The translations under genes and the position numbers were made by a program. From contig JAUJNI010000002.1 in the NCBI GenBank assembly GCA_030446465.1, positions 297,895 through 361,894 of the forward strand: DNA of 64,000 bases, read 5' to 3'. Positions 1-64,000 of the stretch are shown here, piece by piece. How positions within the stretch are numbered: position 1 is the stretch's first letter; each line of letters opens with the position of its first letter. Origin of the DNA: Actinomycetota bacterium (lineage in GTDB: Bacteria > Actinomycetota > CADDZG01 > WHSQ01). The notes beneath the pieces were generated by a model. The model saw only the letters and a list, made by a program, of their open reading frames with translations, did not search any database and had not been told where the DNA came from.

Positions 1-2
1 TT

Positions 3-1085
3 GTCGACGATGCAGCGGCCTATCGCGGGCTCATGGGCCCCTTGGTGCGAAGAGCCGGCGATTTGGTCGGGGATGTACTCGGCCCCCTGCGTCTTCCGCG
101 TCATCCGCTGGTTCTTGCACGCTTTGGTCTAGGAGCCGTCCGATCCACGTCCGGTTTTGCCAAGGCCAAGTTCGACGGTCCCCGTGCGAAGGCTCTGTTC
201 GCGGGAATAGCGGCTCATTCGATGATGTCGCTCGGGCGGCCCCTTACGGCGGCGTACGGGTTGATGCTCGGCGTTATCGCGCATTGGGCCGGCTGGCCGA
301 TCCCGAAGGGAGGCTCCCAGAGCATCGTCGATGCGATGGCCGCCTACCTGCGGTCTCTGGGCGGCGTCATAACGACGGGGACGGAGGTCACCTCAGTTGA
401 GGAGCTGCCTTCGTCGCGAGCAGTGTTGTTCGACCTGGGGCCGCAGCAAGTCGCTCGCATTGCGGGAGAGCAACTTCCATCGAGCTATAGGCGTCGCTTG
501 CGCAAGTTTCGTTATGGGATGGGTGTGTTCAAGCTGGACCTCGCTTTGGACGGACCGATCCCGTGGAAGGCCGAGGCGTGCATGCAGGCGGGCACGCTTC
601 ATCTAGGGGGCACGCTTGAGGAGATAGCGGCTTCTGAAGACGAGATTCTTCGGGGGGTGCCTCCACGAAGGCCCTACGTCTTGCTGGCACAGCAGAGCCT
701 CTTCGACGACTCCCGGGCCCCCGCGGGCAAGCACACGGTGTGGGCCTACTGCCATGTCCCCAACGGCTCCACGGTCGACATGACGGAGCCGATCGAGGAC
801 CAGATCGAGCGCTTCGCTCCGGGCTTCCGGGACAAGGTCGTCGCCCGCAACACCATCACTGCCGCCGAGTACGAGACCTACAACGCCAACTACATCGGGG
901 GCGACATCAACGGCGGCGTGCAGGACCTGCGCCAGCTGTTCACGAGGCCGGTGGCCCGTGTCAGCCCCTACACGACTCCCAATCGGCGCCTCTACATCTG
1001 CTCCTCGTCGACCCCTCCGGGCGGAGGAGTCCACGGCATGTGCGGCTACTTCGCCGCCCGAGCTGCTCTACGCCGGGCCTTTTGA
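3..1085 (+). CDS. Phytoene-desaturase-family FAD oxidoreductase, 5' end outside window
   Basis: The reading frame is open from the first bases of the window, so this is the C-terminal part of a longer protein. The visible 360 residues match the substrate and C-terminal FAD regions of CrtI/PYROXD2-like NAD(P)/FAD-dependent oxidoreductases. They include a GG-S-QSIVDAMAAYLRSLGG segment, where these enzymes close over FAD, and a terminal segment with SSSTPPGGGVHGMCGY like the usual C-terminal FAD-contact motif. The N-terminal GxGxxG Rossmann fold lies upstream and cannot be checked. The substrate is unknown; this family is often wrongly called phytoene desaturase. A related full-length paralogue sits at 31134-32702. 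The internal ATG at 33 is unlikely to be the true start because coding continues before it. Confidence 0.8.
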   Translation, partial: VDDAAAYRGLMGPLVRRAGDLVGDVLGPLRLPRHPLVLARFGLGAVRSTSGFAKAKFDGPRAKALFAGIAAHSMMSLGRPLTAAYGLMLGVIAHWAGWPIPKGGSQSIVDAMAAYLRSLGGVITTGTEVTSVEELPSSRAVLFDLGPQQVARIAGEQLPSSYRRRLRKFRYGMGVFKLDLALDGPIPWKAEACMQAGTLHLGGTLEEIAASEDEILRGVPPRRPYVLLAQQSLFDDSRAPAGKHTVWAYCHVPNGSTVDMTEPIEDQIERFAPGFRDKVVARNTITAAEYETYNANYIGGDINGGVQDLRQLFTRPVARVSPYTTPNRRLYICSSSTPPGGGVHGMCGYFAARAALRRAF

Positions 1086-1136
1086 TCCGACTGTTCATGA
1101 GATTGCGGCCCAGCGCACCGGCAACGCTCGGTGTGA

Positions 1137-3161
<2,025 letters not shown>

Positions 3162-3167
3162 GCTCGA

Positions 3168-3204
3168 GCTAAAAGAAACCGGCGCAGGGACGTCCCTGCG
3201 CCGG
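3168..3204 (-). terminator. Perfect 13-bp stem hairpin with T-rich tail on the minus strand
   Basis: Positions 3179-3204 are a perfect 26-bp palindrome (CCGGCGCAGGGAC and its reverse complement). Read on the minus strand it is followed by GGTTTCTTTTAGC, a classic intrinsic-terminator tail. Read on the plus strand there is no T-run, although the hairpin may still stop ligA transcripts. The better tail on minus implies a transcript arriving from about 3.4 kb. Confidence 0.7.
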
Positions 3205-3420
3205 CTATTGGTTCGCACACATCATCTTCCGCTGCTTCTCTGTGAGAACCCGGTGGACCAATCCGGGACGGTAGATGCCGGTGAACCGGTGTGGATTCCG
3301 CCAGTGGCCCGAAGCTTCCGGCCAGAACCCAAAGGAGTACGGCTAAGCCACTAGCTGCCGGTCACCTCACGAGGTCCATGTGAACTATCACTCAATTTGT
3401 GGGACCACCTCCTTTCTCGT
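3205..3420 (-). ncRNA. Candidate structured minus-strand transcript in the ligA-SDR gap
   Basis: The gap between ligA and the next plus-strand gene has no convincing protein gene but is rich in short inverted repeats. TGGCC/GGCCA encloses GAAGCTTC at 3305-3324. CCGG/CCGG has a TGAA loop at 3278-3289. CCCGG/CCGGG is at 3249-3267, and CGGC/GCCG at 3340-3360. On the minus strand the series ends in the terminator at 3179-3204. It is preceded at 3417-3402 by AGAAAGGAGGTGGTCC, complementary to 15 of 16 bases of the usual 16S rRNA 3' tail. A 14-codon TTG-initiated frame (3395-3351) follows that site and then stays open beyond its TAG. It could be a regulatory RNA or a leader-peptide mRNA. Boundaries are approximate; no RNA family was recognised with confidence. 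Confidence 0.4.
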
Positions 3421-3575
3421 GTACGGAAATGAAACCACAGCCCGGAACTTTGGAAGGCACTTTTGTGGGTGAAATTCGGAAGGATTTTTCAGTGGGTGGG
3501 CGTAGAGGGTTAAGGCCACCTCGACTAAGGTCTCAGTCTCCAAGGACAGGGCTCGTCGGGCAGGAGGTAGCCGGA

Positions 3576-4514
3576 ATGGCGTTACTGCAAGGAAAGGTCG
3601 CGATCGTCACGGGCGCCGGGCGCGGCATCGGCCGCGAGCATGCGCTGGCGCTCGCCCAACAGGGGGCCAGGGTCGTGGTCAACGACCTCGGCGGGTCTTC
3701 CGCCGGTGAGGGCCAGGACCAGGCCCCCGCTCAGCAGGTGGCGGACGAGATCACCTCGGCCGGAGGAGACGCCACCGCCAACTACGACAACGTGGCGGAC
3801 TTCCAGGGGGCCGAGAACCTGGTCAAGCAGGCGGTGGAGGAGTTCGGCCGGCTCGACATCCTGGTCAACAACGCTGGGATCATTCGCGACCGCATGCTGG
3901 TCAACCTCTCCGAACAAGAATGGGACGCGGTCATCAACGTGCACTTGAAGGGCCATTTCGCCCCGACCCGGCACGCCGCGGCCTACTGGCGCGAACAGTC
4001 CAAGGCAGGCAACCAAGTAAGCGGACGGGTCATCAACACATCGAGCCCCTCCGGCGTGTTCGGCAACGTCGGCCAGACCAACTACGGGGCCGCCAAAGCC
4101 GGCATCGCCGCGTTCACCATCATCGCGGCGCTCGAGCTCGGCCGCTACGGAGTCACCGTCAACTGCCTCGCGCCGAACGCCCGCACCCGCCTGACGGAGC
4201 AGACCTTTGGCGATCTGCCGGCTCCTGAAGACGGTTTCGACGCCATGCACCCCGCCAACATCTCGCCCATCGTGGTGGCGCTCGCGAGTGAAGAGGCGGG
4301 GAACATCACCGGACAGACGCTGTTCGTGTACGGGGGCATCGTGAGCGTCCTTCGCTCGTGGGACATCGGCACCGTGATCCAGCAGGAGTCTCGCTGGCAG
4401 CCGGACGAGTTCTTGGCCAAGCTCACCGAGGCGTTCCCCTCCGGAGTGGCGCCGGAGGGGATGATGGGAATGATGGTGAAGGCCACCGCCGGGGCAGGAG
4501 TGCCACTTGGTTAG
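3576..4514 (+). CDS. SDR-family oxidoreductase, 3-hydroxyacyl-CoA/ACP dehydrogenase type
   Basis: A short-chain dehydrogenase/reductase of 312 residues. The cofactor loop TGAGRGIG lies at residues 12-19, NNAG at 99-102, and the catalytic Ser-Tyr-Lys set in NTSSPSG...Y170-x3-K174. The sequence resembles the dehydrogenase part of peroxisomal multifunctional enzyme 2 and FabG4-like proteins. With the hotdog genes behind it, the likely reaction is NAD(P)-dependent interconversion of 3-hydroxyacyl and 3-oxoacyl thioesters. The ATG at 3576 is chosen because AGGAGG (3562-3567) precedes it by 8 nt and the SDR fold begins right there. First gene of a coupled cluster; its stop overlaps the next start by 8 nt. 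Confidence 0.88.
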   Translation: MALLQGKVAIVTGAGRGIGREHALALAQQGARVVVNDLGGSSAGEGQDQAPAQQVADEITSAGGDATANYDNVADFQGAENLVKQAVEEFGRLDILVNNAGIIRDRMLVNLSEQEWDAVINVHLKGHFAPTRHAAAYWREQSKAGNQVSGRVINTSSPSGVFGNVGQTNYGAAKAGIAAFTIIAALELGRYGVTVNCLAPNARTRLTEQTFGDLPAPEDGFDAMHPANISPIVVALASEEAGNITGQTLFVYGGIVSVLRSWDIGTVIQQESRWQPDEFLAKLTEAFPSGVAPEGMMGMMVKATAGAGVPLG

Positions 4515-4968
4515 CGCCGAGCAACCTCAGGGGGAGATCAGCTTCCAGCTTCCGGTCGAACGCGACAAGGTCCAGGACTTCGCACTGGCCATCGGCGAGG
4601 ACAACAGCGTGCTGCTCGAACCGGAGGCGGCAATCACGCTGGGCTTTCCCGATGTCCTTGCTCCGCCGACCTTCACGGTGACTCAGATCTTTGCAGTACC
4701 GCGGGAAGAGCGCGAAACGCGGCTGGGAGCCAACCTCGACTACGGGCGCGTGCTGCACGGCGAGCAAGAGTTCATCTACAAGCGTCTGCCGTTTGCGGGT
4801 GAGGTCTTGCAAGGAAGGATGCGGATCGCAAAGGACTTCACCAAGCAGGGCCAGCGCGGGGGCGAGATGCGCTTCGTCACCTACGAGACGACCTTTACCG
4901 ACGCAGAAGGCGAGGAAGTGCTCACCGCCTACTACACCTTGATCGAGACGGCTAAGGACGTGGGCTGA
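4507..4968 (+). CDS. MaoC/FAS1-type hotdog protein, HadA-like non-catalytic subunit
   Basis: A 153-residue single hotdog-fold protein with the FAS1-like N-terminal dehydratase signature (FALAIGEDN, then DVLAPPTF, LDYGRVLHGEQEF). It lacks the SGDxNPIH catalytic motif carried by its downstream neighbour. This fits the HadA-type partner in HadA/HadB heterodimers, where one subunit binds the acyl chain and the other supplies the catalytic Asp and His. The TTG at 4507 has AGGAG six bases upstream and overlaps the SDR stop. The stop and the next ATG overlap as TGATG, so the three genes are translationally coupled. Role inferred: (3R)-hydroxyacyl thioester dehydratase. Confidence 0.75.
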   Translation: MVSAEQPQGEISFQLPVERDKVQDFALAIGEDNSVLLEPEAAITLGFPDVLAPPTFTVTQIFAVPREERETRLGANLDYGRVLHGEQEFIYKRLPFAGEVLQGRMRIAKDFTKQGQRGGEMRFVTYETTFTDAEGEEVLTAYYTLIETAKDVG

Positions 4969-5420
4969 TGGGGGATCCTCAGAACATCACCATCGAAGGC
5001 GTCAGTCCCGGCATGGAGTTCGGGGAAGCCTCTTACGGTCCGGTCACCCGTGAGGACATCGTTGCCTACGCACGCGCCTCGGGCGACGACAACCCCATTC
5101 ACCAGGACGAGGAATACGCTCGCAGGACCGGCGCCCCTACCGTGTTTGCGATGGGCATGCTCCCCGCGGGATACCTCGCTCATGCGGTGTCTGATTGGTT
5201 CGGGGGGCCCCAGCACCTACGTCGCTTCAAGGTTCGCTTCACCACGCGCGTGTGGCCCGGGGACGAAGTGGTGTGCACCGGCCGCGTCGAGTCGGTCGAG
5301 GGCAACATCGTGCGGGTGACGATGCAAGCTCGCCGGCGGGGCGATGGACCCGAGGCATTGAATCTGCCCTCCGAGGAGACGGCGCTGGTTGGGGAGGCAG
5401 AGGTCGAGCTTCCCGAATGA
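4968..5420 (+). CDS. MaoC-family dehydratase, HadB-like catalytic subunit
   Basis: A 150-residue hotdog protein with the hydratase-2 motif ASGDDNPIHQDEEYAR, giving catalytic D40 and H45, followed by the FAMGM turn and a C-terminal FxxxVWPGDEV segment typical of (R)-specific enoyl-CoA hydratases. It starts one base inside the stop of the non-catalytic subunit, which strongly suggests a stoichiometric heterodimer. Together with the SDR upstream it can reduce and dehydrate, or hydrate and oxidise, acyl thioesters. The direction (synthesis or beta-oxidation) cannot be told from sequence. No mycolate-specific gene is present nearby, so a general lipid role is more likely than mycolic acid synthesis. 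Confidence 0.82.
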   Translation: MGDPQNITIEGVSPGMEFGEASYGPVTREDIVAYARASGDDNPIHQDEEYARRTGAPTVFAMGMLPAGYLAHAVSDWFGGPQHLRRFKVRFTTRVWPGDEVVCTGRVESVEGNIVRVTMQARRRGDGPEALNLPSEETALVGEAEVELPE

Positions 5421-5488
5421 CTGTTCTTGTCCCCCTGGGCGGCGATAGTGGCCGTCGGAGGGGAAAAGAAGGATCTAGGAGGTAATCC

Positions 5489-6328
5489 GTGGGACTCAAT
5501 GCTGAGCTTGTTGGCAAGAACTACGAGTCGAAGACGTTTCAGGTGACGGCCGAGGCGATCGAAAGGTACGCCCGCGCCACCAACGACGCCAACGAGGCTT
5601 ATCTACGGGGCGGCGACTCCGTGGCGAGTCCCGTGTTTCCGATCGTGGCCGCGTTCGATTCGTTCATGGAGGTCTCCCTCGACTCCGACCTCCAGGTGGA
5701 TCTCCTCCGATTGGTCCACGGCGCACAAGAGCACGTGCTCCACAGGCCAATCACGCCGGGTGACCTCCTGACCGTCTCCCCGGTGCTCGAGTCGGTCGAC
5801 CACAAGGAAAGCGGCGAGACCTTCACCGTCAAGGCGACTCTTGCCGACTCTGCTGGGGGAGCCGTCGCCGAGGTCCGTGGAACGATGTTCATCAGAGGTT
5901 CGGGCTCGAGACAGAGAAGCGTTGCCGCAACCGACGAGGCCGCTCGCGACATCCTCTACGAGGAGACGACGAAGGTGGACGACGATCAACCGGTGCGTTA
6001 CGCACAGGCGTCTGGGGACCAGAACCCCATCCACCTGGACGAGACAACCGCTCGGATGGCGGGCCTCCCGGGGGTGATCCTTCACGGCATGTGCACGATG
6101 GCAATCGCGACCAAGGCCGCCGTCAACGGCCTGGCCGGCGGTGACCCGACCCGGATCAAGCGCGTCGGCGTGCGCTTCTCCAAACCGGTGCTTCCAGGTC
6201 AGGAGCTGACGACCCGCCTGTGGAAGGAGGCGGACGGGCTCGACGCCGCGACGTTCGGCTTCGAGACCTACAACCCCAAAGGGGCGGCGGTGATCAAGAA
6301 CGGCGTTGTGGAGGTGGCCGCCGGCTAG
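5489..6328 (+). CDS. Double-hotdog MaoC-family dehydratase
   Basis: This 279-residue protein is effectively a fusion of the two preceding types. Residues 1-140 form a FAS1-like hotdog without catalytic residues. Residues 150-279 form a MaoC hotdog with QASGDQNPIHLDE (D177, H182) and GVILHGMCTM. Such fused proteins act as enoyl-CoA hydratase 2 or 3-hydroxyacyl dehydratases. The GTG start is fixed by AGGAGG at 5477-5482, 6 nt upstream. It sits 68 nt after the HadB-like gene and may have its own promoter. The stop codon lies inside an 18-bp palindrome shared with the convergent rhomboid gene. Confidence 0.82.
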   Translation: MGLNAELVGKNYESKTFQVTAEAIERYARATNDANEAYLRGGDSVASPVFPIVAAFDSFMEVSLDSDLQVDLLRLVHGAQEHVLHRPITPGDLLTVSPVLESVDHKESGETFTVKATLADSAGGAVAEVRGTMFIRGSGSRQRSVAATDEAARDILYEETTKVDDDQPVRYAQASGDQNPIHLDETTARMAGLPGVILHGMCTMAIATKAAVNGLAGGDPTRIKRVGVRFSKPVLPGQELTTRLWKEADGLDAATFGFETYNPKGAAVIKNGVVEVAAG

Positions 6329-6337
6329 CTAGCCGGC
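6320..6337. terminator. Palindrome containing both convergent stop codons
   Basis: GCCGGCTAGCTAGCCGGC is a perfect 18-bp palindrome. It contains the TAG of the plus-strand dehydratase (6326-6328) and, immediately adjacent, the TAG of the minus-strand rhomboid gene (6331-6329). There is no T-run. It could act as a bidirectional hairpin terminator for the two convergent genes, which have zero intergenic bases. Confidence 0.45.
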
Positions 6338-7243
6338 CACGCAAGCAAACGTAGCGGTTCTCCACGCGACCAGGGCGACGCCCAGCGCCGCGACGCCCAC
6401 GATGGTTGCAATCTGAGCTCCCGCCGGCCGGGACCGACCGCCCTCACCCTCGACTCCCGCTCCCAGGAGCACCCCGCCGACGAGGCCCCCGATATGCGCA
6501 AAGTTGTCGATCCCCGCGATCGTGAACCCGATGACGAGGTTGAGCACGACGAAGATCATCAAGCTTCTCAGGTAGCCCGCCAAGATCGCAGAGGTCCGAC
6601 GGCGATACAGGTAGACGATCAGGATGCCGACCACACCGAAGATCGCACCGGATGCGCCCAAGCTCGGAGTGCCGCAGGCGCCGAAGGTGTAGGACGCTGC
6701 GCTTGCGACGAATCCGGCCACCAAGTACATCGCGAGGAAGCGCATCGTTCCGAAAGCCTGTTCAACGTGCGGACCGTACGAGTACAAGACGTAGCTGTTG
6801 AATCCGATGTGAAGCAGCGAGAACGTGCTGCCGTTGAAGGGGAGATGAAGGAACATCGGAGTGACCAACCGCCACAGCTGCCCATCGGCGATGGCGGGAG
6901 GGAACGAGGCGAACCTCTGGGTTATGACGGGCGCGAAGTTCTGAGCCACCCAAATGACGACGTTGATGACCAGGATGGCCGTCACGACGGGTGCGGTGGC
7001 CCGAATGGCGGACCTCACTCGTGGGGCCGAGCGTTTCGCCTCGGCTACGCATTCAGGGCAATGCTGTCCCACAGAAGCAGGGATGGCGCAGCGCCCGCAG
7101 ATCGGGCGGTCGCAGCGCGAGCATCGAAGCTTGGTGGGCGTGCCCCTGTGGTTGTAGCAGAAGGTCTCGGCCGACTCGTCGACGAGGGGGCCCGAGCCAC
7201 CGGGAGGTTGTTCGCTCACGGGGACATCGTCGCACAGCACCAT
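6329..7243 (-). CDS. Rhomboid-family intramembrane serine protease with N-terminal zinc finger
   Basis: A 304-residue membrane protein. Residues 28-66 carry a B-box-like cysteine/histidine finger (CYNHRG, CSRC, CGRC, CPEC). A rhomboid core with about six membrane segments follows. The catalytic serine is S198 in GASGAIFG, its partner is H250 in NFAHIGG, and H145/N149 are in the HIGFN segment. Rhomboids cleave transmembrane substrates inside the bilayer; the finger probably faces the cytoplasm and binds an unknown partner. The ATG at 7243 lacks a clear SD and a downstream GTG (7219) is possible. Divergent from the next gene, with only 16 bp between starts. Confidence 0.88.
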   Translation of the reverse strand: MVLCDDVPVSEQPPGGSGPLVDESAETFCYNHRGTPTKLRCSRCDRPICGRCAIPASVGQHCPECVAEAKRSAPRVRSAIRATAPVVTAILVINVVIWVAQNFAPVITQRFASFPPAIADGQLWRLVTPMFLHLPFNGSTFSLLHIGFNSYVLYSYGPHVEQAFGTMRFLAMYLVAGFVASAASYTFGACGTPSLGASGAIFGVVGILIVYLYRRRTSAILAGYLRSLMIFVVLNLVIGFTIAGIDNFAHIGGLVGGVLLGAGVEGEGGRSRPAGAQIATIVGVAALGVALVAWRTATFACVAG

Positions 7244-7247
7244 CCCC

Positions 7248-7253
7248 TAGTGT
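7248..7253 (+). promoter_or_regulatory. -10 element, probable leaderless transcript
   Basis: TAGTGT lies exactly 6 nt before the GTG start at 7260 and there is no SD. This spacing is what a leaderless mRNA needs. Confidence 0.45.
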
Positions 7254-7259
7254 CCGAGG

Positions 7260-7919
7260 GTGACCGAGCTGCGCGTTGCTACCTACAACGTTCGCCATTG
7301 TGAGGGGCTTGACGGAGTGGTCGATCCCGTCAGGACCGCCTCGACCATTCGAGCGACCGGTGCGACGATCGTCGCTCTGCAAGAGCTCGATCGCTACCTG
7401 AAGCGCACGGGGTCCGTCGATCAACCGGCGGTCCTCAGCGAGCTCACCGGGTTGAAAGTGACCTTCTGCCCAAGCCTCCTCAGGGGGCAGGGTGCATACG
7501 GCATCGCGCTCGCGGCCGCTAGTGCCTTCGAAAGTCGCTTCGAGCCGTTGCATGTCCTTGCGGATGAGGAACCGCGGGGCGCCATCGTCGGTCGAGTGCA
7601 GGGTGTCTCGGTCATCGCTACGCATCTGTCGCGCCGTTCGGCTACCCGTGCCACTCAACTCGAGCAGCTTGCCGGCATCGCTCGAGACCTCGAGGGCCCC
7701 GTCCTCCTGCTGGGTGACCTGAACGAGACATCCAGGCGCCTGCGTCCCCTGTCGGTGGCGGGTCTCGCTTCCGATGGCCGCAAGCATGCGACCCTCATCG
7801 GCCACCGCCGCCAAATCGATCACATTCTCGGAGGCAAGGGGGCCGTGGTGAAGCGCACCTGGACGCTCGAGTCGCGCGCCTCCGACCACCGGGCGCTGGT
7901 AGCCGACGTGATCTGTTGA
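7260..7919 (+). CDS. Endonuclease/exonuclease/phosphatase-superfamily protein
   Basis: A 219-residue EEP-fold metallohydrolase. The ordered motifs are TYNVRHC (metal-coordinating Asn), LQELD (metal Glu), ATHLS, LLGDLNE (Asp/Asn pair), IDHI and a final SDHRAL (catalytic His). This superfamily includes DNase I-like nucleases, sphingomyelinases and inositol phosphatases. The substrate cannot be decided here and there is no signal peptide, so the enzyme is probably cytoplasmic. The GTG start is supported by the -10 hexamer 6 nt upstream. It is monocistronic between a divergent rhomboid gene and an independently promoted transporter. Confidence 0.85.
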   Translation: MTELRVATYNVRHCEGLDGVVDPVRTASTIRATGATIVALQELDRYLKRTGSVDQPAVLSELTGLKVTFCPSLLRGQGAYGIALAAASAFESRFEPLHVLADEEPRGAIVGRVQGVSVIATHLSRRSATRATQLEQLAGIARDLEGPVLLLGDLNETSRRLRPLSVAGLASDGRKHATLIGHRRQIDHILGGKGAVVKRTWTLESRASDHRALVADVIC

Positions 7920-7990
7920 GTCAGCTCAGCACTTCGGACGGCGACTGCGCCGGCGCCAATCAAGGGGCCGTTGCTTTGCACTTGCCGGAT

Positions 7991-7996
7991 TAGGCT
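7991..7996 (+). promoter_or_regulatory. -10 element before the EamA transporter gene
   Basis: TAGGCT lies 9 nt before the ATG at 8006 without an SD between them, implying a very short leader or none. Confidence 0.35.
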
Positions 7997-8005
7997 ACGC
8001 CGTCC

Positions 8006-8911
8006 ATGGACACCGAGGCGCCGACGAGTAGCGACGTTGGGCGACCGGTGTGGGTCGTATGGTTGCTGCTGGCCTTGGCGGTGGCGTCGACCTCTGTGGC
8101 GGCGATACTCATTCGCTACGCCGGTGAGGCAGACCCGCTCGCCATCTCGTTCTGGCGCTGTGCAGCAGGGGCCGCCGTGCTGGCCCCCTTCATCAAGCAA
8201 CGGCCTCGAAGCATCGACCGGATCAACTGGAGACGATCGGTTGCGGCGGGCGCCTTTCTTGCGGTCCACTTCGCCACCTGGATCAGCTCGGTGAGCTTGA
8301 CGACCGTGGCCTCTTCTGTGCTTCTGGTTTCGACCAGTCCCGTGTTCGTTGCAGCCGCCGCCCGGATCCTTTTCAAGGAGCGGCTGCAGGGAGCGGGCTG
8401 GCTTGGGATCTCGCTGACGCTGGTCGGAGTCGCCCTCATCGGGGGCGGAGGTTTCGGTGGGTCGTCGCTTGCGGGCAACGTCCTCGCGTTGATGGGTGGC
8501 GCCATGGCCGCCGGCTACCTTCTCGCCGGGCGCGCGGCGCGCCGCGACCTTGGAATCATCGAGTACGCGGTCATCGCCTATGCCACTGCGGCGCTCCTTC
8601 TGTTGGTCGCGTGCGTTGCGTCGGGAGTGGTGCTATGGGACTACTCGGCCCCAACCTGGTGGGCCATCGCCGGAATCATCGTCGGCCCCCAGCTTCTCGG
8701 CCACACGCTCATCAACTTGGTGTTGAAAGACATCGATCCAACCACCGTTGCGGTAACGATCATGGTGGAGCCTGTGATCTCGACGCTCCTTGCCTTCGCG
8801 TTGTTGGCGGAGACCCCCTCTCTGCTGGTCTATCCGGGCGGCGCGCTCATCTTGCTCGGCATCTACCTGGTGTCGTCGTCAAGTAGGGAGCCCGTTGGGA
8901 TCGGCCACTGA
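8006..8911 (+). CDS. EamA/DMT-family transporter
   Basis: A 301-residue inner-membrane protein with about ten hydrophobic helices arranged as two EamA repeats of five. The repeat signatures are visible: FWRCAAGAAVLAPF and VLLVSTSPVFVAAAARILFKERL in the first half, LINLVLKDIDPTTVAVTIMVEPVISTLLAFALLAE in the second. DMT transporters export amino acids, metabolites or drugs. No substrate can be assigned from sequence or neighbours. It ends 5 bp before the convergent FlgM-like gene. Confidence 0.88.
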   Translation: MDTEAPTSSDVGRPVWVVWLLLALAVASTSVAAILIRYAGEADPLAISFWRCAAGAAVLAPFIKQRPRSIDRINWRRSVAAGAFLAVHFATWISSVSLTTVASSVLLVSTSPVFVAAAARILFKERLQGAGWLGISLTLVGVALIGGGGFGGSSLAGNVLALMGGAMAAGYLLAGRAARRDLGIIEYAVIAYATAALLLLVACVASGVVLWDYSAPTWWAIAGIIVGPQLLGHTLINLVLKDIDPTTVAVTIMVEPVISTLLAFALLAETPSLLVYPGGALILLGIYLVSSSSREPVGIGH

Positions 8912-8916
8912 GAAGC

Positions 8917-9186
8917 TCAGTCCGGACCTCGACGAACGCCTAGAAGGGACACGCGCATTCGTCGCGCTTGCCACACGCGCAGGAGCTGCTGTCGTTCGAC
9001 CGCACGACGTGGTCCCGGCAGGGTGGACCGTGCGGATGACGGAAGCAGTGGCGGATCGGATTCCTCCAACTCCTTCAGCTCCAGGTCTGTGGGAATGAAC
9101 CAAAGAAGGATGGCCTTTGCTACCTCTTCCGCAGGCACGTCGTAGGTTCCTTCCTCGATCCTTCTCTTCAGTGCCCCCAGATCCAT
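8917..9186 (-). CDS. Small protein with FlgM-like N-terminus
   Basis: An 89-residue frame whose first 30 residues (ALKRRIEEGTYDVPAEEVAKAIL) match the helix pattern of the anti-sigma-28 factor FlgM (L-x-I-x-x-G-x-Y-x-V-x-x-x-x-VA-x-x-L). The remainder is proline- and arginine-rich and resembles nothing known. No flagellar or sigma-28 gene lies nearby. It is divergent from the response regulator gene (9234), so a link to signalling is conceivable. It could instead be a small DNA- or RNA-polymerase-associated protein, or a non-functional remnant. The start has only a weak AGGGG site. Confidence 0.45.
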   Translation of the reverse strand: MDLGALKRRIEEGTYDVPAEEVAKAILLWFIPTDLELKELEESDPPLLPSSARSTLPGPRRAVERQQLLRVWQARRMRVSLLGVRRGPD

Positions 9187-9221
9187 ACTGCCCCTATCGG
9201 CCTACTGCTCCTGGAAGTTGA

Positions 9222-9227
9222 TACCTT
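9222..9227 (+). promoter_or_regulatory. -10 element, probable leaderless transcript
   Basis: TACCTT lies 6 nt before the ATG at 9234 with no SD, the same geometry as upstream of 7260 and 10465. Confidence 0.45.
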
Positions 9228-9233
9228 TTCGGT

Positions 9234-9605
9234 ATGGCGAAGACGGTGCTGATCGTCGAAGACGAAGAAGCGGTGCGTGAGCTCGAGAGATTCCTGCTCG
9301 AGCAACAAGGTTATGAGGTGATGGAGGCGGCCGACGGGCTCGAGGGTCTCACGAAGGCAGAGTTCAAGAAGCCGGATTTGATCCTATTGGACCTAATGAT
9401 GCCCGATGTGTCCGGGGGCCGAATGTTCGACGAGATGCGTCGACACCCGGCCACCGCCGGCATTCCCATCGTGGTTGTTACCGGCAGGCCCGATGCCCAC
9501 GAATTGTTCGACGATCAGATCGGGCCCGACAACGTCATCATGAAGCCGTTCGAAGGGGCCGTTCTACTCGAAAGAATCAGAGAACAGATCGGCGGTCCGG
9601 AGTGA
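9234..9605 (+). CDS. Stand-alone response regulator receiver protein
   Basis: A 123-residue CheY-like receiver domain without an output domain. The acidic pocket is E9/D10, the phospho-acceptor is D53 in LILLDLMMPD, the switch Thr is T83 in VVTG, and the conserved Lys is K104 in MKPF. Single-domain regulators act by protein contact, for example on polarity, motility or a phosphorelay partner. The prepilin peptidase gene starts one base after the stop, so the pair is probably co-transcribed; a role in type IV pilus control is an inference from that only. No histidine kinase is present in the window. Confidence 0.9.
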   Translation: MAKTVLIVEDEEAVRELERFLLEQQGYEVMEAADGLEGLTKAEFKKPDLILLDLMMPDVSGGRMFDEMRRHPATAGIPIVVVTGRPDAHELFDDQIGPDNVIMKPFEGAVLLERIREQIGGPE

Positions 9606-9606
9606 G

Positions 9607-10392
9607 GTGGAAGTCCCTGCTTTCCTGATCGGCTCCGCGGTGGTGCTCGGCCTCATATTAGGGAGCTTTGCGACCGTCGTTGCTTACCGCGTTCCGAGGC
9701 GCGAAAGCATTGTGACCGGCCGTAGCAAATGTCCGAATTGCGGCCGCGTGGTGACTGTAGTTGAGAACGTTCCCGTTATCAGCTACCTGATTCAACGTGG
9801 CCGCTGTCGCGGTTGCGGAACCAGGATCTCCTATCGCTATCCGTTGATCGAGCTCACCACGGCGGTCCTGTTCGGGCTCGCCGCCGTCAAGTTTGGTTGG
9901 AGCGTAGAAGCTCTCGTGTTTGCCGCCTTCTTCTGGGTTCTGGTGGTCTTGACTGCAATCGATCTGGAGCACCGGTTGCTTCCCAATCGGGTCGTGTATC
10001 CGGCCTTCGTCGCCGGATGGGTGGGGCTCACGATTACAGCGTTGGTCAACGACGACCTTGGGAGCTTGCGCAGCGCGGGCGTCGGGGCCCTGGTCTTTGG
10101 AGGTTTCTTCTTCGTGGTCGCGTTCATCTATCCGGCGGGCATGGGGGGCGGTGACGTCAAGCTGGCCTTCGTCCTCGGCACCTTTCTCGGCTACGTGGGC
10201 GGACCAGGCGTCGTCCTGGTTGGAATGTTCCTCGCCTTCCTTCTCGGAGGAGTAGTGGGTGTAGCGGCGATGGCCGTGTCCCGAGCCGGCCGTAAGACAC
10301 AGATCCCCTTTGGCCCCTTTCTTGCGCTGGGAACGGTCTTGGCGATCTTCATGGGCCCAGCCATCGTCGACTTCTACGTCGGCCGGCTCTAA
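9607..10392 (+). CDS. Type IV prepilin leader peptidase/methyltransferase (A24 family)
   Basis: A 261-residue polytopic membrane aspartyl protease. The N-terminal GSFATVV motif and a zinc-binding pair of CxxC sequences (C42/C45 and C67/C70) mark the N-methyltransferase domain of the PilD/ComC class. The catalytic aspartates are D119 in LTAIDLEHRLLPN and D183 in GMGGGDVKL. It cleaves and N-methylates class III signal peptides of pilins and pseudopilins. The substrates are not encoded here. The GTG start at 9607 follows the regulator stop directly. The 261 residues are close to the family's usual 250-290. Confidence 0.93.
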   Translation: MEVPAFLIGSAVVLGLILGSFATVVAYRVPRRESIVTGRSKCPNCGRVVTVVENVPVISYLIQRGRCRGCGTRISYRYPLIELTTAVLFGLAAVKFGWSVEALVFAAFFWVLVVLTAIDLEHRLLPNRVVYPAFVAGWVGLTITALVNDDLGSLRSAGVGALVFGGFFFVVAFIYPAGMGGGDVKLAFVLGTFLGYVGGPGVVLVGMFLAFLLGGVVGVAAMAVSRAGRKTQIPFGPFLALGTVLAIFMGPAIVDFYVGRL

Positions 10393-10452
10393 GCGACGAT
10401 CCCCTGAACCAATGCCTTGCCGGAGCGAGGGACGGTCGCCGCCCGCAGCCCT

Positions 10453-10458
10453 TACCAT
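10453..10458 (+). promoter_or_regulatory. -10 element deciding the DUF5319 start
   Basis: TACCAT is 6 nt before GTG 10465, the leaderless geometry seen elsewhere in the window. It argues for GTG 10465 over the upstream ATG at 10417. Confidence 0.45.
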
Positions 10459-10464
10459 GACCTC

Positions 10465-10932
10465 GTGGACGAGCCCTATGAGCCCCTCGGCGACGATGAG
10501 CCTCTGAGAGATGAGGAAAAGGCCGCATTGAGGCAGGACCTGGTGGATGTCCAGGTGCTCAAAGAGGTCCTCGGTCCCAAAGGCATCAAAGGCGCGGTCT
10601 TCTATTGCCCTGATTGCAACGAGGACCACTTTCTAGCGTGGGATCTGCTGGCGGGCAACCTCCAGGAGCTTCTCGAGGCGGGGGAATCGCCGGTCCACGA
10701 GCCGGCCTTCGAACCGGACCCCGACGAGTACGTCTCATGGGACTACGCGCGCGGGTTCCTTGACGGCTACGAGTCCTTCGAGCAAGAGGAGCTCATGGAA
10801 CCGATCGGCCGGCTGGTCACCGAGTTGCAGGGGCGAGGGATGAGACTCGATGAGATCAAGGGTTTATTGGCTCACTCCGGCCTCCAGTGGCCGGCCGACG
10901 ACGGCTCTGTGGGCGGCCACCCGTCCTCATGA
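10465..10932 (+). CDS. DUF5319 family protein
   Basis: A 155-residue acidic soluble protein. The family core is visible: LKEVLGPKGIKGAVFYCPDCNEDHFLAWDLL, then VHEPAFEPDPDEYVSWDYARGFLDGY. CPDC may bind metal with the following D-H. DUF5319 is restricted largely to Actinobacteria and has no established function. The GTG start is preferred because of the -10 hexamer 6 nt upstream; an ATG 48 bases earlier would add 16 residues not typical of the family. The stop overlaps the parA start as ATGA, suggesting the two are translated together. Confidence 0.78.
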   Translation: MDEPYEPLGDDEPLRDEEKAALRQDLVDVQVLKEVLGPKGIKGAVFYCPDCNEDHFLAWDLLAGNLQELLEAGESPVHEPAFEPDPDEYVSWDYARGFLDGYESFEQEELMEPIGRLVTELQGRGMRLDEIKGLLAHSGLQWPADDGSVGGHPSS

Positions 10933-11684
10933 GCCGGATCATCGCCTTTGCGAACCAGAAAGGAGGTGTCGCAAAGACGACGAGCACGGTCTCGATCAGC
11001 GCAGCCCTTGCGGAGCGGGACCGAAGGGTGCTGGCGATCGATCTGGACCCCCAGGGCGCACTGACCTACTCCCTGGGCATGGACCCGGACTCGCTCGATG
11101 AAACGGTCAACGACGTTCTTGTTCGCCGTCTGCCGGTCGAGAAGGTCATCGCATCACGGGAAGTGGACGTGCTACCCGCCAACATCGACCTCGCCGGTGC
11201 AGAGGCGATTCTTCTTGCCAAGACGGGGCGTGAGTATGCCCTTCAGCGAGCGCTGCGGGACGTCTCCGGCGCGTACGACTACATCCTGATCGATTGCCCG
11301 CCCTCCCTCGGCATTCTCACGATCAACGGTTTGACCGCCGCCGAGGAAGTCCTCGTCCCGTTGCAGTGTGAAGCGCTGTCGCATCGAGGCGTCGGACAGC
11401 TTCTAGAGACGGTGGGGGACATAAGACACTTCACCAACCCCTCGCTGGAGGTAACCGGGCTCATACCGACCTTGTACGACGGCCGCTCTCGGCATGCTCG
11501 AGAGGTGCTGGCCGATGTGGGGGCCCGCTACTCGGTCAGGGTCCTGGAGCCCCCGGTTCGCAAGTCGATCCGTTTCGCCGAGGCCACCCAGGCAGGCCGC
11601 TCGATACTGTCCTACGCCCCAACTCATCCGGGGGCCGAGGCCTACCGGCAGCTTGCGGCTCGGCTGGAAGACCCGGCTTCATGA
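10929..11684 (+). CDS. ParA/Soj-family ATPase
   Basis: A 251-residue deviant Walker-type ATPase. The signature KGGVAKTT lies at residues 11-18, with a Walker A' DLDPQG and a Walker B IDCPPSLG. ParA proteins form ATP-dependent dimers on DNA to move chromosomes, plasmids or protein complexes. No ParB and no parS-like repeats adjoin it, so this is more likely an orphan ParA than the chromosomal origin system. The start is the ATG overlapping the DUF5319 stop. The next small zinc-ribbon gene again overlaps by ATGA, giving a three-gene operon. Confidence 0.88.
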   Translation: MSRIIAFANQKGGVAKTTSTVSISAALAERDRRVLAIDLDPQGALTYSLGMDPDSLDETVNDVLVRRLPVEKVIASREVDVLPANIDLAGAEAILLAKTGREYALQRALRDVSGAYDYILIDCPPSLGILTINGLTAAEEVLVPLQCEALSHRGVGQLLETVGDIRHFTNPSLEVTGLIPTLYDGRSRHAREVLADVGARYSVRVLEPPVRKSIRFAEATQAGRSILSYAPTHPGAEAYRQLAARLEDPAS

Positions 11685-11926
11685 GCAAGCAATCCTCCGA
11701 GTTCGGACGGTATGCGCTCTACAGCGCAACCGAGAAGCGTCCCTATACCTGCACGGTGGAATGCTCCGCCTGCCGTGAGGAGACCCGTGTCTCCTACCTC
11801 GAGCTGGCGGCGCTCATGTTTCCGGTTCACTTCCATCTGCCCCCGCCGCTTCGCTATCACCACTCGTGGTTTCGGTGTCCCGCCTGTGGACGCCGGACCT
11901 GGCTACGCATCCACCTCGACCGCTGA
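11681..11926 (+). CDS. Small zinc-ribbon protein
   Basis: An 81-residue protein with two CxxC pairs (CSAC near residue 28 and CPAC near residue 67), about 38 residues apart, as in zinc ribbons. The middle is hydrophobic and His-rich (FPVHFHLPPPLRYHHSWFRC). I do not recognise a named family, though such proteins recur downstream of ParA-like genes in Actinobacteria as far as I recall. It overlaps the parA stop by 4 nt, so it is probably expressed with DUF5319 and ParA. Function unknown. Confidence 0.7.
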   Translation: MSKQSSEFGRYALYSATEKRPYTCTVECSACREETRVSYLELAALMFPVHFHLPPPLRYHHSWFRCPACGRRTWLRIHLDR

Positions 11927-12013
11927 AGCTCGGCGCGCCGCGCTCGACTCGATTAGTCTCGGCCCAAAACGAGGGTCACGAGGCACCACTTAGTCCGAGA
12001 AAGGGAGCGCCGG

Positions 12014-12511
12014 ATGGCACGCAAGAGTAAGAGCCAGAAGCAGGTAGCAGAAGCTAAAAAGCAAGTACGCAAGACGACCGCAGACCTCGGGGCGGTGAGA
12101 AAGAAGGCGGTCAAGACTGCTTCCAAGACGGCTCGTGACGTGGCAAGGACCCGGGACGCCAAGCGGGCGAAGAAGACGGCGGGAGCAGCTCAGGCGGCCG
12201 TAGTGGCCGCCAGCGGTGCCGCTGCGGCCCTCGTCAAAACGGCCGTGAAAAAGAGCGGCAAGGGGGCCCGGGGCGTCGCCGGCTCCAAAGAGGTGTCGAA
12301 CCTCAAATCGTCGGCTCGGAAGGCGGCTCAGGCCACGAAGAAGGCTGCCGCGACGACGGCGGCCGAGGGACGAAAGCGAAGCGACAAGGCACTGGCGGAC
12401 GCCCAGGCACGCGGGGCGGCTGCCGCCCGTGCGGCGCAGCAGAGATCGGCAAACGCCTCCAACAGCGCCCGCACCAGGATCGCGGAGGCCCGTCGCAAGA
12501 ACTCGAGCTGA
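12014..12511 (+). CDS. Lys/Ala-rich histone-like DNA-binding protein
   Basis: A 165-residue protein composed almost entirely of Lys, Arg, Ala and Ser, with repeated AKKA/ARKA/TKKAA patches throughout. It resembles histone H1 tails and the C-terminal extensions of actinobacterial HU (HupB). There is no HU fold in front of it, so it is a stand-alone basic protein. Likely role: non-specific DNA compaction or nucleoid protection (inferred from composition only). The ATG is preceded by AAAGGGAG with 7-8 nt spacing. Low-complexity sequence makes family assignment unreliable. Confidence 0.7.
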   Translation: MARKSKSQKQVAEAKKQVRKTTADLGAVRKKAVKTASKTARDVARTRDAKRAKKTAGAAQAAVVAASGAAAALVKTAVKKSGKGARGVAGSKEVSNLKSSARKAAQATKKAAATTAAEGRKRSDKALADAQARGAAAARAAQQRSANASNSARTRIAEARRKNSS

Positions 12512-12517
12512 GCCAGA

Positions 12518-12539
12518 GGGGACGCTTGGCAACGTCCCC
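12518..12539 (+). terminator. GC-rich hairpin after the histone-like gene
   Basis: GGGGACG (12518-12524) pairs with CGTCCCC (12533-12539) around an 8-nt loop, starting 6 bases after the stop. There is no U-tract, so this is a candidate only. Confidence 0.4.
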
Positions 12540-12556
12540 CCGTCCCCCAGCGGGCC

Positions 12557-12562
12557 CATAAT
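12557..12562 (+). promoter_or_regulatory. -10 element before the patatin gene
   Basis: CATAAT, one mismatch from TATAAT, is 6 nt before ATG 12569 and no SD is present. Probable leaderless promoter. Confidence 0.5.
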
Positions 12563-12568
12563 CTCTGC

Positions 12569-13507
12569 ATGAGGTTCGAACCGCAGCTCGTCCAGGTGAC
12601 GCGCGCTCAGTGGCTGAGGCGGTTGGCGGGCAGGCGCAAGGATCGAGTCGCCTTCGTCTTCTCCGGAGGTGGTCAGCTGGGCGCACTGCAGGTCGGGGCG
12701 CTCCGCGCGCTGATCGAGAGCGGCGTCAGAGCCGACATGGCGGTTGGCACCTCGGTCGGCGCCCTAAACGCAACATTGATCGCCTTCGATCCGACTCCGG
12801 GCGGCGTCAGACAGCTAAAAGAGATGTGGCTCGGGCTGACGGAGGAGGACCTCTTTCCGGGAAGGTTCAAGACTTCGTGGGCCAGGATGCTGGTGAGGGG
12901 CAACCGGGTCTTCGAGAGCACAGGGCTCAGGCGTCTCATCGAGACCCGCCTGGGGGAGGCCAGCTTCGAGGACGCCGCGCTCCAACTGGGTGTGGTTGCG
13001 ACCGAGCTCGAGACCGGTGCCGAGGAGGTCTTCACGTCGGGCAAGCTGCTCGAGCCCCTTCTTGCGTCGGCCGCCATGCCGGGGATCTATCCGCCCGTGG
13101 ACATAGGGGGCCGTTCGTTCATCGATGGGGGAGTGGTGAACAATGTGCCGATCGCCCCTGCAATTGCCCTGGGGGCCAGGACGATCTACGTCCTGAACGC
13201 CACCGGCCACGGTCATCAGAAACGACCCCTCATCAGGCCCATGGATTACTTGCTTCACGCCTTCTCTCTTGCGAGGTCTCAGCGCCTGGTGATCGAGCAA
13301 GCGACCCTCGCCAAAGAGCGCATCCGGCTGGTGATGCTGCCCCCGGTGCCGCTTGATTTCTTCGTGCCTTTTGCCTCTCTTCAGCACACCGAGAGACTGA
13401 TCGAGCTCGCCTATGAGCGAACTCAGGAGTTCCTCACAGGGGCCACCGAGACCGTCCTCGAGAAGGTCGAAGAGGGTGCGGTAGAAACGGTCGTCCCGGC
13501 GAAGTAG
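12569..13507 (+). CDS. Patatin-like phospholipase
   Basis: A 312-residue serine acyl hydrolase. The oxyanion loop SGGGQLGAL lies at 32-40, the nucleophile elbow GTSVG at 60-64 (S62), and the dyad aspartate at D186 in FIDGGVV. Patatin proteins hydrolyse phospholipids or neutral lipids by a Ser-Asp dyad. No signal peptide is seen, so it acts in the cytoplasm or at the membrane face, as in the RssA group. A short basic N-terminus (QWLRRLAGRRKDR) precedes the fold. Transcription probably starts at the ATG. Confidence 0.9.
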   Translation: MRFEPQLVQVTRAQWLRRLAGRRKDRVAFVFSGGGQLGALQVGALRALIESGVRADMAVGTSVGALNATLIAFDPTPGGVRQLKEMWLGLTEEDLFPGRFKTSWARMLVRGNRVFESTGLRRLIETRLGEASFEDAALQLGVVATELETGAEEVFTSGKLLEPLLASAAMPGIYPPVDIGGRSFIDGGVVNNVPIAPAIALGARTIYVLNATGHGHQKRPLIRPMDYLLHAFSLARSQRLVIEQATLAKERIRLVMLPPVPLDFFVPFASLQHTERLIELAYERTQEFLTGATETVLEKVEEGAVETVVPAK

Positions 13508-13510
13508 GCT
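13505..13510 (+). promoter_or_regulatory. Possible -10 element before gdhA
   Basis: TAGGCT lies 9 nt upstream of GTG 13520, overlapping the end of the patatin gene. Weak by itself but consistent with the other short-leader promoters here. Confidence 0.3.
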
Positions 13511-13519
13511 GCCTGCCGG

Positions 13520-14836
13520 GTGGAGACGAAGGACGACGTCAGAGGCGGCACCGAAGCTACCGAGCTAGGCATATCGACGCGCCACACCGAGCCGTCGGAC
13601 GACATGACTCCGTTCGAGGCAGCCACCTTCTTCTTTCATCGCTCCGCCGATCGACTAGAGCTTCGAGACGAGATGCGAGAGGTGCTGGCGAGCACCTATC
13701 GGGAGCTTGCCGTGCAGGTGCCCGTGCGCATGGACGACGGCAGAGTCGTGGTGTTCCGCGGCTACCGCATTCAGCACAACGGGGCGAGGGGCCCCTACAA
13801 AGGCGGGATCCGTTACCACGAGTCGGCCGATCTGGACGAGGTGCGGGCTCTGGCGGCCCTGATGACCTGGAAAAATGCCGTCATCGACGTGCCGTTTGGA
13901 GGGGCCAAGGGAGGCGTTCAATGCGAGCCTGCCTTGCTCTCATCGGCCGAGCTCGAGCGGCTGACCCGTCGTTTCACGGGCATGATCGCCTACATCATCG
14001 GTGTCAATCGCGACATCCCGGCCCCCGACATGGGCACGAACGCTCAGGTGATGGCGTGGATGATGGACGCCTACGGTCACCGGGCCGGGCACACTCCCGG
14101 GATCGTCACAGGAAAGCCGGTCGAACTGGGAGGCTCGCCGGGCCGAGAGGAGGCAACCGGTCGCGGGGTCGTGATCTGTGGCCGCGAAGCTGCGAAGCGC
14201 ATGGACATGACCTGGAGCGATTGCTCCATCGCGATCCAGGGCTTTGGCAACGTCGGGTATTGGACCGCGGCGCTTGCCGCGGAGCAGGGTGCGAAGGTGG
14301 TCGCCGTCTCGGACGTGGCGGGCGGCACCTACAACAAGGATGGCCTCGATCTAGAGGCGCTGAGCAGACACCAGAAGCAGTCGCTGTCGGTGTCCGAGTT
14401 CGATGGCGGCGACAAGGTCAGCAACGAAGAGCTCCTCGAGCTCGAGTGCGACATCCTCATTCCGGCCGCGATCCACGGGGTGATCCATTGTAAGAATGCC
14501 GGCCGCATCAAGGCGAAGCTTGTCGTGGAAGCCGCGAACGGACCGACCACCCCGGCCGCGGACGAAATCCTCAACGACAACGGTGTGACGGTCCTTCCCG
14601 ACATCCTGGCGAACGCCGGCGGTGTGACCGTGTCCTACTTCGAGTGGGTTCAGAACATCCAGCAGTTCCGCTGGGAAGCCGACCAGGTCAACTTCGAGCT
14701 CAAGAAGAAGATGAGCAAGGCGACGAACCAGGTGTTCTCACGAGCGGAGCAAGGGGGTCTCACACTGCGGGACGCGGCCTTCGACATCGCGGTGCAAAGG
14801 GTCGCCCACGCGGCGGAGGTTCGCGGCTACATCTAA
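13520..14836 (+). CDS. gdhA: Glutamate dehydrogenase (Glu/Leu/Phe/Val DH family)
   Basis: The enzyme interconverts glutamate and 2-oxoglutarate plus ammonium with NAD(P). It has 438 residues, the length of hexameric GDH. The substrate domain holds GGIRYH, K118 in MTWKNAV and the catalytic K130 in PFGGAKGGV. The Rossmann domain has GFGNVG at 241-246 and a TGRGV segment before it. The first 25 residues are variable and probably disordered. Cofactor preference is not decided from sequence. In this window it would handle glutamate from the hut pathway about 4 kb away, though it is not in the same operon. Confidence 0.93.
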   Translation: METKDDVRGGTEATELGISTRHTEPSDDMTPFEAATFFFHRSADRLELRDEMREVLASTYRELAVQVPVRMDDGRVVVFRGYRIQHNGARGPYKGGIRYHESADLDEVRALAALMTWKNAVIDVPFGGAKGGVQCEPALLSSAELERLTRRFTGMIAYIIGVNRDIPAPDMGTNAQVMAWMMDAYGHRAGHTPGIVTGKPVELGGSPGREEATGRGVVICGREAAKRMDMTWSDCSIAIQGFGNVGYWTAALAAEQGAKVVAVSDVAGGTYNKDGLDLEALSRHQKQSLSVSEFDGGDKVSNEELLELECDILIPAAIHGVIHCKNAGRIKAKLVVEAANGPTTPAADEILNDNGVTVLPDILANAGGVTVSYFEWVQNIQQFRWEADQVNFELKKKMSKATNQVFSRAEQGGLTLRDAAFDIAVQRVAHAAEVRGYI

Positions 14837-14902
14837 CACTAAGGAGCACCGACGAGGCAGAGGCCGTCTGCCCGGATAAGAAAGACAGCTTGGCGACGCG
14901 AG

Positions 14903-16450
14903 TTGAGCCTGGCGTCCGTCATAAGCGCGACGATGATGGCCGCCCTGTCCCTGTCTACGACGGTGCCACATCAGCCTGCGCAGGCCCTCACGCTGCAGCA
15001 GGAGGGCTTTAGACCGTTCCCTGTCGTCCTCGTGGTGTTCGACGAGCTTCCTGTTGCTTCGTTGATGAACATGAGCAACCGCATCGACCACAAGCTCTTT
15101 CCTAACTTTGCGCGCCTGGCCGCGGACTCGACCTGGTTCCGAAACACCACCACCAACATGGGCTTCACCAAGGAGGCCCTGCCTGCGCTTACCACCGGCC
15201 GCTACCCCGACACCGAGGGGCCCCGTTTGGTGCCGCAACCTCCACAGAGCATCTTCACCCTGTTGAGCGACTCCTACGAGATAAGGACGGACGACCGGCT
15301 CCCCGCGGTCTGCCCCCGGGCGCTGTGCCACTCGAGCAGCGAGGCGATAGACACCGATGCATCCGCGTACGACCTCGGCGCTTTCGGCAGGGGCAGTCGC
15401 GGCTCTCATCTCCTGTCGTTCCTCGATCTCATCGAGACGGGAGGGCCGCCGCGCTTTTACTTCTTGCATCTCGTCATGCCTCATTCGCCGTGGAGGTACC
15501 TGCCCTCGGGACAGCGATATCTCGAAACGGAGCCAATGCCAGGAGAGAAAGAGGTGCCGGGTCGTGGCAAGGGCTGGCGAGGAGATCCATGGCTCGTCCA
15601 ACAGGGCTTTCAGCGTCACCTCCTGCAGACCCAGCTCGCAGACAGGGCGCTCGGCGCCCTCATGGACAAACTGCAGGCCAGCGGCCTGTACGAGAGATCG
15701 CTGATCGTGGTCATGGCAGACCACGGCGAGGGCTTCGTGCCCGGTCTTCCCAAGCGCGCGGTCACCCAGGAAACGCTCGGCCATATCGCGCCGGTTCCCT
15801 TGTTCATAAGGCGACCCCTGCAGGAGCGGGGCCGCGTCTCCGATGCGCCGGCGGAGACGGTCGACATCGTCCCGACCATCGCCGACGTCTTGAACCTGTC
15901 CAGGATGTGGCCCGGCCTCGATGGAATCTCCCTCTTCGAGGGCTCGGTCCCGCGCGACCGCCACCGCGCCATCGAGGGGGTGCCGCTCGATCCGCGCGGC
16001 GGTGAGAAATACGATTTGGTCTTCAGGAAGTATTCGACGTTCGGGTTCGGACAACGAGGCCTCGATCTCTTCAAGCTTGCGCCCGGGCACCGGGAGCACC
16101 TCATTGGACTCACCGTCGGGGAGGTGCCGGTGGCGGCCCCTCAGCAGGCGACTGCGCAGGTCCCGCAGCTTGCTCGTTACGAGAGTGTGGATCCGGCCGC
16201 GGAGGTCTTTCCCTCGCTGCTGGAAGGGACGCTTGAAGGCGTGACGCCGGGACGCCGGGTGGTCATCGCAGTCGCAGTCAACGGCCGGATAGCGGCGATC
16301 ACTCGAACCTTCCAAAAGCATGGCGAAACCCGCTTCTCGAGCATGCTGTCGCCGGATTCATTTGGGGCGGGAGGAAATGAGCTGGAGCTCTTCGAAGTCG
16401 TGAGGACGGGGCAGACGCTGATCCCCCTGCTGCTTGATGCTCCTACCTAA
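14903..16450 (+). CDS. Secreted sulfatase/alkaline-phosphatase-fold hydrolase
   Basis: About 515 residues. A hydrophobic N-terminus ends in AQA, a good signal-peptidase site. The fold follows, with metal Asp D47 in VVFDELP, the nucleophile region FTKEALPALTTGRYP (T89 in place of the Cys/Ser of sulfatases), HxVMPHSPW and VVMADHGEG. A Thr nucleophile suggests a phosphotransferase or phosphodiesterase such as LtaS- or EptA-like enzymes rather than a sulfatase. The start is uncertain. TTG 14903 lacks an SD, while the in-frame basic stretch upstream follows an AAGGAG at 14840-14845 but offers only ACG as a start. A T-tailed hairpin follows the stop. Confidence 0.78.
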   Translation: MSLASVISATMMAALSLSTTVPHQPAQALTLQQEGFRPFPVVLVVFDELPVASLMNMSNRIDHKLFPNFARLAADSTWFRNTTTNMGFTKEALPALTTGRYPDTEGPRLVPQPPQSIFTLLSDSYEIRTDDRLPAVCPRALCHSSSEAIDTDASAYDLGAFGRGSRGSHLLSFLDLIETGGPPRFYFLHLVMPHSPWRYLPSGQRYLETEPMPGEKEVPGRGKGWRGDPWLVQQGFQRHLLQTQLADRALGALMDKLQASGLYERSLIVVMADHGEGFVPGLPKRAVTQETLGHIAPVPLFIRRPLQERGRVSDAPAETVDIVPTIADVLNLSRMWPGLDGISLFEGSVPRDRHRAIEGVPLDPRGGEKYDLVFRKYSTFGFGQRGLDLFKLAPGHREHLIGLTVGEVPVAAPQQATAQVPQLARYESVDPAAEVFPSLLEGTLEGVTPGRRVVIAVAVNGRIAAITRTFQKHGETRFSSMLSPDSFGAGGNELELFEVVRTGQTLIPLLLDAPT

Positions 16451-16457
16451 TCACTAG

Positions 16458-16490
16458 GCGCCCCATAAAGCGGACATAGGGCGCTTTTGT
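16458..16490 (+). terminator. Intrinsic terminator after the sulfatase-fold gene
   Basis: GCGCCC (16458-16463) pairs with GGGCGC (16479-16484) around a 15-nt loop and is followed at once by TTTTGT. Confidence 0.6.
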
Positions 16491-16605
16491 CCCAGCAGGC
16501 GCCCAAAGGTTTGTCTTGGTAGGAGGACAACGGAAGTGACCGACGAACCATCCGCTTAGACGAGGGTGACCGCTCACTGCGGTCCCTATAGAGAAAGGCG
16601 GACGG

Positions 16606-16812
16606 ATGGACGGCGAGAGATCCTGCGCCTGGATGTCGCGTCCGAAGCAAGACTCACACAACATCCCGGCGGCGCGCTGGTGGCTCGCGATCTCAAGAGA
16701 CGTGATGGAGAACGAGTACCGCAAGATGATGGGCGACCACCGCCCTCCGGTTTCCTGCCGCCGGACCCCGACCTTCACGTCTCCTCTTCCGACAAGACGC
16801 ATCGGCCTCTGA
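16606..16812 (+). CDS. Possible small hypothetical protein
   Basis: A 68-residue frame in the 400-bp gap between the sulfatase-fold gene and dodecin. GAAAGG lies 7-8 nt before the ATG. The product (MDGERSCAWMSRPKQ...) has two Cys and a central RWWLAISRDVMENEYRKMMGD helix-like stretch but no recognisable domain. Apart from this frame and the preceding terminator I see nothing else in the gap. It may not be a real gene. Confidence 0.25.
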   Translation: MDGERSCAWMSRPKQDSHNIPAARWWLAISRDVMENEYRKMMGDHRPPVSCRRTPTFTSPLPTRRIGL

Positions 16813-16848
16813 CGACACTAGGATGGCCCCCGACGCAAGGGGGTTCTC

Positions 16849-17058
16849 ATGTCCGTTGAGAAGTCGATCGACCTCACCGCAACCGGCGCGAGCATCGAAG
16901 AGGCGGTGTCCGAAGCGGTGCACAGAGCCAGCCTTACTCTGCGCGGTGTCACAGGTTTCGAGGTTGAGCGCATCGAGGGCATCATTGAGGGACAAAGCAT
17001 CACTTACCGGGTGCTATTGCGCGTCTCCTTTGTCATAAAAGAACAGTTGCACGAGTAA
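16849..17058 (+). CDS. Dodecin-family flavin-binding protein
   Basis: A 69-residue protein with the dodecin layout: strand SVEKSIDLTATG, helix SIEEAVSEAVHRASLTL, then two strands ending in ITYRVLLRVSFVIKEQ. Dodecins form hollow dodecamers that bind flavins or CoA and buffer free FMN/FAD. The length fits (65-75). AAGGGGG lies about 5 nt upstream of the ATG. The aromatic flavin-stacking Trp of archaeal dodecins is absent at the equivalent helix-strand junction, so ligand choice may differ. The MBL hydrolase begins 9 bases after the stop. Confidence 0.85.
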   Translation: MSVEKSIDLTATGASIEEAVSEAVHRASLTLRGVTGFEVERIEGIIEGQSITYRVLLRVSFVIKEQLHE

Positions 17059-17067
17059 GGGCGGGAC

Positions 17068-18084
17068 ATGGAGCACCGCCGACGCGAGCCCGCCAAGGGC
17101 GTTTTTCGGCTCGTCCTTCCCCTTCCCTTTCCGGGTCTCGACCGAGTCAACGCCTATCTCCTCACCGGTGATGAAGGCGTCGTGCTGGTCGACTGCGGCA
17201 TATGGGATCCGGCCGTCCCCGACCACGGGTACTCCGAGTTGGTCGCCGCCCTTGCGGCCTGTGGCGTCGAGGTCTCGGCCGTCGAGACGCTCATCGTCAC
17301 CCATCCACACGCCGATCACTACGGGATGGCGGGTCGACTGCTCGAGGAGACCGGGTGCGAGCTGTGGATGCACGAGTCCGCACGCGAGGACCTGCTTGTC
17401 TACGAGGATCCGGCGGCTGCCACGGAAGAGGTGCGCGGCCTGCTGGCCCACCACGGAGTGAACGCTGCCGAGCTCGGAGAGCTCACCGGGTTCGAAGATT
17501 GGCGTTCCTATGTCTCCTCGCCGGTCGGCGCGACGAGAGACCTGCGAGGAGGCGAAACGTTGACGTGGGGGGGCCGTGAGTGGACCTTCGTTCACACCCC
17601 CGGCCATGCTCGATCCCACATCTGCCTGTGGGATCCCGACCAACACATCCTGATTTCCGGCGACACGCTGCTCGGTGCGATAACCCCCCATATCGACTTC
17701 AGGGGCGAAGAAGACGGCAACCCTCTCGGGGACTTCCTGCGGTCACTGGAGGCAATAGAGGAGCTGGAGCCTCGTCTCGTCTTCCCCGGGCACGGGCGTC
17801 CGTTTGAAGACGGGGCGGAACGCGCGCGGGTAATCGCCCGCCACCACGACCGCCGCCTCGGGGCCATCCTTCAGGTGATCAGACGCGAGCCGCACACCGC
17901 CGCAGAGATCACCGACGCAATCTTTGGTGAGGCGCTGCTCAACTTCCAACGGCGTATGGCCTTGGGTGAAGCCCTCGCACATCTTGCTTACCTCGGCGCC
18001 AACGGCGAGGTCGAGCGCATCGAGCAGGGCGACGGGACTTATCTGTTCAAGAAGCTGCCGAGGCGAGGGGCGGATGGCGGGTGA
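17068..18084 (+). CDS. MBL-fold metallo-hydrolase
   Basis: A 338-residue metallo-beta-lactamase-fold protein with THPHADHYG (H79, H81, D83, H84), further metal ligands in HTPGHARSH and SGDTLLG, and FPGHGRP near residue 250. A C-terminal region of about 70 residues (HTAAEITDAIFGEALLNFQRRMALGEALAHLAYLG) resembles the winged-helix tail of the LACTB2/beta-lactamase-like 2 group, which hydrolyse thioesters or RNA. The substrate is unknown. The stop overlaps the hutI GTG as GTGA, so it is co-translated with hutI, but no role in histidine breakdown is known for the family. Confidence 0.88.
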   Translation: MEHRRREPAKGVFRLVLPLPFPGLDRVNAYLLTGDEGVVLVDCGIWDPAVPDHGYSELVAALAACGVEVSAVETLIVTHPHADHYGMAGRLLEETGCELWMHESAREDLLVYEDPAAATEEVRGLLAHHGVNAAELGELTGFEDWRSYVSSPVGATRDLRGGETLTWGGREWTFVHTPGHARSHICLWDPDQHILISGDTLLGAITPHIDFRGEEDGNPLGDFLRSLEAIEELEPRLVFPGHGRPFEDGAERARVIARHHDRRLGAILQVIRREPHTAAEITDAIFGEALLNFQRRMALGEALAHLAYLGANGEVERIEQGDGTYLFKKLPRRGADGG

Positions 18085-19328
18085 GCTCGATCTCCGTGCG
18101 CAATGCGGCCAGCATCGTCACCTTTCCGGGTTCGGGCCCCCTCAGGGGCGAGGCGCTCGAGACCGTCTCGACAATGGCCGAGGCGTGCGTCAATTGCAGC
18201 GGAGACCGGATCACCTCGATCGGCGACTCGGCGGATGCGGCCATCGAGATCGACGCGTCGGGCTGCACCGTCACGCCGGGGTTCGTGGATCCCCACACAC
18301 ACCTTCCCTTCTACGGATGGAGAGCCGACGAGGATGCGGCGCGCCTGTCCGGCGTTCGCTACGAGACGCTTCATCGAGAAGAAGGCGGCATCTTCAGATC
18401 GGCCCGCATGCTTGCCGACGCAACGGACGAGGACGTGCTGTCCTTTTGTGAAGGCTTGGCTCGCTCGATGCTGCAGCGCGGGACTACGACGTTCGAGACC
18501 AAGTCCGGCTACGGCCTCTCGGTCGAGGCGGAGCTTCGTCAACTGCGGCTCGCTCGGGAGCTGGGGCGGCGCGTCCCTCAGAAGCTGGTGTCGACTTGTC
18601 TCGCCGCACATGCGGTTCCCAAGGGGCGCTCGGCAGGCGAGTGGGCCGGCCAAGCAGCCAACACCCTGCTCCCTGTGGCCGCTGAAGAAGGACTTGCTTC
18701 GGCCTGCGACATCTACGTCGAGTCCATCGCGTTTGCGCTGGAGCATGCCGCGAGGTTGGCGGAGACCTCGCGCGAGCTTGGTTTGAGGATGCGGGTTCAC
18801 GCAGACCAGCTCGAGGACGGGCAGAGCGCCGCCTTTGCGGCTCGCTGGGGCTTCGCCTCCGCCGACCACCTCAATCACACGTCGTTGCCGGCGGTCGGAG
18901 ATCTTGCCGTGTCGGACACCGCCGCGGTGTTGCTGCCCGGAGCGACATTCACCCTGAGACAGAACAAGAAGCCCCCGGCGCGCAACCTGATCGACGAGGG
19001 GGCCATCGTCGCACTCGGGACCGATCTCAACCCGGGTACTTCTCCGATCCACTCGATGCCCTTCGTGATCGCGCTCGCGTGCCGTGTCTACGGTCTCCGG
19101 CCGCTCGAGGCGCTTGCCGGCGCGACCGTCAACGCCGCCTTTGTCCTCGGCGTTGACCATGAAGTCGGACGCTTGTCTGCAGGCCAGCGCGCCGACATCG
19201 TTGTCCTCGACAGTCCGACTCCGGACGCGCTCCCGTATCGACCGGACCACGACCCGGTGCTGGCGGTCATATGCGCCGGGGAGCTGGCCTACGTCGCGCC
19301 GCGCGCAGAGGCAAGAATCAAACGCTGA
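18081..19328 (+). CDS. hutI: Imidazolonepropionase HutI
   Basis: Third step of histidine degradation: hydrolysis of 4-imidazolone-5-propionate to N-formimino-L-glutamate. A 415-residue metal-dependent amidohydrolase with the metal motif VDPHTHLPF, the family-typical Y-Gly loop TFETKSGYGLS, the HAD ligand in RVHADQLED, and GTDLNPGTSP near residue 315. All are specific for HutI. GTG start overlapping the MBL stop by 4 nt. It converges on hutH with 60 bp between stops. Confidence 0.95.
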   Translation: MSSISVRNAASIVTFPGSGPLRGEALETVSTMAEACVNCSGDRITSIGDSADAAIEIDASGCTVTPGFVDPHTHLPFYGWRADEDAARLSGVRYETLHREEGGIFRSARMLADATDEDVLSFCEGLARSMLQRGTTTFETKSGYGLSVEAELRQLRLARELGRRVPQKLVSTCLAAHAVPKGRSAGEWAGQAANTLLPVAAEEGLASACDIYVESIAFALEHAARLAETSRELGLRMRVHADQLEDGQSAAFAARWGFASADHLNHTSLPAVGDLAVSDTAAVLLPGATFTLRQNKKPPARNLIDEGAIVALGTDLNPGTSPIHSMPFVIALACRVYGLRPLEALAGATVNAAFVLGVDHEVGRLSAGQRADIVVLDSPTPDALPYRPDHDPVLAVICAGELAYVAPRAEARIKR

Positions 19329-19388
19329 ACGTTTCTCCTGCCCTCCGGCCTGCAATCGCCGTCGAACATGCGCGGGGACCGGCCGTAG

Positions 19389-20918
19389 CTACTCGAGCGA
19401 GCCGACCGCGCCCTCGACCGCGGCCGCCACACGTCCCTCGGCAATCATGGCCCTCACCGCTTCGATGTCGTTGGTCAGAGACCGGTCGTCGTCAAGGAAG
19501 GGGCAGGTCGACCTGAGTAGCTGGAAGGCGGCCCCGGTTCCGGGGGCCGGTTGTAGTGGCGCGCGCAGGTCGAGGCCCTGAGCCGCGACCAGCGCTTCTA
19601 TGGCGATGACGTTTTCTACGTTGTTCACTATCGCGGTTGCCTTGCGTGCCGAGGTGGCGCCCATGCTCACGTGATCCTCTTGTCCGGCCGAGGTGGGGAT
19701 CGAGTCAGACGATGCAGGCCAGCACAGTGCGCGGTTCTCGTTGACCAGCGCCGCGGCCGTGTACTGGGGAATCATGAATCCAGAGCGCATTCCCGGCTCC
19801 GTGGTAAGGAATGGCGGCAGCCCGTTGCTCAGGTCGGGGTCGATCAATCGAGCGATGCGCCGTTCGGCGATCGTTGCGAAGCCAGCCACGCAGAGTCCCA
19901 GGTGGTCGAGCGCAAGTGCGAGGGCCTCGCCGTGGAAGTTCCCCGCCGAAACCACTTCCCCGGTCTCGACTATGACGTTTGGGTTGTCGATTGCGGAGTC
20001 CAGCTCTCGCTCGAGAGTCGTCCGAACGTAGGCGAGGGCATCCCGGTAGGCGCCGTGCACCTGAGGGATGCATCGGAGCGAATAAGCGTCTTGGACGAGG
20101 TGGTCGGAGTCTCTGTGTGAGGCGACGATCGGACTGCCTTTAAGAATCCTGGTCATGTTGCGGGCAACCGCCATCGCACCGGGGTGGCGTCGGAGGCCCA
20201 CCACGACTGGATCGAAGACCCGGTCGGTGCCAAGACACGCCTCGAGCGACATCGCGGCCGTGACATCCGCCGCCTTGCTCAAGGCCTCAGCCCTGCAATA
20301 GCCGAGGATGCCGAGCGCCAGCATCCCCTCCGTGCCGTTCACCAGAGCCAGGCCCTCTTTGTGAGTGAGGTGGAGGGGCTCTAGGCCCGCTGCCCGCAAG
20401 GCGTCGCCGGCGGGCGTTGTGGTGCCGTTGACGTCCACGAGGCCCTCGCCCATCAACGGCAGCGCAAGGTGCGCCAGTGGGGCCAGGTCGCCGGAAGCGC
20501 CGAGTGAGCCCTGCGCGGGGACCACGGGGTGCAGCGACTCGTTGAGCATCAGGACGAGCCGCTCGACCAGCTCCAAACGGACGCCAGATATGCCCATCGC
20601 AAAGGTTCTGGCCTTGAGCAACAGCATGGCCCTGACCACCTCGACGGGCAGTGGCGGCCCCACCGCGGTGGCATGCGAACGAAGGATGGCTTCCTGCAGT
20701 CCCCTGACCTCCCGAGGGTCGATCCGCACGTTGGCGAGGTCTCCGAGACCGGTGTTGATGCCGTAGGTCGGCCGGGCCGACGCCACCGTCTCTTCCACCG
20801 CTCGGCGGGCCGGGCCGATTTTCTGCCCTAGGTCGGGGGCCAGCCCGACGGGGGCACGGCCCACGGCGACTTCGACGACATCGCGAAGGCTCAAGGGTGT
20901 ACCGACTTCCACGTTCAT
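19389..20918 (-). CDS. hutH: Histidine ammonia-lyase HutH
   Basis: First step of histidine degradation: non-oxidative deamination to urocanate. 509 residues. The MIO cofactor-forming triad A141-S142-G143 lies in GSLGASGDLAPLAH. The catalytic Tyr is in PTYGINTGLG (Y52), and further family signatures are DSIPTSAGQEDHVSMG and NPNVI. The ATG at 20918 is preferred over one three codons upstream because TAGAGT lies 7 nt before it. Transcribed towards hutI and divergently from the HutF-like gene, 68 bp apart, so a common regulator could act in that gap. Confidence 0.96.
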   Translation of the reverse strand: MNVEVGTPLSLRDVVEVAVGRAPVGLAPDLGQKIGPARRAVEETVASARPTYGINTGLGDLANVRIDPREVRGLQEAILRSHATAVGPPLPVEVVRAMLLLKARTFAMGISGVRLELVERLVLMLNESLHPVVPAQGSLGASGDLAPLAHLALPLMGEGLVDVNGTTTPAGDALRAAGLEPLHLTHKEGLALVNGTEGMLALGILGYCRAEALSKAADVTAAMSLEACLGTDRVFDPVVVGLRRHPGAMAVARNMTRILKGSPIVASHRDSDHLVQDAYSLRCIPQVHGAYRDALAYVRTTLERELDSAIDNPNVIVETGEVVSAGNFHGEALALALDHLGLCVAGFATIAERRIARLIDPDLSNGLPPFLTTEPGMRSGFMIPQYTAAALVNENRALCWPASSDSIPTSAGQEDHVSMGATSARKATAIVNNVENVIAIEALVAAQGLDLRAPLQPAPGTGAAFQLLRSTCPFLDDDRSLTNDIEAVRAMIAEGRVAAAVEGAVGSLE

Positions 20919-20925
20919 TCGTTGC

Positions 20926-20931
20926 ACTCTA
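20926..20931 (-). promoter_or_regulatory. -10 element of hutH
   Basis: TAGAGT on the minus strand is 7 nt before ATG 20918 with no SD. The short gap 20919-20986 carries both divergent hut promoters. Confidence 0.45.
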
Positions 20932-20972
20932 AAGGTGGGTCTCTGCCCAGCGCTCCGGGACGCGCGCCGCAG

Positions 20973-20978
20973 TATGGT
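20973..20978 (+). promoter_or_regulatory. -10 element of the HutF-like gene
   Basis: TATGGT lies 8 nt before GTG 20987, without an SD. Confidence 0.4.
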
Positions 20979-20986
20979 CGAGCCTG

Positions 20987-22303
20987 GTGCACGCCATAGG
21001 GGCCGATCTCATCCATACCGAGGGGGCGTTCATAAAGAACGCTGCGGTCGTGATCGACGGTGACCGCATCGTTTCGGTTGCCAGCCGCGACGAGGTTCCC
21101 CCGCAGGCCGAGCTCGAGGACTGGGGCTCCGTGGCGGTGGTGCCGGGATCTGTCAACGCACATGGTCACGCCTTCCAGAACCTCTTCAAGGGTTTCGCCG
21201 ATGACAGGGTCTTTGCGAGCTGGCGCGATGACGTCCTCTATCCCTTCTCAGAGCGACTTGACGGGAATGCGATCTACACCGGCGCGCTCTTCGCCTTTGC
21301 TGAGGCGCTCCTCGCCGGGGTCACCACAACAGTCGACTTCTTCTACTTGCACGATGCCTCAAACGACAACGCCAAGGAAGTGATTCGCGCGGCCGCCGAC
21401 ATCGGTGTCAGATTGGTCCTCGCTCGCGCCTTTTACGACCCTCTGGCTAGGACTTCCGCTCCCGCGCGTTACAGGGAGCCACCAGAGGATGCGGCGAGAC
21501 GCTGCAAAGAGCTGAGCGACGAGCACTCGGGCGACGCGATGGTGGCGGTGCAACCTGCGCCGCACTCCCTGCACGCCGCCACTCCAGACACCGTCGGGAT
21601 TGCGCTAGATCTCGCGGCCGGCCTGGGGGCCCCGTGTCACCTCCACCTGGCGGAGGCGAGCTACGAGCGCGACCAGGTGGTTCAGCGCTACGGAGCGACG
21701 CCGGTTCGGCTCCTTGCCAAGGAGGGGTTGTTGAGCGAGCGGCTCGTGACCGTCCACACCGTGTGGGTCGACGAAGAGGAAATCGAGTTGCTGGCCGACG
21801 CGGGGGCCGGCGTTGTGCACTGCCCCGGCGCCAACGCCTTCCTGGGCGATGGTATTGCGCTGATTCCAGAGATGCTTCGACGAGGACTCTGCGTCGCTCT
21901 GGGGCCCGACGGCGGATGCGCCAACAACCGGCAGAGTGTCTTCGAAGAGATGCGAATCGCCTCCCTGGTGGCGAAGGCGCGGCTGACCGACGGCAGCGCG
22001 CTCGATGCTCCTACCGCCTTCGCCCTGGGCACCGCGAACGGAGGGCGGCTTCTTGGCCTTCCGGTGGGCACGATCGCACCGGGTCAGCATGCGGACCTCG
22101 TGGCGCTCGACCTGGAGGACCTGTCGCTTCATCCGCTTGACACCATTGACAGGCAGATCGTCCACTCGATGCAAGCAACCGCGATCAAAAAAGTAATGGT
22201 CGGGGGCCAGGGGGTAGTGCAGGATGGCCGGCTTACAAGGTTCGATCTGGGGGAGGTCAGAAGACGAGTTGCGGAGGTCACCAAAGGCTGGGCGCGCCCG
22301 TAG
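20987..22303 (+). CDS. Amidohydrolase, probable formimidoylglutamate deiminase (HutF-like)
   Basis: A 438-residue TIM-barrel metal-dependent deaminase. The metal site begins NAHGHAFQNLFKG. The HAFQ is characteristic of HutF (usually HSHAFQ), and HxH is retained. HLHLAEASYE carries the next ligand and VHTVWVD another. The later HCPGANAFLGDGIALI and LGPDGGCANNRQSVFEEMR look more like the TrzA/MtaD adenosine- or triazine-deaminase group. The position between hutH and hutU makes formiminoglutamate to formylglutamate the best guess. Alternatives are another amidine or aminopurine deaminase. A formylglutamate deformylase (HutG) is not in the window. Confidence 0.68.
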   Translation: MHAIGADLIHTEGAFIKNAAVVIDGDRIVSVASRDEVPPQAELEDWGSVAVVPGSVNAHGHAFQNLFKGFADDRVFASWRDDVLYPFSERLDGNAIYTGALFAFAEALLAGVTTTVDFFYLHDASNDNAKEVIRAAADIGVRLVLARAFYDPLARTSAPARYREPPEDAARRCKELSDEHSGDAMVAVQPAPHSLHAATPDTVGIALDLAAGLGAPCHLHLAEASYERDQVVQRYGATPVRLLAKEGLLSERLVTVHTVWVDEEEIELLADAGAGVVHCPGANAFLGDGIALIPEMLRRGLCVALGPDGGCANNRQSVFEEMRIASLVAKARLTDGSALDAPTAFALGTANGGRLLGLPVGTIAPGQHADLVALDLEDLSLHPLDTIDRQIVHSMQATAIKKVMVGGQGVVQDGRLTRFDLGEVRRRVAEVTKGWARP

Positions 22304-22409
22304 CTCCTCAGCACACTTTCTTCGGGTTTTCTGGCAAGAACAGAACCGCGTGGCCGGGAACCGTCGTAGTACCACCGTCAGACGACTGAGGAACCAGAGA
22401 GGACGGGCG

Positions 22410-22961
22410 ATGGTCAAGACCAGGCTGGTTGTGGGGGCCACGATGTTTCTCCTGCTTGCGCCGGTCGGCGCGGAGGCTGCAGGCGGCGACGCCAGCGTCT
22501 CGACCGTCTCAGCGCGCGACCCCGAGGACGTCGAGAGTCGTCTGGACATGGTCTTTGTCGAGTTTCGAGGTCATGGTGACGGAAAAGCAACGCTCACCAT
22601 CCGCACCGCCGAGAAGTGGGGGTGTCGGTACCTTCGATTCCGCTCTTTGGGCGACTACTCCGATGGCAGGGCAGCCTTCTTGGCCTGGCAGTTCAATACC
22701 AACCAGGACACCGCTTTCGAGAGCTCGGGCGGGTTTAACTGCACCGACGCAGGCAAGCTCATCTTCGACGTGCATCATTCCGACGAGAGGTTTCCGACCT
22801 CCCGCCCAAACCGTCGAACCGTCAAGGTCGTCCTGCCCCTACGTAGGTTGGGCCTCGCCGGCCCCGATCTCACCCTGATGGCGTTGAGCCGGGTAAACGG
22901 CGTTTACGGCAGCCACGTCTTCGTCGATGAAGAGGATCTGTCACCGAGACTCCGTCCCTGA
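22410..22961 (+). CDS. Secreted hypothetical protein
   Basis: A 183-residue protein with a clear signal peptide (KTR, hydrophobic VVGATMFLLLAPVG, cleavage near AEA). The mature part is beta-rich with two Cys (WGCRYLRF and GGFNCTDAG), probably a disulfide-linked sandwich. No family recognised. The ATG at 22410 follows GAGAGGA and begins the signal peptide; the frame is open further upstream but without signal-peptide character. It lies between the HutF-like gene and convergent hutU, yet nothing suggests a role in histidine use. Confidence 0.7.
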   Translation: MVKTRLVVGATMFLLLAPVGAEAAGGDASVSTVSARDPEDVESRLDMVFVEFRGHGDGKATLTIRTAEKWGCRYLRFRSLGDYSDGRAAFLAWQFNTNQDTAFESSGGFNCTDAGKLIFDVHHSDERFPTSRPNRRTVKVVLPLRRLGLAGPDLTLMALSRVNGVYGSHVFVDEEDLSPRLRP

Positions 22962-22984
22962 CGGCCCAACGAGCGGCGTCTTGC

Positions 22985-24577
<1,593 letters not shown>

Positions 24578-24663
24578 GGCGGCCTCCTGAGGCCACGCCT
24601 TGCAGGAGAGTGATGTGCCCCTTGGGGCCATTACCGGTTCCCGGTTGTTCCTCATACCCTTCT

Positions 24664-24669
24664 TATACT
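24664..24669 (+). promoter_or_regulatory. -10 element of the thyX-lgt operon
   Basis: TATACT lies 9 nt upstream of ATG 24679, a near-consensus -10 with a very short leader and no SD. Confidence 0.5.
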
Positions 24670-24678
24670 GCCCACTCA

Positions 24679-25425
24679 ATGGCAGATGATGAAGATGTCA
24701 CCGTCCGGCCGCCTCAGTCGCCGGACATAAGGCCCGGGGACAAACCCGACGAGCTGCTCGTCTTCGATCACGGGTTCGTCCGCCTCGACGCCTGCATGGC
24801 CGACGACCTCTCCGTGGTGAACTCTGCGAGGGTGAGCTTCGCCGTTCGCAAAGAAGAGATGGAGGCCAGAGACAGAGGGCTCATCCGCTTTCTGATGCGA
24901 GATTCCCATGGCACACCTTTCGAGCACAACTCCTTTCGATTTCACATCCGCACGCCCATCTTCGTGGCCCGCGAATGGTTTCGACACCGTATTTCCTCCT
25001 TCAATGAGGAATCGGGCCGATACCACAAGCTCAAGGACGACTTCTATGTCCCGAGCCCCTCGGCGGTGCGCAGCCAGGTCGGCAAGCCGGGCGCGTACAG
25101 CTTCGAGCGCGTGGAGGAGTCCTTGTCAAGCGAGACCATCGCAACCTTCGAGCGTGTTTACAAGGACCTCTATGCGGAGTATCAGCACTTGATGGACCAG
25201 GGCGTCGCCAAAGAGCTGGCTCGGGCCCTGCTGCCCTTCGGCATCTACACGCAGTTCTACTGGACGATCAATGCCAGGGCACTGATGAACTTCCTCTCGC
25301 TCAGGAATGCGGAGGCCGCCCAGTTCGAGATCAGGACCTACGCCGAGGCGGTCGAGCTGCTGTTCGCAGACAAGATGCCCGAGACCCACCAGTCCTTCAT
25401 CGAATTCGGTCGTCGGGCGCCATGA
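24679..25425 (+). CDS. thyX: Flavin-dependent thymidylate synthase ThyX
   Basis: Makes dTMP from dUMP using methylenetetrahydrofolate, FAD and NADPH. 248 residues, as usual. The diagnostic ThyX motif RHRxxSxNExSxR is complete at residues 102-114 ([13 protein letters not shown]). The conserved Ser/Arg substrate region lies near the C-terminus ([23 protein letters not shown]). The start is set by the -10 element and the lack of family similarity upstream. The stop overlaps the lgt ATG by ATGA. Confidence 0.96.
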
Positions 25426-26654
25426 TCGCAGCGGGCCCCATCGACTTCGGATTCGATCCCCTCGCGTGGGAGATCCTTCCCAGGATCCACTTAGGACCAC
25501 TTGCGATCTCGCCTCACGGCATCGGGATCGCGGTGGGCTTCATGCTCGGCGCTCAGGTGATGGTCAGGCGAGCGCGCAAGTTCGGCGGGCCCGACGAAGC
25601 CGACATCTGGAACATGCTCTTCTACGCGCTGATCGGGGCCATCGTCGGGGCACGAGCCGGCTATGTCTTAGGACATTTCGCCGAGGTGACCAACGAAGGC
25701 AAGGACCTCCTCGGGATCTTCAGAGTCTGGGAGGGAGGCATCTCATTGCTCGGCGGAATCACCGGGGGGATCGTGTTCGCCCTGCCCTACGCGCGACGCA
25801 AGGACATGGGCTTCTGGCGCACGCTCGATCTAGCGGTCCCTGGGCTTGCATTGGGCATTGTGATCGGCCGCATCGGCGACCTCGTCATCGGGGATCACCT
25901 CGGCAAACCAACCGACTTTGCCCTCGGATGGCGTTGCCTCGGACAAGTGGGCGAGGGGCGCCCGGCCCCCGCGGCGGTCTACAACCAAGCTGGCAGAGAA
26001 GGGAGTCCGCCGTCGCTCGGCTGCTTCGACCTGACGGTGCATCAGACCGCGCTGTACGACTTCTTGTCGACCCTGCTTCTTCTGGCCTTGCTGTTGTGGC
26101 TGGGCCGCCGGGCTCGCAATGTCGGTTTCTTGACCCTTGTCTTCGGCACCTGGTACGGGTCTATGCGAGTGATAACGGATTTCTTAAGGGTCGACCGGAG
26201 ATACTTCGGCCTCACCGGCAGCCAGATCACGGCGATCATCGTCGTTCTCATAGCGCTGGGACTGCTGGCTCGCTACCGGGGCGCGCCGCCGCGCTGGAGC
26301 ACCCCGCGCTCGAGGACCGGTGATGAAGCAACTTCAGGCGCCGGTGAGACCCAGGACGAAACCGGCAAAGAGGCGCCGCCGGAGCCGGAGACCACCGACA
26401 AAGACACGCTCGTCGCGACCGGCACAGAGGTGCCTGCGGAAGCCCCTGCCGATCCCCAGGACGCCGCCGAGCTAAGCGACCCCCCGGTTCCGGCGGAAGC
26501 CCCGGCCGATCCCCAGGGCGCGGATGAATTAAGCCCGCTACCGGTTCCGGCGCAAGCCCCCGTCGATGCCGAGGACGCTGGTGAACCAAGCGAGGCGGTT
26601 GTCAGCGATTCCACGAATCCTGAGGCGCCACCGGCAGAGCACCCTTCCCCCTAA
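25422..26654 (+). CDS. lgt: Prolipoprotein diacylglyceryl transferase Lgt with repetitive acidic tail
   Basis: Transfers diacylglycerol from phosphatidylglycerol to the lipobox Cys of prolipoproteins in the inner membrane. The first 290 residues hold about seven membrane helices and Lgt landmarks: HGIGIAVGF, GARAGYV, GGISLLGGITGG, GRIGDLVIGDHLGKPTDFALGW and a final WYGSMRVITDFLRVD. The E. coli H103 position is Leu; I recall non-His residues there in other actinobacterial Lgt. A tail of about 120 residues rich in Pro, Glu and Asp follows, with three 19-residue repeats. Such tails occur on some actinobacterial Lgt; their role is unknown. Coupled to thyX. Confidence 0.93.
   Translation: MIAAGPIDFGFDPLAWEILPRIHLGPLAISPHGIGIAVGFMLGAQVMVRRARKFGGPDEADIWNMLFYALIGAIVGARAGYVLGHFAEVTNEGKDLLGIFRVWEGGISLLGGITGGIVFALPYARRKDMGFWRTLDLAVPGLALGIVIGRIGDLVIGDHLGKPTDFALGWRCLGQVGEGRPAPAAVYNQAGREGSPPSLGCFDLTVHQTALYDFLSTLLLLALLLWLGRRARNVGFLTLVFGTWYGSMRVITDFLRVDRRYFGLTGSQITAIIVVLIALGLLARYRGAPPRWSTPRSRTGDEATSGAGETQDETGKEAPPEPETTDKDTLVATGTEVPAEAPADPQDAAELSDPPVPAEAPADPQGADELSPLPVPAQAPVDAEDAGEPSEAVVSDSTNPEAPPAEHPSP
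26430..26600 (+). repeat. Three tandem 57-bp repeats in the lgt 3' end
   Basis: Units 26430-26486, 26487-26543 and 26544-26600 each encode 19 residues of the form VPAEAPADPQ-A-ELS-P-. Units 1 and 2 are closest; unit 3 has diverged. The repeats are in frame, so copy-number change would alter the tail length without frameshift. Confidence 0.8.
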
Positions 26655-26683
26655 GGCCGAGTCTTCTCCGAGACTGTCGGCCT
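26654..26683 (+). terminator. Hairpin after lgt
   Basis: AGGCCGA (26654-26660) pairs with TCGGCCT (26677-26683), and an inner GTCT/AGAC extends the stem. It overlaps the last base of the lgt stop. No T-tail, but the position fits an operon end. Confidence 0.45.
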
Positions 26684-26828
26684 GTACCTGCAACCTTTCA
26701 AGAATCACGTGCGCTGAGGCCTTTCGATTGGTCTGCTCGGAATTCCGGCCCCCTCGGCCCCGAAGGTGGCACGATAGGGAAGGCTATTCCGGCTACAGTG
26801 GAAGGTATTGGAAGGAAGGAGCCACTAG

Positions 26829-26984
26829 ATGGCAGAAAAGTACAACGGGTTTTGCGTGAAGTGTCGTGAGAAGCGGGACTTCGAAGGTGAGGTCAAGGAG
26901 CTCAAGAACGGTTCGAAAGCTGCCCAGGGCCAGTGCCCGGTATGCGGCACGAAGATGACGCGGATGTTGCCCAAGACGGCTTGA
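26829..26984 (+). CDS. DUF5679-type small zinc-ribbon protein
   Basis: A 51-residue protein with two CxxC pairs, FCVKCREKRDF and QCPVCGTKMTRM, the DUF5679 pattern of small actinobacterial zinc ribbons. The function is unknown; a nucleic-acid or ribosome partner is plausible given the basic surface. GGAAGGAAGGAG ends 7 nt before the ATG. A -10 element TACAGT is at 26794-26799. An intrinsic terminator follows, so it is a self-contained and probably well-expressed unit. Confidence 0.82.
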   Translation: MAEKYNGFCVKCREKRDFEGEVKELKNGSKAAQGQCPVCGTKMTRMLPKTA

Positions 26985-27007
26985 GGCAATTGGTTCGGCA
27001 ATCGTAG

Positions 27008-27032
27008 GGGCCGCTCACCAAGCGGCCCTTTG
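27008..27032 (+). terminator. Intrinsic terminator after the DUF5679 gene
   Basis: GGGCCGCT (27008-27015) and AGCGGCCC (27021-27028) form an 8-bp stem with a CACCA loop, followed by TTTG. Confidence 0.7.
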
Positions 27033-27047
27033 CCGTTATCGCTAGGG

Positions 27048-27851
27048 CTACCGTGGCGGTAGCCGGCCCATGCTCGGATGATTTGCAGTATTGGTCCATG
27101 CGGGGCAGTGGGCCTGGAAGGAGCAACCCATGCACAGAGGCGAGGGCCTCGGCCGCCAGTCGTCGCGGTCGACTGCCCGGCGAATAGCGTCTCCGAGGGC
27201 GAGCATCTGCCGTTCGAAGGCGATGAGCTTGCGCTCGTGGGGGTTGAGCGTCAAGACGGACGGATCGGATAGATACACCAGCCTTATCTCCTTGGGAATG
27301 ACTCCAAAGGCGCGCCAGCAGACCAGCGCGTAGAAGCTGAGCCCGAAGAAGGCTGCCATCTCCCGGTTCTCGCCGGGGACCCGGCCGGTCTTGTAGTCGG
27401 TCAATATCCATGAGCCGTCCGGCCGCTCCTCGAGCCGGTCGATGATGCCCCTCAGGTGAAGGTCTGCAATCTCATACTCGACCCACCACTCGAGGCGGGT
27501 CACCTCCAGCACACGCGGGTCTTCGACCTTGAAGTAGTTGCGCAGCAGCGACCGGGACGACCGGAGCCACTGCTGCTCATCCTCGACCGTCATGGAGGGG
27601 GGGCGTCCCCCTTCCCCCTCTCTGAGCTCTTTCCACAGGGCATCAAGGAGTTCGTCGGCGCGCTCTGGGGTCCTGAGCTCTTTTTGTTCCTGAAAGAGGT
27701 GCTCGAGGACGGCGTGCACTAGGGACCCTCGAGCAACTGCCGGGGACACAGGCTCGACCAGACCGTCGATCGCACGGTACTTGAATAGCTGGGGGCAACT
27801 CTTGAAGTCGCCGGCGCTGGACGGCGAGAGCTTGAGAAGCGCTTGATCCAT
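27048..27851 (-). CDS. RecB-family PD-(D/E)XK nuclease with Fe-S cysteines
   Basis: A 267-residue stand-alone nuclease. The N-terminal LSPSSAGDFKSCPQLFKYR places the first Cys. GSLVHAVLEHLF is the RecB helix with the metal His. The catalytic core GIIDRLEERPDGSWILTDYKTGR gives the D...DxK motif, and a QxxxY-like FGLSFYALV follows. CMGCSFQAHCP adds three more Cys, completing the AddB/Cas4-type [4Fe-4S] set. Likely a DNA end-processing exonuclease. ATG 27851 is preferred because TAGGGT lies 8 nt upstream and family similarity starts there. No helicase is adjacent, unlike the AdnA/AdnB genes later in the window. Confidence 0.85.
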   Translation of the reverse strand: MDQALLKLSPSSAGDFKSCPQLFKYRAIDGLVEPVSPAVARGSLVHAVLEHLFQEQKELRTPERADELLDALWKELREGEGGRPPSMTVEDEQQWLRSSRSLLRNYFKVEDPRVLEVTRLEWWVEYEIADLHLRGIIDRLEERPDGSWILTDYKTGRVPGENREMAAFFGLSFYALVCWRAFGVIPKEIRLVYLSDPSVLTLNPHERKLIAFERQMLALGDAIRRAVDRDDWRPRPSPLCMGCSFQAHCPAWTNTANHPSMGRLPPR

Positions 27852-27859
27852 ACCGCAAG

Positions 27860-27865
27860 ACCCTA
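27860..27865 (-). promoter_or_regulatory. -10 element of the RecB-like nuclease gene
   Basis: TAGGGT on the minus strand, 8 nt before ATG 27851, with no SD. Confidence 0.35.
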
Positions 27866-27920
27866 TGGAAGAGATGCGACAGGGCTCGGATTTCCGCACG
27901 GAGATCTATCGCCGAACGAG

Positions 27921-27949
27921 AAAAGAGGCCCCCCGAGGGGGGCCTCTTT
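27921..27949 (-). terminator. Strong bidirectional hairpin
   Basis: AAAGAGGCCCCCC and its exact reverse complement are separated by GA. On the minus strand the stem is followed by a T-rich CTCTTTTCTC, so it ends transcripts coming from the membrane-protein gene at 28022. Confidence 0.75.
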
Positions 27950-28021
27950 GGTACCTTCCGGAGTCGACCGCTCGAGCGTGACGCTGGGGGGCGAAGGCGA
28001 GCAGTCGGCCCCGGCCTCGAG

Positions 28022-28336
28022 CTAGGCGGCCTTTACCCTGCTGGTCTCGCCCTGGCGGCGCCGACCGATGACGTCGCCAACATGCGCAAAGACCTGAGGA
28101 ACCGCGTAGCCGGCGGCTGCGATCATCAAACCCGTGCCGACGTATCCGAGCACGTTCGAGCGGACCGCTATGTCCCACTCTGCGTACAGCGAAAAATCCA
28201 GTGCCCACGCGATCAGCACGCCGATGAGGATGGTGAACAACGTGGTGATCTTCGACAAGTTGAGGTATTCGCTCACCATGTCGACCAACTTGAACGCGCC
28301 GATCCCGAGCAGGACGACGACTGCGAATGCGTACAC
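28022..28336 (-). CDS. Small membrane protein, unknown
   Basis: A 104-residue protein with three predicted membrane segments: YAFAVVVLLGIGAFKLV, ITTLFTILIGVLIAWAL and VLGYVGTGLMIAAAGYAV. A short basic tail (GRRRQGETSRVKAA) follows. No recognised family. The layout recalls small phage-like or holin-like membrane proteins, but nothing phage-related lies nearby. The GTG at 28336 is chosen because AGGAGG ends 6 nt before it; a frame continuing 13 codons upstream is not needed. A terminator follows. Confidence 0.65.
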   Translation of the reverse strand: MYAFAVVVLLGIGAFKLVDMVSEYLNLSKITTLFTILIGVLIAWALDFSLYAEWDIAVRSNVLGYVGTGLMIAAAGYAVPQVFAHVGDVIGRRRQGETSRVKAA

Positions 28337-28423
28337 TTCGTACCTCCTAGTCTGGGACGGGTTCCCCGTCCGCACGGAGACTTGGACGCATTGCAGAGTT
28401 TGCGCGTTACCGCACCGAAGTTA

Positions 28424-28822
28424 TCAACTGAACGCCGGTTGATCTTCGACTCTCACCGTGAACCTCAACCGAGCCACCTCTTCCTCGTCCAAGGTGAAGA
28501 CGACGTGGTAGTTGTCGGAGGCGGCGTCAACTGTTAGATCGGCGATCTCGTCTTCGAGTCGCTCCACGTGCTGCTCTGTTGGCAAGTGCAGCTCACGGGG
28601 AATGCTCTCGTAGATGCGCAAGCCGCCCGGACCTTCGATCCTCCATTGTTCGGTAACGCTTCCGTGATCGTCGCTCCAACCCCTCATCACGAGAAAAGCT
28701 CCGGCAACGCCAGGTTCCTCGTTCAGCAACACCTCGTTCTCCAAACCTGGGTGCAGCCGGCCACCCTTTGCGTAGAAGACCTTTCTATCGATCACCTTGG
28801 CGTAGCGAAGGTTCGCTCCCAT
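28424..28822 (-). CDS. Conserved hypothetical protein
   Basis: A 132-residue soluble, acidic, beta-rich protein. Landmarks are RKVFYAKGGRLHPGLENEVLLNEE, a central VMRGWSDDHGSVTEQWRIEGPGG and HVVFTLDEEEVARLRFTVRVED at the end. No catalytic motif or named domain recognised. AAAGGAAG lies about 5 nt before the ATG. It follows the saccharopine-dehydrogenase-like gene by 12 bases, so it is probably co-transcribed with it. Confidence 0.65.
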   Translation of the reverse strand: MGANLRYAKVIDRKVFYAKGGRLHPGLENEVLLNEEPGVAGAFLVMRGWSDDHGSVTEQWRIEGPGGLRIYESIPRELHLPTEQHVERLEDEIADLTVDAASDNYHVVFTLDEEEVARLRFTVRVEDQPAFS

Positions 28823-28834
28823 GTATCTTCCTTT

Positions 28835-29914
28835 CTACTTGGGGCCGTACGTTGTGATCTCAGTGCCGTGATCCGTCAACTGCTTCTGCAGGAAGTCGAG
28901 CCCGACCGCTTCAACGGGCGCCACGACACCGCTGCGCTCGCATCCCGACTTTGCCATCTCCAGAGCGCAGCTCGCCAAGAGGCCGGCGCTGAGGCCGTAG
29001 GGATCCGCGCCGGTTAGCGCGACGTTCCGCCATTCCTTGCCGGAGCGCGCCTCCGCAAGGATCGTCCACTTCGCTCTCGCACGCTGCTCTTCGTCGGGGC
29101 CCTGTTCACTCGCTACCAGCTTTGCCAGGCCCTCGATTGCGCGTCTTCCCGGCGCGCTCATCGCCTTCATCAGAGGCGCGCCCGCCTTCAACGCGACTCG
29201 CTGGAGGGGACTCGTCGTGCTGAACAGCTTGAGTGACCTCATCCGGATGTGGCGAGGCGCCAGGTGACCTATGGCAAAGGGGAAAGAGACGCTTGGTTTA
29301 GGACCCAGGGGCGGGGGCATCGGCGCCCAGCGTCGACGCTCACCGACGCCGACCATCATGGTTTTTCCGTCTTCTATCCAGGGGCCCCTCGACGCCACAA
29401 TGCCGAGTGCGGACCTGGCGGTTCCGAGCGACGCCTGCGACGGCAAGGCGTAGGTTAGAACCACCTCCGGTTCCGCGAGATCCTTCGCCGCGAGAGTGGC
29501 GGCAACATCGGCGGGTATCTCGTCGAAGGCCATGGCCGGGGCAAGCGCAACTCCGCGGCGCCGAGCGACCGCGTCGAAGCGGTCGACCATGCCTCCGATG
29601 AAGAGCCCTTCGCCGGTCGAGTCGACGTAATGGGTTCCCGCCTCGAGGGCCGCTTCGACCGCGGTCCAGCCGAGCTCCACAAAGGGGCCCACGCAGGTGA
29701 GCAAAACCTTCACGTCGCTCAGGGCGTCGGCCAAGCCGGGTACGTCTCCGACCGAGGCGATGCGCACCTCTGGGCCACCAGTCGCGGCGGCCAGCGCGTT
29801 CAACTTCGCTACGTTTCTCCCTGCGACCGCGAAATCGGCGCCTCTTGCAGCGAGGGCGTGAGCCGTGAGACGTCCCGTGTATCCGGTTGCTCCGAACAGC
29901 AGGACATCTGGCAT
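28835..29914 (-). CDS. Saccharopine-dehydrogenase-like/trans-acting enoyl reductase family protein
   Basis: A 359-residue NAD(P)-binding protein. The N-terminal GATGYTGRLTAHALA is the signature of the saccharopine dehydrogenase NADP-binding family and of mycobacterial trans-acting enoyl reductases. LLTCVGPFVELGWTAVEAALEAGTHYVDSTGE follows, as in those proteins, and the C-terminal half is the variable substrate domain. The reaction is probably reduction of a lipid or polyketide intermediate; a lysine-pathway role is unlikely without LYS9-type residues. TAGGCT sits 6 nt before the ATG. Divergent from the histidine phosphatase gene by 69 bp. Confidence 0.78.
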   Translation of the reverse strand: MPDVLLFGATGYTGRLTAHALAARGADFAVAGRNVAKLNALAAATGGPEVRIASVGDVPGLADALSDVKVLLTCVGPFVELGWTAVEAALEAGTHYVDSTGEGLFIGGMVDRFDAVARRRGVALAPAMAFDEIPADVAATLAAKDLAEPEVVLTYALPSQASLGTARSALGIVASRGPWIEDGKTMMVGVGERRRWAPMPPPLGPKPSVSFPFAIGHLAPRHIRMRSLKLFSTTSPLQRVALKAGAPLMKAMSAPGRRAIEGLAKLVASEQGPDEEQRARAKWTILAEARSGKEWRNVALTGADPYGLSAGLLASCALEMAKSGCERSGVVAPVEAVGLDFLQKQLTDHGTEITTYGPK

Positions 29915-29920
29915 CGGGGG

Positions 29921-29926
29921 AGCCTA
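29921..29926 (-). promoter_or_regulatory. -10 element, probable leaderless transcript
   Basis: TAGGCT on the minus strand is 6 nt before ATG 29914, with no SD in between. Confidence 0.45.
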
Positions 29927-29983
29927 CTCATCGTCCCGATAACCTGTCGTCGCGCAACCGTTCCCAGTGGCCGAAAGGATGTA

Positions 29984-30595
29984 GTGGCAGACAGAACACC
30001 GAGAGGCACGGTGCACCTCGTCCGTCACGGCGAGGTCGCCAACCCCACGGGAGTCATCTACGGACGACTTCCCGGTTACAACCTCTCCGAGCGCGGCCGG
30101 CGTCAAGCTGAGGCGGCCGCCGAGCGGCTAGCGAACGAAGACATCGGTGCAGTGTGGGCAAGCCCCCTCGAGCGGGCCCAGGAAACCGCGGGCGCCATAG
30201 CAGCCCGTCATGGCATCGAGATCGCGACGGACGACAGACTGCTCGAGAGCGGGAGCACGCTCCAGGGCATCTCCCGCAATGTTGTGGGCGTCCTCATCAG
30301 TCCCAAGCGGTGGTGGTCTCTTCGTAATCCAATGCGGCCCTCCTGGGGGGAGTCGTTCGGTGAGATCCGCGCTCGGATGCTCGATGTCATAGAGGAGGCC
30401 CTCGCCGCCGCCGACGGGCGCGACGTGGTCATGGTCTCTCATCAGACTCCGGTGCTGGTCGCCAGGCTTGCTCTTGCCGGAAGACGCGTGCCTCCGTGGC
30501 TCGGGCGTCTTCCTTGCGAGACGGGGTCGGTGACGACAATGGTCGTCGAAGGGGGCCGGGCGCTGTCCGCGAGCTACTTTAGGTCCGACGACTAG
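29984..30595 (+). CDS. Histidine phosphatase family (phosphoglycerate-mutase-like) protein
   Basis: A 203-residue protein with the phosphohistidine motif LVRHGEVAN (catalytic H15), IYGRLPGYNLSERGRRQAE, ASPLERAQETA and a second catalytic His in VMVSHQTPV. MSMEG_4193-like/CobC-like phosphatases look similar; the actual phosphoester is unknown. GTG 29984 is chosen because GAAAGGA lies just upstream and the family begins here; the frame is open further back but overlaps the divergent promoter. A partial inverted repeat AGAAGC/GCTTCT lies just after the stop. Confidence 0.85.
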   Translation: MADRTPRGTVHLVRHGEVANPTGVIYGRLPGYNLSERGRRQAEAAAERLANEDIGAVWASPLERAQETAGAIAARHGIEIATDDRLLESGSTLQGISRNVVGVLISPKRWWSLRNPMRPSWGESFGEIRARMLDVIEEALAAADGRDVVMVSHQTPVLVARLALAGRRVPPWLGRLPCETGSVTTMVVEGGRALSASYFRSDD

Positions 30596-30604
30596 CAGAA
30601 GCCC

Positions 30605-30748
30605 TTAGCTCAGGGTTTGCTTCTCGTCCTCTTCGTCGGTCTTGATCGTCTCCAGCAGTGGCGATGAGCAAACAGGACACACCGGGGTGTCATGGAGCTC
30701 GATGTAAACGGTCCTCTGGCACGTCGTGCAGAAGGCGGTGAATGCCAT
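30605..30748 (-). CDS. Uncalled 47-residue zinc-ribbon micro-protein
   Basis: The minus strand encodes 47 residues: FCTTCQRTVYIELHDTPVCPVCSSPL, then an acidic tail. The two CxxC pairs are 13 residues apart, ideal for a zinc ribbon. TACCGT lies 7 nt before the ATG, matching the leaderless promoters of this window. No named family recognised. It converges on the histidine phosphatase gene and diverges from the MhuD-like gene. Small size makes it easy to miss, but promoter geometry, coding pattern and Cys spacing agree. Confidence 0.62.
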   Translation of the reverse strand: MAFTAFCTTCQRTVYIELHDTPVCPVCSSPLLETIKTDEEDEKQTLS

Positions 30749-30755
30749 GACTCAG

Positions 30756-30761
30756 ACGGTA
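30756..30761 (-). promoter_or_regulatory. -10 element of the 47-residue zinc-ribbon gene
   Basis: TACCGT on the minus strand is 7 nt before ATG 30748, with no SD. Confidence 0.4.
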
Positions 30762-30809
30762 GCCTGCCTTGGTCTTTCTGGCTAGTGCTTCCGGGAGGTT
30801 TTTGGGCAA

Positions 30810-31124
30810 ATGTCGTATGTCGTCATCAACGCCATCGAAGTGCCGCGCGAGCGGCGAGCGGACCTCGAGGAGCGCTTCGCCAAGCGCGCGGGTGACGTTG
30901 CCAAATCAGAAGGCTTCGAGGCCTTCCAGCTCTTACGCCCCGACAACGATGAGGCGGGTGACCGCTATCTCGTCTACACGCGCTGGGCCACCAAGAGTGC
31001 CTTCGAGGCCTGGATGGCGGGTTCCGCCTTTGGCCGCGGCCACGCGGGCTCGTCCGGGCAGAGACCCGTGGCCACCGCCAATCAGGTCTGGGCGTATGAA
31101 GTGGTTCAGCACGAAGAGAGCTGA
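30810..31124 (+). CDS. MhuD/IsdG-type haem-degrading monooxygenase
   Basis: A 104-residue antibiotic-monooxygenase-fold protein aligning end to end with mycobacterial MhuD. INAIEVP gives N7, GFEAFQLLRP matches GFLGFQLLRP, AFEAWM gives the Trp (W68 here), and FGRGHAG the haem-ligand His (H78 here). Asn, Trp and His are all kept. MhuD cleaves haem to mycobilin and iron without releasing CO. A dimeric cytoplasmic enzyme for iron recovery is expected. GGGAGG lies 11-12 nt before the ATG. The next gene begins 9 bases after the stop. Confidence 0.85.
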   Translation: MSYVVINAIEVPRERRADLEERFAKRAGDVAKSEGFEAFQLLRPDNDEAGDRYLVYTRWATKSAFEAWMAGSAFGRGHAGSSGQRPVATANQVWAYEVVQHEES

Positions 31125-31133
31125 CGAAGCTCC

Positions 31134-32702
31134 ATGAGCTCGTTCGACGCCATCGTGATCGGCGCGGGCCACAACGGGCTCGTGTGCGCCGCTTACCTCG
31201 CCCGCGCGGGACTAGAGGTGGCGGTGCTGGAAAGGTCGGATCGCATTGGCGGCGCATGCGTCACAGAGGAGCTGTGGCCGGGGTTTCGCGTCTCTACGGC
31301 CTCTTACTCCCTGTCGCTTCTCCTGCCGGACATCGTTGCAGACCTCGGTCTTCAGCTTGACGTCAGAGCCAAGGACCCCGTCGCCTTCGCACCTCGCGAT
31401 GACGGGGGAGGCCTTCTGCTGTGGCGCGATCCTGCAAGGCGCAGAGAGGCGATCTCGGCCCTTTCGGCCAAGGACGCGGACGGCTACGACCAGTTGCACG
31501 ACCTGTTCGAAGAGGCGTCCAGGTGCCTGCGTCCCATGCTGTCCTATCCCGCCACGCGCAAGCAGGCTCGCCGAGCCTTTCGCCGCTCGGAAGTCGAGGG
31601 CCTCTTCGACAAGACCGTCGACGGCTCTATTGCGGAGCTGTGTGAGCACTACTTGGAAACCGATCTCATGCAGGGTCTCGTGGCGTCGCAGGGGATCATC
31701 GGATCGGCCGCCGGCCCCCGTACCCCTGGAACCGCTTACATCTTCTTGCACCACGCTTTTGGCCAAGCAACCGGGACGCCGGGAGCTTGGGGGTTCGTGC
31801 GTGGGGGAATGGGAGCGATCACCGCGGCTCTCGCCGAGGACCTGAGGAATCACGGCGGCGCCATCACCCTGGGGGCCGAGGTCGCCCATGTAAAGGTCGA
31901 CGACCGGCGCCGAGCCGCGGGCGTCGTTCTTGCATCGGGGGAGGAGATCGATGCCCCCATCGTCTGTTCGAACGCCGATCCGAAGCGGACGGTGGACCTC
32001 GTGGGACCAACCCTCCTACCGCTGGAGTTCGTTCAGGACGTTGCCCTCATTCCCGTGGATGGCACGGTCGTGAAGGTGAACTGCGCGCTCTCCGGGCTCC
32101 CGCGCTTCAAGGGCATGAGCGCTTCGGGGGAGCCCGGGCCCGAACACCGCGGGACCATAACGATCTCCCCTTCGATCGACTACCTGGAGAGCGCGTGCCA
32201 CGCCGCCGCCGAGGGCCGACCCGCGCCGCAGATGTTCTGCGAGGCCTGGATCCAGACCACCACCGAGCCAGAGCTTGCGCCGGCCGGCAAGCACACTCTT
32301 TCGATCTTCGCCCAATACGCGCCGTACCGCCTGGCGCAGGGGTCCTGGGACGAGCGCCGAGAAGAGATCGGAGACATCGTGCTCGCAACGCTCGAGCACT
32401 ATGCGCCCGGGCTGACCGACCTCGTCGAGGACCGCCTGGTTCTTGGCCCCCCAGATCTCGAGGCTCGCTTCGGCCTGACGGGCGGGAACATCTTCCACGG
32501 GGAGATCCTGCCGGACTGGCTCTTCGACAAGAGACCGGCAGGAGGGTGGCACCGGCATCGATTGCCTCTTCCTGGCCTCTATCTATGTGGTTCTGGAGCG
32601 CACCCAGGAGGCGGTGTCTGCGGGGGCCCAGGGCGCAACGCGGCGCGCAGCGTCCTCGAGGACCTGGTGGCGGCCGGCCGGACCATTGCCCGAAACACCT
32701 GA
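31134..32702 (+). CDS. PYROXD2/CrtI-like NAD(P)/FAD-dependent oxidoreductase
   Basis: A 522-residue flavoprotein. The dinucleotide fold is AIVIGAGHNGLVCAAYLARAG at 5-25, followed by ERSDRIGGAC. The C-terminal FAD motif is GLYLCGSGAHPGGGVCGGPGRNAA. This is the full domain set of the phytoene-desaturase-like superfamily, of the GxGHNGL subgroup that includes human PYROXD2. Substrate unknown; carotenoid synthesis is not supported because no crtB or crtE lies nearby. Nine bases after the MhuD-like gene, so co-transcription is likely, though the link is unclear. A relative is cut by the left window edge. Confidence 0.85.
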   Translation: MSSFDAIVIGAGHNGLVCAAYLARAGLEVAVLERSDRIGGACVTEELWPGFRVSTASYSLSLLLPDIVADLGLQLDVRAKDPVAFAPRDDGGGLLLWRDPARRREAISALSAKDADGYDQLHDLFEEASRCLRPMLSYPATRKQARRAFRRSEVEGLFDKTVDGSIAELCEHYLETDLMQGLVASQGIIGSAAGPRTPGTAYIFLHHAFGQATGTPGAWGFVRGGMGAITAALAEDLRNHGGAITLGAEVAHVKVDDRRRAAGVVLASGEEIDAPIVCSNADPKRTVDLVGPTLLPLEFVQDVALIPVDGTVVKVNCALSGLPRFKGMSASGEPGPEHRGTITISPSIDYLESACHAAAEGRPAPQMFCEAWIQTTTEPELAPAGKHTLSIFAQYAPYRLAQGSWDERREEIGDIVLATLEHYAPGLTDLVEDRLVLGPPDLEARFGLTGGNIFHGEILPDWLFDKRPAGGWHRHRLPLPGLYLCGSGAHPGGGVCGGPGRNAARSVLEDLVAAGRTIARNT

Positions 32703-32833
32703 CGGCTAGTCGCGGTTGGTTTTGGCCTCTGCGCCTGCGGGTACCCTTCGGGTCATCAAGAGAAGCAAGGTGGCCGGTCAATACCACGGCCGGAGGTCGG
32801 GGTGGGGTTTACTGACCCACGGGAGGTGAATCC

Positions 32834-33052
32834 ATGGGAATCGGCGTTAGCTTGTTCTTGCTGGCGGTGGGCGCGATCTTCACCTTCGCAGTGAACGGCG
32901 AGCCCTTCGGAGCTGTGAGCATCGACACGGTCGGGATCATCTTGATGATCGTCGGTGGCCTCGGTCTGCTGCTCACACTGCTGTTCTTCGGCAGCTCAGC
33001 TCCATACCGGCGCGACCGCACTGTCGTGCGCGAGGAGCGCGACGTCCTCTAG
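32834..33052 (+). CDS. DUF6458 small membrane protein
   Basis: A 72-residue protein with two membrane helices (SLFLLAVGAIFTFAV and VGIILMIVGGLGLLLTLLFF) joined by NGEPFGAVSIDT, and an Arg-rich tail (YRRDRTVVREERDVL). This is the DUF6458 pattern common in Actinobacteria; function unknown. GGGAGGTG with about 6 nt spacing precedes the ATG. A strong terminator follows. Confidence 0.8.
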   Translation: MGIGVSLFLLAVGAIFTFAVNGEPFGAVSIDTVGIILMIVGGLGLLLTLLFFGSSAPYRRDRTVVREERDVL

Positions 33053-33070
33053 ACGACAGCAAGTACACAA

Positions 33071-33102
33071 GAGAGGCGGGCCTTAGGGCCCGCCTCTCTT
33101 TG
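33071..33102. terminator. Bidirectional intrinsic terminator
   Basis: GAGAGGCGGGCC (33071-33082) and GGCCCGCCTCTC (33087-33098) form a 12-bp perfect stem with a TTAG loop and a TTT tail on plus. It separates the DUF6458 gene from the convergent peptidase gene. Confidence 0.8.
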
Positions 33103-33114
33103 ATTAGACCCTCT

Positions 33115-35826
33115 TTACTGGTCGCCTTGCGCAGGAGTGCCCGGAGTCAGCGCGTTCTGCAGTAGCTGGTAGCCCGAGTAGGTCACGCCGTAGTTGGCGA
33201 GCCCGTAGGGGTGGTCGAACTTGTCGGTCGGCATCGGGAGCACGGCCCCCAGAATCCGAATGGTTCCACCTTTGTATTGGATCTCTCCGTATGAGACGTT
33301 GTCTTCACTCTGTGTGGTCGCGACCGCACGCGGGGTGCCCTCTGCAATGGCATCCCAGGCATCCGCCTTAACGAACCATACCGGCGAGGTCAGCTTGTCC
33401 CGGTCGTCGGGGGTCTGAATTGAGAACCCAATCGGAACAGGCTCGTAGGTCTGACGCCTGTGGTTCTCGCCGCCTTCTTGGCCCTCGGCTGCACCCGGCT
33501 GATTGATGTTGCGCGCCAGGGGATCATCGTAGGTCGCACCTTCGCTTTGGCGGGTGTCGAAGTTGACGTAACCCGCGTACCGCTTCGTCATATCGACCGC
33601 GTCCTTGGGTACAAATCCCATGGAGGGAAGCATCCGGATCGCCTGATCGGTCAACACCAGGTTGCCGTCGGAGCGAGCAACCCATCTCTTCAGTCTTCCC
33701 GCCAGGCTTGCATACGCGCGGTCGGTCACGACGATCGTGTCGTTCTTTCTCCATTCGTTGCCGTCCGCCACATCCCTGTAAGTCAACTTGTTGAGTCCGG
33801 GGTCAGCAAAGGGCTGGAGGTCCTCCCAAAAGTCCATGTTGGTGACGCGGTAGCCGATCTGGCCGGGGTCCGGCCACCCCTTCTCCTTGGTGAAGTTGAT
33901 GTCGGCGTCGTACTCACCGCTGGGGTCGCTCGGGATGAAGGGGTCGATCCGGACGCGGTAGCGTCCCGGGAGCGGCAGGTTGGCGTGGAGCGCCTTGCCC
34001 GCCTGGAGGTAGATCGAGGACTGATTGAAGTAGGTGTTGACGATCTCCCACTCCGTGCCGGTCTGCGGATCGGGCTCCTTCGTCTCTCGCCGCTCCAGCA
34101 CCGCCTCGTCGAACGCGCAGGGACTCACGGGCGCAGTCGCGCACGTCAACGTGACCGCGATGCCGCCGTTGTAGACGCCGTCCTTCGGCCCCTTTACTTG
34201 GAACTCGTAGGTGTAGTCATTTGCGACGTTCAGCCTCTGGTCCTTGATGTCCTCCTGCGGCGGCAGCTGCGTGAACGCGGGAGGCGGCTTCAGGCGGTCC
34301 GTGGGCCGCGATACGGCGCCGCGGTTGTGGACGTAGCCGACGCGCCCGGTCGTGTCGAACGTGGTCTTCTCGGGCTTGAGGCTGTAATTGATCATCGAAT
34401 AAATGAGGGACTTGTTGCCGTCGACGTGGAGCTGCTCCGCGTCCTGGATGTAGCAGGTCCCCACGCCGCAGTTGATCAGGTGAGACATCGACATCTCGTT
34501 GTCGATTCCATCGGCGTTGAGGCCGATCGGTGAGTCGATCCAGTTCCCGAGGGCGCCTGTGACGGTGTAGTCGATGGTGTCCCAGATCGTTCCCCATTGC
34601 ACACCGTAAAGACGGTTGAGCGGGTCACAAGGCGGGTCGTTCGGTTTGGGATCGAGACCAAGCTCGACGCACGACTTGGGCTCGTCGTTTCCCTTGATGA
34701 TCGGTGACCAGTTCAAGCGATTCTCGGCGTCCCGCCATGCGCCCTTGACCGTCTGCAGCACCCTTTGGTTCTTGTCGAAGGGCCGTTCCGATCCACCGAT
34801 GAGAGTGAACGAGAAGGCGCGGTCGATCAGCTGGCCGTGGAGGTCGATCCCCCCGGTCCACTTGGGGTCGCCATTGTCGTCCTTGGGCCCAATGGCCTGG
34901 AGCACCTTGCCGTAGGACTTGGACTCCGGCTCCGACCACGGCGTGTACGGACGGAACGTGAATCCCTGTTCCGGCCAGTCGCGGTTGAGGTCGACTCCGT
35001 TACCGTTGTAGCGCTGATAGAAGTGCGCGCCCGGTTGGAGATCGACGAAGTGGTCGCCGCGGAGCCATCCGTCGGGATTGGAGTAGACGAAGTAGATGAC
35101 CGACCTGCGGAGTGCCTCGCCCGCCATGATGGACTTGTTCGGACTGGCCTCGAGCAATGGGTGGGGCGCCTTGTTGTCCTCGTTCGTGCAGTCGACGTAG
35201 TTGGGCGCAACCTTCGCCTCGCACGCCGCCCAGGTTGCAAGATCCTCCGCGGCGCGCGTTCCGCCCTCCACTCCGGCGCGCTCGATGCCGTGGATCGAGA
35301 GCGGGAAGACGAAGTACTTCTTGCCCTTGTTCGGGACCGACTCGTCGGTGATCCGGATCATGTCGAGGCGCCTGCGCTCGCGCACGAAGCTGTCGCCGTT
35401 CTCGTCTGTCGTCACCGGGAGGCCGGCCGACTTGAACGCGGCGCAGCCGCTCTCGCCCTTGCCCACAGGGCTCCCCGAGCATTTGAAGTCCTTGTGCAGG
35501 CGATAAGTCTCCACGAAACGAGGGAACGCCTTCCTCATGAAGTTGAGCGCGTGGACCATGCCCTCGTGCTGAATGAAGTCCTGGGCGCAGACCTTTCCCT
35601 TGGCAAACGGCGACGTGTCGGGTGTTCCCTTCGGCCTGCACCCATGGGGGTCGGGCAGGATGCGGCCGTACGATTTGTACTCCTCGACGGTGGTCGCTAC
35701 GGGCGTCAGGGGGTCGGCCGGGTGCGCCGGCGCGCGCGTGGGCGCGATCAGTGAGATGACCAGAGTGCCTCCCAGAAGTGTGAGAAGCAGGCTCGTCGCT
35801 ACGAATGCCGAGAAGTGGCGGCGCAT
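33115..35826 (-). CDS. Secreted M14 zinc carboxypeptidase, large multidomain
   Basis: A 903-residue exported protein. The signal peptide (MRRHFSAFVATSLLLTLLGG...) is cut near PAHPA. The M14 peptidase domain covers about 50-500. Zinc ligands H179 and E182 lie in SIHGIERAGVEGG, with NPDGW, a DLNRDWPEQGF segment (conserved Asn-Arg) and GGIDLHGQ later. The C-terminal half is beta-rich, with an S8/PA-like or Ig-like appearance (TYEFQVKGPKDGVYNGGIAVTLTCATAPVSP) and many aromatic motifs. It probably trims extracellular peptides or the cell wall. ATG 35826 has AGGGGGA upstream; a TTG 39 bases earlier is less likely because it precedes the basic signal region. Confidence 0.85.
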   Translation of the reverse strand: MRRHFSAFVATSLLLTLLGGTLVISLIAPTRAPAHPADPLTPVATTVEEYKSYGRILPDPHGCRPKGTPDTSPFAKGKVCAQDFIQHEGMVHALNFMRKAFPRFVETYRLHKDFKCSGSPVGKGESGCAAFKSAGLPVTTDENGDSFVRERRRLDMIRITDESVPNKGKKYFVFPLSIHGIERAGVEGGTRAAEDLATWAACEAKVAPNYVDCTNEDNKAPHPLLEASPNKSIMAGEALRRSVIYFVYSNPDGWLRGDHFVDLQPGAHFYQRYNGNGVDLNRDWPEQGFTFRPYTPWSEPESKSYGKVLQAIGPKDDNGDPKWTGGIDLHGQLIDRAFSFTLIGGSERPFDKNQRVLQTVKGAWRDAENRLNWSPIIKGNDEPKSCVELGLDPKPNDPPCDPLNRLYGVQWGTIWDTIDYTVTGALGNWIDSPIGLNADGIDNEMSMSHLINCGVGTCYIQDAEQLHVDGNKSLIYSMINYSLKPEKTTFDTTGRVGYVHNRGAVSRPTDRLKPPPAFTQLPPQEDIKDQRLNVANDYTYEFQVKGPKDGVYNGGIAVTLTCATAPVSPCAFDEAVLERRETKEPDPQTGTEWEIVNTYFNQSSIYLQAGKALHANLPLPGRYRVRIDPFIPSDPSGEYDADINFTKEKGWPDPGQIGYRVTNMDFWEDLQPFADPGLNKLTYRDVADGNEWRKNDTIVVTDRAYASLAGRLKRWVARSDGNLVLTDQAIRMLPSMGFVPKDAVDMTKRYAGYVNFDTRQSEGATYDDPLARNINQPGAAEGQEGGENHRRQTYEPVPIGFSIQTPDDRDKLTSPVWFVKADAWDAIAEGTPRAVATTQSEDNVSYGEIQYKGGTIRILGAVLPMPTDKFDHPYGLANYGVTYSGYQLLQNALTPGTPAQGDQ

Positions 35827-35854
35827 GGGTGGGTCCCCCTGTTCGTCCGTTTTG

Positions 35855-35886
35855 CCAAGACACAAGAGTGTAATCCGATGTCTTGG
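35855..35886 (-). promoter_or_regulatory. Inverted repeat around a -10 element, candidate operator
   Basis: CCAAGACA (35855-35862) and TGTCTTGG (35879-35886) are perfect 8-bp arms 16 nt apart. Between them the minus strand reads TACACT (35872-35867), a good -10 for the M14 peptidase gene. A dimeric repressor covering both arms would block this promoter. Confidence 0.45.
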
Positions 35887-35953
35887 ACTTAAGTTAGGCG
35901 TCGAACGCAGGGTTCCTGGCTGTAAATTGCGGGTTTTCGTCGCAGGCCCACAC

Positions 35954-35959
35954 TAGCCT
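35954..35959 (+). promoter_or_regulatory. -10 element of the 51-residue Cys-motif gene
   Basis: TAGCCT lies 6 nt before ATG 35966, with no SD. Confidence 0.4.
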
Positions 35960-35965
35960 GAGCGC

Positions 35966-36121
35966 ATGAGCATGAGCCTTGGACAGCCGATAGAGGAACT
36001 CGCCGTCGCCCTGGAAGAGCTTTGTCCCGGTTGCGAGCGCGAGGTCACTCTGGTTCTGGGGGACGACGGGCTCGAGCTGCACGTCGAGTGCGACTGCGGC
36101 TCTGGGTACGCACTGGCCTAG
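35966..36121 (+). CDS. Uncalled 51-residue Cys-motif micro-protein
   Basis: The plus strand encodes 51 residues with CPGC near position 20 and CDC near position 42, spaced like a zinc knuckle, in an otherwise acidic protein (EELAVALEEL...VTLVLGDDGLELHVE). The start is ATG 35966 with TAGCCT 6 nt upstream. The stop TAG shares CTAG with the stop of the convergent DD-peptidase gene. No family recognised. The codon pattern is coding-like (G/C at third positions), but its small size limits certainty. Confidence 0.55.
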   Translation: MSMSLGQPIEELAVALEELCPGCEREVTLVLGDDGLELHVECDCGSGYALA

Positions 36122-37398
36122 TCCGCGGTCTGGGCACGGATGGCCCGCTCGGTCACGCCGTGGGACCGAAGTGGCCCGTCAGCAGCCCTGCGGTGCAGGA
36201 TCCTGACGATCCTGTCCTCGAGGTCGGCGGCGACCCACTTGGGGAGGCCGGTTGAGAGGATCGAGAACTCGGCCCGCTGGTCGACTCGGCGGAGGCCGAG
36301 CCATCCGGACAGCGCCGAGACCTCGATCAGGCTGCCCGTCTTGGCCCTGATCGGTATGCCTTGGAGACGATCCTCGAGGGTCCCTTCACCGCCCGTGGGA
36401 AGACCTTTTCTCACCACGTCGCCCCATGGCTCCCGCTCCGCGGCCTCCAGCAGCCTCACCATCCCTGTGGGTGAGATTCGGTTCCGGTAGGAAAGCCCCG
36501 AGGCGTCGTAGGACGCGATGCCGACGCCGTGGTCGGCCGCCCATGCCGCTATGGCTCGCGCGCCGGTTGAAATGTTCGCTCGGGGCCGACTGCGTTCAGC
36601 TCCCAGACGCTTGCCGAGCACCTCGGCAAAGAAGTTGGACGAGTGCCGGTTCATGTAGCGCACCAGGGTCCTCAGAGGCTGAGACCTCACCGAGGCGATC
36701 GTCGCTGCGACGGCCGGTTCAGGAGGCTGTCCCACGGCGGCGCGTCCGGTTACCTTGACGCCTCGAGCCTCGAGCCTGTTGACCAGTGCCCGCGCGAGCC
36801 GCAGCTCCGGGTCGTCGATGTGCGTGCCCTTGTCGAAGTTGCCGTCGAGGGTCAGGGCAGTGGGACGGGCCACCTCGTAGAGAGGGAAGTAGGAGCTCCA
36901 TCCGGGCGCCCACCAGTCCCGGAGGAAGTAACCGGTGCTGCCGACGATGTCGCCCTCGATCCGCCTGATGCCCGCGGAGTTGATCCTGTGCACCAGGGTA
37001 CCCAATCGAGTCGGCTCGAACGGAAGCGATCTTGCGTAAGCACCGCCCGAGGCGATGCTCGGATCGCCGTGGCCGAGGACGTAAACGTCGCCGTCCACAA
37101 CGCCGTTGTCGGCAGGAGGCCCCACCACCGACGTCTCGATTCGGTAACCAGGCTCGAGGCGATCCAGCAGCGCCATGGACATCAGCAGCTTCTGGTTGGA
37201 GGCGGGAACGAGCTTGTTCCTTGCGGCATGGGAATAGACGCTGTCCCCAGCCACCTTCACCTGGACAGCCACCGACTTGTGTCTCACCAGCCGGTCGATT
37301 CTGGACTTCCACTGGGGACGCGCGGTTGCCTGGGGCGCAGCTACTGCGACCAGTGCGACGATTGTCAGGATCACCACGAGGGAGCGACGCATCGGCAC
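36118..37398 (-). CDS. dacB: D-alanyl-D-alanine carboxypeptidase/endopeptidase, PBP4 type
   Basis: A 426-residue low-molecular-mass class C penicillin-binding protein. A signal peptide (RRSLVVILTIVALVAVAAPQATA) leads to the periplasm or cell wall. The penicilloyl-serine set is complete: S67-N-Q-K70 (SxxK), RHSSNFFAEV (SxN) and AKTGSL (KTG). The long insert between SxxK and SxN is typical of PBP4. It trims or cleaves peptidoglycan stem peptides. The GTG start at 37398 has AAGGG with 7-nt spacing; an ATG two codons on is possible. It precedes the giant phosphodiesterase and follows the M14 peptidase in a cell-surface block. Confidence 0.93.
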   Translation of the reverse strand: MPMRRSLVVILTIVALVAVAAPQATARPQWKSRIDRLVRHKSVAVQVKVAGDSVYSHAARNKLVPASNQKLLMSMALLDRLEPGYRIETSVVGPPADNGVVDGDVYVLGHGDPSIASGGAYARSLPFEPTRLGTLVHRINSAGIRRIEGDIVGSTGYFLRDWWAPGWSSYFPLYEVARPTALTLDGNFDKGTHIDDPELRLARALVNRLEARGVKVTGRAAVGQPPEPAVAATIASVRSQPLRTLVRYMNRHSSNFFAEVLGKRLGAERSRPRANISTGARAIAAWAADHGVGIASYDASGLSYRNRISPTGMVRLLEAAEREPWGDVVRKGLPTGGEGTLEDRLQGIPIRAKTGSLIEVSALSGWLGLRRVDQRAEFSILSTGLPKWVAADLEDRIVRILHRRAADGPLRSHGVTERAIRAQTAD

Positions 37399-37418
37399 AG
37401 TCTGACCCTTCTTTTGCG

Positions 37419-37652
37419 CTAGGCGTCGAACAGGGTGGGATCTTCCGGGAACAAGGTCAGCTGGCCCGGCCCGACCGGGGGGCGCGACGGCCGGTCGATT
37501 GCGACTGCGAGGCGGTGATAGGCCCTCTCACGGGCAAGCTGGAGGGCCCGCCTGCGAGCCATCGTCTTCTCGCGCTCGAGCCGCGTCTCCGCCTTCGTGA
37601 TGACGTCGTCGACCAAGTCCGGCTCCCACTCGGGTAGGCGTGCCTGCTCCAC
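37419..37652 (-). CDS. Small basic coiled-coil protein with clamp-like QLTLF motif
   Basis: A 77-residue protein. The first 45 residues are an amphipathic, Arg-rich helix (LVDDVITKAETRLEREKTMARRRALQLARERA). A proline hinge (RPSRPPVGPG) and GQLTLFPEDPTLFDA follow. QLTLF matches the QL[SD]LF-type motif by which many proteins bind the DNA polymerase sliding clamp. The GTG at 37652 has AGGAGG only 4 nt upstream; a TTG at 37736 would add 28 residues without SD. Family not recognised; the motif suggests a replication or repair accessory role (inference). Confidence 0.6.
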   Translation of the reverse strand: MEQARLPEWEPDLVDDVITKAETRLEREKTMARRRALQLARERAYHRLAVAIDRPSRPPVGPGQLTLFPEDPTLFDA

Positions 37653-37763
37653 TGATCCTCCTGTGCTCGAATGCCGGGGGAGTGGAGTATGGGCCACCGA
37701 GGCGAGCACGAGGCGGATTTCATCCCTGTAATTCAAGCTCGCTCCTAACTGCTAAGGAGGTGC

Positions 37764-38321
37764 ATGCGTCACATGAGCCCGATGGGGTCACGGGTCGGGC
37801 GCGGCCCCGGGCCGTCGGCGCGGGCAAAGCAGTCTTGGCTTGTGGCGGGAGTAGTCATAGGGCTCCTCGCAGCGGCCGGCGCGTGGTGGGCTGTCTCGTC
37901 CGCCCGGGAGGCTCATCACCGGGGTGAGGTTGCCTCTCGTGGGGCGCAGGTCATGCCTTTCGACCTCGACCGCACGACCCATGTCTTCGCTCCCCGTCCC
38001 AACGGCGGGGTGCAGACCGTCATTGCCGACGATCCCACCGACGCCCAGCGGGTGCGCTTGGTCCGCACCCATCTCCGGGATGAGGCAGAGGGCTTCAGGA
38101 GCGGTGACTTCAGCGATCCCCTGTTCGTTCACGGACAAGACATGCCGGGAGTGGCGGACCTGGAGGCGGGCGCGGACCGCATCGATATCCGCTACGAGGT
38201 GATCCCCGCGGGAGCCCGGCTGCAATACGTGACTCTCGACGACGGTTTGGTGCATGCCTTGCATCTCTGGTTCGAGGCTCAACTAGACGACCACGGAGAG
38301 CACGCCGAGCACGAGTCCTAA
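37764..38321 (+). CDS. Conserved membrane-anchored protein, unknown
   Basis: A 185-residue protein with one N-terminal membrane helix (SWLVAGVVIGLLAAAGAWWAV), then a soluble domain containing MPFDLDRTTHVFAPRPNGGVQTVIADDP, GDFSDPLFVHGQDMPG and a His/Glu-rich C-terminus (DDHGEHAEHES). To my knowledge this family is often labelled aspartate carbamoyltransferase in databases, but it lacks the ATCase fold and motifs, so the label should not be used. AAGGAGG is 3 nt before ATG 37764 and 12 nt before a second ATG at 37773; either may be used. Function unknown. Confidence 0.72.
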   Translation: MRHMSPMGSRVGRGPGPSARAKQSWLVAGVVIGLLAAAGAWWAVSSAREAHHRGEVASRGAQVMPFDLDRTTHVFAPRPNGGVQTVIADDPTDAQRVRLVRTHLRDEAEGFRSGDFSDPLFVHGQDMPGVADLEAGADRIDIRYEVIPAGARLQYVTLDDGLVHALHLWFEAQLDDHGEHAEHES

Positions 38322-41300
38322 AGCGGCTGCTGCAAGGAGCGTCTTCCGTCTCGGCGTCTGATTAGCGCCAGGCCGCACCCGATCATGCCGACTCCCACAA
38401 TCACGACCACGGCCAGCTCCGCGCCCGTGAATGGAAGGGGCGAGCCACCTTCCGTGGAAGCGGTGCTTCCGAGAACGGAGTTCGCTCCGGGATTGATCGA
38501 GCCTGAGTCAGTGCCGGTGGAGCTGGTCGTGCCGGTGCTGCCGCCGGGAGGGGTGGGCCGGAACCAGCGGTCGGTACGGGAGTCCAAAGTCGTCGGTCGC
38601 GCGACCGAAAAGAGCCGCACTCTCCTGTTGAACTCGTCGTGCTTGGCTTTGACCCGGAGCACTCTTCGCTTCGGCGTGAAGGTCAGGGTGACTCTTCCGT
38701 CGTCCCCGGTAGTGCCCGTGACGCGACGTTCCCTGATTCGCCTGACTACCACCTTGGAATTGGCCAGCGGGTCGCCGGTGTCGTCGTCCGTGACGGTATA
38801 GGTGACGGTGATCTCCTCGTCCTTTTGGTAATCCGAACGGGACGCCGAGATGTCGAGAGTCAACAGATAGACTTGCCAGTCGGTCATGACGTGCTTGACG
38901 TTGTGATCGTTGAGGTACTTCTCGAAGTCGGAAGGCAGCCCGCGGCGTTCGAGGTTCTGGTTCTCCATGCCGTGGTCGCCGGTGACGACGATCATGGTTT
39001 CGCCCAGGACGCCTGCGTCCCCCATCGCCTTGAGGATGCGGGTTAGCCGTTTATCCGAATCGCGGTAGGCGGCAAGTGTGCAGGGGGTGTGGGGGCCGAA
39101 CTTGTGGCCGGCTCCGTCGGTGAGGGTGAAGTTGTTGATCAAGTACTTGGGGTAGGGATGCTCGGCGCGGTCTTGGTAGAGACGTTGCGCCTGGGTCTGG
39201 CCAAGATGGTCGATCGTGCTCTCCTCGAAGTAGGTCTCGTTCTCCGCACAGGACGGCGTCGTGTCGGCCGCGAGCTCGGCCGGGTTCTCGGTCGCAACGT
39301 ATTGCGCAGGGTTCGGGAACGACCGGTCGGCCTCCAAGCTTGCGTAGTCGGCGCCGCGCGCGGAGGGCTCGTTGACTGCCGCCGTGTACGCGTCCTCCGA
39401 TGTCGGTCCGTCCGTAGGGTCCCAGTCACCGAACGATCGATGCACCGCTTCGTGAAGCGTCTCGACTTCGTCGACGAGTAGCCGCGACGTGCCCTGGAAG
39501 ATCGGGTTCTTGGGATCGGTGGGGTTGATGGGGGATTCCTTTGTCTTGGTCTTACGGATGTAGAAGCGGTTGTTGACCACGCCGAGGTGCCCTGGGTAGG
39601 CGCCGCTTCCCACGACGTTGTGGTTGGGGAAGGTCACGCTCGGCCACGCCGCCATGCTCCCGAAGCGCGTGAGCGTCCCCTCTCGGGCCAGCGACCGCAA
39701 CGTCGGTATGAAGGACTGGTCTCCCGCCTTGTCGGGGACTGGCTCGCCACAGGTCCGGGGCTTCAGGAGGCAGTGAAGCTCAACTGAGTTGTTCGCGTCG
39801 AAGATAAAGATCGCGCCGCGGTTGGCGATGGGCTCGGTGATGGTGCCGTCCCTTTGCGCTCTCTGTGGGTGCTCCACGAACGCTTCCCTCAGCACCCTTC
39901 CCCGGCTGTGGGCCGGGGGCTCGACGTCGTAGATCCACGAGATCGTCGAAGCGATATCAACGTTTTCCGCCTGCTCCGGCAGCGCAGCGGTGTCGTCGAT
40001 CTCATTGACCGCGCGGGCCTTCGAGGGTCCGATGGTTCGATCCTTGACGTAAGTGCCGCCGCTCATCACGAAGAAGGGAACATGTCGGTCGGTGGCGTGT
40101 CCGTGCTCTCCCAGAACCAGAGTGCCGGCCTCGAGCGGCTCCTTCGACAGAGCGTGCCTGTCGTCGGCGGTGATGAATAGCTCACCGGTTCGAGCGGTGC
40201 CGTCGAGCCGCCAGCGTGGGTGAGCCAGCTCCAGTGTGTTCGGGTCTCCCTCATCGGTTCCAGGGGTGGTCGTGGGCAGTCGGTAGAAGGCGCCGGTTAC
40301 TCCGCGCGTCTCTAGTGCTCGACGGCGCAGCCTCTTGAGGGTTTTCCGCTGGGCCCGGTTAAGCGTCGTGTCCGACGCCTCGAGTTGAGTGAGGTACACG
40401 GATGCCGATCCGCCGTGGCTGATCACCTCGAATGGTGATGGTCCCACACCTGCAAAGACGCGGTCGAGAACGATGGTGGTGGTCGGGTCGGCGGTGTCGC
40501 CGAAATTGTGATCGGCTGTCACAACGATCGTGGAGTGTTGCCACTTGCCGGAGCGCTTGAGCTCGTCGACTAGCTTCCCGATCTGCTGGTCGGCGCTCTG
40601 GACCGCGGCCAATGCGGGGGGACTTCCAGCCCCGAAGAGGTGCGACATCGCGTCGGTTTCGGGCAGGTTGATGAAGTTGAAGTCGGGATCCTTCGTTCGC
40701 AGCAGGCCGATTGCAAGGTCCATCGTGCATTCGTTGGTCGCGTAGCCGGAGCCGCTTGCCGGCTCGGCCGGGCAGTCCGTGTCCTCGTCCTTCGGGCTGG
40801 TGGTGGCTCCTGCGAGGAAGTCGGGCCTGAGATGATTGACTGGCACATTCTCGGGATTGTCGGAGCTCGGCCCGCACCTTCCGTTTGGTTTCCTCGTGCA
40901 GTCGAAGAGGTCGCGGAGCTTTTCTTTTCCGAAGACTCCGGCGGTGCGAAGCCACGGCTTCTGTCTTTCGATGGCGTCGAAGAGCGTCTCTGCAAAGTTG
41001 AGCTGAGGCTCGTTGAACGCGACCGGCTCGCCGCTCTGTCGGTCCAAGGTCTCGTTGGCGAAGACGCCAGAATCCTCGCCGTATGCGCCGGTGACCATGG
41101 CGACGTGGTTGGCGTTGGTCTCGGTAACCATGGTCGCGCGCGCTTGCTTGTAAACGGTGGCGCACGCTCCTCCCGGCTCGCACTTCTGCTGGCTCAGCCC
41201 GGTGAGGTTCGGCATCAGGGTGGGGTTGACGTCTCGGGGACGAAGCCCGTCGACCACCACGACGAAGGTGTTGAAGACGGGCTCGACCAAGCCGTCGAGC

Positions 41301-42112
41301 GTCCGCCCGTCCTGGCGCTCGAGCAACGCGGTCTTCGATGCGGACCCATTGAGGAGGCGGGCCGTCTTGCCGGTGTCGTCGTAATAGGAATGGACGCCGA
41401 GGGCACTCGCAACCGTTGGGGCGATGTCGACATGTTTGATGTGCAGTGATTTTTCCTCCGACCGGCTCAACGGCGAGCGGCGAGCACCCCGCCCGGCAAG
41501 CAACAGCGTGCTGCGCGACTGCACGACGCTCAGGTTGCCGTGGGCTCCCTTGCCACCCCGGTCGGCGGTGTTGACCGGGATAATGGCGAAGTCGCCGGTG
41601 CGCGGCGAGTTGAACTCGGCGACGATCCGCTCGTAGGCGTAGGGATAGGTCACCGCCTCGGCATCGACGAGGTTGCGCAGGTCGGGATCGGTGAGCGTCG
41701 TGCCGGAGGCGCCCCTCTCCTTGGCAAGCGTCGCAAGCGCGGTGGGGCTGCGGTCGGCGACCGGGTTCCTCCCCTCGATGAGATCCACGTTGTAGTCCCA
41801 CCCCCGGCCTACAGGGTGGCGCGTGAAGCAGATCGTGCCCCGCTTGGCATAGACCCAGTAGACGAGGCCGGTGCGATCACAGCCCCCGACCGAGGAGCCG
41901 GACCGTCGAACGGTGACGACCATGTCGACGTCTTTGTTCTTCAGCAGGAGACGAAGGCTCTTGACGAATGCCCTTTCCTCACTCGCGTTGAGACCCTGAT
42001 CGGCGCGAGGGTGACCTCTTGTGTGCAGGCTGGAAGCTGGTCCTGCCGCGGCGGCCAGGATGCCGAGCGCGGCCACAGCCGCAAGTACCCGTTTATGGAG
42101 TGATCCGCCCAC
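38318..42112 (-). CDS. Giant LPxTG-anchored protein with three phosphodiesterase-like modules
   Basis: 1264 residues. A signal peptide is cut near AGPASS. Residues about 45-245 resemble only the C-terminal half of an alkaline-phosphatase-fold enzyme (GGKGAHGNLSVVQSRSTLLL, KHVDIAPTVASALGV). Residues about 279-735 form a second, fuller module (VVVVDGLRPRDV, TADHNFGD, GEHGHATDRHVPFFV). Residues about 766-1080 form a third resembling nucleotide pyrophosphatase/phosphodiesterases, with Thr nucleophile in WPSVTFPNHN and VVTGDHG. An Ig-like domain and Ser/Thr/Gly linker lead to the sorting signal LPFTG (1226-1230), a membrane helix and RRRDGRR. A sortase therefore fixes it to the wall. The GTG has TATCCT 8 nt upstream. 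Substrate unknown. Confidence 0.85.
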   Translation of the reverse strand: MGGSLHKRVLAAVAALGILAAAAGPASSLHTRGHPRADQGLNASEERAFVKSLRLLLKNKDVDMVVTVRRSGSSVGGCDRTGLVYWVYAKRGTICFTRHPVGRGWDYNVDLIEGRNPVADRSPTALATLAKERGASGTTLTDPDLRNLVDAEAVTYPYAYERIVAEFNSPRTGDFAIIPVNTADRGGKGAHGNLSVVQSRSTLLLAGRGARRSPLSRSEEKSLHIKHVDIAPTVASALGVHSYYDDTGKTARLLNGSASKTALLERQDGRTLDGLVEPVFNTFVVVVDGLRPRDVNPTLMPNLTGLSQQKCEPGGACATVYKQARATMVTETNANHVAMVTGAYGEDSGVFANETLDRQSGEPVAFNEPQLNFAETLFDAIERQKPWLRTAGVFGKEKLRDLFDCTRKPNGRCGPSSDNPENVPVNHLRPDFLAGATTSPKDEDTDCPAEPASGSGYATNECTMDLAIGLLRTKDPDFNFINLPETDAMSHLFGAGSPPALAAVQSADQQIGKLVDELKRSGKWQHSTIVVTADHNFGDTADPTTTIVLDRVFAGVGPSPFEVISHGGSASVYLTQLEASDTTLNRAQRKTLKRLRRRALETRGVTGAFYRLPTTTPGTDEGDPNTLELAHPRWRLDGTARTGELFITADDRHALSKEPLEAGTLVLGEHGHATDRHVPFFVMSGGTYVKDRTIGPSKARAVNEIDDTAALPEQAENVDIASTISWIYDVEPPAHSRGRVLREAFVEHPQRAQRDGTITEPIANRGAIFIFDANNSVELHCLLKPRTCGEPVPDKAGDQSFIPTLRSLAREGTLTRFGSMAAWPSVTFPNHNVVGSGAYPGHLGVVNNRFYIRKTKTKESPINPTDPKNPIFQGTSRLLVDEVETLHEAVHRSFGDWDPTDGPTSEDAYTAAVNEPSARGADYASLEADRSFPNPAQYVATENPAELAADTTPSCAENETYFEESTIDHLGQTQAQRLYQDRAEHPYPKYLINNFTLTDGAGHKFGPHTPCTLAAYRDSDKRLTRILKAMGDAGVLGETMIVVTGDHGMENQNLERRGLPSDFEKYLNDHNVKHVMTDWQVYLLTLDISASRSDYQKDEEITVTYTVTDDDTGDPLANSKVVVRRIRERRVTGTTGDDGRVTLTFTPKRRVLRVKAKHDEFNRRVRLFSVARPTTLDSRTDRWFRPTPPGGSTGTTSSTGTDSGSINPGANSVLGSTASTEGGSPLPFTGAELAVVVIVGVGMIGCGLALIRRRDGRRSLQQPL

Positions 42113-42120
42113 GGGAAGAG

Positions 42121-42126
42121 AGGATA
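42121..42126 (-). promoter_or_regulatory. -10 element of the giant surface-protein gene
   Basis: TATCCT on the minus strand is 8 nt before GTG 42112 with no SD, which supports this start at the head of the signal peptide. Confidence 0.45.
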
Positions 42127-42312
42127 CGACCTCGCAACTCGAAGGTGGTCCGGTTGGCGCGAACTTTGGACGACCTTTGTGTGTCCCCCGGCGATCATGG
42201 CAGTCGTCCGGCCCAGGCAACGACATCGGTGCCGGGGACTTACGGGAGCCTCCGGATGGGTACGAGAATGGCGGCGAAGAGAACGGGACGATTTCGGAAA
42301 GGAGGAAGCCCC

Positions 42313-42435
42313 ATGCGGAAGAAGCTAGTAGCTCTCGGCCTGGTCGCGCTCAGCCTGCTGGCCGTCGGCTGTGACGACGAAGACGACGGCGAGGAAGAGA
42401 ACGACTTCGGGGCCGCCGTAACTCAGGAGCTGTGA
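42313..42435 (+). CDS. Very small lipoprotein
   Basis: A 40-residue protein with a lipoprotein signal peptide (RKK, hydrophobic LVALGLVALSL, lipobox LAVGC with lipidated C20). The mature part has only 21 residues, nine of them Asp or Glu (CDDEDDGEEENDFGAAVTQEL). AAAGGAGG sits about 7 nt before the ATG. It would be processed by Lgt (lgt is in this window) and act as an acidic membrane-attached peptide or entry-exclusion-like toxin-neutraliser; the role is unknown. Divergent from the giant surface-protein gene, with a 200-bp gap in which I see no other gene. Confidence 0.62.
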   Translation: MRKKLVALGLVALSLLAVGCDDEDDGEEENDFGAAVTQEL

Positions 42436-42477
42436 CATAGGAAGTGCTCTAGGGGAGCCCCCTTGAGCGCAGGGCCC

Positions 42478-42504
42478 CCATATATATGGCTAAGAGGGTA
42501 TGGT
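42478..42504 (+). promoter_or_regulatory. vapBC promoter with 12-bp palindrome
   Basis: CCATATATATGG (42478-42489) is a perfect palindrome and an AT-rich island in GC-rich DNA. TATGGT (42499-42504) is a -10-like element 9 nt before the vapB ATG. Ribbon-helix-helix antitoxins commonly bind such palindromes to repress their own operon. Confidence 0.5.
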
Positions 42505-42513
42505 TGTAGGGAG

Positions 42514-42750
42514 ATGAAGACGACCCTCAACCTCGACGACCGTCTTCTTCACGCCGCCAAGGAGCTCGCGGCGAAGCGGCGCGTCACCCTTACCAGCATC
42601 GTCGAGGACGCACTGCGAGTGGCGCTGTCCGAACGGCCCTCGGCCGAGCGGTCGGCGATCGAATGGCCGACGGTTAGCGGCAAAGCGCCTCCCGCGATTG
42701 ACGTCAGCGACCGCGACGAGCTCTATGACCGGATGGAGGGCCGCTCCTGA
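42514..42750 (+). CDS. vapB: VapB-type ribbon-helix-helix antitoxin
   Basis: A 78-residue protein. MKTTLNLDDRLLHAAKELAAKRRVTLTSIVEDALRVAL is a classic ribbon-helix-helix DNA-binding unit. The C-terminal 35 residues (EWPTVSGKAPPAIDVSDRDELYDRME) would wrap the toxin. AGGGAG is directly upstream of the ATG. The stop overlaps the toxin start codon as CTGA. It neutralises VapC and probably represses the operon through the palindrome upstream. Confidence 0.85.
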   Translation: MKTTLNLDDRLLHAAKELAAKRRVTLTSIVEDALRVALSERPSAERSAIEWPTVSGKAPPAIDVSDRDELYDRMEGRS

Positions 42751-43184
42751 TAGCGGTCGACACAAACATCCTCGTCTACGCTCATCGGGAAGAGTTTCCA
42801 TGGCACAAAGAGGCGGCTTCGACGCTGAGGCGACTCGCCGAAGGGCCGGCGAGTTGGGCTCTTCCGGTCTTCGTAATCGGAGAATTCCTTCGTGTCGTTA
42901 CGCACCCCCGGGTGCTTAATCCCCCAACCGGCCTAACAACGGCAATCGCGGTCTTGGAGGGGCTCCTTCAGAGCAGGAGCGTGCAGCTTCTGACTCCCGG
43001 CCCACGATATTGGGAGATCCTGAGGGATGTCGTAAGCGATGCTAGGGCTCGAGGAAACACCGTGCCCGATGCACAGATCGTGGCCGTTTGCTTGGAGCAT
43101 GGCGCAGACACGATCCTGACCGAGGACCGAGACTTCCACCGCTTCTCCTCCGTGTCGATTCGGCGCCTGGAAGAGACACTCTGA
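42747..43184 (+). CDS. vapC: VapC-type PIN-domain toxin with apparent CTG start
   Basis: A 145-residue PIN ribonuclease. Acidic metal residues are D5 in IAVDTNILVYAHR, E46 in FVIGEFLRVV, D108 in VPDAQIVAVCLEHGA and D127 in TEDRDFHRF. VapC toxins cleave tRNA or rRNA. The frame has no ATG, GTG or TTG before the domain begins. CTG 42747 sits 7 nt after GGAGG (42735-42739) and overlaps the vapB stop by 4 nt, exactly where an initiator is expected. A start only at the downstream ATG/GTG/TTG codons would remove D5 and inactivate the toxin. Confidence 0.8.
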   Translation: MIAVDTNILVYAHREEFPWHKEAASTLRRLAEGPASWALPVFVIGEFLRVVTHPRVLNPPTGLTTAIAVLEGLLQSRSVQLLTPGPRYWEILRDVVSDARARGNTVPDAQIVAVCLEHGADTILTEDRDFHRFSSVSIRRLEETL

Positions 43185-43215
43185 CTTCCTCCCGCCTGAG
43201 ACACGGGCGTGGAAG
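43185..43215 (+). terminator. Possible hairpin terminator after vapC
   Basis: CTTCC (43185-43189) pairs with GGAAG (43211-43215) and CGCC with GGCG inside, starting at the base after the stop codon. No T-run. Confidence 0.35.
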
Positions 43216-43294
43216 GGCCCCCGAGATCGAAGCCTCCGAAATCGTCGCAGGCCCGCGCTAGGTTCTTCCTACCAAGGTCAAGCAAGGGGACGAA

Positions 43295-46200
43295 GTGACG
43301 GTTGAGCGGAAGATGATGGGCGACGCGGCTCTGGACGACGAGCAAAGAAAGGTGGTCGAGCACACCACCGGAGCCCTGCGAGTGCTTGGGGGGCCCGGTA
43401 CGGGCAAGACGAGGGTTCTCGAAGAGCGCTTCCTTCGGCTTGCTCTCGAGCCGGGCTGTTCACCGGACCGGGTCCTGTTCCTGGTTCCCAACCGGGCCCA
43501 AAAAATCGCCTTGCAAGATCGGCTTGCTCGGCGGCTGTTGTTCGACGAGGGCCTCGACGCCTTTATCGAAGTCCCGGTCTATACGTGGCACGGTCTCGCC
43601 AACCATCTCGTCACCCGGCATTACGACCGGCTTGAGTACTCGGAACCCCCGGTGCTCCTCACCAGCCCGGAGCAGTGGGGGGATGTCCGAGAGGCGCTCG
43701 CGGCGGAGGCCGAGGCCAACTGGTCCAAGCCCTACCGGCACTTGCTGCGCAACCGGGGGTTCGTCGACGAGGTCGTCGACTTCTGTATCCGGGCCGAACA
43801 GCGACTCCTCGAGCCGCACGAGCTCGATCGGCTGGTCGAGCTCAAACCCGCCTGGGCAGACCTCGTCCGCTTCTTCAAGGCGCACCGGCAGCGGCTGCGG
43901 CAGCGATCGAGGATCGACTACCCGACGCTTCTGGCGGACGCCACAGAGCTCATCGCCAACTACGACGACGTTCGGAGCTCCATTCACCGTCGCTTTCTTC
44001 ATGTTCTGGTGGACGACGGGCAAGAACTCGCCCGCGTCCAACAGCGACTGCTTCGTTTCCTTACGGGCTTCGTCGACTCCCCGAAAGGGGTAGACGAGCG
44101 GTCACTCGTGGTCGCGGCCGATCCGGATTCGGCAATCGAGACCTTCAGGGGGGCGGAACCGGACTGGCTCGACCGCTTCGCCGACGACTTCGGCCCCCAT
44201 GAGACCGTCGTCCTTCCGACGTCCTACCGCCTCGGTCACTCGCTCGGTGAGCGAGCAAGCGACTTCATCGCGATTCACGAAGGCGGTAAGCACCGGCCTG
44301 CGAGCTACGAGGGTGCAACCAGCCTCGACCTTCACCGCTACCAGAACCTCGCGGCCGAGGTGGAGGCGGTCGCCCGGGCACTTCGGTTCGCTCATCTCAC
44401 GGACGGTGTGGCGTACGAGGACATGGCGATCCTGTTGACCTCGCCACGTCAGATGCTCGCGGCGTTGGAGCGCTCGCTCAACGCGCTCGAGGTGCCTTAT
44501 TCCATATCGGCTCCGGACCGCCCCCTCGAGCGTGAGCCGGTTGTGCGCTCTTTCATCCACCTAACCCAAGTCTCGTTCTCCGATGAGCCCAACGACGATG
44601 GGATGGGGGAGTTACTTCGTTCCCCGCTCGTCGGTCTCGAGAGTCACGAGCTGCGCGCGCTCGAGCGGGACGCTCGGTCGGCTGGGACAACTCTGGTCGA
44701 GCTCATCGAGAAGACCTCGTCCGGCCCAGACGCCGATCCGAGAATCATAGAGCTGATCGAGCTGAGACAGCTTCTCAAGACGGTCGAGAGCAAACCCGCC
44801 GACCATGCCTTCTGGGCGGTGTGGGACCAGGCCACCTACTACAAGCTCCTCGTCGAGCGCGCCCGGCGAAGCCTCGACGACCCCGCGCACCGAGAGCTCG
44901 ACGCGTTGGTCGCCTTCTCCCGCTCGCTTGGACGCTTCGTCGAACGGCGCCGGGGCAGCGGAACGCTGACGGAGTATCTCGGGGCGATAGGGCGCGCCGA
45001 CTTCGGCTGGGATTCGTGGCTTCCGCCAGAGCGGCGTTCAGGCGGGGTGGAGGTCCTGTCGTTCCATGCTGCCAAGGGGCGTGAGTGGGACATCGTCTGC
45101 GTGTGCGGGTGCGTGGACGGAGCAATACCCAAGGGTCGCCGGGCCCAAGGCCTGTTCGATCCCTACTTTCTCGATGAGATGAACGCCACGGCCCGCGCGG
45201 CAAAGAACGAGGCCGAGGACCGGCGGGTCTTCTACGTGGCGGTGACTCGAGCGAGGACGCGCTGCATGGTCACTACCTCGCCCGGGCCCACACGAAGAGG
45301 TCAGCCGAGTCGCTTTCTGGCCCAGCTCGCCGGCGAGATCCCTGAGGTGGAGCAAAATCAAGGACTTCCCCCTCTCACCTTCGCGGAGGCCGCCGCGCGC
45401 CACCGGCGGGTGGTCGCGAACGCCGAGGCGCCGGGCGCCGAAAGACTCGCCGCGCTCGGGGCGATTGCTCGGATCTGTGACCTCGACCCCGGATGCTCGA
45501 CCGCTCAACCGACCGAGTGGTGGTGGCGCTGGGACTGGACCGAGGGGGCAGTTGCTATCAACGCCCAGCGCTCTTCCGGAGACGATGAGGTCCCCCACGA
45601 CAAGCTCCGCACCAGCTACTCGCGCATCTCTCAGTACGACGACTGTGGGTTGAAGTACCTCTATTCCGTCGTCTTGGGCTTCGACCCCGAGACGTCCCAC
45701 AACATGGCGTTTGGGACGTGGATTCATCAGATCTTCGAGGACTGTGAGAAGGAGCCCACGCCCGAGCAGATGGCATCGGGCCGCCGACGATTGCGAACTC
45801 CCCGCGCGGTCATGGAGCGCTACGAGCAGGTGTTCGATTCGTCGGTGTTCCCAAACAGGGCAATCGCGCGCCAGTTCAAGCACGACGGCAAAGTCATGCT
45901 CGAGCGGTATATCCAAAATCTCAATCCGGGTGGTGCCCTGCTGGCAGAGCAAGAGTTCACGGTTGACTTCAACGGACATCGCATCAGGGGCCGGATCGAC
46001 CGAGTCGACAGAGCAGGCAGCGGTGTTCAAGTCTCCGACTACAAGACATCGCGTTATCCGATCTACAAGAGCGAGGCAGAAGAATCCCTACAGCTCGCGA
46101 TCTATTACCTCGCCGCTCTCGAGCACGAGACCATCGCGAATCTGGGACGGCCCATGCAGATGCAACTCGTTTATCCGGGTCACATGACTTTCGGCAAGGT

Positions 46201-46375
46201 CACCACCCGGATCCAAAAGCCGGATCAAGCCAAGAAGGCTCTCGAGAAACTGCCGAGGCTCATCGAAGGCGTGCTCGATGAGGACTTTCGCCCCAGTCCT
46301 ACCGCCGATTGCACGTGGTGCAAGTTCAAGGTCATTTGCCCGCTGTGGTCCGAGGGCAAGGAGCTGCCGGCGTGA
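43295..46375 (+). CDS. adnA: AdnA-like UvrD/RecB helicase-nuclease subunit
   Basis: A 1026-residue SF1 motor fused to a RecB-type nuclease. Walker A GGPGTGKT is at 32-39, motif II is VDDGQE at 239-244, and motif VI-like DRRVFYVAVTRARTR lies later. The nuclease has SRISQYDDCGLKYLY, GTWIHQIFEDC, RIRGRIDRVDRAG...VSDYKTSR, and the Fe-S cysteines C...CTWCKFKVIC. Motif II has Asp where DExQ has Glu, so the motor may be weak; in mycobacterial AdnAB the AdnA motor is the minor one. With AdnB it resects double-strand breaks. GTG start with AGGGGA upstream. The stop overlaps the adnB GTG. Confidence 0.86.
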   Translation: MTVERKMMGDAALDDEQRKVVEHTTGALRVLGGPGTGKTRVLEERFLRLALEPGCSPDRVLFLVPNRAQKIALQDRLARRLLFDEGLDAFIEVPVYTWHGLANHLVTRHYDRLEYSEPPVLLTSPEQWGDVREALAAEAEANWSKPYRHLLRNRGFVDEVVDFCIRAEQRLLEPHELDRLVELKPAWADLVRFFKAHRQRLRQRSRIDYPTLLADATELIANYDDVRSSIHRRFLHVLVDDGQELARVQQRLLRFLTGFVDSPKGVDERSLVVAADPDSAIETFRGAEPDWLDRFADDFGPHETVVLPTSYRLGHSLGERASDFIAIHEGGKHRPASYEGATSLDLHRYQNLAAEVEAVARALRFAHLTDGVAYEDMAILLTSPRQMLAALERSLNALEVPYSISAPDRPLEREPVVRSFIHLTQVSFSDEPNDDGMGELLRSPLVGLESHELRALERDARSAGTTLVELIEKTSSGPDADPRIIELIELRQLLKTVESKPADHAFWAVWDQATYYKLLVERARRSLDDPAHRELDALVAFSRSLGRFVERRRGSGTLTEYLGAIGRADFGWDSWLPPERRSGGVEVLSFHAAKGREWDIVCVCGCVDGAIPKGRRAQGLFDPYFLDEMNATARAAKNEAEDRRVFYVAVTRARTRCMVTTSPGPTRRGQPSRFLAQLAGEIPEVEQNQGLPPLTFAEAAARHRRVVANAEAPGAERLAALGAIARICDLDPGCSTAQPTEWWWRWDWTEGAVAINAQRSSGDDEVPHDKLRTSYSRISQYDDCGLKYLYSVVLGFDPETSHNMAFGTWIHQIFEDCEKEPTPEQMASGRRRLRTPRAVMERYEQVFDSSVFPNRAIARQFKHDGKVMLERYIQNLNPGGALLAEQEFTVDFNGHRIRGRIDRVDRAGSGVQVSDYKTSRYPIYKSEAEESLQLAIYYLAALEHETIANLGRPMQMQLVYPGHMTFGKVTTRIQKPDQAKKALEKLPRLIEGVLDEDFRPSPTADCTWCKFKVICPLWSEGKELPA

Positions 46376-49300
46376 ACGGTGACGCCCGAGGATCGGATCA
46401 GATCAAGGTTGCGCTGAAGGGGTACGAACCGACCGATGAACAATGGAGGGCGATAGCTCATCCCGAGGGACCCTCGTACCTGATCGCCGGTGCCGGCTCG
46501 GGGAAGACCGCCGTCATGGCTGCACGCATCGTGTGGCTGGTGGAGAACAAGGGATATCTCCCCTCGCAGGTCCTGGGACTGACCTTTACCAACAAGGCAG
46601 CGGAGGAGCTTCGCGAAAGGGTCAGGAGTGCCCTCGGCGCCGGAGGAGAGCATCGGGCCGAGGACATCACGGTCCAGACCTACAACGCGTTCGCCGCAGG
46701 CGTCGTTCGCGACCACGGTCTGCTGGTCGGCATCGAATCGGAGGCCGCGCTGCTGAGCGAGGCGCAACAGTGGCAGCTCATCTTGAACTGCATCGACGAC
46801 CTGCCGCCCTTCGACGCAATCGAGCTCCGGTCGCCCGTCGGTATCGTGCGCGCAACCATCGGGCTAGCGAGCTCGTTGTCCGATCACCTCGTGACGACCG
46901 CGGACGTCCAAGCGGTGGACGAGCGCACGCTCTCGGCCAAGGACGCAACCAACGACATGCGAACCACTGCCGCGAAGCGGCGAGAGCTCTGTATTGCGGT
47001 AGATGCCTACCTTGACGCCAAGCGCAGGCATCAACGGGTTGACTTCGGCGATCAAGTCCAGAAAGCAGTAGAGATCCTCGAGGACTTTCCAGAGATCAGG
47101 GCGGCGTACTCCGAGCGCTATCCCGTCGTGCTGCTCGACGAGTACCAGGACACCAACGTAGCTCAGCGACGGATGCTTCAGGCACTCGCCGAAGACGCCG
47201 ACTCTGTGACCGCGGTGGGCGACGCGCGTCAAGCGATCTTTGCGTGGCGGGGGGCGACGATGTACAACCTCATCGGCTTTTCGGATCACTTCCGACGGCC
47301 GGACGGCCGGTCCTATGAGCCGATCTCTCTGTCGGAGAACTTCAGGTCGGGCTCTCGCATCCTCGAGGTGGCCAATGAAGTCGCGGGGGGGATCGATCCT
47401 GGACGGAGGCCGGGCCTTCCGCTCAAGGCTCATCCGGCCAACGGCGAGGGCAGAGTTGCCTTGGGGCTGTTCGAGGACGAGCATGCCGAAGCGAGCTTCA
47501 TCGCCGACGAATGCGAGCTGCTGGAGGGACGAGCTGCAGCCGAGGGCCGCGACCCCGTGAGATGGCAAGACATCGCTATTCTCGTGCGGCGAAAGGCGTC
47601 CATGGATCCGATCCTCGAGGTTCTTCGGGAACGGGAGATCCCGGTCGAGGTCGTCGGCTTGGGGGGCCTCTTGAAGACCCCCGAAGTGATCGACGTAGTG
47701 GCCTGGCTAAGGAGTCTCGAGGTCAAACCCGCCGCTAACAGATGGCTCGGACGGCTCTTGCTCGGCCCCCGCTGGCGTATCCACTACCGGGACCTCGCCC
47801 TCTGCGCACGCTGGGCCGCAGAGCAGAATCATGACCTGAGGCTCCGATTGGCCGGGGGTGACAAGGCACGGGCTTCCGACCTCGCACCAGGAGACGTCGG
47901 TTTCGCGCTTGCCGAGGCACTTGATCACGTGGACGAGATCGAGGGGTTGGGGGAGGACGCCGTTGGACGGCTCAAGCTCTTCAACCGACGACTTGCATCT
48001 CTGAGGAAACAGGCCCAAGCCCCGTTGCTCGAGCTGGTCCAGGAGGTCATCCACGAAGCGGGGATCGTCGACGCGCTTCAGGCGTCGGGCGCGCGGACCG
48101 CAGCGGCCGCACAGCAAAACATCTCGAACTTCCTAGACCACGTCGCCGCCTTCGCCCCTATAGAGGGAGAGGCGACGCTGCGCAGCTTCCTCGCCTACCT
48201 CGACGCGGCGGAAGCGGCTGATGAGACACTCGAGTCCATGCAGCCAGCGGAGCAGAACTCCGTGAAGCTGATGACGGTGCATTCCGCCAAGGGCCTCGAG
48301 TTCGAGTGCGTGTTCGTTCCCTCTCTCGCGGCATCCAAGAACGCGAAAGATGAGCACATCTACTCCATCTTTCCTGACACGCGCGCCTCGAATCCGCTGC
48401 GCAGCCATGGCGAGCTGCCTTACGAGGTCAGGGAGGACCGTGCCCACCTACCTCGGTGGACCGGGAAGAGCAGCGACTTTGAGAAAGCCGTTAAGGAGCG
48501 AGCTCTCGAAGATGAGCGCAGGTTGTTCTACGTTGCGCTCACTCGGGCCAAGCAGCGTCTCTACCTCAGCGCGGCCTGGTGGTACGGGCGCGGGGATCGT
48601 CCCAAGGGGCCATCGTTGTTCTGGGAGGAGCTTCGAGCGCTCGCGGGCACGCGGGGCATCGAAATCGTCGCCGAGGTCGAGCGGCCAGAAGCGAATCCGG
48701 TGGTCGACGTGCTCGAGGGAAAACGCGACTGGCCTCCAAGCCCGCGCAGCGGCATGCACGACACTCTGTTTCCGCAGGGATGGGGCAAAGCCGCCGAGCA
48801 ATTCGTGGACGACGGCGCATCGCTTGACCAATTGACCCCCTCCTTGCCGCAGGCCGAACGGGCCCGCGTGGTTGAGCTCCTGGATCGCCATTGCAGTGAG
48901 CTGGATCTCATCCAAGCCGCCGCTACAGACGTGAAGGGCCTGCAACCGGTCGTGCCCGACGTCCTCTCCGCGACGACCCTGGTGCGACTCGAGGCGGGGG
49001 AGCTCGACGCGTGGGACCTCGCGCGGCCCGTGCCCGAGCGATCGACCGCTTCCCGCAGGCTCGGAACCGAAGTCCACCGCCTGATCGAGGAAAAGACCAG
49101 AGGTATCGCTCCCTATCCGGAAGACGGCGAGCTCGACGAGCCGGGGGAGGTGTCGAGCGAGGCTGTCATGGTGGAGCTCTTGACCAACTGGTCATCGCTG
49201 GGATACGGCGAGCGAGAACCGGCCACTCTGCCCTCCGGCGAGCCGATGGTCGAGCTGCCGTTCACCTTGAAGCGCGCCGGGCGAATTGTTCGAGGGCGGA

Positions 49301-49521
49301 TAGATGCGGTCTATCGGACAGGTGACGGGCTCGAGATCGTGGACTTCAAGACCGGCCGCCGCTTCGAGCCCGCGGAGCCGGATCAATTGAGCATCTACGC
49401 CGAGGCCCTCCAGGCGAATGGCCTGGTGCCCGCGGGGGCAACGGTGAAGCTCACCTACGCCTTCCTCGACGGGGGATCCCCGGTGAGCCGCATGTGGAGC
49501 CGCCCAGCACCTGTATCCTGA
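46372..49521 (+). CDS. adnB: AdnB-like UvrD/RecB helicase-nuclease subunit
   Basis: A 1049-residue SF1A helicase with a canonical motor: AGAGSGKT (39-46), GLTFTNKAAEEL, LLDEYQDT (D256, E257), VGDARQAIFAWRGA, SENFRS, TVHSAKGLEFECV and RRLFYVALTRAKQRL. A C-terminal RecB-type nuclease follows, with GTEVHRLIEE and VRGRIDAVYRTGDGLEIVDFKTGR but no Fe-S cysteines. It is the main motor and second nuclease of the heterodimer that processes DNA breaks in actinobacteria in place of RecBCD. The GTG overlaps the upstream stop (GTGA), which would keep the subunits equimolar. Length and order fit mycobacterial AdnB. Confidence 0.88.
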   Translation: MNGDARGSDQIKVALKGYEPTDEQWRAIAHPEGPSYLIAGAGSGKTAVMAARIVWLVENKGYLPSQVLGLTFTNKAAEELRERVRSALGAGGEHRAEDITVQTYNAFAAGVVRDHGLLVGIESEAALLSEAQQWQLILNCIDDLPPFDAIELRSPVGIVRATIGLASSLSDHLVTTADVQAVDERTLSAKDATNDMRTTAAKRRELCIAVDAYLDAKRRHQRVDFGDQVQKAVEILEDFPEIRAAYSERYPVVLLDEYQDTNVAQRRMLQALAEDADSVTAVGDARQAIFAWRGATMYNLIGFSDHFRRPDGRSYEPISLSENFRSGSRILEVANEVAGGIDPGRRPGLPLKAHPANGEGRVALGLFEDEHAEASFIADECELLEGRAAAEGRDPVRWQDIAILVRRKASMDPILEVLREREIPVEVVGLGGLLKTPEVIDVVAWLRSLEVKPAANRWLGRLLLGPRWRIHYRDLALCARWAAEQNHDLRLRLAGGDKARASDLAPGDVGFALAEALDHVDEIEGLGEDAVGRLKLFNRRLASLRKQAQAPLLELVQEVIHEAGIVDALQASGARTAAAAQQNISNFLDHVAAFAPIEGEATLRSFLAYLDAAEAADETLESMQPAEQNSVKLMTVHSAKGLEFECVFVPSLAASKNAKDEHIYSIFPDTRASNPLRSHGELPYEVREDRAHLPRWTGKSSDFEKAVKERALEDERRLFYVALTRAKQRLYLSAAWWYGRGDRPKGPSLFWEELRALAGTRGIEIVAEVERPEANPVVDVLEGKRDWPPSPRSGMHDTLFPQGWGKAAEQFVDDGASLDQLTPSLPQAERARVVELLDRHCSELDLIQAAATDVKGLQPVVPDVLSATTLVRLEAGELDAWDLARPVPERSTASRRLGTEVHRLIEEKTRGIAPYPEDGELDEPGEVSSEAVMVELLTNWSSLGYGEREPATLPSGEPMVELPFTLKRAGRIVRGRIDAVYRTGDGLEIVDFKTGRRFEPAEPDQLSIYAEALQANGLVPAGATVKLTYAFLDGGSPVSRMWSRPAPVS

Positions 49522-49581
49522 CCTGCGGAGCGCCGGGAAGACTGGTCGGCAGGTATCTAGGCCGTTGACCAGGAGACCGCA

Positions 49582-50901
49582 ATGACGTCCAGCAAGCCTC
49601 CGCAAACCGGGTCGTGGATCGCAAGCGCGCGGCCTGTGCCCCGGCTCATCGCTCGTCCCCTGCGCGAGTTTCTGGCGACTGAGTCCTCGGGTGGCGTCGT
49701 GCTCCTGGTCGCAGCGGCGGTGGCGCTCGTGTGGGCCAACTCACCTCTGAGCGGCTCGTACGGCTCTTTGTGGGCCACCGACTTGAGCATTCGCGTCGGG
49801 CCCTACTTACTCGACATGGACCTTCGTCACTGGGTCAACGACGGGTTAATGGCGATCTTCTTCTTCGTCGTGGGCCTCGAGATCAAGCGAGAGCTCGTGG
49901 TCGGCGAGTTGAACACGAAGAAGAAGGCGGCGTTGCCCGCGGTTGCCGCCCTGGGCGGGATGGTCGTGCCCGCCCTCATCTACCTCGCGCTGAATATGGG
50001 ATCGGCTGGTGCTGCCGGGTGGGGCATCCCGGTGGCTACGGACATCGCGTTTGCCGTGGGGGTGCTGGCGCTGTTGGGATCACGGGTAGACCCACCGCTC
50101 AAGGTATTTTTGTTGAGCCTGGCGATCGCCGATGACATCGGCGCCATCCTTGTTATCGCGCTCTTTTACTCGGGCGGCGTCGCCCCAGGAGCCTTGCTCG
50201 CGGCGCTCGCGTTCGTGCTGGCGATCGTGGGGCTGCGAAGGATCAGAGTGACGTGGATCCCGCTCTACGTCCTGCTCGGCGTCGGTATGTGGCTTGCGAC
50301 TCTGAAGTCCGGGATCCATCCCACTATCGCCGGCATCGCGCTGGGACTTCTGGCGCCGGCTCGTCCGCTTGCACGGGGGAGCGAAGAGGAGGCCGTCGCA
50401 TTGGACGCCCACGGGGATGGGGTCACGGCGGAGACGGTGACGGCCTTCAAGCTACGGGCGCAGGAACGAGTTGCAGTGACCGAACGCCTCGCACACGCGC
50501 TACATCCATGGACCAGCTTCGTCGTCATCCCGTTGTTCGCGCTCGCCAATGCCGGCGTGTCGCTCCGCCTGACCGGTGGCGAGGGAGGTTTGGCATGGCC
50601 GGTCACCCTTGGAGTTGTCGCAGGGCTCGTGGTCGGCAAACCGCTCGGCATCACGCTGTTCGCGTGGGCGGGCTCGAGGGTTGGAGTGGTCGACTTGCCC
50701 GAGGGGGTGAGCTGGCGAGAGATAACGGGGGTAGCTGCCCTCGCCGGCATCGGGTTCACGATCTCCCTCTTCATTGCGAACCTCGCGTTCACCGACCGCA
50801 TGCTCGTGGAAGCCGCCAAGATCGGAATCCTTGCGGGTTCCCTCCTCGCATCCTTGCTGGGTGGTGCGATTCTGCTCAGGTATGCCCGGCAGGGGAGATG
50901 A
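49582..50901 (+). CDS. nhaA: Na+/H+ antiporter NhaA
   Basis: Exchanges cytoplasmic Na+ (or Li+) for external H+ for pH and salt homeostasis. A 439-residue protein with about twelve membrane segments. Family hallmarks are present: HWVNDGLMAIFFFVVGLEIKREL, VATDIAFAVGVLALLG, the paired aspartates of the ion site in LSLAIADDIGAILVIA, and a C-terminal GKPLGITLFAW and GIGFTISLFIA. The N-terminal 25 residues are a cytoplasmic extension. CAGGAG is 7 nt before the ATG. The Lhr gene begins 7 bases after the stop, so they may share a transcript. Confidence 0.95.
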   Translation: MTSSKPPQTGSWIASARPVPRLIARPLREFLATESSGGVVLLVAAAVALVWANSPLSGSYGSLWATDLSIRVGPYLLDMDLRHWVNDGLMAIFFFVVGLEIKRELVVGELNTKKKAALPAVAALGGMVVPALIYLALNMGSAGAAGWGIPVATDIAFAVGVLALLGSRVDPPLKVFLLSLAIADDIGAILVIALFYSGGVAPGALLAALAFVLAIVGLRRIRVTWIPLYVLLGVGMWLATLKSGIHPTIAGIALGLLAPARPLARGSEEEAVALDAHGDGVTAETVTAFKLRAQERVAVTERLAHALHPWTSFVVIPLFALANAGVSLRLTGGEGGLAWPVTLGVVAGLVVGKPLGITLFAWAGSRVGVVDLPEGVSWREITGVAALAGIGFTISLFIANLAFTDRMLVEAAKIGILAGSLLASLLGGAILLRYARQGR

Positions 50902-50908
50902 TTGAACG

Positions 50909-53900
50909 GTGAGCCCCCGAAGCCTCGAACGTTTCTCCCCAGTGACCCGCGCTTGGTTCGAGGGTGCTTTCGAATCCCCGACCGCCGCCCAGGCCGGCGC
51001 GTGGGCCGCCATCACCGCAGGGGACAACGCTCTCGTGATCGCGCCCACCGGTTCTGGAAAGACCCTCGCCGGCTTCCTGTGGTCGCTCGACCGGCTCTTT
51101 ACATCACCACCAGTAGAGGAAAGCAAGCGACTCCGGGTGCTGTACGTCTCTCCACTCAAGGCGCTTGCCGTCGACATCGAGCGGAACCTGCGCTCCCCAC
51201 TGAGCGGCATGTCGGCGGCGGCCGCTCGTCTAGGCGTTCCGGTGCCCGACATCCGGGTCGCGGTGCGCACCGGGGACACACCTACGGAGGAGAGAAGGAG
51301 GCTTCCGGCTCATCCGCCGGACATCCTGATAACGACTCCCGAGTCACTGTTCCTGCTCCTGACCTCGCGCGCCAGAGAGGTCCTGCGCTTCGTCGACACG
51401 GTCATCGTGGACGAGGTCCATGCCCTGGCGGCCAACAAGCGTGGGGCGCATCTGGCGCTCAGCCTCGAGCGGCTCGATCACTTGCTGGAGGCTCCGTCCC
51501 AGCGGCTTGGACTTTCGGCGACGGTTCGCCCGGCCCCAGAGGTGGCTCGTTGGCTTGCGGGGGCGCGTCCGGTCACGGTTGTGGATCCCGGCAGCGACAA
51601 GCGCTTCGACCTCTCTGTGGTCGTGCCGGTCGAGGACATGACCGCACCCGACGAGTCCGGAGCGGCGTCACTCGGCGGCAGCCTTACACTCCCGGCCGAC
51701 ATCGACGAGGCGCGCGAGTCGACGCTTGCGAGGACGAGCGTGTGGCCGCACGTTGAGGAGCGCCTCGCCGGGCTGATTCAAGAGCACCACTCGACCATCG
51801 TGTTCGTCAACTCGAGGCGACTGGCGGAGCGCCTGTGCGGGCGGTTGAACGAGGTCGCCGGGCGCGAGATCGCTCGATCGCACCACGGATCGGTGAGCAG
51901 GGAGCAGCGCGTCCTGATCGAGGAGGATCTCAAGGCCGGTCGTCTGCCCGCAGTGGTGGCCACCAGCTCTCTCGAGCTGGGGATCGACATGGCGGCGGTC
52001 GACCTGGTGGTGCAGGTCGAGTCGCCAGATTCCGTGGCCTCGGGTCTTCAGCGCGTGGGACGCGCCGGTCACCAGGTCGGTGAGGTCAGCCGAGGCATCT
52101 TCTTCCCCAAGTACAGGGGCGATCTTCTCGAGGCGGCGGTGGTCGTGGAAGGGATGCAGGCGGGCGCCATCGAGGCACTCGAGGTGCCGAGGAACCCGCT
52201 CGACGTCCTTGCGCAGCAGATCGTCGCCATGACCGCGATGGACGACTGGAAGGTCGACGAGCTCGCAGGCCTGGTCGGCCGGGCAGCGCCGTTCACAGAT
52301 CTGCCCCGCAGCGCGCTCGAAGCGGTGCTCGACATGCTGTCGGGGCGCTACCCGTCACATGAGTTCGCGGAGCTTCGGCCCCGGATCAACTGGGACCGGG
52401 GGAGCGGCGAGCTCAGCGGGCGCCAGGGGGCCCAACGGCTTGCAGTCACATCGGGCGGGACCATCCCCGACAGGGGGCTCTTCGGCGTCTTTTTAGCAAC
52501 CGAGGGCGGGGCCCGCGTCGGTGAGCTAGACGAGGAGATGGTCTACGAGAGCCGTCCCGGAGACACCTTCGTCCTCGGCGCTTCGACCTGGCTCGTCGAG
52601 GAGATCACTCACGATCGAGTTCTGGTGAGCCCGGCCCCCGGACACCCAGGCAAGATGCCGTTTTGGCACGGTGACGCCGTGGGGCGCCCGGTGGAGCTGG
52701 GACGCGCGCTCGGCTCCTTCATCAGGGAGGTCATGACCGCGAGCGACGCCGAGAGGCGCGCTCGCCTGGCCGCCGCGGGCCTCGATGAGCTCGCCAGGGG
52801 CAACCTGCTGACCTACCTGAGCGAACAGAAAGACGCGACCTCCGCGGTCCCCGACGACAAGACCATCGTCATCGAGCGCTTTAGAGACGAGGTGGGCGAC
52901 TGGCGCATGTGCATTCATTCCGTCTTCGGCGCGCGCGTGCACGCGCCGTGGGCCCAGGCGATCGAAGCGCGCATTCGAGAGGAGCACGGACTCGATGCGC
53001 AGTGCATCTACACCGACGACGGCATCGTCGTGCGGATGCCGGACGCCGGCGACGCTCCCCAGGGCCGGCTCGCTTTCTTTGAGCCGGAAGAGATCGAAGA
53101 AACAGTCGTGTCGCAGGTCGGCGGCTCAGCTTTGTTCGCGAGCCGCTTTCGAGAGTGCGCGGCGAGGGCTCTGTTGCTCCCCCGGAGGCGGCCGGGCGAA
53201 CGCACGCCCTTGTGGCAACAGCGTCAGAAGAGCGCGCGCTTGTTGCAAGTGGCGAGCAAGCACGAGTCCTTCCCCATAGTGCTCGAGACCTACCGCGAGT
53301 GTCTCCAGGACGTCTTCGACCTGCCCGCCCTGAACCAGCTCATGGGGGCAGTGCGTGCCCGTGAGGTCCGCGTCGTAGAGGTCGACACCTCGCTGCCTTC
53401 TCCTTTTGCCAGCTCGCTCCAGTTCGGCTATGTCAGCGCGTTCATGTACGAAGGAGACGTGCCGCTCGCGGAAAAGCGCGCGCAGGCTTTGTCTCTTGAC
53501 CGCTCTCTTCTTGCCGAGATCATGGGGCGTGAGGAGCTCAGGGAGCTGATCGACGATGCCTCACTCGCCGAGCTCGAGCTGGAGCTACAGCTGCTGACTG
53601 GCAACCGGAAGTTCCGAGACGCCGATGGCTTGCACGATGCGTTACGCGTGCTCGGCGATCTCAGCCTCGCCGAGCTGTCCGCCAGAGCTCTGCAACCTCA
53701 CTCCGTTCCGGCCTGGTTGAGAACACTCGAGAGCTCGAGGCGCGTCCTTAGGATTCGAGTGGCCGGAGAGGACCGGGTAATCGCAATTGAGGATGCCGGT
53801 CGTTATCGGGACGCGCTCGGCGTCGCGCTGCCCGTCGGCGTGCCCACCGACTTCCTTGACCCCGCAGCCGATCCACTGGGCCATCTCGTCGGTCGTTACG

Positions 53901-55348
53901 CGGCCGCGCACGGTCCCTTCACGCCGTCCGACCCCGCGGGTCGGTGGGGCATCGGCGTCGCAGTGGTGAGCCAGACACTGGAGCGACTCGAGATAGACGG
54001 CGCAGTCCTTCAGGGCGCGTTTCGTCCAGGGGGCGCGACGACGGAGTGGATCGACGTCGAGGTGCTCAGGCGTCTCCGCAGGCGGTCGCTGGCAGCGTGG
54101 CGCAAGGAGGTCGAGCCTGTGGCTCACGACACCTTGGCCCGCTTCGGCATTGCGTGGCATGGCATCGATCGCAGTGGACCGCGTTCGGCCGATCTCGACT
54201 CGCTGCTCGCAGTCATCGACCAGCTTCAAGGCGTGCCGCTGCCGGCTTCCTCTCTCGAGCGACAGATCCTGCCTGCCAGGCTCCCCGGCTACGCCCCGTC
54301 CCTGCTGGATGCGTTGGGCGCCTCGGGTGAGCTCGTGTGGGCGGGAGCCGGGCCACTCGGTAGTGACGACGGCTGGGTGTGTCTCGCCCTCGCCGACCGC
54401 GCCGATTTGCTCTTGCCCGAGGCGCACGCAGGGGACCTGTCCCAGCCGGCGCAGAAGGTCTACGACGCACTCGCATCCTCGGGGGCCTTGTTCTTCCGCC
54501 AGCTCGCCGGGGCGACCGGGTCGACCGACGACACCGAGCTGTTGAACGCCATCTGGGATCTGGTGTGGGCAGGACTCGCCACCAACGACACCCTTGCGCC
54601 ACTGCGAGCGTTGGTCGGAGGCGTCCGGTCGGCGCGCCCTAACTCCGGGCGTCGCCGTGCCCGGCCCCCGTTCCCAGCGCGCCTCGGACCCCCCGCCGGA
54701 GCGGGGCGCTGGAGCCTGGTGCCGCCGAGGAGCAGCGACTCCACCAGACGGCTCCATGCCATGGCCGAGCAGCTCCTCGAAAGGCACGGAGTGCTGACCA
54801 GGGGCGCCCTCTCCACCGAGCGCGTGCCGGGCGGGTTCGCCGGGGTCTATCCCGTTCTGAAGGCCATGGAGGAGTCGGGCCGCTGTCGCCGCGGCTACTT
54901 CGTGGACGGGCTCGGGGGGGCCCAGTTCGCACTCGCCGGGGCGGTCGACCGCATGCGTGCGCTGGCGGACGTGCCGGCCGGCGAGCTGCAAACCCGGGTG
55001 CTGGCCGCCACCGACCCCGCCAACCCCTACGGCGCCGCGTTGCCGTGGCCCGAGAGGGAGGGCGGTCAGCGCGCGGGCCGCAAGGCGGGGGCGGTGGTGG
55101 TGCTGGTGGGCGGTCGCCTAGTGCTGTATGTGGAGCGGGGAGGCCGGACGCTCCTGTCCTACTCGGACGACCAAGAGGTGGTTCGGCCCGCCATCGACGC
55201 GCTCGTGCTGGCGGCCCGTGAGGGACTTCTCGGAAGGCTTGCGGTCGAGAAGGCCGACGGGGAATCGGTCCTCGACAGCGTGCTGGCCGAGTCCCTTCTC
55301 GACGCCGGTTTGCGGCTCACCTCCAAGGGCTTGAAGCTCCGTGCCTGA
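50909..55348 (+). CDS. lhr: Lhr-type large SF2 DNA helicase
   Basis: A 1479-residue helicase, close to the roughly 1500 residues of mycobacterial Lhr. The motor carries APTGSGKT (45-52), DEVH at 168-171, SATV, and VATSSLELGIDMAAVD with QRVGRAGH later. The Lhr-core domain is followed by a long C-terminal region with winged-helix-like segments and the LhrC part (TRRLHAMAEQLLERHGVLTRGAL, then AALPWPER). Lhr translocates 3' to 5' and unwinds RNA:DNA hybrids; it is damage-inducible in mycobacteria. GTG start. The stop overlaps the nei GTG by 8 nt, the same lhr-nei pairing seen in mycobacteria. Confidence 0.95.
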   Translation: MSPRSLERFSPVTRAWFEGAFESPTAAQAGAWAAITAGDNALVIAPTGSGKTLAGFLWSLDRLFTSPPVEESKRLRVLYVSPLKALAVDIERNLRSPLSGMSAAAARLGVPVPDIRVAVRTGDTPTEERRRLPAHPPDILITTPESLFLLLTSRAREVLRFVDTVIVDEVHALAANKRGAHLALSLERLDHLLEAPSQRLGLSATVRPAPEVARWLAGARPVTVVDPGSDKRFDLSVVVPVEDMTAPDESGAASLGGSLTLPADIDEARESTLARTSVWPHVEERLAGLIQEHHSTIVFVNSRRLAERLCGRLNEVAGREIARSHHGSVSREQRVLIEEDLKAGRLPAVVATSSLELGIDMAAVDLVVQVESPDSVASGLQRVGRAGHQVGEVSRGIFFPKYRGDLLEAAVVVEGMQAGAIEALEVPRNPLDVLAQQIVAMTAMDDWKVDELAGLVGRAAPFTDLPRSALEAVLDMLSGRYPSHEFAELRPRINWDRGSGELSGRQGAQRLAVTSGGTIPDRGLFGVFLATEGGARVGELDEEMVYESRPGDTFVLGASTWLVEEITHDRVLVSPAPGHPGKMPFWHGDAVGRPVELGRALGSFIREVMTASDAERRARLAAAGLDELARGNLLTYLSEQKDATSAVPDDKTIVIERFRDEVGDWRMCIHSVFGARVHAPWAQAIEARIREEHGLDAQCIYTDDGIVVRMPDAGDAPQGRLAFFEPEEIEETVVSQVGGSALFASRFRECAARALLLPRRRPGERTPLWQQRQKSARLLQVASKHESFPIVLETYRECLQDVFDLPALNQLMGAVRAREVRVVEVDTSLPSPFASSLQFGYVSAFMYEGDVPLAEKRAQALSLDRSLLAEIMGREELRELIDDASLAELELELQLLTGNRKFRDADGLHDALRVLGDLSLAELSARALQPHSVPAWLRTLESSRRVLRIRVAGEDRVIAIEDAGRYRDALGVALPVGVPTDFLDPAADPLGHLVGRYAAAHGPFTPSDPAGRWGIGVAVVSQTLERLEIDGAVLQGAFRPGGATTEWIDVEVLRRLRRRSLAAWRKEVEPVAHDTLARFGIAWHGIDRSGPRSADLDSLLAVIDQLQGVPLPASSLERQILPARLPGYAPSLLDALGASGELVWAGAGPLGSDDGWVCLALADRADLLLPEAHAGDLSQPAQKVYDALASSGALFFRQLAGATGSTDDTELLNAIWDLVWAGLATNDTLAPLRALVGGVRSARPNSGRRRARPPFPARLGPPAGAGRWSLVPPRSSDSTRRLHAMAEQLLERHGVLTRGALSTERVPGGFAGVYPVLKAMEESGRCRRGYFVDGLGGAQFALAGAVDRMRALADVPAGELQTRVLAATDPANPYGAALPWPEREGGQRAGRKAGAVVVLVGGRLVLYVERGGRTLLSYSDDQEVVRPAIDALVLAAREGLLGRLAVEKADGESVLDSVLAESLLDAGLRLTSKGLKLRA

Positions 55349-56162
55349 GGGAGACACGGTGTGGATCGCGGCGCACCAGCTCAGAAACGCTCTGGGCGGA
55401 GCAGAGCTCACCAAGAGCGACTTCAGGGTGCCCCGCTACGCGACCGTTGATCTGGCCGGCAGGACCATCGAGTCGATCCAGTCGCGCGGCAAGCACTTGC
55501 TGTGGCGGATGAGCGGGGGCCTGACGCTCCACACCCACTTCAAGATGGATGGCGCCTGGGAGCTCTATCGCCCATCGCAGCGGTGGAGGTCCCCGGTGCA
55601 CGAGGCCCGGGCGATCCTGCACACTCGAGACTGGGTCGCAGTCGCCTTTCGAATGCCCGTTCTCGATCTGATTCCCACCGCCGAAGAGAAGGGCGTCGTC
55701 GGCCACCTCGGGCCCGACGTCCTTGGGGACGACTGGGACCCTGGCGAGGCTGTCAAGAGGCTAAGGGCCCGACACCCTGCTTGCATCGGCGAGGCCCTCC
55801 TCGATCAGAGCGCGCTGGCCGGAGTCGGAAACGTCTACAAGTGTGAGATCTGCTGGCTGAGAGGCGTTGATCCCTGGACGCCGGTCGGAGACGTCGCCGG
55901 ATTGGACAGGCTGGTCGATTTGACCAAGAGGGTGATGGAGGCCAACCGCCACCGGTTGCGTCGCTCCACGACCGGCGATCACCGGCCGGGCCGCACCCAT
56001 TACGTCTACGGTCGCTACCGCCGGCCCTGCTTTCGCTGCGGCACTTCGATCTGCAGGCAAGGGGACGGCATTCAGCGCGTCACCTACTGGTGCCCCACGT
56101 GCCAGGCTCGACGAGTGGTGCCGGCCCCCGACCACGCAGGCGTTGATGAGGGCCAAGCGTGA
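55341..56162 (+). CDS. nei: Fpg/Nei-family DNA glycosylase (endonuclease VIII-like)
   Basis: A bifunctional glycosylase/AP-lyase for oxidised bases. The mature N-terminus PEGDTVW (P2 Schiff-base, E3 catalytic) directly follows the initiator, as the family requires, which fixes GTG 55341. A K/R segment (SRGKHLLWRM) follows, then the helix-two-turn-helix region with QSALAGVGNVYKCEICWLRG, and a zinc finger CFRCGTSICRQ...WCPTCQ at 230-258. 273 residues. Operonic with lhr; the pair suggests that helicase and glycosylase meet the same damage. Confidence 0.93.
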   Translation: MPEGDTVWIAAHQLRNALGGAELTKSDFRVPRYATVDLAGRTIESIQSRGKHLLWRMSGGLTLHTHFKMDGAWELYRPSQRWRSPVHEARAILHTRDWVAVAFRMPVLDLIPTAEEKGVVGHLGPDVLGDDWDPGEAVKRLRARHPACIGEALLDQSALAGVGNVYKCEICWLRGVDPWTPVGDVAGLDRLVDLTKRVMEANRHRLRRSTTGDHRPGRTHYVYGRYRRPCFRCGTSICRQGDGIQRVTYWCPTCQARRVVPAPDHAGVDEGQA

Positions 56163-56455
56163 GGGTCATCGAGATGGTGGGCGCGAGCTCATGGACCGAT
56201 CGCGACTCCGACACGCTTCAGTGGCTGGCCCGGCTGCTGCGCGAAGAGGGCGTCGATCTCATGGATGCGACCTCATCTGAGTTGGAGCGGGGGACGCCGG
56301 TGTACGTCGATGGCGACGCGGACATCCTCGAGGTACAGCGTCTAATGGCCCAAAACCACATCAGGAGCCTTCCCGTCCTCGAGCGATCGAGGCTGGTGGG
56401 CGTCGTTGACCTTGTCCACCTTGCGTTGATGGAGCACGACGAAGCGGGATCCTAG
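56159..56455 (+). CDS. Single-CBS-domain-half small protein
   Basis: A 98-residue protein. A helical N-terminus (SDTLQWLARLLREEGVDLMDAT) leads into one CBS motif (GTPVYVDGDADILEVQRLMAQNHIRSLPVLERSRLVGVVDLVHLAL). A functional CBS module needs two motifs, so it probably dimerises to bind adenosine nucleotides. The GTG start overlaps the nei stop as GTGA. Role unknown; no link between CBS proteins and Nei is established. Confidence 0.72.
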   Translation: MRVIEMVGASSWTDRDSDTLQWLARLLREEGVDLMDATSSELERGTPVYVDGDADILEVQRLMAQNHIRSLPVLERSRLVGVVDLVHLALMEHDEAGS

Positions 56456-56504
56456 GACGTTAAAGCAGATCGCTTATGTCGTTAGCCAAAGCGCCCGAAG
56501 CCTC

Positions 56505-56523
56505 TACTCTAGGGACAAGGAGG
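56505..56523 (+). promoter_or_regulatory. aceE promoter -10 and strong SD
   Basis: TACTCT (56505-56510) is a -10-like element and AAGGAGG (56517-56523) a near-perfect SD 6 nt before ATG 56530. Unlike the leaderless genes here, aceE carries a proper ribosome-binding site. Confidence 0.5.
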
Positions 56524-56529
56524 TGAGCG

Positions 56530-58320
56530 ATGTACGACGCATTCAGAAACCAGCTGCCCGACCCAGACCAGCAGGAGACCGAGGAATGGCTCGAGGCGCT
56601 CGATCAAGTGATCGACAGCTCGCCCGCGCGCGCCCGCTACCTCGTCCAGCGCATCCTTTTGCAGAGCCGGATCAGGCGCATCGGGCTCCCGTCGATGGTC
56701 TCGACCGACTACATCAACACCATCCCCCCCGAGCAGGAGCCGTTCTTTCCTGGTAACGAGCAGCTCGAGCACTACATTCGCCGCATCATTCGGTGGAACG
56801 CGGCGATCATGGTGTCCCGGGCGAACAAGAGGTGCGACGGGATCGGCGGACACCTGTCGACCTATGCGTCGGCTGCATCGCTTTACGAGGTCGGCTTCAA
56901 CCACTTCTTCAGAGGCAGGCACGATCCGGGGGGTGGCGACCAGGTCTTCTTCCAGGGTCACGGGGCGCCGGGGATCTACTCGCGCGCGTTCCTCGAGGGG
57001 CGCATGGACGAGGGGCAGCTCGAGAGCTTCAGGCGAGAGGCGCTCGAGCCGGGGCTCTCCTCTTACCCCCATCCGCGTCTGATGCCTGATTTCTGGGAGT
57101 TCCCGACCGTCTCGATGGGTCTGTCGCCCCTCAACGCGATCTACCAGGCCCGGTTCAATCGGTACCTGCAACACCGAGGGATAAAGGACACCTCGCGGCA
57201 GCGGGTGTGGGCCTTCATGGGCGACGGCGAGATGGACGAGCCGGAGTCGGTCGGAGCCCTATCCCTCGCGGCGCGCGAGGGGCTCGACAACCTCATCTTC
57301 GTCGTCAACTGCAACCTGCAGCGTCTCGACGGTCCGGTACGCGGGAACGGCAAGGTTATCCAGGAGCAGGAGCGGATCTTCCGCGGCGCAGGGTGGCACG
57401 TCATCAAGGTCGTATGGGGCCGCGAGTGGGACGAGCTGCTCGCCCAAGACGACGAGGGCGTCCTCGTGCACCAGATGAACACCACGGTCGACGGGAGCTT
57501 CCAGAAGTATGTCGTCGAGTCCGGCGCCTACATCAGGGACCACTTCTTCGGACCCGATCCACGCCTCAAGAAAATGGTCGAGCATCTTTCCGACGAGGAC
57601 CTCAAACGGCTGAAGCGTGGCGGCCACGACTACAGGAAGCTCTATGCGGCGTACCGGTCCGCAGTCGAGCTGAAGGACGTGCCGGTAGTGATCCTCGCGA
57701 AGACGGTCAAGGGCTGGACGCTGGGCGGGGCAATCGAGGGCCGCAACGTTACCCACCAGGCCAAGAAGCTCAGCCAGGACGAGCTCAAGAAGTTCCGCGA
57801 CACCCTCGACCTCCCGATCGCCGACAAGGACATCCACGAGGGGTCGGCCCCCTACTTCCATCCCGGGAAGGACTCAGAGGTGGTGCAGTACCTGGTCGAG
57901 AGGCGAAAGGCGCTGGGCGGGTTCATCCCGTCGCGGAAGTTCACCGCCAAGCCGATTGAGCTTCCCAAAGAGGATCTCTACAACGAGTTCGACGCGGGCT
58001 CCAAGGGACAACCGGTCGCCACGACCATGGCGTTCGTGCGGTTGCTCAGAAAGCTGATGCGCGACCGCAGGGTCGGCGACCGGGTGGTGCCGATCATCCC
58101 GGACGAGGCTCGCACTTTCGGTATGGAGTCTCTCTTTCCGGAGTTCAAGATCTACGCCCCGTTCGGACAGACCTACGAACCGGTCGACGCCGAGCACCTG
58201 CTTGCCTACCGAGAGGCCCGCGCGAGGGGCAGATCCTCGAGGAGGGGATCAGCGAAGCCGGCTCCATGGGGTCGTTCACCGCGGCGGGGACCTCCTACGC
58301 CACACACGAAGAGCCGATGA
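56530..58320 (+). CDS. aceE: Pyruvate dehydrogenase E1 (AceE), N-terminal part before a frameshift
   Basis: The homodimeric E1 of the pyruvate dehydrogenase complex, thiamine-diphosphate dependent. This frame covers the ThDP-pyrophosphate half ([43 protein letters not shown]) and much of the pyrimidine half, up to [15 protein letters not shown]. After R563-564 the frame leaves the family sequence and reads 33 foreign residues to a stop at 58318-58320. The expected sequence resumes two bases on in another frame. The extra GC sits in CGCGCG at 58219-58224. Joined, the protein would have about 891 residues, the normal AceE length. This is either a real mutation or a sequence error. No aceF or lpd is nearby. 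Confidence 0.88.
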
Positions 58321-59207
58321 TCCCCTTCTTCATCTTCTACTCGATGTTTGGGTTCCAGCGGATCGGCGACTTCATCTGGTCCTTCGCAGATCAGCGAGGG
58401 AGGGGTTTCTTGCTGGGAGCAACCGCCGGAAGGACGACGCTGAACGGTGAGGGGCTGCAACACGAGGACGGTCACTCGCTGCTGCTTGCATCGACCAACG
58501 CCGCATGCCTGTCCTACGACCCGGCGTTCGCTTTCGAGATCGCGCACATCGTGAAGGACGGTCTCACGCGGATGATGGACGACGGAGAAGACATCTTCTA
58601 TTACCTCACCCTCTACAACGAGCCCCAGCCTATGCCGCCGATGCCCGAGGGGGCCGAGCAAGGAATCCTCAAGGGTCTTTATCAGTTCCGCAAGGCGCCG
58701 GCGGAGCGAGCCCACCGCGCCCAGATCTTTGGCTCGGGTCCCATGGTGATGGAAGCGCTCAAGGCGCAGGAGCTATTGGCCGACCACCACGACGTCGCGG
58801 CGACCGTGTGGAGTGCAACGTCGTATCAACAGCTGCGCGCCGAAGCCCTCGAGGTGGAGCGGTGGAATCGATTCCATCCCGAGCAACCCAAGAGGCAGCC
58901 GTACGTGACGCGCCTGCTCGAGCATCACGAGGGACCTGTCATTGCGGTCAGCGATTTCATGAAGACGGTCCCCGATCAGATTGCGCGGTGGGTCCCCGCG
59001 CCGTTCTTGCCGCTTGGCACCGACGGGTTCGGGCGATCGGACAGCCGAGGCGCGCTCAGGCGCTTCTTCGAGATCGACCCGGAGCACATCGTGGTCGCGA
59101 CTCTTGCTGCACTGGCGGAGTTCGGGGACGTCAAGCCGGAGAAGGTCACAGAAGCGATGGAGCGCTACGGCATCGACCCCGAACGCATCCCGCCGCAGCG
59201 CCCCTGA
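58224..59207 (+). CDS. aceE: Pyruvate dehydrogenase E1 (AceE), C-terminal part after a frameshift
   Basis: The frame reads [28 protein letters not shown], exactly the expected continuation of the preceding part, then [54 protein letters not shown] and the C-terminal transketolase domain ([26 protein letters not shown]). It runs 327 residues to a stop at the correct family end. It has no start codon or SD of its own. An ATG at 58266 exists inside a conserved motif and would leave a non-functional fragment. Function depends on reading through the upstream part. Confidence 0.85.
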
Positions 59208-59209
59208 GG

Positions 59210-60103
59210 CTAGCTTCGCTCAGTTAGCTTACCGACGGCCCTTCGAGCTTTAACCGTCGGGCGCTTGTGCTCCGTGGCGCTGACCGTTCGCACGGTCTCG
59301 TCCAGGCCGATGCCACCCCTTTCCGGTAGCAGCGCGCGGCGACGTTGGTAGACCAGCAGGAACAGATCTCCGTCGGTGGATCTCGGAAAGGCTCGCTGCA
59401 GACCGTGCTGCCGCATCTCTTGCACCGTCGGTAAGTAGAGGCGGTCGTACCAGTCTCCGGCGACCTCTTCGCGGCTCATGAGGCCGTCTCTGTCCCTAAT
59501 GAGGTGGTAGCCGTGGACCTCGACGAGCTCGAGCAGCTCGATGTAGCCGAGCGGCTTGGTGAACTCGATGCGCGCCTCGGGCCGCGCTCTGTCGAGTCCA
59601 CTCTCCTCCATGAAGATTCTTTCCTGCTCCCGCCGGATGACCATCCCGATGTCGGTTCCTGGAGGGAAGCGATAGCGCGACCGTAGAACCGTTATCTCTG
59701 CGTCGATGTACTCGATGCCCCGTTGTTTGGCGATGGCTACTCTGTGGTGGCCGTCCACCACGAAGTAAGCCTCGTCTAGCTGATAGACGAGGATCGGGGG
59801 AAAGCTTCCCTCTGGGAAAGCCCGTTCGACACTGCGCCAGCGCTGGCGGGTCTCGGCCCGTATGGGCAGCCAGTTGCGGTCGAAGTCCCGAGTCCGGCCT
59901 GCCGATCCGACGATCTTGTCTACGGGTATGGGGCGGACTCCTCCGTAGGTTTGCTCGAAGATGCGCAAGCGATCTTTGACCTCGTCGAGGGGTAGCAACT
60001 CAGGAAGGCCTGAGCGCCCGACGATGCGGGCGAAACGTCGGTAGGCCTCGCGACGACGCGCCTTGCCAAAGGTTGAGGGCTGGGGCAATTGCTCCCAACT
60101 CAC
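59210..60103 (-). CDS. ParB/sulfiredoxin-fold protein
   Basis: A 297-residue protein with a ParB-N/Srx-like core: GGVRPIPVDKIVGSAGRTRDF, FPPILVYQLDEAYFVVDGHHRVAIAKQRG (DGHHR at 117-121, the nucleotide-binding motif) and YIDAEITVLRSRY. A C-terminal half of unknown type (LYLPTVQEMRQHGLQRAFPRSTDGDLFLLVYQRRRALL) follows. ParB-fold proteins bind CTP or ATP, or act as nucleases; no helix-turn-helix follows the core, so it is not a plain partition protein. The GTG overlaps the phosphoesterase stop (GTGA). Last gene of a minus-strand operon. Confidence 0.7.
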   Translation of the reverse strand: MSWEQLPQPSTFGKARRREAYRRFARIVGRSGLPELLPLDEVKDRLRIFEQTYGGVRPIPVDKIVGSAGRTRDFDRNWLPIRAETRQRWRSVERAFPEGSFPPILVYQLDEAYFVVDGHHRVAIAKQRGIEYIDAEITVLRSRYRFPPGTDIGMVIRREQERIFMEESGLDRARPEARIEFTKPLGYIELLELVEVHGYHLIRDRDGLMSREEVAGDWYDRLYLPTVQEMRQHGLQRAFPRSTDGDLFLLVYQRRRALLPERGGIGLDETVRTVSATEHKRPTVKARRAVGKLTERS

Positions 60104-60777
60104 CGCTGCACCTCGATGACACGAGACGAGATGGCGTTGATGACCATGGTGTCTGCCATTGCCCGATCGTTGCCGTGCTGCCCATGTGGGTGCACGTGGC
60201 CGTGAATGAGAAGGTGCGGCGAAAGCCTTTGCACCAGCCTATGAAAGGCGCGGAAGCCTCGGTGAGCATCGTCGTCCGGGTCGTCTCCCACGCCGAGCGG
60301 CGGAGCATGCGTCACTAGGATGTCGATGCCCTTTCCGTCACGCAAGGTGCGAGCTCGACAGCGCGCTTCCAGGCGCAGGGCACGCCTCGTCATCTGGCCC
60401 TCGGTGTATTGGTTTGGTCCGTTGTTGTATTGAAGGCAGCCGCCGAGGCCCGCGACGCGTAGACCCGCGGCGTCCTCGATCCGTCCATCGACGTTGGTGC
60501 AACCCTCCGGGCCCGCCGGTCGGTCGTCCTCGAAGGCGGCGGGCACGAGAGGTTTGGACAGCGCGGGGGCGAGCTCGGGATCATGATTGCCGGGAACGTA
60601 CAGCAGCGGGACGTTCACCATGGTCACGATGAACTCCAGGTAGTCGAACGGAAGGTCGCCGCACGCGACCACGAGGTCGGGCCGAACCTTGAGTACCTCC
60701 GCAGTGAACAGCGAGGCCTCGACTTCATCGGCGACTGCGAGGATCCTCTTCTTCCCAGTCGCAGGCTCTCGGGCCAT
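60100..60777 (-). CDS. Calcineurin-like metallophosphoesterase
   Basis: A 225-residue metallophosphoesterase. Motifs: the first metal site is replaced by ILAVADEVEASL (a D-x-E instead of D-x-H), then GDLPFDYLEF (D41), VPGNHDPEL (GNHD 63-66), a catalytic THAPPLG and IHGHVHPHG. The odd first motif resembles the MPPED/YfcE-like relatives that lost the first His. Probably a phosphodiesterase; substrate unknown. ATG 60777 is chosen because a longer form would overlap the upstream gene by 90 bases and adds low-complexity Arg/Pro sequence. Coupled to the ParB-like gene. Confidence 0.8.
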   Translation of the reverse strand: MAREPATGKKRILAVADEVEASLFTAEVLKVRPDLVVACGDLPFDYLEFIVTMVNVPLLYVPGNHDPELAPALSKPLVPAAFEDDRPAGPEGCTNVDGRIEDAAGLRVAGLGGCLQYNNGPNQYTEGQMTRRALRLEARCRARTLRDGKGIDILVTHAPPLGVGDDPDDDAHRGFRAFHRLVQRLSPHLLIHGHVHPHGQHGNDRAMADTMVINAISSRVIEVQR

Positions 60778-60817
60778 CCCGACCGACGAGCGTGCCGTTG
60801 GGGCGTTGTGTGGGTTG

Positions 60818-62410
60818 TCAGCCACCGGCCGCGTGGGGCGGCATGCCGGCCTGGTTGGACAAGCGGGCCGGTACAGCCCGGGCGCGCCGGTGCCATCCCC
60901 ATCCATAGGCGAGACAGGCTCCGACGAAGCCGGCGTAAACCGTGAGGTTGACTACAAAGTGCAACCACACGAGGTCTACGTAGTTGCCAAGCAATCCAGG
61001 ATTCACCTTTGCACCGGTGAGGATGTGCTGTACGAGCTTGGCCGAGTGCTCCGTCATGTGAAAGGTCTGGACGATGACGGCCGCCCCCATCAGCCGGTCT
61101 CCCAGGGGCGCGGTGCCGGAAGGGGCCCAGCCCCTCGTCCGCGCCAGCGCGACCACTACCAGCATCGCCAGAACGGCAGCGTTGTAGACAAAGTGGACCA
61201 CTTCGGCGTCGACACCTGGCCCTGCCAGGCCCCCTCTGCCTGGGACGCCGTCGAAGTGCACACGGTAAGTTTGAAGCACGTGCTCGAACAGGTGGAAACC
61301 TTGCACGCCGATGCCGAGCCACAGAGCGGCCCACACCGCACGATTGATCCCGTGGGCTCGCGTCGACCGAGGCACCTCTCCTTCTGCGAGCCGTGCTGCC
61401 AATCGGGTTCGGCGCAGGATCTGCCCGACGATCAGAACGGTGACTGCGAGGCCTCCCAGGGCCGCGGCGATCGCGACCAGGGTGGCCCCAAGCGAGGCCG
61501 AACCTCGGCCCGGTTCTAGGGGCGACTCGGCGACGAAGCGAGAGCCTACGAAGTCGGCTCTTCGACCGGCAGCGCCGCCGAGCACGTCGCCGTTGCTCGA
61601 GGCGGTTGCGTGATAGTTCACGACCAGGCCCCAGCCCGCGCTGGAGTGCCCCCCGGTTCCGGCTGCGACCGCGCCCACTTCGTTATCAGAGAATGCGCAG
61701 CGGGACATGTCCCCGCAATAGAGCCCCACACCGGCGGCATCGCGCACCCGGTTGCCCTCGACGATTCCGTCGCTCATCTCGGTGACCGTGATGGCTCTCA
61801 TCGTGGTCGCGGTCACGAGGTTGTCCCGGAACGTCACCTCGGAGACATGGGACACGATTCCCTCCTGGCCTCCTGTGACTTGGGAGCCTTCGACCACCGT
61901 ATCTGGACGCCCGTCTGAGTTCCGAACCTCGATTCCCTGGGCGTAGGAGCTTCGAAGATCATCGACTCGAGCACCCGTGACGTGCGCCGACGCGTCCACC
62001 ACTTCGATGCCCTGAAGCTCCGCTCCGGTGATCGTCACTCGGTCTAGCTCTACGCCGTTTGCTTCTCGGACGGATATCCCGCTGGCTCCTCCGTGGATCG
62101 CGAGCTCTTCGACGCGCGTTCCAGAGGCAGCGATGGTGAGCGCGGCGTCTGCTGCCCGGTTTGCGACCAGTCGGGCCCCCGGCCTCCCCCGAAGGGTCAC
62201 CGCCCTTTCCAGCGTCACGGGACCTCGGTGCGTCCCCGGTTCGAGCACCACGGTTGCTGCTTCCGGCGCGTGTCGAAGCGCGGATTGAAGCGACGTTCCG
62301 GACTCGACGACGATGTGAGTCGAAGGTTTAGGCAGCACCAACAGCATTCCCGCGGACGCGATTAGAGCTGCCGCAGCCGCGGCGTACTTCCTAGATCTGT
62401 GCCCGCTCAC
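60818..62410 (-). CDS. Parallel beta-helix protein with C-terminal membrane domain
   Basis: A 530-residue protein. The N-terminal membrane helix (YAAAAAALIASAGMLLVL) is followed by about 250 residues of right-handed beta-helix repeats of the NosD/pectate-lyase type (LERAVTLRGRPGARLV, ISVREANGVELDRVTITGAELQGIEVVD, GIVEGNRVRDAAGVGLYCGDM). About four membrane helices then form a separate domain with clustered His (GVQGFHLFEHVLQTYRVH, IVQTFHMTEHSAKLVQH). The beta-helix probably binds or cleaves surface polysaccharide. The His-rich membrane part is unrecognised and could bind metal or haem. The GTG overlaps the sugar-permease stop (GTGA), so it is co-translated with the ABC transporter. Confidence 0.75.
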   Translation of the reverse strand: MSGHRSRKYAAAAAALIASAGMLLVLPKPSTHIVVESGTSLQSALRHAPEAATVVLEPGTHRGPVTLERAVTLRGRPGARLVANRAADAALTIAASGTRVEELAIHGGASGISVREANGVELDRVTITGAELQGIEVVDASAHVTGARVDDLRSSYAQGIEVRNSDGRPDTVVEGSQVTGGQEGIVSHVSEVTFRDNLVTATTMRAITVTEMSDGIVEGNRVRDAAGVGLYCGDMSRCAFSDNEVGAVAAGTGGHSSAGWGLVVNYHATASSNGDVLGGAAGRRADFVGSRFVAESPLEPGRGSASLGATLVAIAAALGGLAVTVLIVGQILRRTRLAARLAEGEVPRSTRAHGINRAVWAALWLGIGVQGFHLFEHVLQTYRVHFDGVPGRGGLAGPGVDAEVVHFVYNAAVLAMLVVVALARTRGWAPSGTAPLGDRLMGAAVIVQTFHMTEHSAKLVQHILTGAKVNPGLLGNYVDLVWLHFVVNLTVYAGFVGACLAYGWGWHRRARAVPARLSNQAGMPPHAAGG

Positions 62411-63291
62411 TTCACCGAGCCGGCGAGCAACCCCTGAACGAAATAGCGCTGGAATGCGAAAAAGACGATTAGCGGCAGGATCATCGACAAGAACGCGCCG
62501 GGGGCGATGACCTCGAGGTTGGCTCCGAACTGGCGTAGTTGTTGCTGGATGAAGACCGTAATCGGCGGATTCTCTCCTGCGAACACGAGCCCAACCAGTA
62601 GATCGTTCCAGGTCCACAGGAATTGAAAGATCAACAGCGACGCGATGGCCGGCATACCAAGGGGCAGGACGATTCTGGCGAAGATCTGCCACTCGGATGC
62701 TCCGTCGATGCGAGCCGCCTCCAGCAACTCGTGGGGGAGACCGATGAAGAAATTACGCAACAGGAAGATTGCGAAGGGCAATCCGAACGCGATGTGGAAC
62801 ACGATTGCCGCCGTGACCGTTCCGAAGATGTTGACGATACCGAAGATGCGAGCCACCGGGATGAGCGCCATCTGCAGAGGTACAACGATGAGCGTCACGA
62901 CGAAGAGGAAGAACCACTCACGGCCCTTGAACTCCATCCACGAGAAGGCGTAGGCGGCGAGGGCCGCAATCAGCACGACGAGGACCGAGGCGGGCAACGT
63001 GATCTTGATGGTGTTGAAGATCGCGGTTATCAGGCCGTCGTTGGCCAGGATCTTCTTGTAGGGCTCGAGTGTCAGCTGGCGGGGTTCCGTGAAGACGGTC
63101 CACCAGCCCGACTCGGAGTTATCGGCCGCGGTTCTGAAGCTGGTAATTAGGAGGCCGAAGCTCGGAGTCAACCAAAAGAGCGCCAGCCCGATCAGGAGGA
63201 CGTGCAGCGGCCCCTTGGACAAGAACCGAGAGAGACGTCCGCCAAGACCCTTCTTTTCCTCACCCGGCAGCCGCTCGGCAGCGTAGGCCAT
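62407..63291 (-). CDS. Carbohydrate ABC transporter permease (MalG-type)
   Basis: A 294-residue inner-membrane permease with six membrane segments and the cytoplasmic EAA loop (LLEAARIDGASEWQIFARIVLPLGMPA) that docks the ATPase. It ends AFQRYFVQGLLAGSVK, the usual MalG/UgpE terminus (RYFVxGLxxGAVK). It forms a heterodimeric channel with the permease encoded upstream. The substrate, a sugar or oligosaccharide, is not decided; the binding protein and ATPase lie outside the window. The ATG shares one base with the upstream stop (TGATG). Confidence 0.93.
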   Translation of the reverse strand: MAYAAERLPGEEKKGLGGRLSRFLSKGPLHVLLIGLALFWLTPSFGLLITSFRTAADNSESGWWTVFTEPRQLTLEPYKKILANDGLITAIFNTIKITLPASVLVVLIAALAAYAFSWMEFKGREWFFLFVVTLIVVPLQMALIPVARIFGIVNIFGTVTAAIVFHIAFGLPFAIFLLRNFFIGLPHELLEAARIDGASEWQIFARIVLPLGMPAIASLLIFQFLWTWNDLLVGLVFAGENPPITVFIQQQLRQFGANLEVIAPGAFLSMILPLIVFFAFQRYFVQGLLAGSVK

Positions 63292-64000
63292 CAGCCCTCC
63301 CTTCTGAAGCGTCGGATGTTCATGATCATCACGGGGATGACCAACAGGAACAGCAGGACCGCTATCGCGCTGCCGAGCCCGTACCGAAAGGCGGTGAATG
63401 ACGTCTTGTACATGTCGAGTGCGATGACGTTGGCCTCGTCCTGCACGGAGCCGGGCGCCATAACAAAGACGATGTCGAAGAGCTTGAGCACGTTGATGAT
63501 CAAGGTAACGAAGACCACTCCGAGGACGGGCGCAAGCAGCGGCAAAGTCACGTGCCTGAACGTCTGCCACTCGTTCGCTCCATCGACGCGCGCAGCTTCG
63601 AGGACGTCTCGAGGCAGCGCCGCGAGACCGGCACCGATCACCACCACGGCGAAGCCGGCCCACATCCACGAGAACGCTCCGATGATCGCCGGCGTGACGA
63701 GGGCCGACCCCAACCACTCGATCCCCGTGAAGCCTTGATCGAAATTGGAAGCGGCAAGCCGTGTTTTGAAGGGACCACCGCCTTCGAGATCTTCGATCAC
63801 CGCGCTGCCGTCGGCACCGGTTGTCGTGCTGGTGACGACCTGACCGTCTGCGTTGAGGACCTCGACCGTCGCTCCCGGCATACCTAGCTCTCCCTGGTCG
63901 ACCACACCGGGCTCGCCCCCTCCGGGGGTGAAGTCCCTCCACACCACTACTCCAAGCCCCTGTCCGGCTTGAGGCTCCGCAGCCTGGACCGCCTCCTCCG
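63291..64000 (-). CDS. Carbohydrate ABC transporter permease (MalF-type), 5' end outside window
   Basis: The frame is open to the last base of the window on the minus strand, so only the C-terminal 236 residues are seen. The membrane part has LVTPAIIGAFSWMWAGFAVVVIGAGLAALPRDVLEAARVDGANEWQTFRHVTLPLL with the EAA loop. Before it is an extracellular insertion of 60 or more residues resembling a small Ig-like/carboxypeptidase-regulatory domain (ATVEVLNADGQVVTSTTTGADGSAVIEDLEGG), analogous to the P2 loop of E. coli MalF. First visible gene of the five-gene minus-strand operon. Confidence 0.88.
   Translation of the reverse strand, partial: EEAVQAAEPQAGQGLGVVVWRDFTPGGGEPGVVDQGELGMPGATVEVLNADGQVVTSTTTGADGSAVIEDLEGGGPFKTRLAASNFDQGFTGIEWLGSALVTPAIIGAFSWMWAGFAVVVIGAGLAALPRDVLEAARVDGANEWQTFRHVTLPLLAPVLGVVFVTLIINVLKLFDIVFVMAPGSVQDEANVIALDMYKTSFTAFRYGLGSAIAVLLFLLVIPVMIMNIRRFRREG

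Follow-up and report, generated by a model that had tools for sequence, protein, structure and literature searches.

The window, the whole 64,000-nucleotide (nt) stretch of actinobacterial DNA that was analysed, contains a short segment at positions 3168-3420 that is flanked by ligA (1161-3161, plus strand; DNA ligase domains) and by a short-chain dehydrogenase gene lying within the frame at 3399-4514 (plus strand). A small RNA is predicted to be transcribed from the minus strand of this segment. Its distinguished elements are as follows:

3429-3434, minus strand: position of the putative -10 box, TTTCAT preceded by TGTG, a weaker match that starts at -22, the site used by the homologues
3170-3422, minus strand: predicted transcript of about 253 nt, its ends deduced from where the terminator and the -10 box lie
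3422-3213, minus strand: core of the transcript, matching Rfam family RF02471
3425-3249, minus strand: match to covariance model R1 (175.4 bits)
3402-3417, minus strand: extended Shine-Dalgarno sequence AGAAAGGAGGTGGTCC
3351-3395, minus strand: micro-ORF TTG...TAG of 14 codons with the predicted product MSDSSHGPREVTGS, its frame kept in 186 homologues
3177-3206, minus strand: intrinsic terminator (terminator scan) with 13 pairs and the tail TCTTTT

An earlier note, made from the letters of this DNA only, had described an extended anti-16S box here, and AGAAAGGAGGTGGTCC was indeed found at 3417-3402 (minus strand). The 3′ end of the 16S rRNA encoded in the same assembly is GGATCACCTCCTTTCT, so that 15 of the 16 bases of the box form Watson-Crick pairs with it and the 16th forms a G-U wobble. 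The computed energy of this duplex is -29.0 kcal/mol, compared with -12.6 kcal/mol for a good AGGAGG-type site, and in all 186 homologues the computed duplex with the 16S tail lies between -22.7 and -30.6 kcal/mol. The exact 14-mer GAAAGGAGGTGRTC occurs in the 2.76-Mb assembly only at this site and in the 16S gene, while a search for the box allowing one mismatch gave ten matches genome-wide. The 16S rRNA gene itself (G000:C6:875949-877751, minus strand; locus L198) carries two group I introns (RF00028, 66.1 and 50.2 bits), one of which is inserted near the 3′ end, after AAGTCGTAA, with the 3′ exon resuming at ACAAGGTAGCC. Group I introns are unusual in bacterial 16S genes.

At the other end of the RNA, the terminator stem of 13 pairs described for the minus strand is present, but its restriction to that strand was slightly too strong a claim, since the mechanical scan also reported a weaker plus-strand version. 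The folding stability of the window RNA exceeds that of shuffled sequences (z = -2.57). Matches of the terminator to FinP, MIR1883, guanidine-II and other Rfam families scored far below the gathering score and were dismissed as chance.

Screening of the window with cmscan revealed a single match above the gathering threshold, RF02471 (Ms_IGR-5), at 3422-3213 (minus strand), which covers the whole model (positions 1-184) and scores 49.9 bits, the cut-off being 45. The window copy is a member of this actinobacterial sRNA family. Ms_IGR-5 was first detected and annotated in M. smegmatis (PMC10454040). RNA-seq has validated a member of the family in S. lividans (PMC8079986), and the homologue of Streptomyces avermitilis is a separate sRNA transcription unit (PMC8780764). 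The homologues of M. abscessus and M. smegmatis carry ribosome-protected reads, with the caution of the authors that footprints arise on non-coding RNAs as well (PMC4974804). No function or micro-ORF of RF02471 is stated in the literature found (subscription journals were outside the search), so the family has so far an expression record without a function there.

The Rfam model has matches in 17 of the 24 genomes of the class and in 69 of 396 sampled genomes of the phylum. A sequence pattern composed of the box, a gap, GAGGTGRCY and CTRR was found in 71 of the 396 genomes, and its reversed form in none. Within named genomes it occurs on at least 120 contigs; the matches listed include Streptomyces, Mycobacterium, Nocardia, Micromonospora, Nocardioides, Cellulomonas and Acidimicrobiia. 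Viral contigs contain no match, and a phage origin was rejected on this ground. Covariance model R1, for which 11 close relatives and the new fold derived from covariation served as the basis (its E-values are rough), detected the RNA in 131 of the 396 sampled genomes, with one copy in each except for one genome with two. The family is thus present in about a third of the sampled actinobacterial genomes, usually as a single copy, and includes relatives of Mycobacterium and Streptomyces. The only two-copy genome of the sample, G227 (C207:1710-1884, minus strand, and C163:5048-5215, plus strand), is listed as 7% contaminated.

Outside the phylum, full-length R1 matches were found on three contigs labelled Sumerlaeota (L082, 4782-4962, 48.7 bits), Nitrospinae (L114, 4940-5105, 53.3 bits) and "bacterium" (L057, 5261-5426, 57.3 bits), all on the minus strand. 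Each has matched changes of its own in helices P1a and P3 (see below) and an open micro-ORF. Their presence on contigs with such labels means that the family may predate the actinobacteria; either the RNA is more widely spread or the contigs are mis-binned. A pattern match in L102 (Bryobacterales) reached 11.4 bits and was rejected as chance.

In 149 of 184 homologues, a TANNNT motif has its first base 23 to 21 nt ahead of GGAGG. With this placement, transcription would start close to the first base of P1a; a sigma-70 scan of the window copy gave no promoter match. The gene downstream of the RNA lies on the same strand in 76 loci and on the opposite strand in 109 (neighbours were picked by codon composition, because antisense frames in GC-rich DNA confuse blastp clustering). 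As the strand is not conserved, the RNA appears to have no attached gene, and regulation of a downstream gene was rejected, the strands of the neighbours being random. A dependence on ligA, the next gene in the window and convergent to the RNA, was rejected as well, since the neighbours differ in other genomes. The RNA is a free-standing unit, as judged from the lack of strand conservation in its neighbours, its usual single copy per genome and its status as a separate unit in Streptomyces avermitilis.

Leader-peptide attenuators of the trpL, ermCL and speFL type likewise comprise a short frame, a terminator, and helices whose competition would be settled by a ribosome. These classical parts are all found here, and to this extent the anatomy fits the leader peptide that the earlier note had considered. 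However, attenuators have a regulated gene downstream and RF02471 does not: the RNA ends in its terminator, the next gene lies on either strand about equally, and in the window it is the convergent ligA. We therefore regard attenuation of a downstream gene as very improbable.

The micro-ORF of the window copy has exactly the anatomy first described, with a TTG start at 3395-3393, 14 codons and a TAG stop at 3353-3351. Its conservation was examined in 186 distinct homologous sequences, with frames read relative to the stop codon. Translated in this frame, the homologues show a conserved frame of 10-15 codons, which is open in 186 of 186 sequences (54 and 15 for the other two frames). In 173 of the 186, an NTG codon situated 8-12 nt after GGAGG shares the frame of the stop; the corresponding numbers for the other two frames are 5 and 2. 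Of the 13 homologues lacking such an NTG, 11 have ATT, ATC or ATA at the same place and in the same frame; the remaining two, as judged by eye, start with ACG (L047) and with GTG one codon later (L002). In the subset found with the Rfam model, where no stop was imposed by the search pattern, a stop is present in 57 of 57 sequences (TAG in 47, TGA in 7, TAA in 3). The stop position is always occupied by a stop that switches among TAG, TGA and TAA, and the start codons interchange likewise. In one clade (L204, L205, L206 and L208) the register of the frame over GAGGUG is shifted by one, so that L205 reads TTG TTA CAG ACC AGT GGA GGT GAC TGT AGC TAG (MLQTSGGDCS). Since start and stop still agree in spite of the shift, the frame is kept for its own sake.

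On sequence comparison, we regard this conservation of the frame as decisive for selection on the micro-ORF. RF02471 appears not to be simply non-coding, as Rfam describes the same family, to which our full-model match belongs; it has a conserved reading frame preceded by a ribosome-binding site of unusual strength. In a base-pairing sRNA the frame could be no more than an incidental device for loading ribosomes, and this reading would agree with the filing of the family by Rfam as an sRNA and with its free-standing transcription unit. Such an RNA would not require the precision of the frame (173 of 186, versus 5 and 2) or a stop kept through changes among TAG, TGA and TAA, and we consider it improbable.

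The frame might also be a minimal mRNA whose product is the peptide, the fold merely controlling its synthesis. Apart from the conserved frame, this reading is favoured by an excess of synonymous changes among the first codons when close pairs are compared (187 of 663 in frame 0, where 126 were expected, the pairs being non-independent), with none in frame 1 (138 of 652; expected 151), and by the recurrent C-terminal pattern xTREVAVR / GPREVTGC. However, frame 2 also has a mild excess (88 of 364; expected 72), the identity of the C-terminal residues is imposed by the GGACC segment together with P1 and P3, variation is free in the N-terminal half, and the clade exemplified by L205 has the C-terminal segment in another frame. 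The sequence of the peptide is conserved only loosely, in contrast to the strict conservation of start, stop and RNA helices, and a peptide as the product is in our judgement rather unlikely. The same feature distinguishes RF02471 from dual-function sRNAs (SgrS/SgrT, RNAIII/hld, SR1/SR1P, Spot 42/SpfP), which are also small RNAs holding a short frame but whose frames encode defined peptides.

In the window copy the frame of the micro-ORF stays open for 42 codons after the TAG, a length that is not conserved, and this open segment had suggested a longer gene that is read through the stop codon or by a frameshift. Among 13 close relatives the open stretch after the stop ranges from 2 to more than 75 codons, and its mean length in the 186 sequences (40.8 codons) hardly exceeds that of the other two frames (35.5 and 36.1); in addition, indels are not in threes. 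As the open length is not conserved, this reading is unsupported. It is contradicted, moreover, by the persistence of the stop through changes among the three stop codons, and we give it practically no credence.

Covariation among the homologues gave a fold of four helices. Its elements in the window copy are as follows:

3416-3421, minus strand: 5′ strand of P1a, CACGAG, at the extreme 5′ end of the RNA, pairing with CTCGTG at 3373-3368
3368-3373, minus strand: 3′ strand of P1a, CTCGTG, in the micro-ORF at the codon before GAGGUG (swap and double-change tests)
3402-3406, minus strand: 5′ strand of P1b, GGTCC, the 3′ part of the Shine-Dalgarno sequence, pairing with GGACC at 3377-3373
3373-3378, minus strand: TGGACC in the micro-ORF, alternative partner for P1b or for the P4 loop (swaps, covariation)
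3358-3366, minus strand: 5′ strand of P3, GGTGACCGG, in the last codons of the ORF, pairing with 3289-3280
3280-3289, minus strand: 3′ strand of P3, CCGGTTCACC, after P2 (alignment pair counts)
3346-3357, minus strand: 5′ side of P2, comprising the last codon and the stop codon, pairing with 3309-3298
3298-3309, minus strand: 3′ side of P2 (alignment pair counts)
3293-3297, minus strand: conserved segment AATCC joining P2 and P3 (alignments)
3249-3267, minus strand: P4 hairpin, CCCGG-ATTGGTCCA-CCGGG (alignment pair counts)
3254-3259, minus strand: P4 loop GGTCCA, pseudoknot partner of TGGACC at 3378-3373

In P1, the Shine-Dalgarno core bulges out on one side, and the loop contains the start codon. 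Pairings were tested by swapping strands between homologues (186 sequences; 122 cluster representatives), the strands being defined by nothing other than their fixed distance from GAGGUG; the P4 hairpin was located without looking at its partner. None of 2000 swaps was as good as the self pairing for P1a, for P1b or for the P4-loop pairing, although P1b and the P4-loop pairing share a GGUCC/GGACC core, so that each signal may in part be due to the other. In an alignment of 104 sequences, 92.6% of pair cells form standard pairs (73.3% in shuffled and 28-43% in slid controls), and changes on both sides occur in 30 of 35 pairs; this alignment, unlike the swap tests, was fitted to the fold, and shuffles and swaps correct only partly for relatedness.

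Double changes affect 5 of 6 pairs in P1a, with matched replacements such as CGTGAG/CTCACG (L010, L011), CTTC/GAAG (L040, L101, L123), CGTA/TACG (L045) and CCAAA/TTTGG (L097). They affect all 11 pairs of P2, 7 of 9 in P3 (95.8-99.0% of cells paired) and all 5 in P4 (96.7% of cells paired). The support for P3 comes from the 104-sequence alignment, as shuffles matched half the time in a loose regular-expression test. When GGAC in the frame changes to GGAT, the P4 loop changes from GTCC to ATCC (CATCC, AATCC or similar) in most such cases, and GGTCC on the Shine-Dalgarno side changes to GATCC in 10 of 14. Because the P4 loop and P1b use the same TGGACC strand, the two pairings are mutually exclusive, and competing helices that overlap the frame are thus present, each better than all swaps.

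The Rfam model has a different first helix, in which GGUGGU pairs with a segment after GAGGUG, that is, the Shine-Dalgarno sequence with the end of the frame. This helix shows no double changes in the 104 homologues and does no better than its shuffles. The window copy can form five of its six pairs, so the flaw lies in the helix of the model and not in this member. By contrast, the new fold of P1, P2, P3 and P4 is strongly supported by comparison of the homologues. The free-energy minimum of the window copy alone did not return this fold, which accordingly rests on comparison. With its membership of RF02471, its strong compensatory changes and its conserved micro-ORF, the RNA bears out the conserved structured RNA suspected in the earlier note.

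Two variants of the structure were also observed. In the short form found in L204-L206 and L208, a terminator-like hairpin follows directly after P3, and P4 and the pseudoknot seem to be absent. In close relatives, by eye, a segment of the P2 loop (GGATTCT or GGGTTCT) is complementary to the conserved AGAATCC joiner (3332-3326 and 3299-3293, minus strand, in the window), which would add one more alternative pairing.

The strength of the 16S pairing admits a further interpretation, a ribosome decoy in which the 16-bp anti-16S site and slow starts titrate 30S subunits. This would resemble 6S RNA, which imitates a promoter and titrates RNA polymerase; in both cases an RNA would imitate the substrate of a central machine. 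The pairing far beyond that of normal sites in all members, the frequently weak starts (TTG, CTG, ATT, ATC, ATA) and the uniqueness of the site in the genome agree with such a role. However, a decoy needs neither a frame-keeping stop nor an alternative fold of the 3′ half of the frame, and it would require a very abundant RNA. Whereas 6S RNA is a promoter mimic, RF02471 has a real ribosome-binding site, start and stop, and we consider a decoy unlikely.

The interpretation that we favour, with somewhat better than even confidence, is that RF02471 is a free-standing sRNA working as a ribosome-gated switch. Ribosomes unwind mRNA helices while initiating, elongating and terminating. Capture of a 30S subunit by the Shine-Dalgarno sequence would open P1, and this would free or block the pairing of P4; elongation and termination at the stop would then open P3 and P2. 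The supply of ribosomes, start selection or stalling could in this way set which fold of the RNA exists, and the resulting fold might control RNA stability or pairing with a partner in trans.

The infC mRNA has an AUU start behind a strong Shine-Dalgarno sequence, and its initiation is sensitive to start selection. The combination of a strong site with a weak or near-cognate start in RF02471 (ATT, ATC or ATA in 11 of 186 members) may likewise make initiation selective, although infC has a long protein frame and RF02471 has none. We put forward only tentatively, as a possibility that we hold to be doubtful, that RF02471 is a phylum-wide trans-acting RNA with its fold set by ribosome occupancy, that is, a free-standing sensor of 30S supply or of start-codon selection with no attached gene. 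If ribosome occupancy does control RF02471 in trans, this would extend a design so far seen in cis leaders only. The corrected structure, the conserved frame and the two competing pairings make the family testable with a few point mutants.

In two homologues, L199 and L210, the P4 hairpin seems to lie within the terminator stem. With this arrangement, pairing of the P4 loop with the frame could affect transcription termination.

Follow-up and report, generated by a model that had tools for sequence, protein, structure and literature searches.

The question raised by this locus is whether a very short bacterial protein, whose tail resembles the peptides that bind the sliding clamp (DnaN), is a genuine gene product and what it could do at the clamp. 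The gene lies in the window, i.e., the whole 64,000-nucleotide stretch of actinomycetotal DNA that was analysed, and runs on the minus strand from a GTG start to a TAG stop (37419..37652), preceded by a GGAGG ribosome-binding site read directly in the sequence (37657..37661, minus strand). A first-pass annotation had proposed a 77-residue product here without giving a strand, and this product is indeed encoded: VEQARLPEWEPDLVDDVITKAETRLEREKTMARRRALQLARERAYHRLAVAIDRPSRPPVGPGQLTLFPEDPTLFDA. The frame is a real gene, more than a chance occurrence: in the window's own family, it is present in all but one of 16 genomes. Codon positions 1, 2 and 3 differ by 0.315, 0.255 and 0.535 per pair among the 13 full-length members, a pattern that argues for a translated minus-strand frame, and the start codon stands at the same place or at most four codons earlier in 13 of the 14 other members, the fourteenth beginning in a run of N. 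Shuffling the 77-residue protein 20,000 times produces the strict tail motif QLxL[FW] in 0.16% of cases and a looser version in 1.3%; neither form occurs in 17 other large, hand-chosen frames of the window (about 11,800 residues). We hold it to be rather probable that the protein is a small chromosomal clamp-binding accessory protein.

At the search sensitivity used, the protein is restricted to one family of uncultured Actinomycetota. The 15 members, window genome included, come from a search of 61 genomes, and a profile run against 24 genomes of the class returned the same 15, with no relative in the eight genomes from two sister families. The only own-family genome without the gene (G013) is 83% complete and also shows no dacB and no Y-family polymerase match, so incomplete data may account for the absence. 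In a scan of named genomes, 14 loci were returned, all under titles with Actinomycetota, actinobacterium or Actinobacteria; metagenome-assembled genomes make up 13. Across a 396-genome sample of the phylum, the profile found no convincing relative beyond the 15 members when at most 14 candidates were scored per genome, a depth at which weak relatives may be missed. Besides the 15 true members, that profile returned 31 further rows at E <= 0.05. Seven were inspected (L047, L048, L050, L053, L057, L060 and L061) and look unrelated, two being TetR-type helices, and the uninspected ones were taken as chance; the best extra row (E 2.3e-4) comes from one genome, and most of its frame is unlike the family. 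Three rows of the 61-genome search at E <= 0.01 (L016, L017 and L018) were discarded after an inspection that took no account of strand.

No family of Pfam (13 members checked), NCBIfam or PHROGs (three members scanned) scored above cut-off, and the weak rows in these libraries (best E 0.043 in Pfam, 0.1 in NCBIfam and 0.072 in PHROGs) were taken as chance. An IMS (Y-family polymerase) domain was found neither in the window protein at E <= 1 nor in any of the 13 members. Four rows against solved structures at E <= 10 (best 0.37) and the best row of a defence library (E 0.014) were likewise attributed to chance. The window protein matched nothing at E <= 0.1 among 50,697 phage and 72,556 plasmid records, and nothing among viral contigs; a mobile origin was rejected on these empty searches. 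By literature searches and family libraries, the protein is apparently undescribed.

Comparison of 13 of the 15 members (alignments A1 and A2; two partial ones, affected by a contig end and an N run, were left out) gives a fixed order of parts. An acidic stretch containing an invariant Trp opens the protein and leads into the helix core; then come a linker that varies, QLxLF, a spacer that also varies, and (P)TLFD. AlphaFold2, given a 13-row alignment, predicts a single 45-residue helix (residues 9-53; 37494..37628, minus strand; mean pLDDT 87-95 in blocks of residues 11-50) and, after it, some 24 residues of loose tail; the mean pLDDT is 78.9 and the pTM 0.43 for the whole protein. The tail with the clamp-like motif is predicted to be unstructured (mean pLDDT 61-62), which argues for the clamp-binding reading. 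The protein is acidic over residues 1-30 (-4), basic over 31-54 (+5) and acidic again over 55-77 (-2), for a net charge of -1, and the hydrophobic moment is 0.24-0.51 in the conserved half of the helix and 0.91-1.0 in the N-terminal half. The "long basic amphipathic helix" described at first sight thus keeps its length, whereas the protein is not basic overall and "amphipathic" fits the N-terminal half better.

The conserved helix core (residues 32-54; 37491..37559, minus strand; consensus RAxQLARExxYHRLA) contains 14 residues that are invariant in 13/13 members: A32, R35, A36, Q38, L39, A40, R41, E42, Y45, H46, R47, L48, A49 and I52. This mix of charged or polar with small or hydrophobic residues suggests that the core would offer more than one contact surface. 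Per-pair residue differences (13 members) are 0.48 over residues 1-26, 0.19 over 31-55, 0.70 in the linker (55-63), 0.305 in the pentapeptide (64-68), 0.62 in the spacer (69-71) and 0.09 over 72-76, the lowest of these segments. This last segment is a second tail motif, PTLFD (37425..37439, minus strand), in which L74, F75 and D76 are invariant in 13/13 members.

The putative clamp-binding motif itself, QLTLF, occupies residues 64-68 (37449..37463, minus strand), at the C-terminal place where it had been annotated. Q64 and L65 are invariant in the 13 aligned members and L67 is kept in at least 90%; QL is also present in the two partial members. Over all 15, the pentapeptide reads QLTLF in four, QLSLF, QLSLL, QLKLW and QLSFF in two each, and QLRLW, QLCLF and QLSFV once each, the last in a partial member whose contig ends just after the motif. 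Position 5 is thus F, W, L or V and position 4 is L or F, while position 3 is free; these appear to be the substitutions that a ligand of the clamp pocket would allow. QL and the hydrophobic positions 4 and 5 are kept in 15/15 members while the linker varies, which argues for clamp binding, and a search for homologues with the helix and without the pentapeptide, proposed initially as a test, yields none. The companion question, whether QLxLF is the most conserved part, is answered in the negative, both the helix core and PTLFD being better kept; this, together with the single partial QLSFV, argues against the clamp-binding reading. The bacterial clamp motif is given as QL[S/D]LF, more generally QxxLF, in the available portions of two sources (PMC12309361, PMC9690074), and the LW forms of three members are like the QLPLWG reported for mycobacterial ImuB in the accessible text (PMC10421592).

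A further line of evidence comes from the likely clamp clients of the same lineage. The window genome encodes a DnaN, whose segments TDSYRLAV and, at the C-terminus, MPVRLS resemble by eye what we take to be the pocket segments of the E. coli protein. Its DnaE1 carries QFSLF; in its DnaE2-like protein there is no more than a degenerate QLGLA. Long Pol IV copies whose C-terminus can be read number 13 in the own family (a count that omits L093, cut by a contig end, and L104, a second copy). Of these, nine fit Q[L/M/T]xL[L/F], with QLSLL, QLDLL, QLGLL, QMSLL, QLELL, QLGLF or QTSLF, and four have looser forms, including the poorer match QLLLD in the window genome. The survey of Y-family polymerases comprised 30 loci, i.e., 25 that passed an active-site filter plus L103, L107, L108, L109 and L110. 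These five, four of them own-family, are of a shorter type with DVDEF or DLDxF and WDEAF, are not ImuB-like, and show by eye no clamp-like motif at their ends. The presence of DnaN and the overlap of the small family's motif range with DnaE1 and nine of the 13 Pol IV copies argue for the clamp-binding reading, as support and not as proof, whereas the QLLLD of the window genome, the four misfits among the 13 and the four shorter own-family enzymes argue against it.

Directly downstream of the small gene lies dacB (36118..37398, minus strand), encoding a PBP4-type D-Ala-D-Ala carboxypeptidase of family S13 (PF02113, E 2.7e-51; TIGR00666 above cut-off), which in the window starts 20 nt away on the same strand. 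dacB occupies this position on the same strand in 13 of the 14 relatives' loci, the fourteenth (L032) being cut by the contig end, and its first candidate start codon is 20-96 nt downstream in eight of the 14, those where a scan found the dacB frame. Divergently upstream are two genes for UvrD helicases with PD-(D/E)XK nuclease domains, assigned by Pfam (43295..46375 and 46309..49521, plus strand), which we take to be adnA and adnB. adnA (at least 56% identity) lies within 10 kb in seven of the 14 relatives' loci, with nearest-edge distances of 196, 470, 566, 665, 1275, 1949 and 8017 bp, and is absent from three loci whose upstream DNA exceeds 7 kb (L020, L021 and L031). The remaining four loci have at most 2.7 kb of upstream DNA, two of them (L025 and L026) showing only weaker helicase or nuclease matches (31-39% identity). 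A zinc carboxypeptidase (33115-35865, minus strand) lies beyond dacB; the synteny extends to further genes, including those for a small protein at 32834 and an FAD enzyme at 31134. Since it covers the entire block, the proximity of dacB or adnA proves no shared function.

Several other features of the window and its genome may be recorded. The window genome has a second dacB-like gene (L077, G000:C4:174186-175361), 51% identical, with no small gene seen beside it, and inspection by eye of the second dacB copies (L077 and L078) and of a sister-family dacB (L076) revealed no overlooked upstream relative. A 1302-residue protein (38318-42226, minus strand) with repeated phosphodiesterase/sulfatase-type matches is apparently a tandem fusion and has an LPFTG segment near its C-terminus. 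Between its gene and adnA lie two small frames (42463-43184, plus strand); judged by eye, one resembles a VapB-type antitoxin and the other the end of a toxin with a PIN domain. DNA repair genes abound in the window, among them a stand-alone PD-(D/E)XK nuclease (27048-27899, minus strand) and a large Lhr-type helicase (50909-55348, plus strand).

These findings lead to a model in which the small protein, predicted from its sequence, likely binds the clamp. The QLxLF motif would dock in the hydrophobic pocket of DnaN, while the helix core would hold a second macromolecule, which might be DNA, a different protein or a further copy of the small protein; the latter could then recruit this partner to the clamp or regulate which proteins hold it. 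TLFD would probably extend the clamp contact or bind that second partner. The setting is likely to be DNA repair or replication stress, as adnAB often adjoins the gene; the absence of adnA from three well-covered loci, and its place in a syntenic block, speak against clamp binding. A tether for a repair or replication protein, as suggested in the first-pass annotation, fits the anatomy and the frequent proximity of adnAB, the latter weak evidence given the synteny of the whole block. The broader proposal of an undescribed clamp-associated factor holds insofar as the motif is kept throughout and no known family was found, and is weakened by the pentapeptide's lesser rank in conservation. Beyond that annotation, the analysis adds TLFD as another motif, a highly conserved helix core, confinement to a single family at the search sensitivity used, and the gene-specific upstream element described below.

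Comparison with known systems helps to place such a protein. What it shares with clamp-motif proteins is a conserved pentapeptide of the QL[S/D]LF or QxxLF type in an exposed C-terminal tail. The known clients named in the source portions available are polymerases, ligase, MutS/MutL and the like, whereas the small protein is one predicted helix without an enzymatic domain. Also likened by description is T4 gp33, the clamp-linked coactivator of late transcription, which according to the available text is also small, all-helical and non-enzymatic, with its clamp motif on a C-terminal linker, and which differs in having five helices, in binding the RNA polymerase flap and in using the phage clamp gp45 (PMC7892883). 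Mycobacterial ImuB is described, in the part of the source at hand, as a catalytically inactive hub (PMC10421592); it is a Y-family polymerase, and the small protein has no such domain. Clamp clients usually come to notice as enzymes. A stand-alone helix that is conserved and bears a clamp tail would represent a minimal adaptor or brake and, if the clamp-binding reading is true, would show that one actinomycetotal lineage evolved a small replisome factor of its own.

It is possible, if doubtful, that QLxLF and TLFD resemble a clamp motif by coincidence and bind a target other than DnaN, for instance RNA polymerase or a dacB-linked regulator of the cell wall. dacB is the most constant neighbour and lies on the same strand, and the strongest conservation in the tail is that of TLFD, which is not known to us from any clamp motif. 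Against this, the tolerated substitutions resemble those of clamp ligands, and similar motifs are carried by the lineage's DnaE1 and most of its long Pol IV copies. A link to the cell wall is further opposed by location: PBP4-type enzymes act outside the membrane, and neither a signal peptide nor a membrane segment was seen by eye in the small protein.

Control of the gene bears on the next alternative. On the minus strand, AAATCC (37715..37720) and the -10-like CATACT (37686..37691) form an element, AAATCC-N23-SATAMT, which precedes the small gene in all 14 loci with readable upstream DNA, always with a spacer of 23; its right half ([CG]ATA[AC]T) begins 39-137 nt before the start codon (14 copies). 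The left half stands about six bases further out than the usual -35 box. When 24 whole genomes were scanned, the exact element was found once in each of 14 of the 16 own-family genomes, always at the small gene, and elsewhere once in each of two genomes of the sister family f3 (L126 and L127), not near a relative of the small gene; the backward control gave zero occurrences over the same 24 genomes. The copy in L126 (1501-1535; genome G022) ends 27 nt before a frame that resembles dnaB by eye, possibly by chance. When one mismatch was tolerated, 28 matches turned up in the 16 own-family genomes, 14 at the small gene and 14 elsewhere, against three in the backward control. Ten of the 14 off-gene matches lie inside open frames of at least 150 residues, and the downstream frames found for the 14 all differ from one another; no regulon was found, although 14 matches are a surplus over the three of the control. 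No SOS-like box came out of a simple scan that covered at most 300 nt before each of the 14 copies. The element may be bound by a dedicated regulator or by the small protein itself, and offers a handle on the timing of the protein's use.

The occurrence of the element once per genome hints at gene-specific control, as would suit a competitor for the clamp or a replication brake, an alternative somewhat more doubtful than a target other than DnaN. Here the tail would fill the DnaN pocket, or two pockets at once should the helix form a parallel pair, and would displace polymerases in response to a specific signal, acting like SocB or RipA but as a regulator fixed in the chromosome. The AlphaFold2 model, a short protein with little beyond a helix and a clamp-like tail, agrees with this. 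However, toxins are usually not so near-universal in a family as this gene, and a helix core so conserved can hardly be a mere spacer. SocB is reported to bind the clamp via its usual motif (PMC9690074) and RipA to target DnaN (PMC12795458), in the text available from each source, so that, compared by description only, their reported target is the one proposed here. Both are members of toxin-antitoxin systems, whereas the compared loci show no conserved small antitoxin-like partner directly beside the small gene, where the constant next gene is dacB.

Highly doubtful is a regulator linking the clamp to cell-wall growth, i.e., a DnaN-docking helical protein that would share one transcript with the PBP4-type carboxypeptidase under the once-per-genome promoter element; were it true, replication or repair state and wall remodelling would be set together. 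Judged unlikely, and with the slightest probability of all, is that the protein replaces ImuB as the clamp tether of DnaE2: a DnaE2-like polymerase is present in 14/16 own-family genomes, weak ImuB-like Y-family matches (the ImuB label being our own) in 0/16 of them versus 5/6 f3 genomes, and three members have ImuB-like LW motifs, but DnaE2 is close to Pol IV on the same contig in 11 of the 14 genomes having DnaE2, most of these Pol IV copies have a clamp-like motif of their own and might serve as the tether, and the sister-family genomes G016, G019 and G021 have DnaE2 beside Pol IV with neither an ImuB-like match nor the small protein. The best NCBIfam match of the DnaE2-like polymerase (L157:5129-8143) is "error-prone DNA polymerase", below cut-off.

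The clamp-binding reading of the small protein is thus preferred. As to the own-family Pol IV (L082-L094 and L100), the clamp-like motif is often followed by an AIDxIRxRFGxxAV segment; judged by eye, this segment is reminiscent of the RecA-NT motif that the available part of one report mentions in connection with ImuB (PMC11791113).
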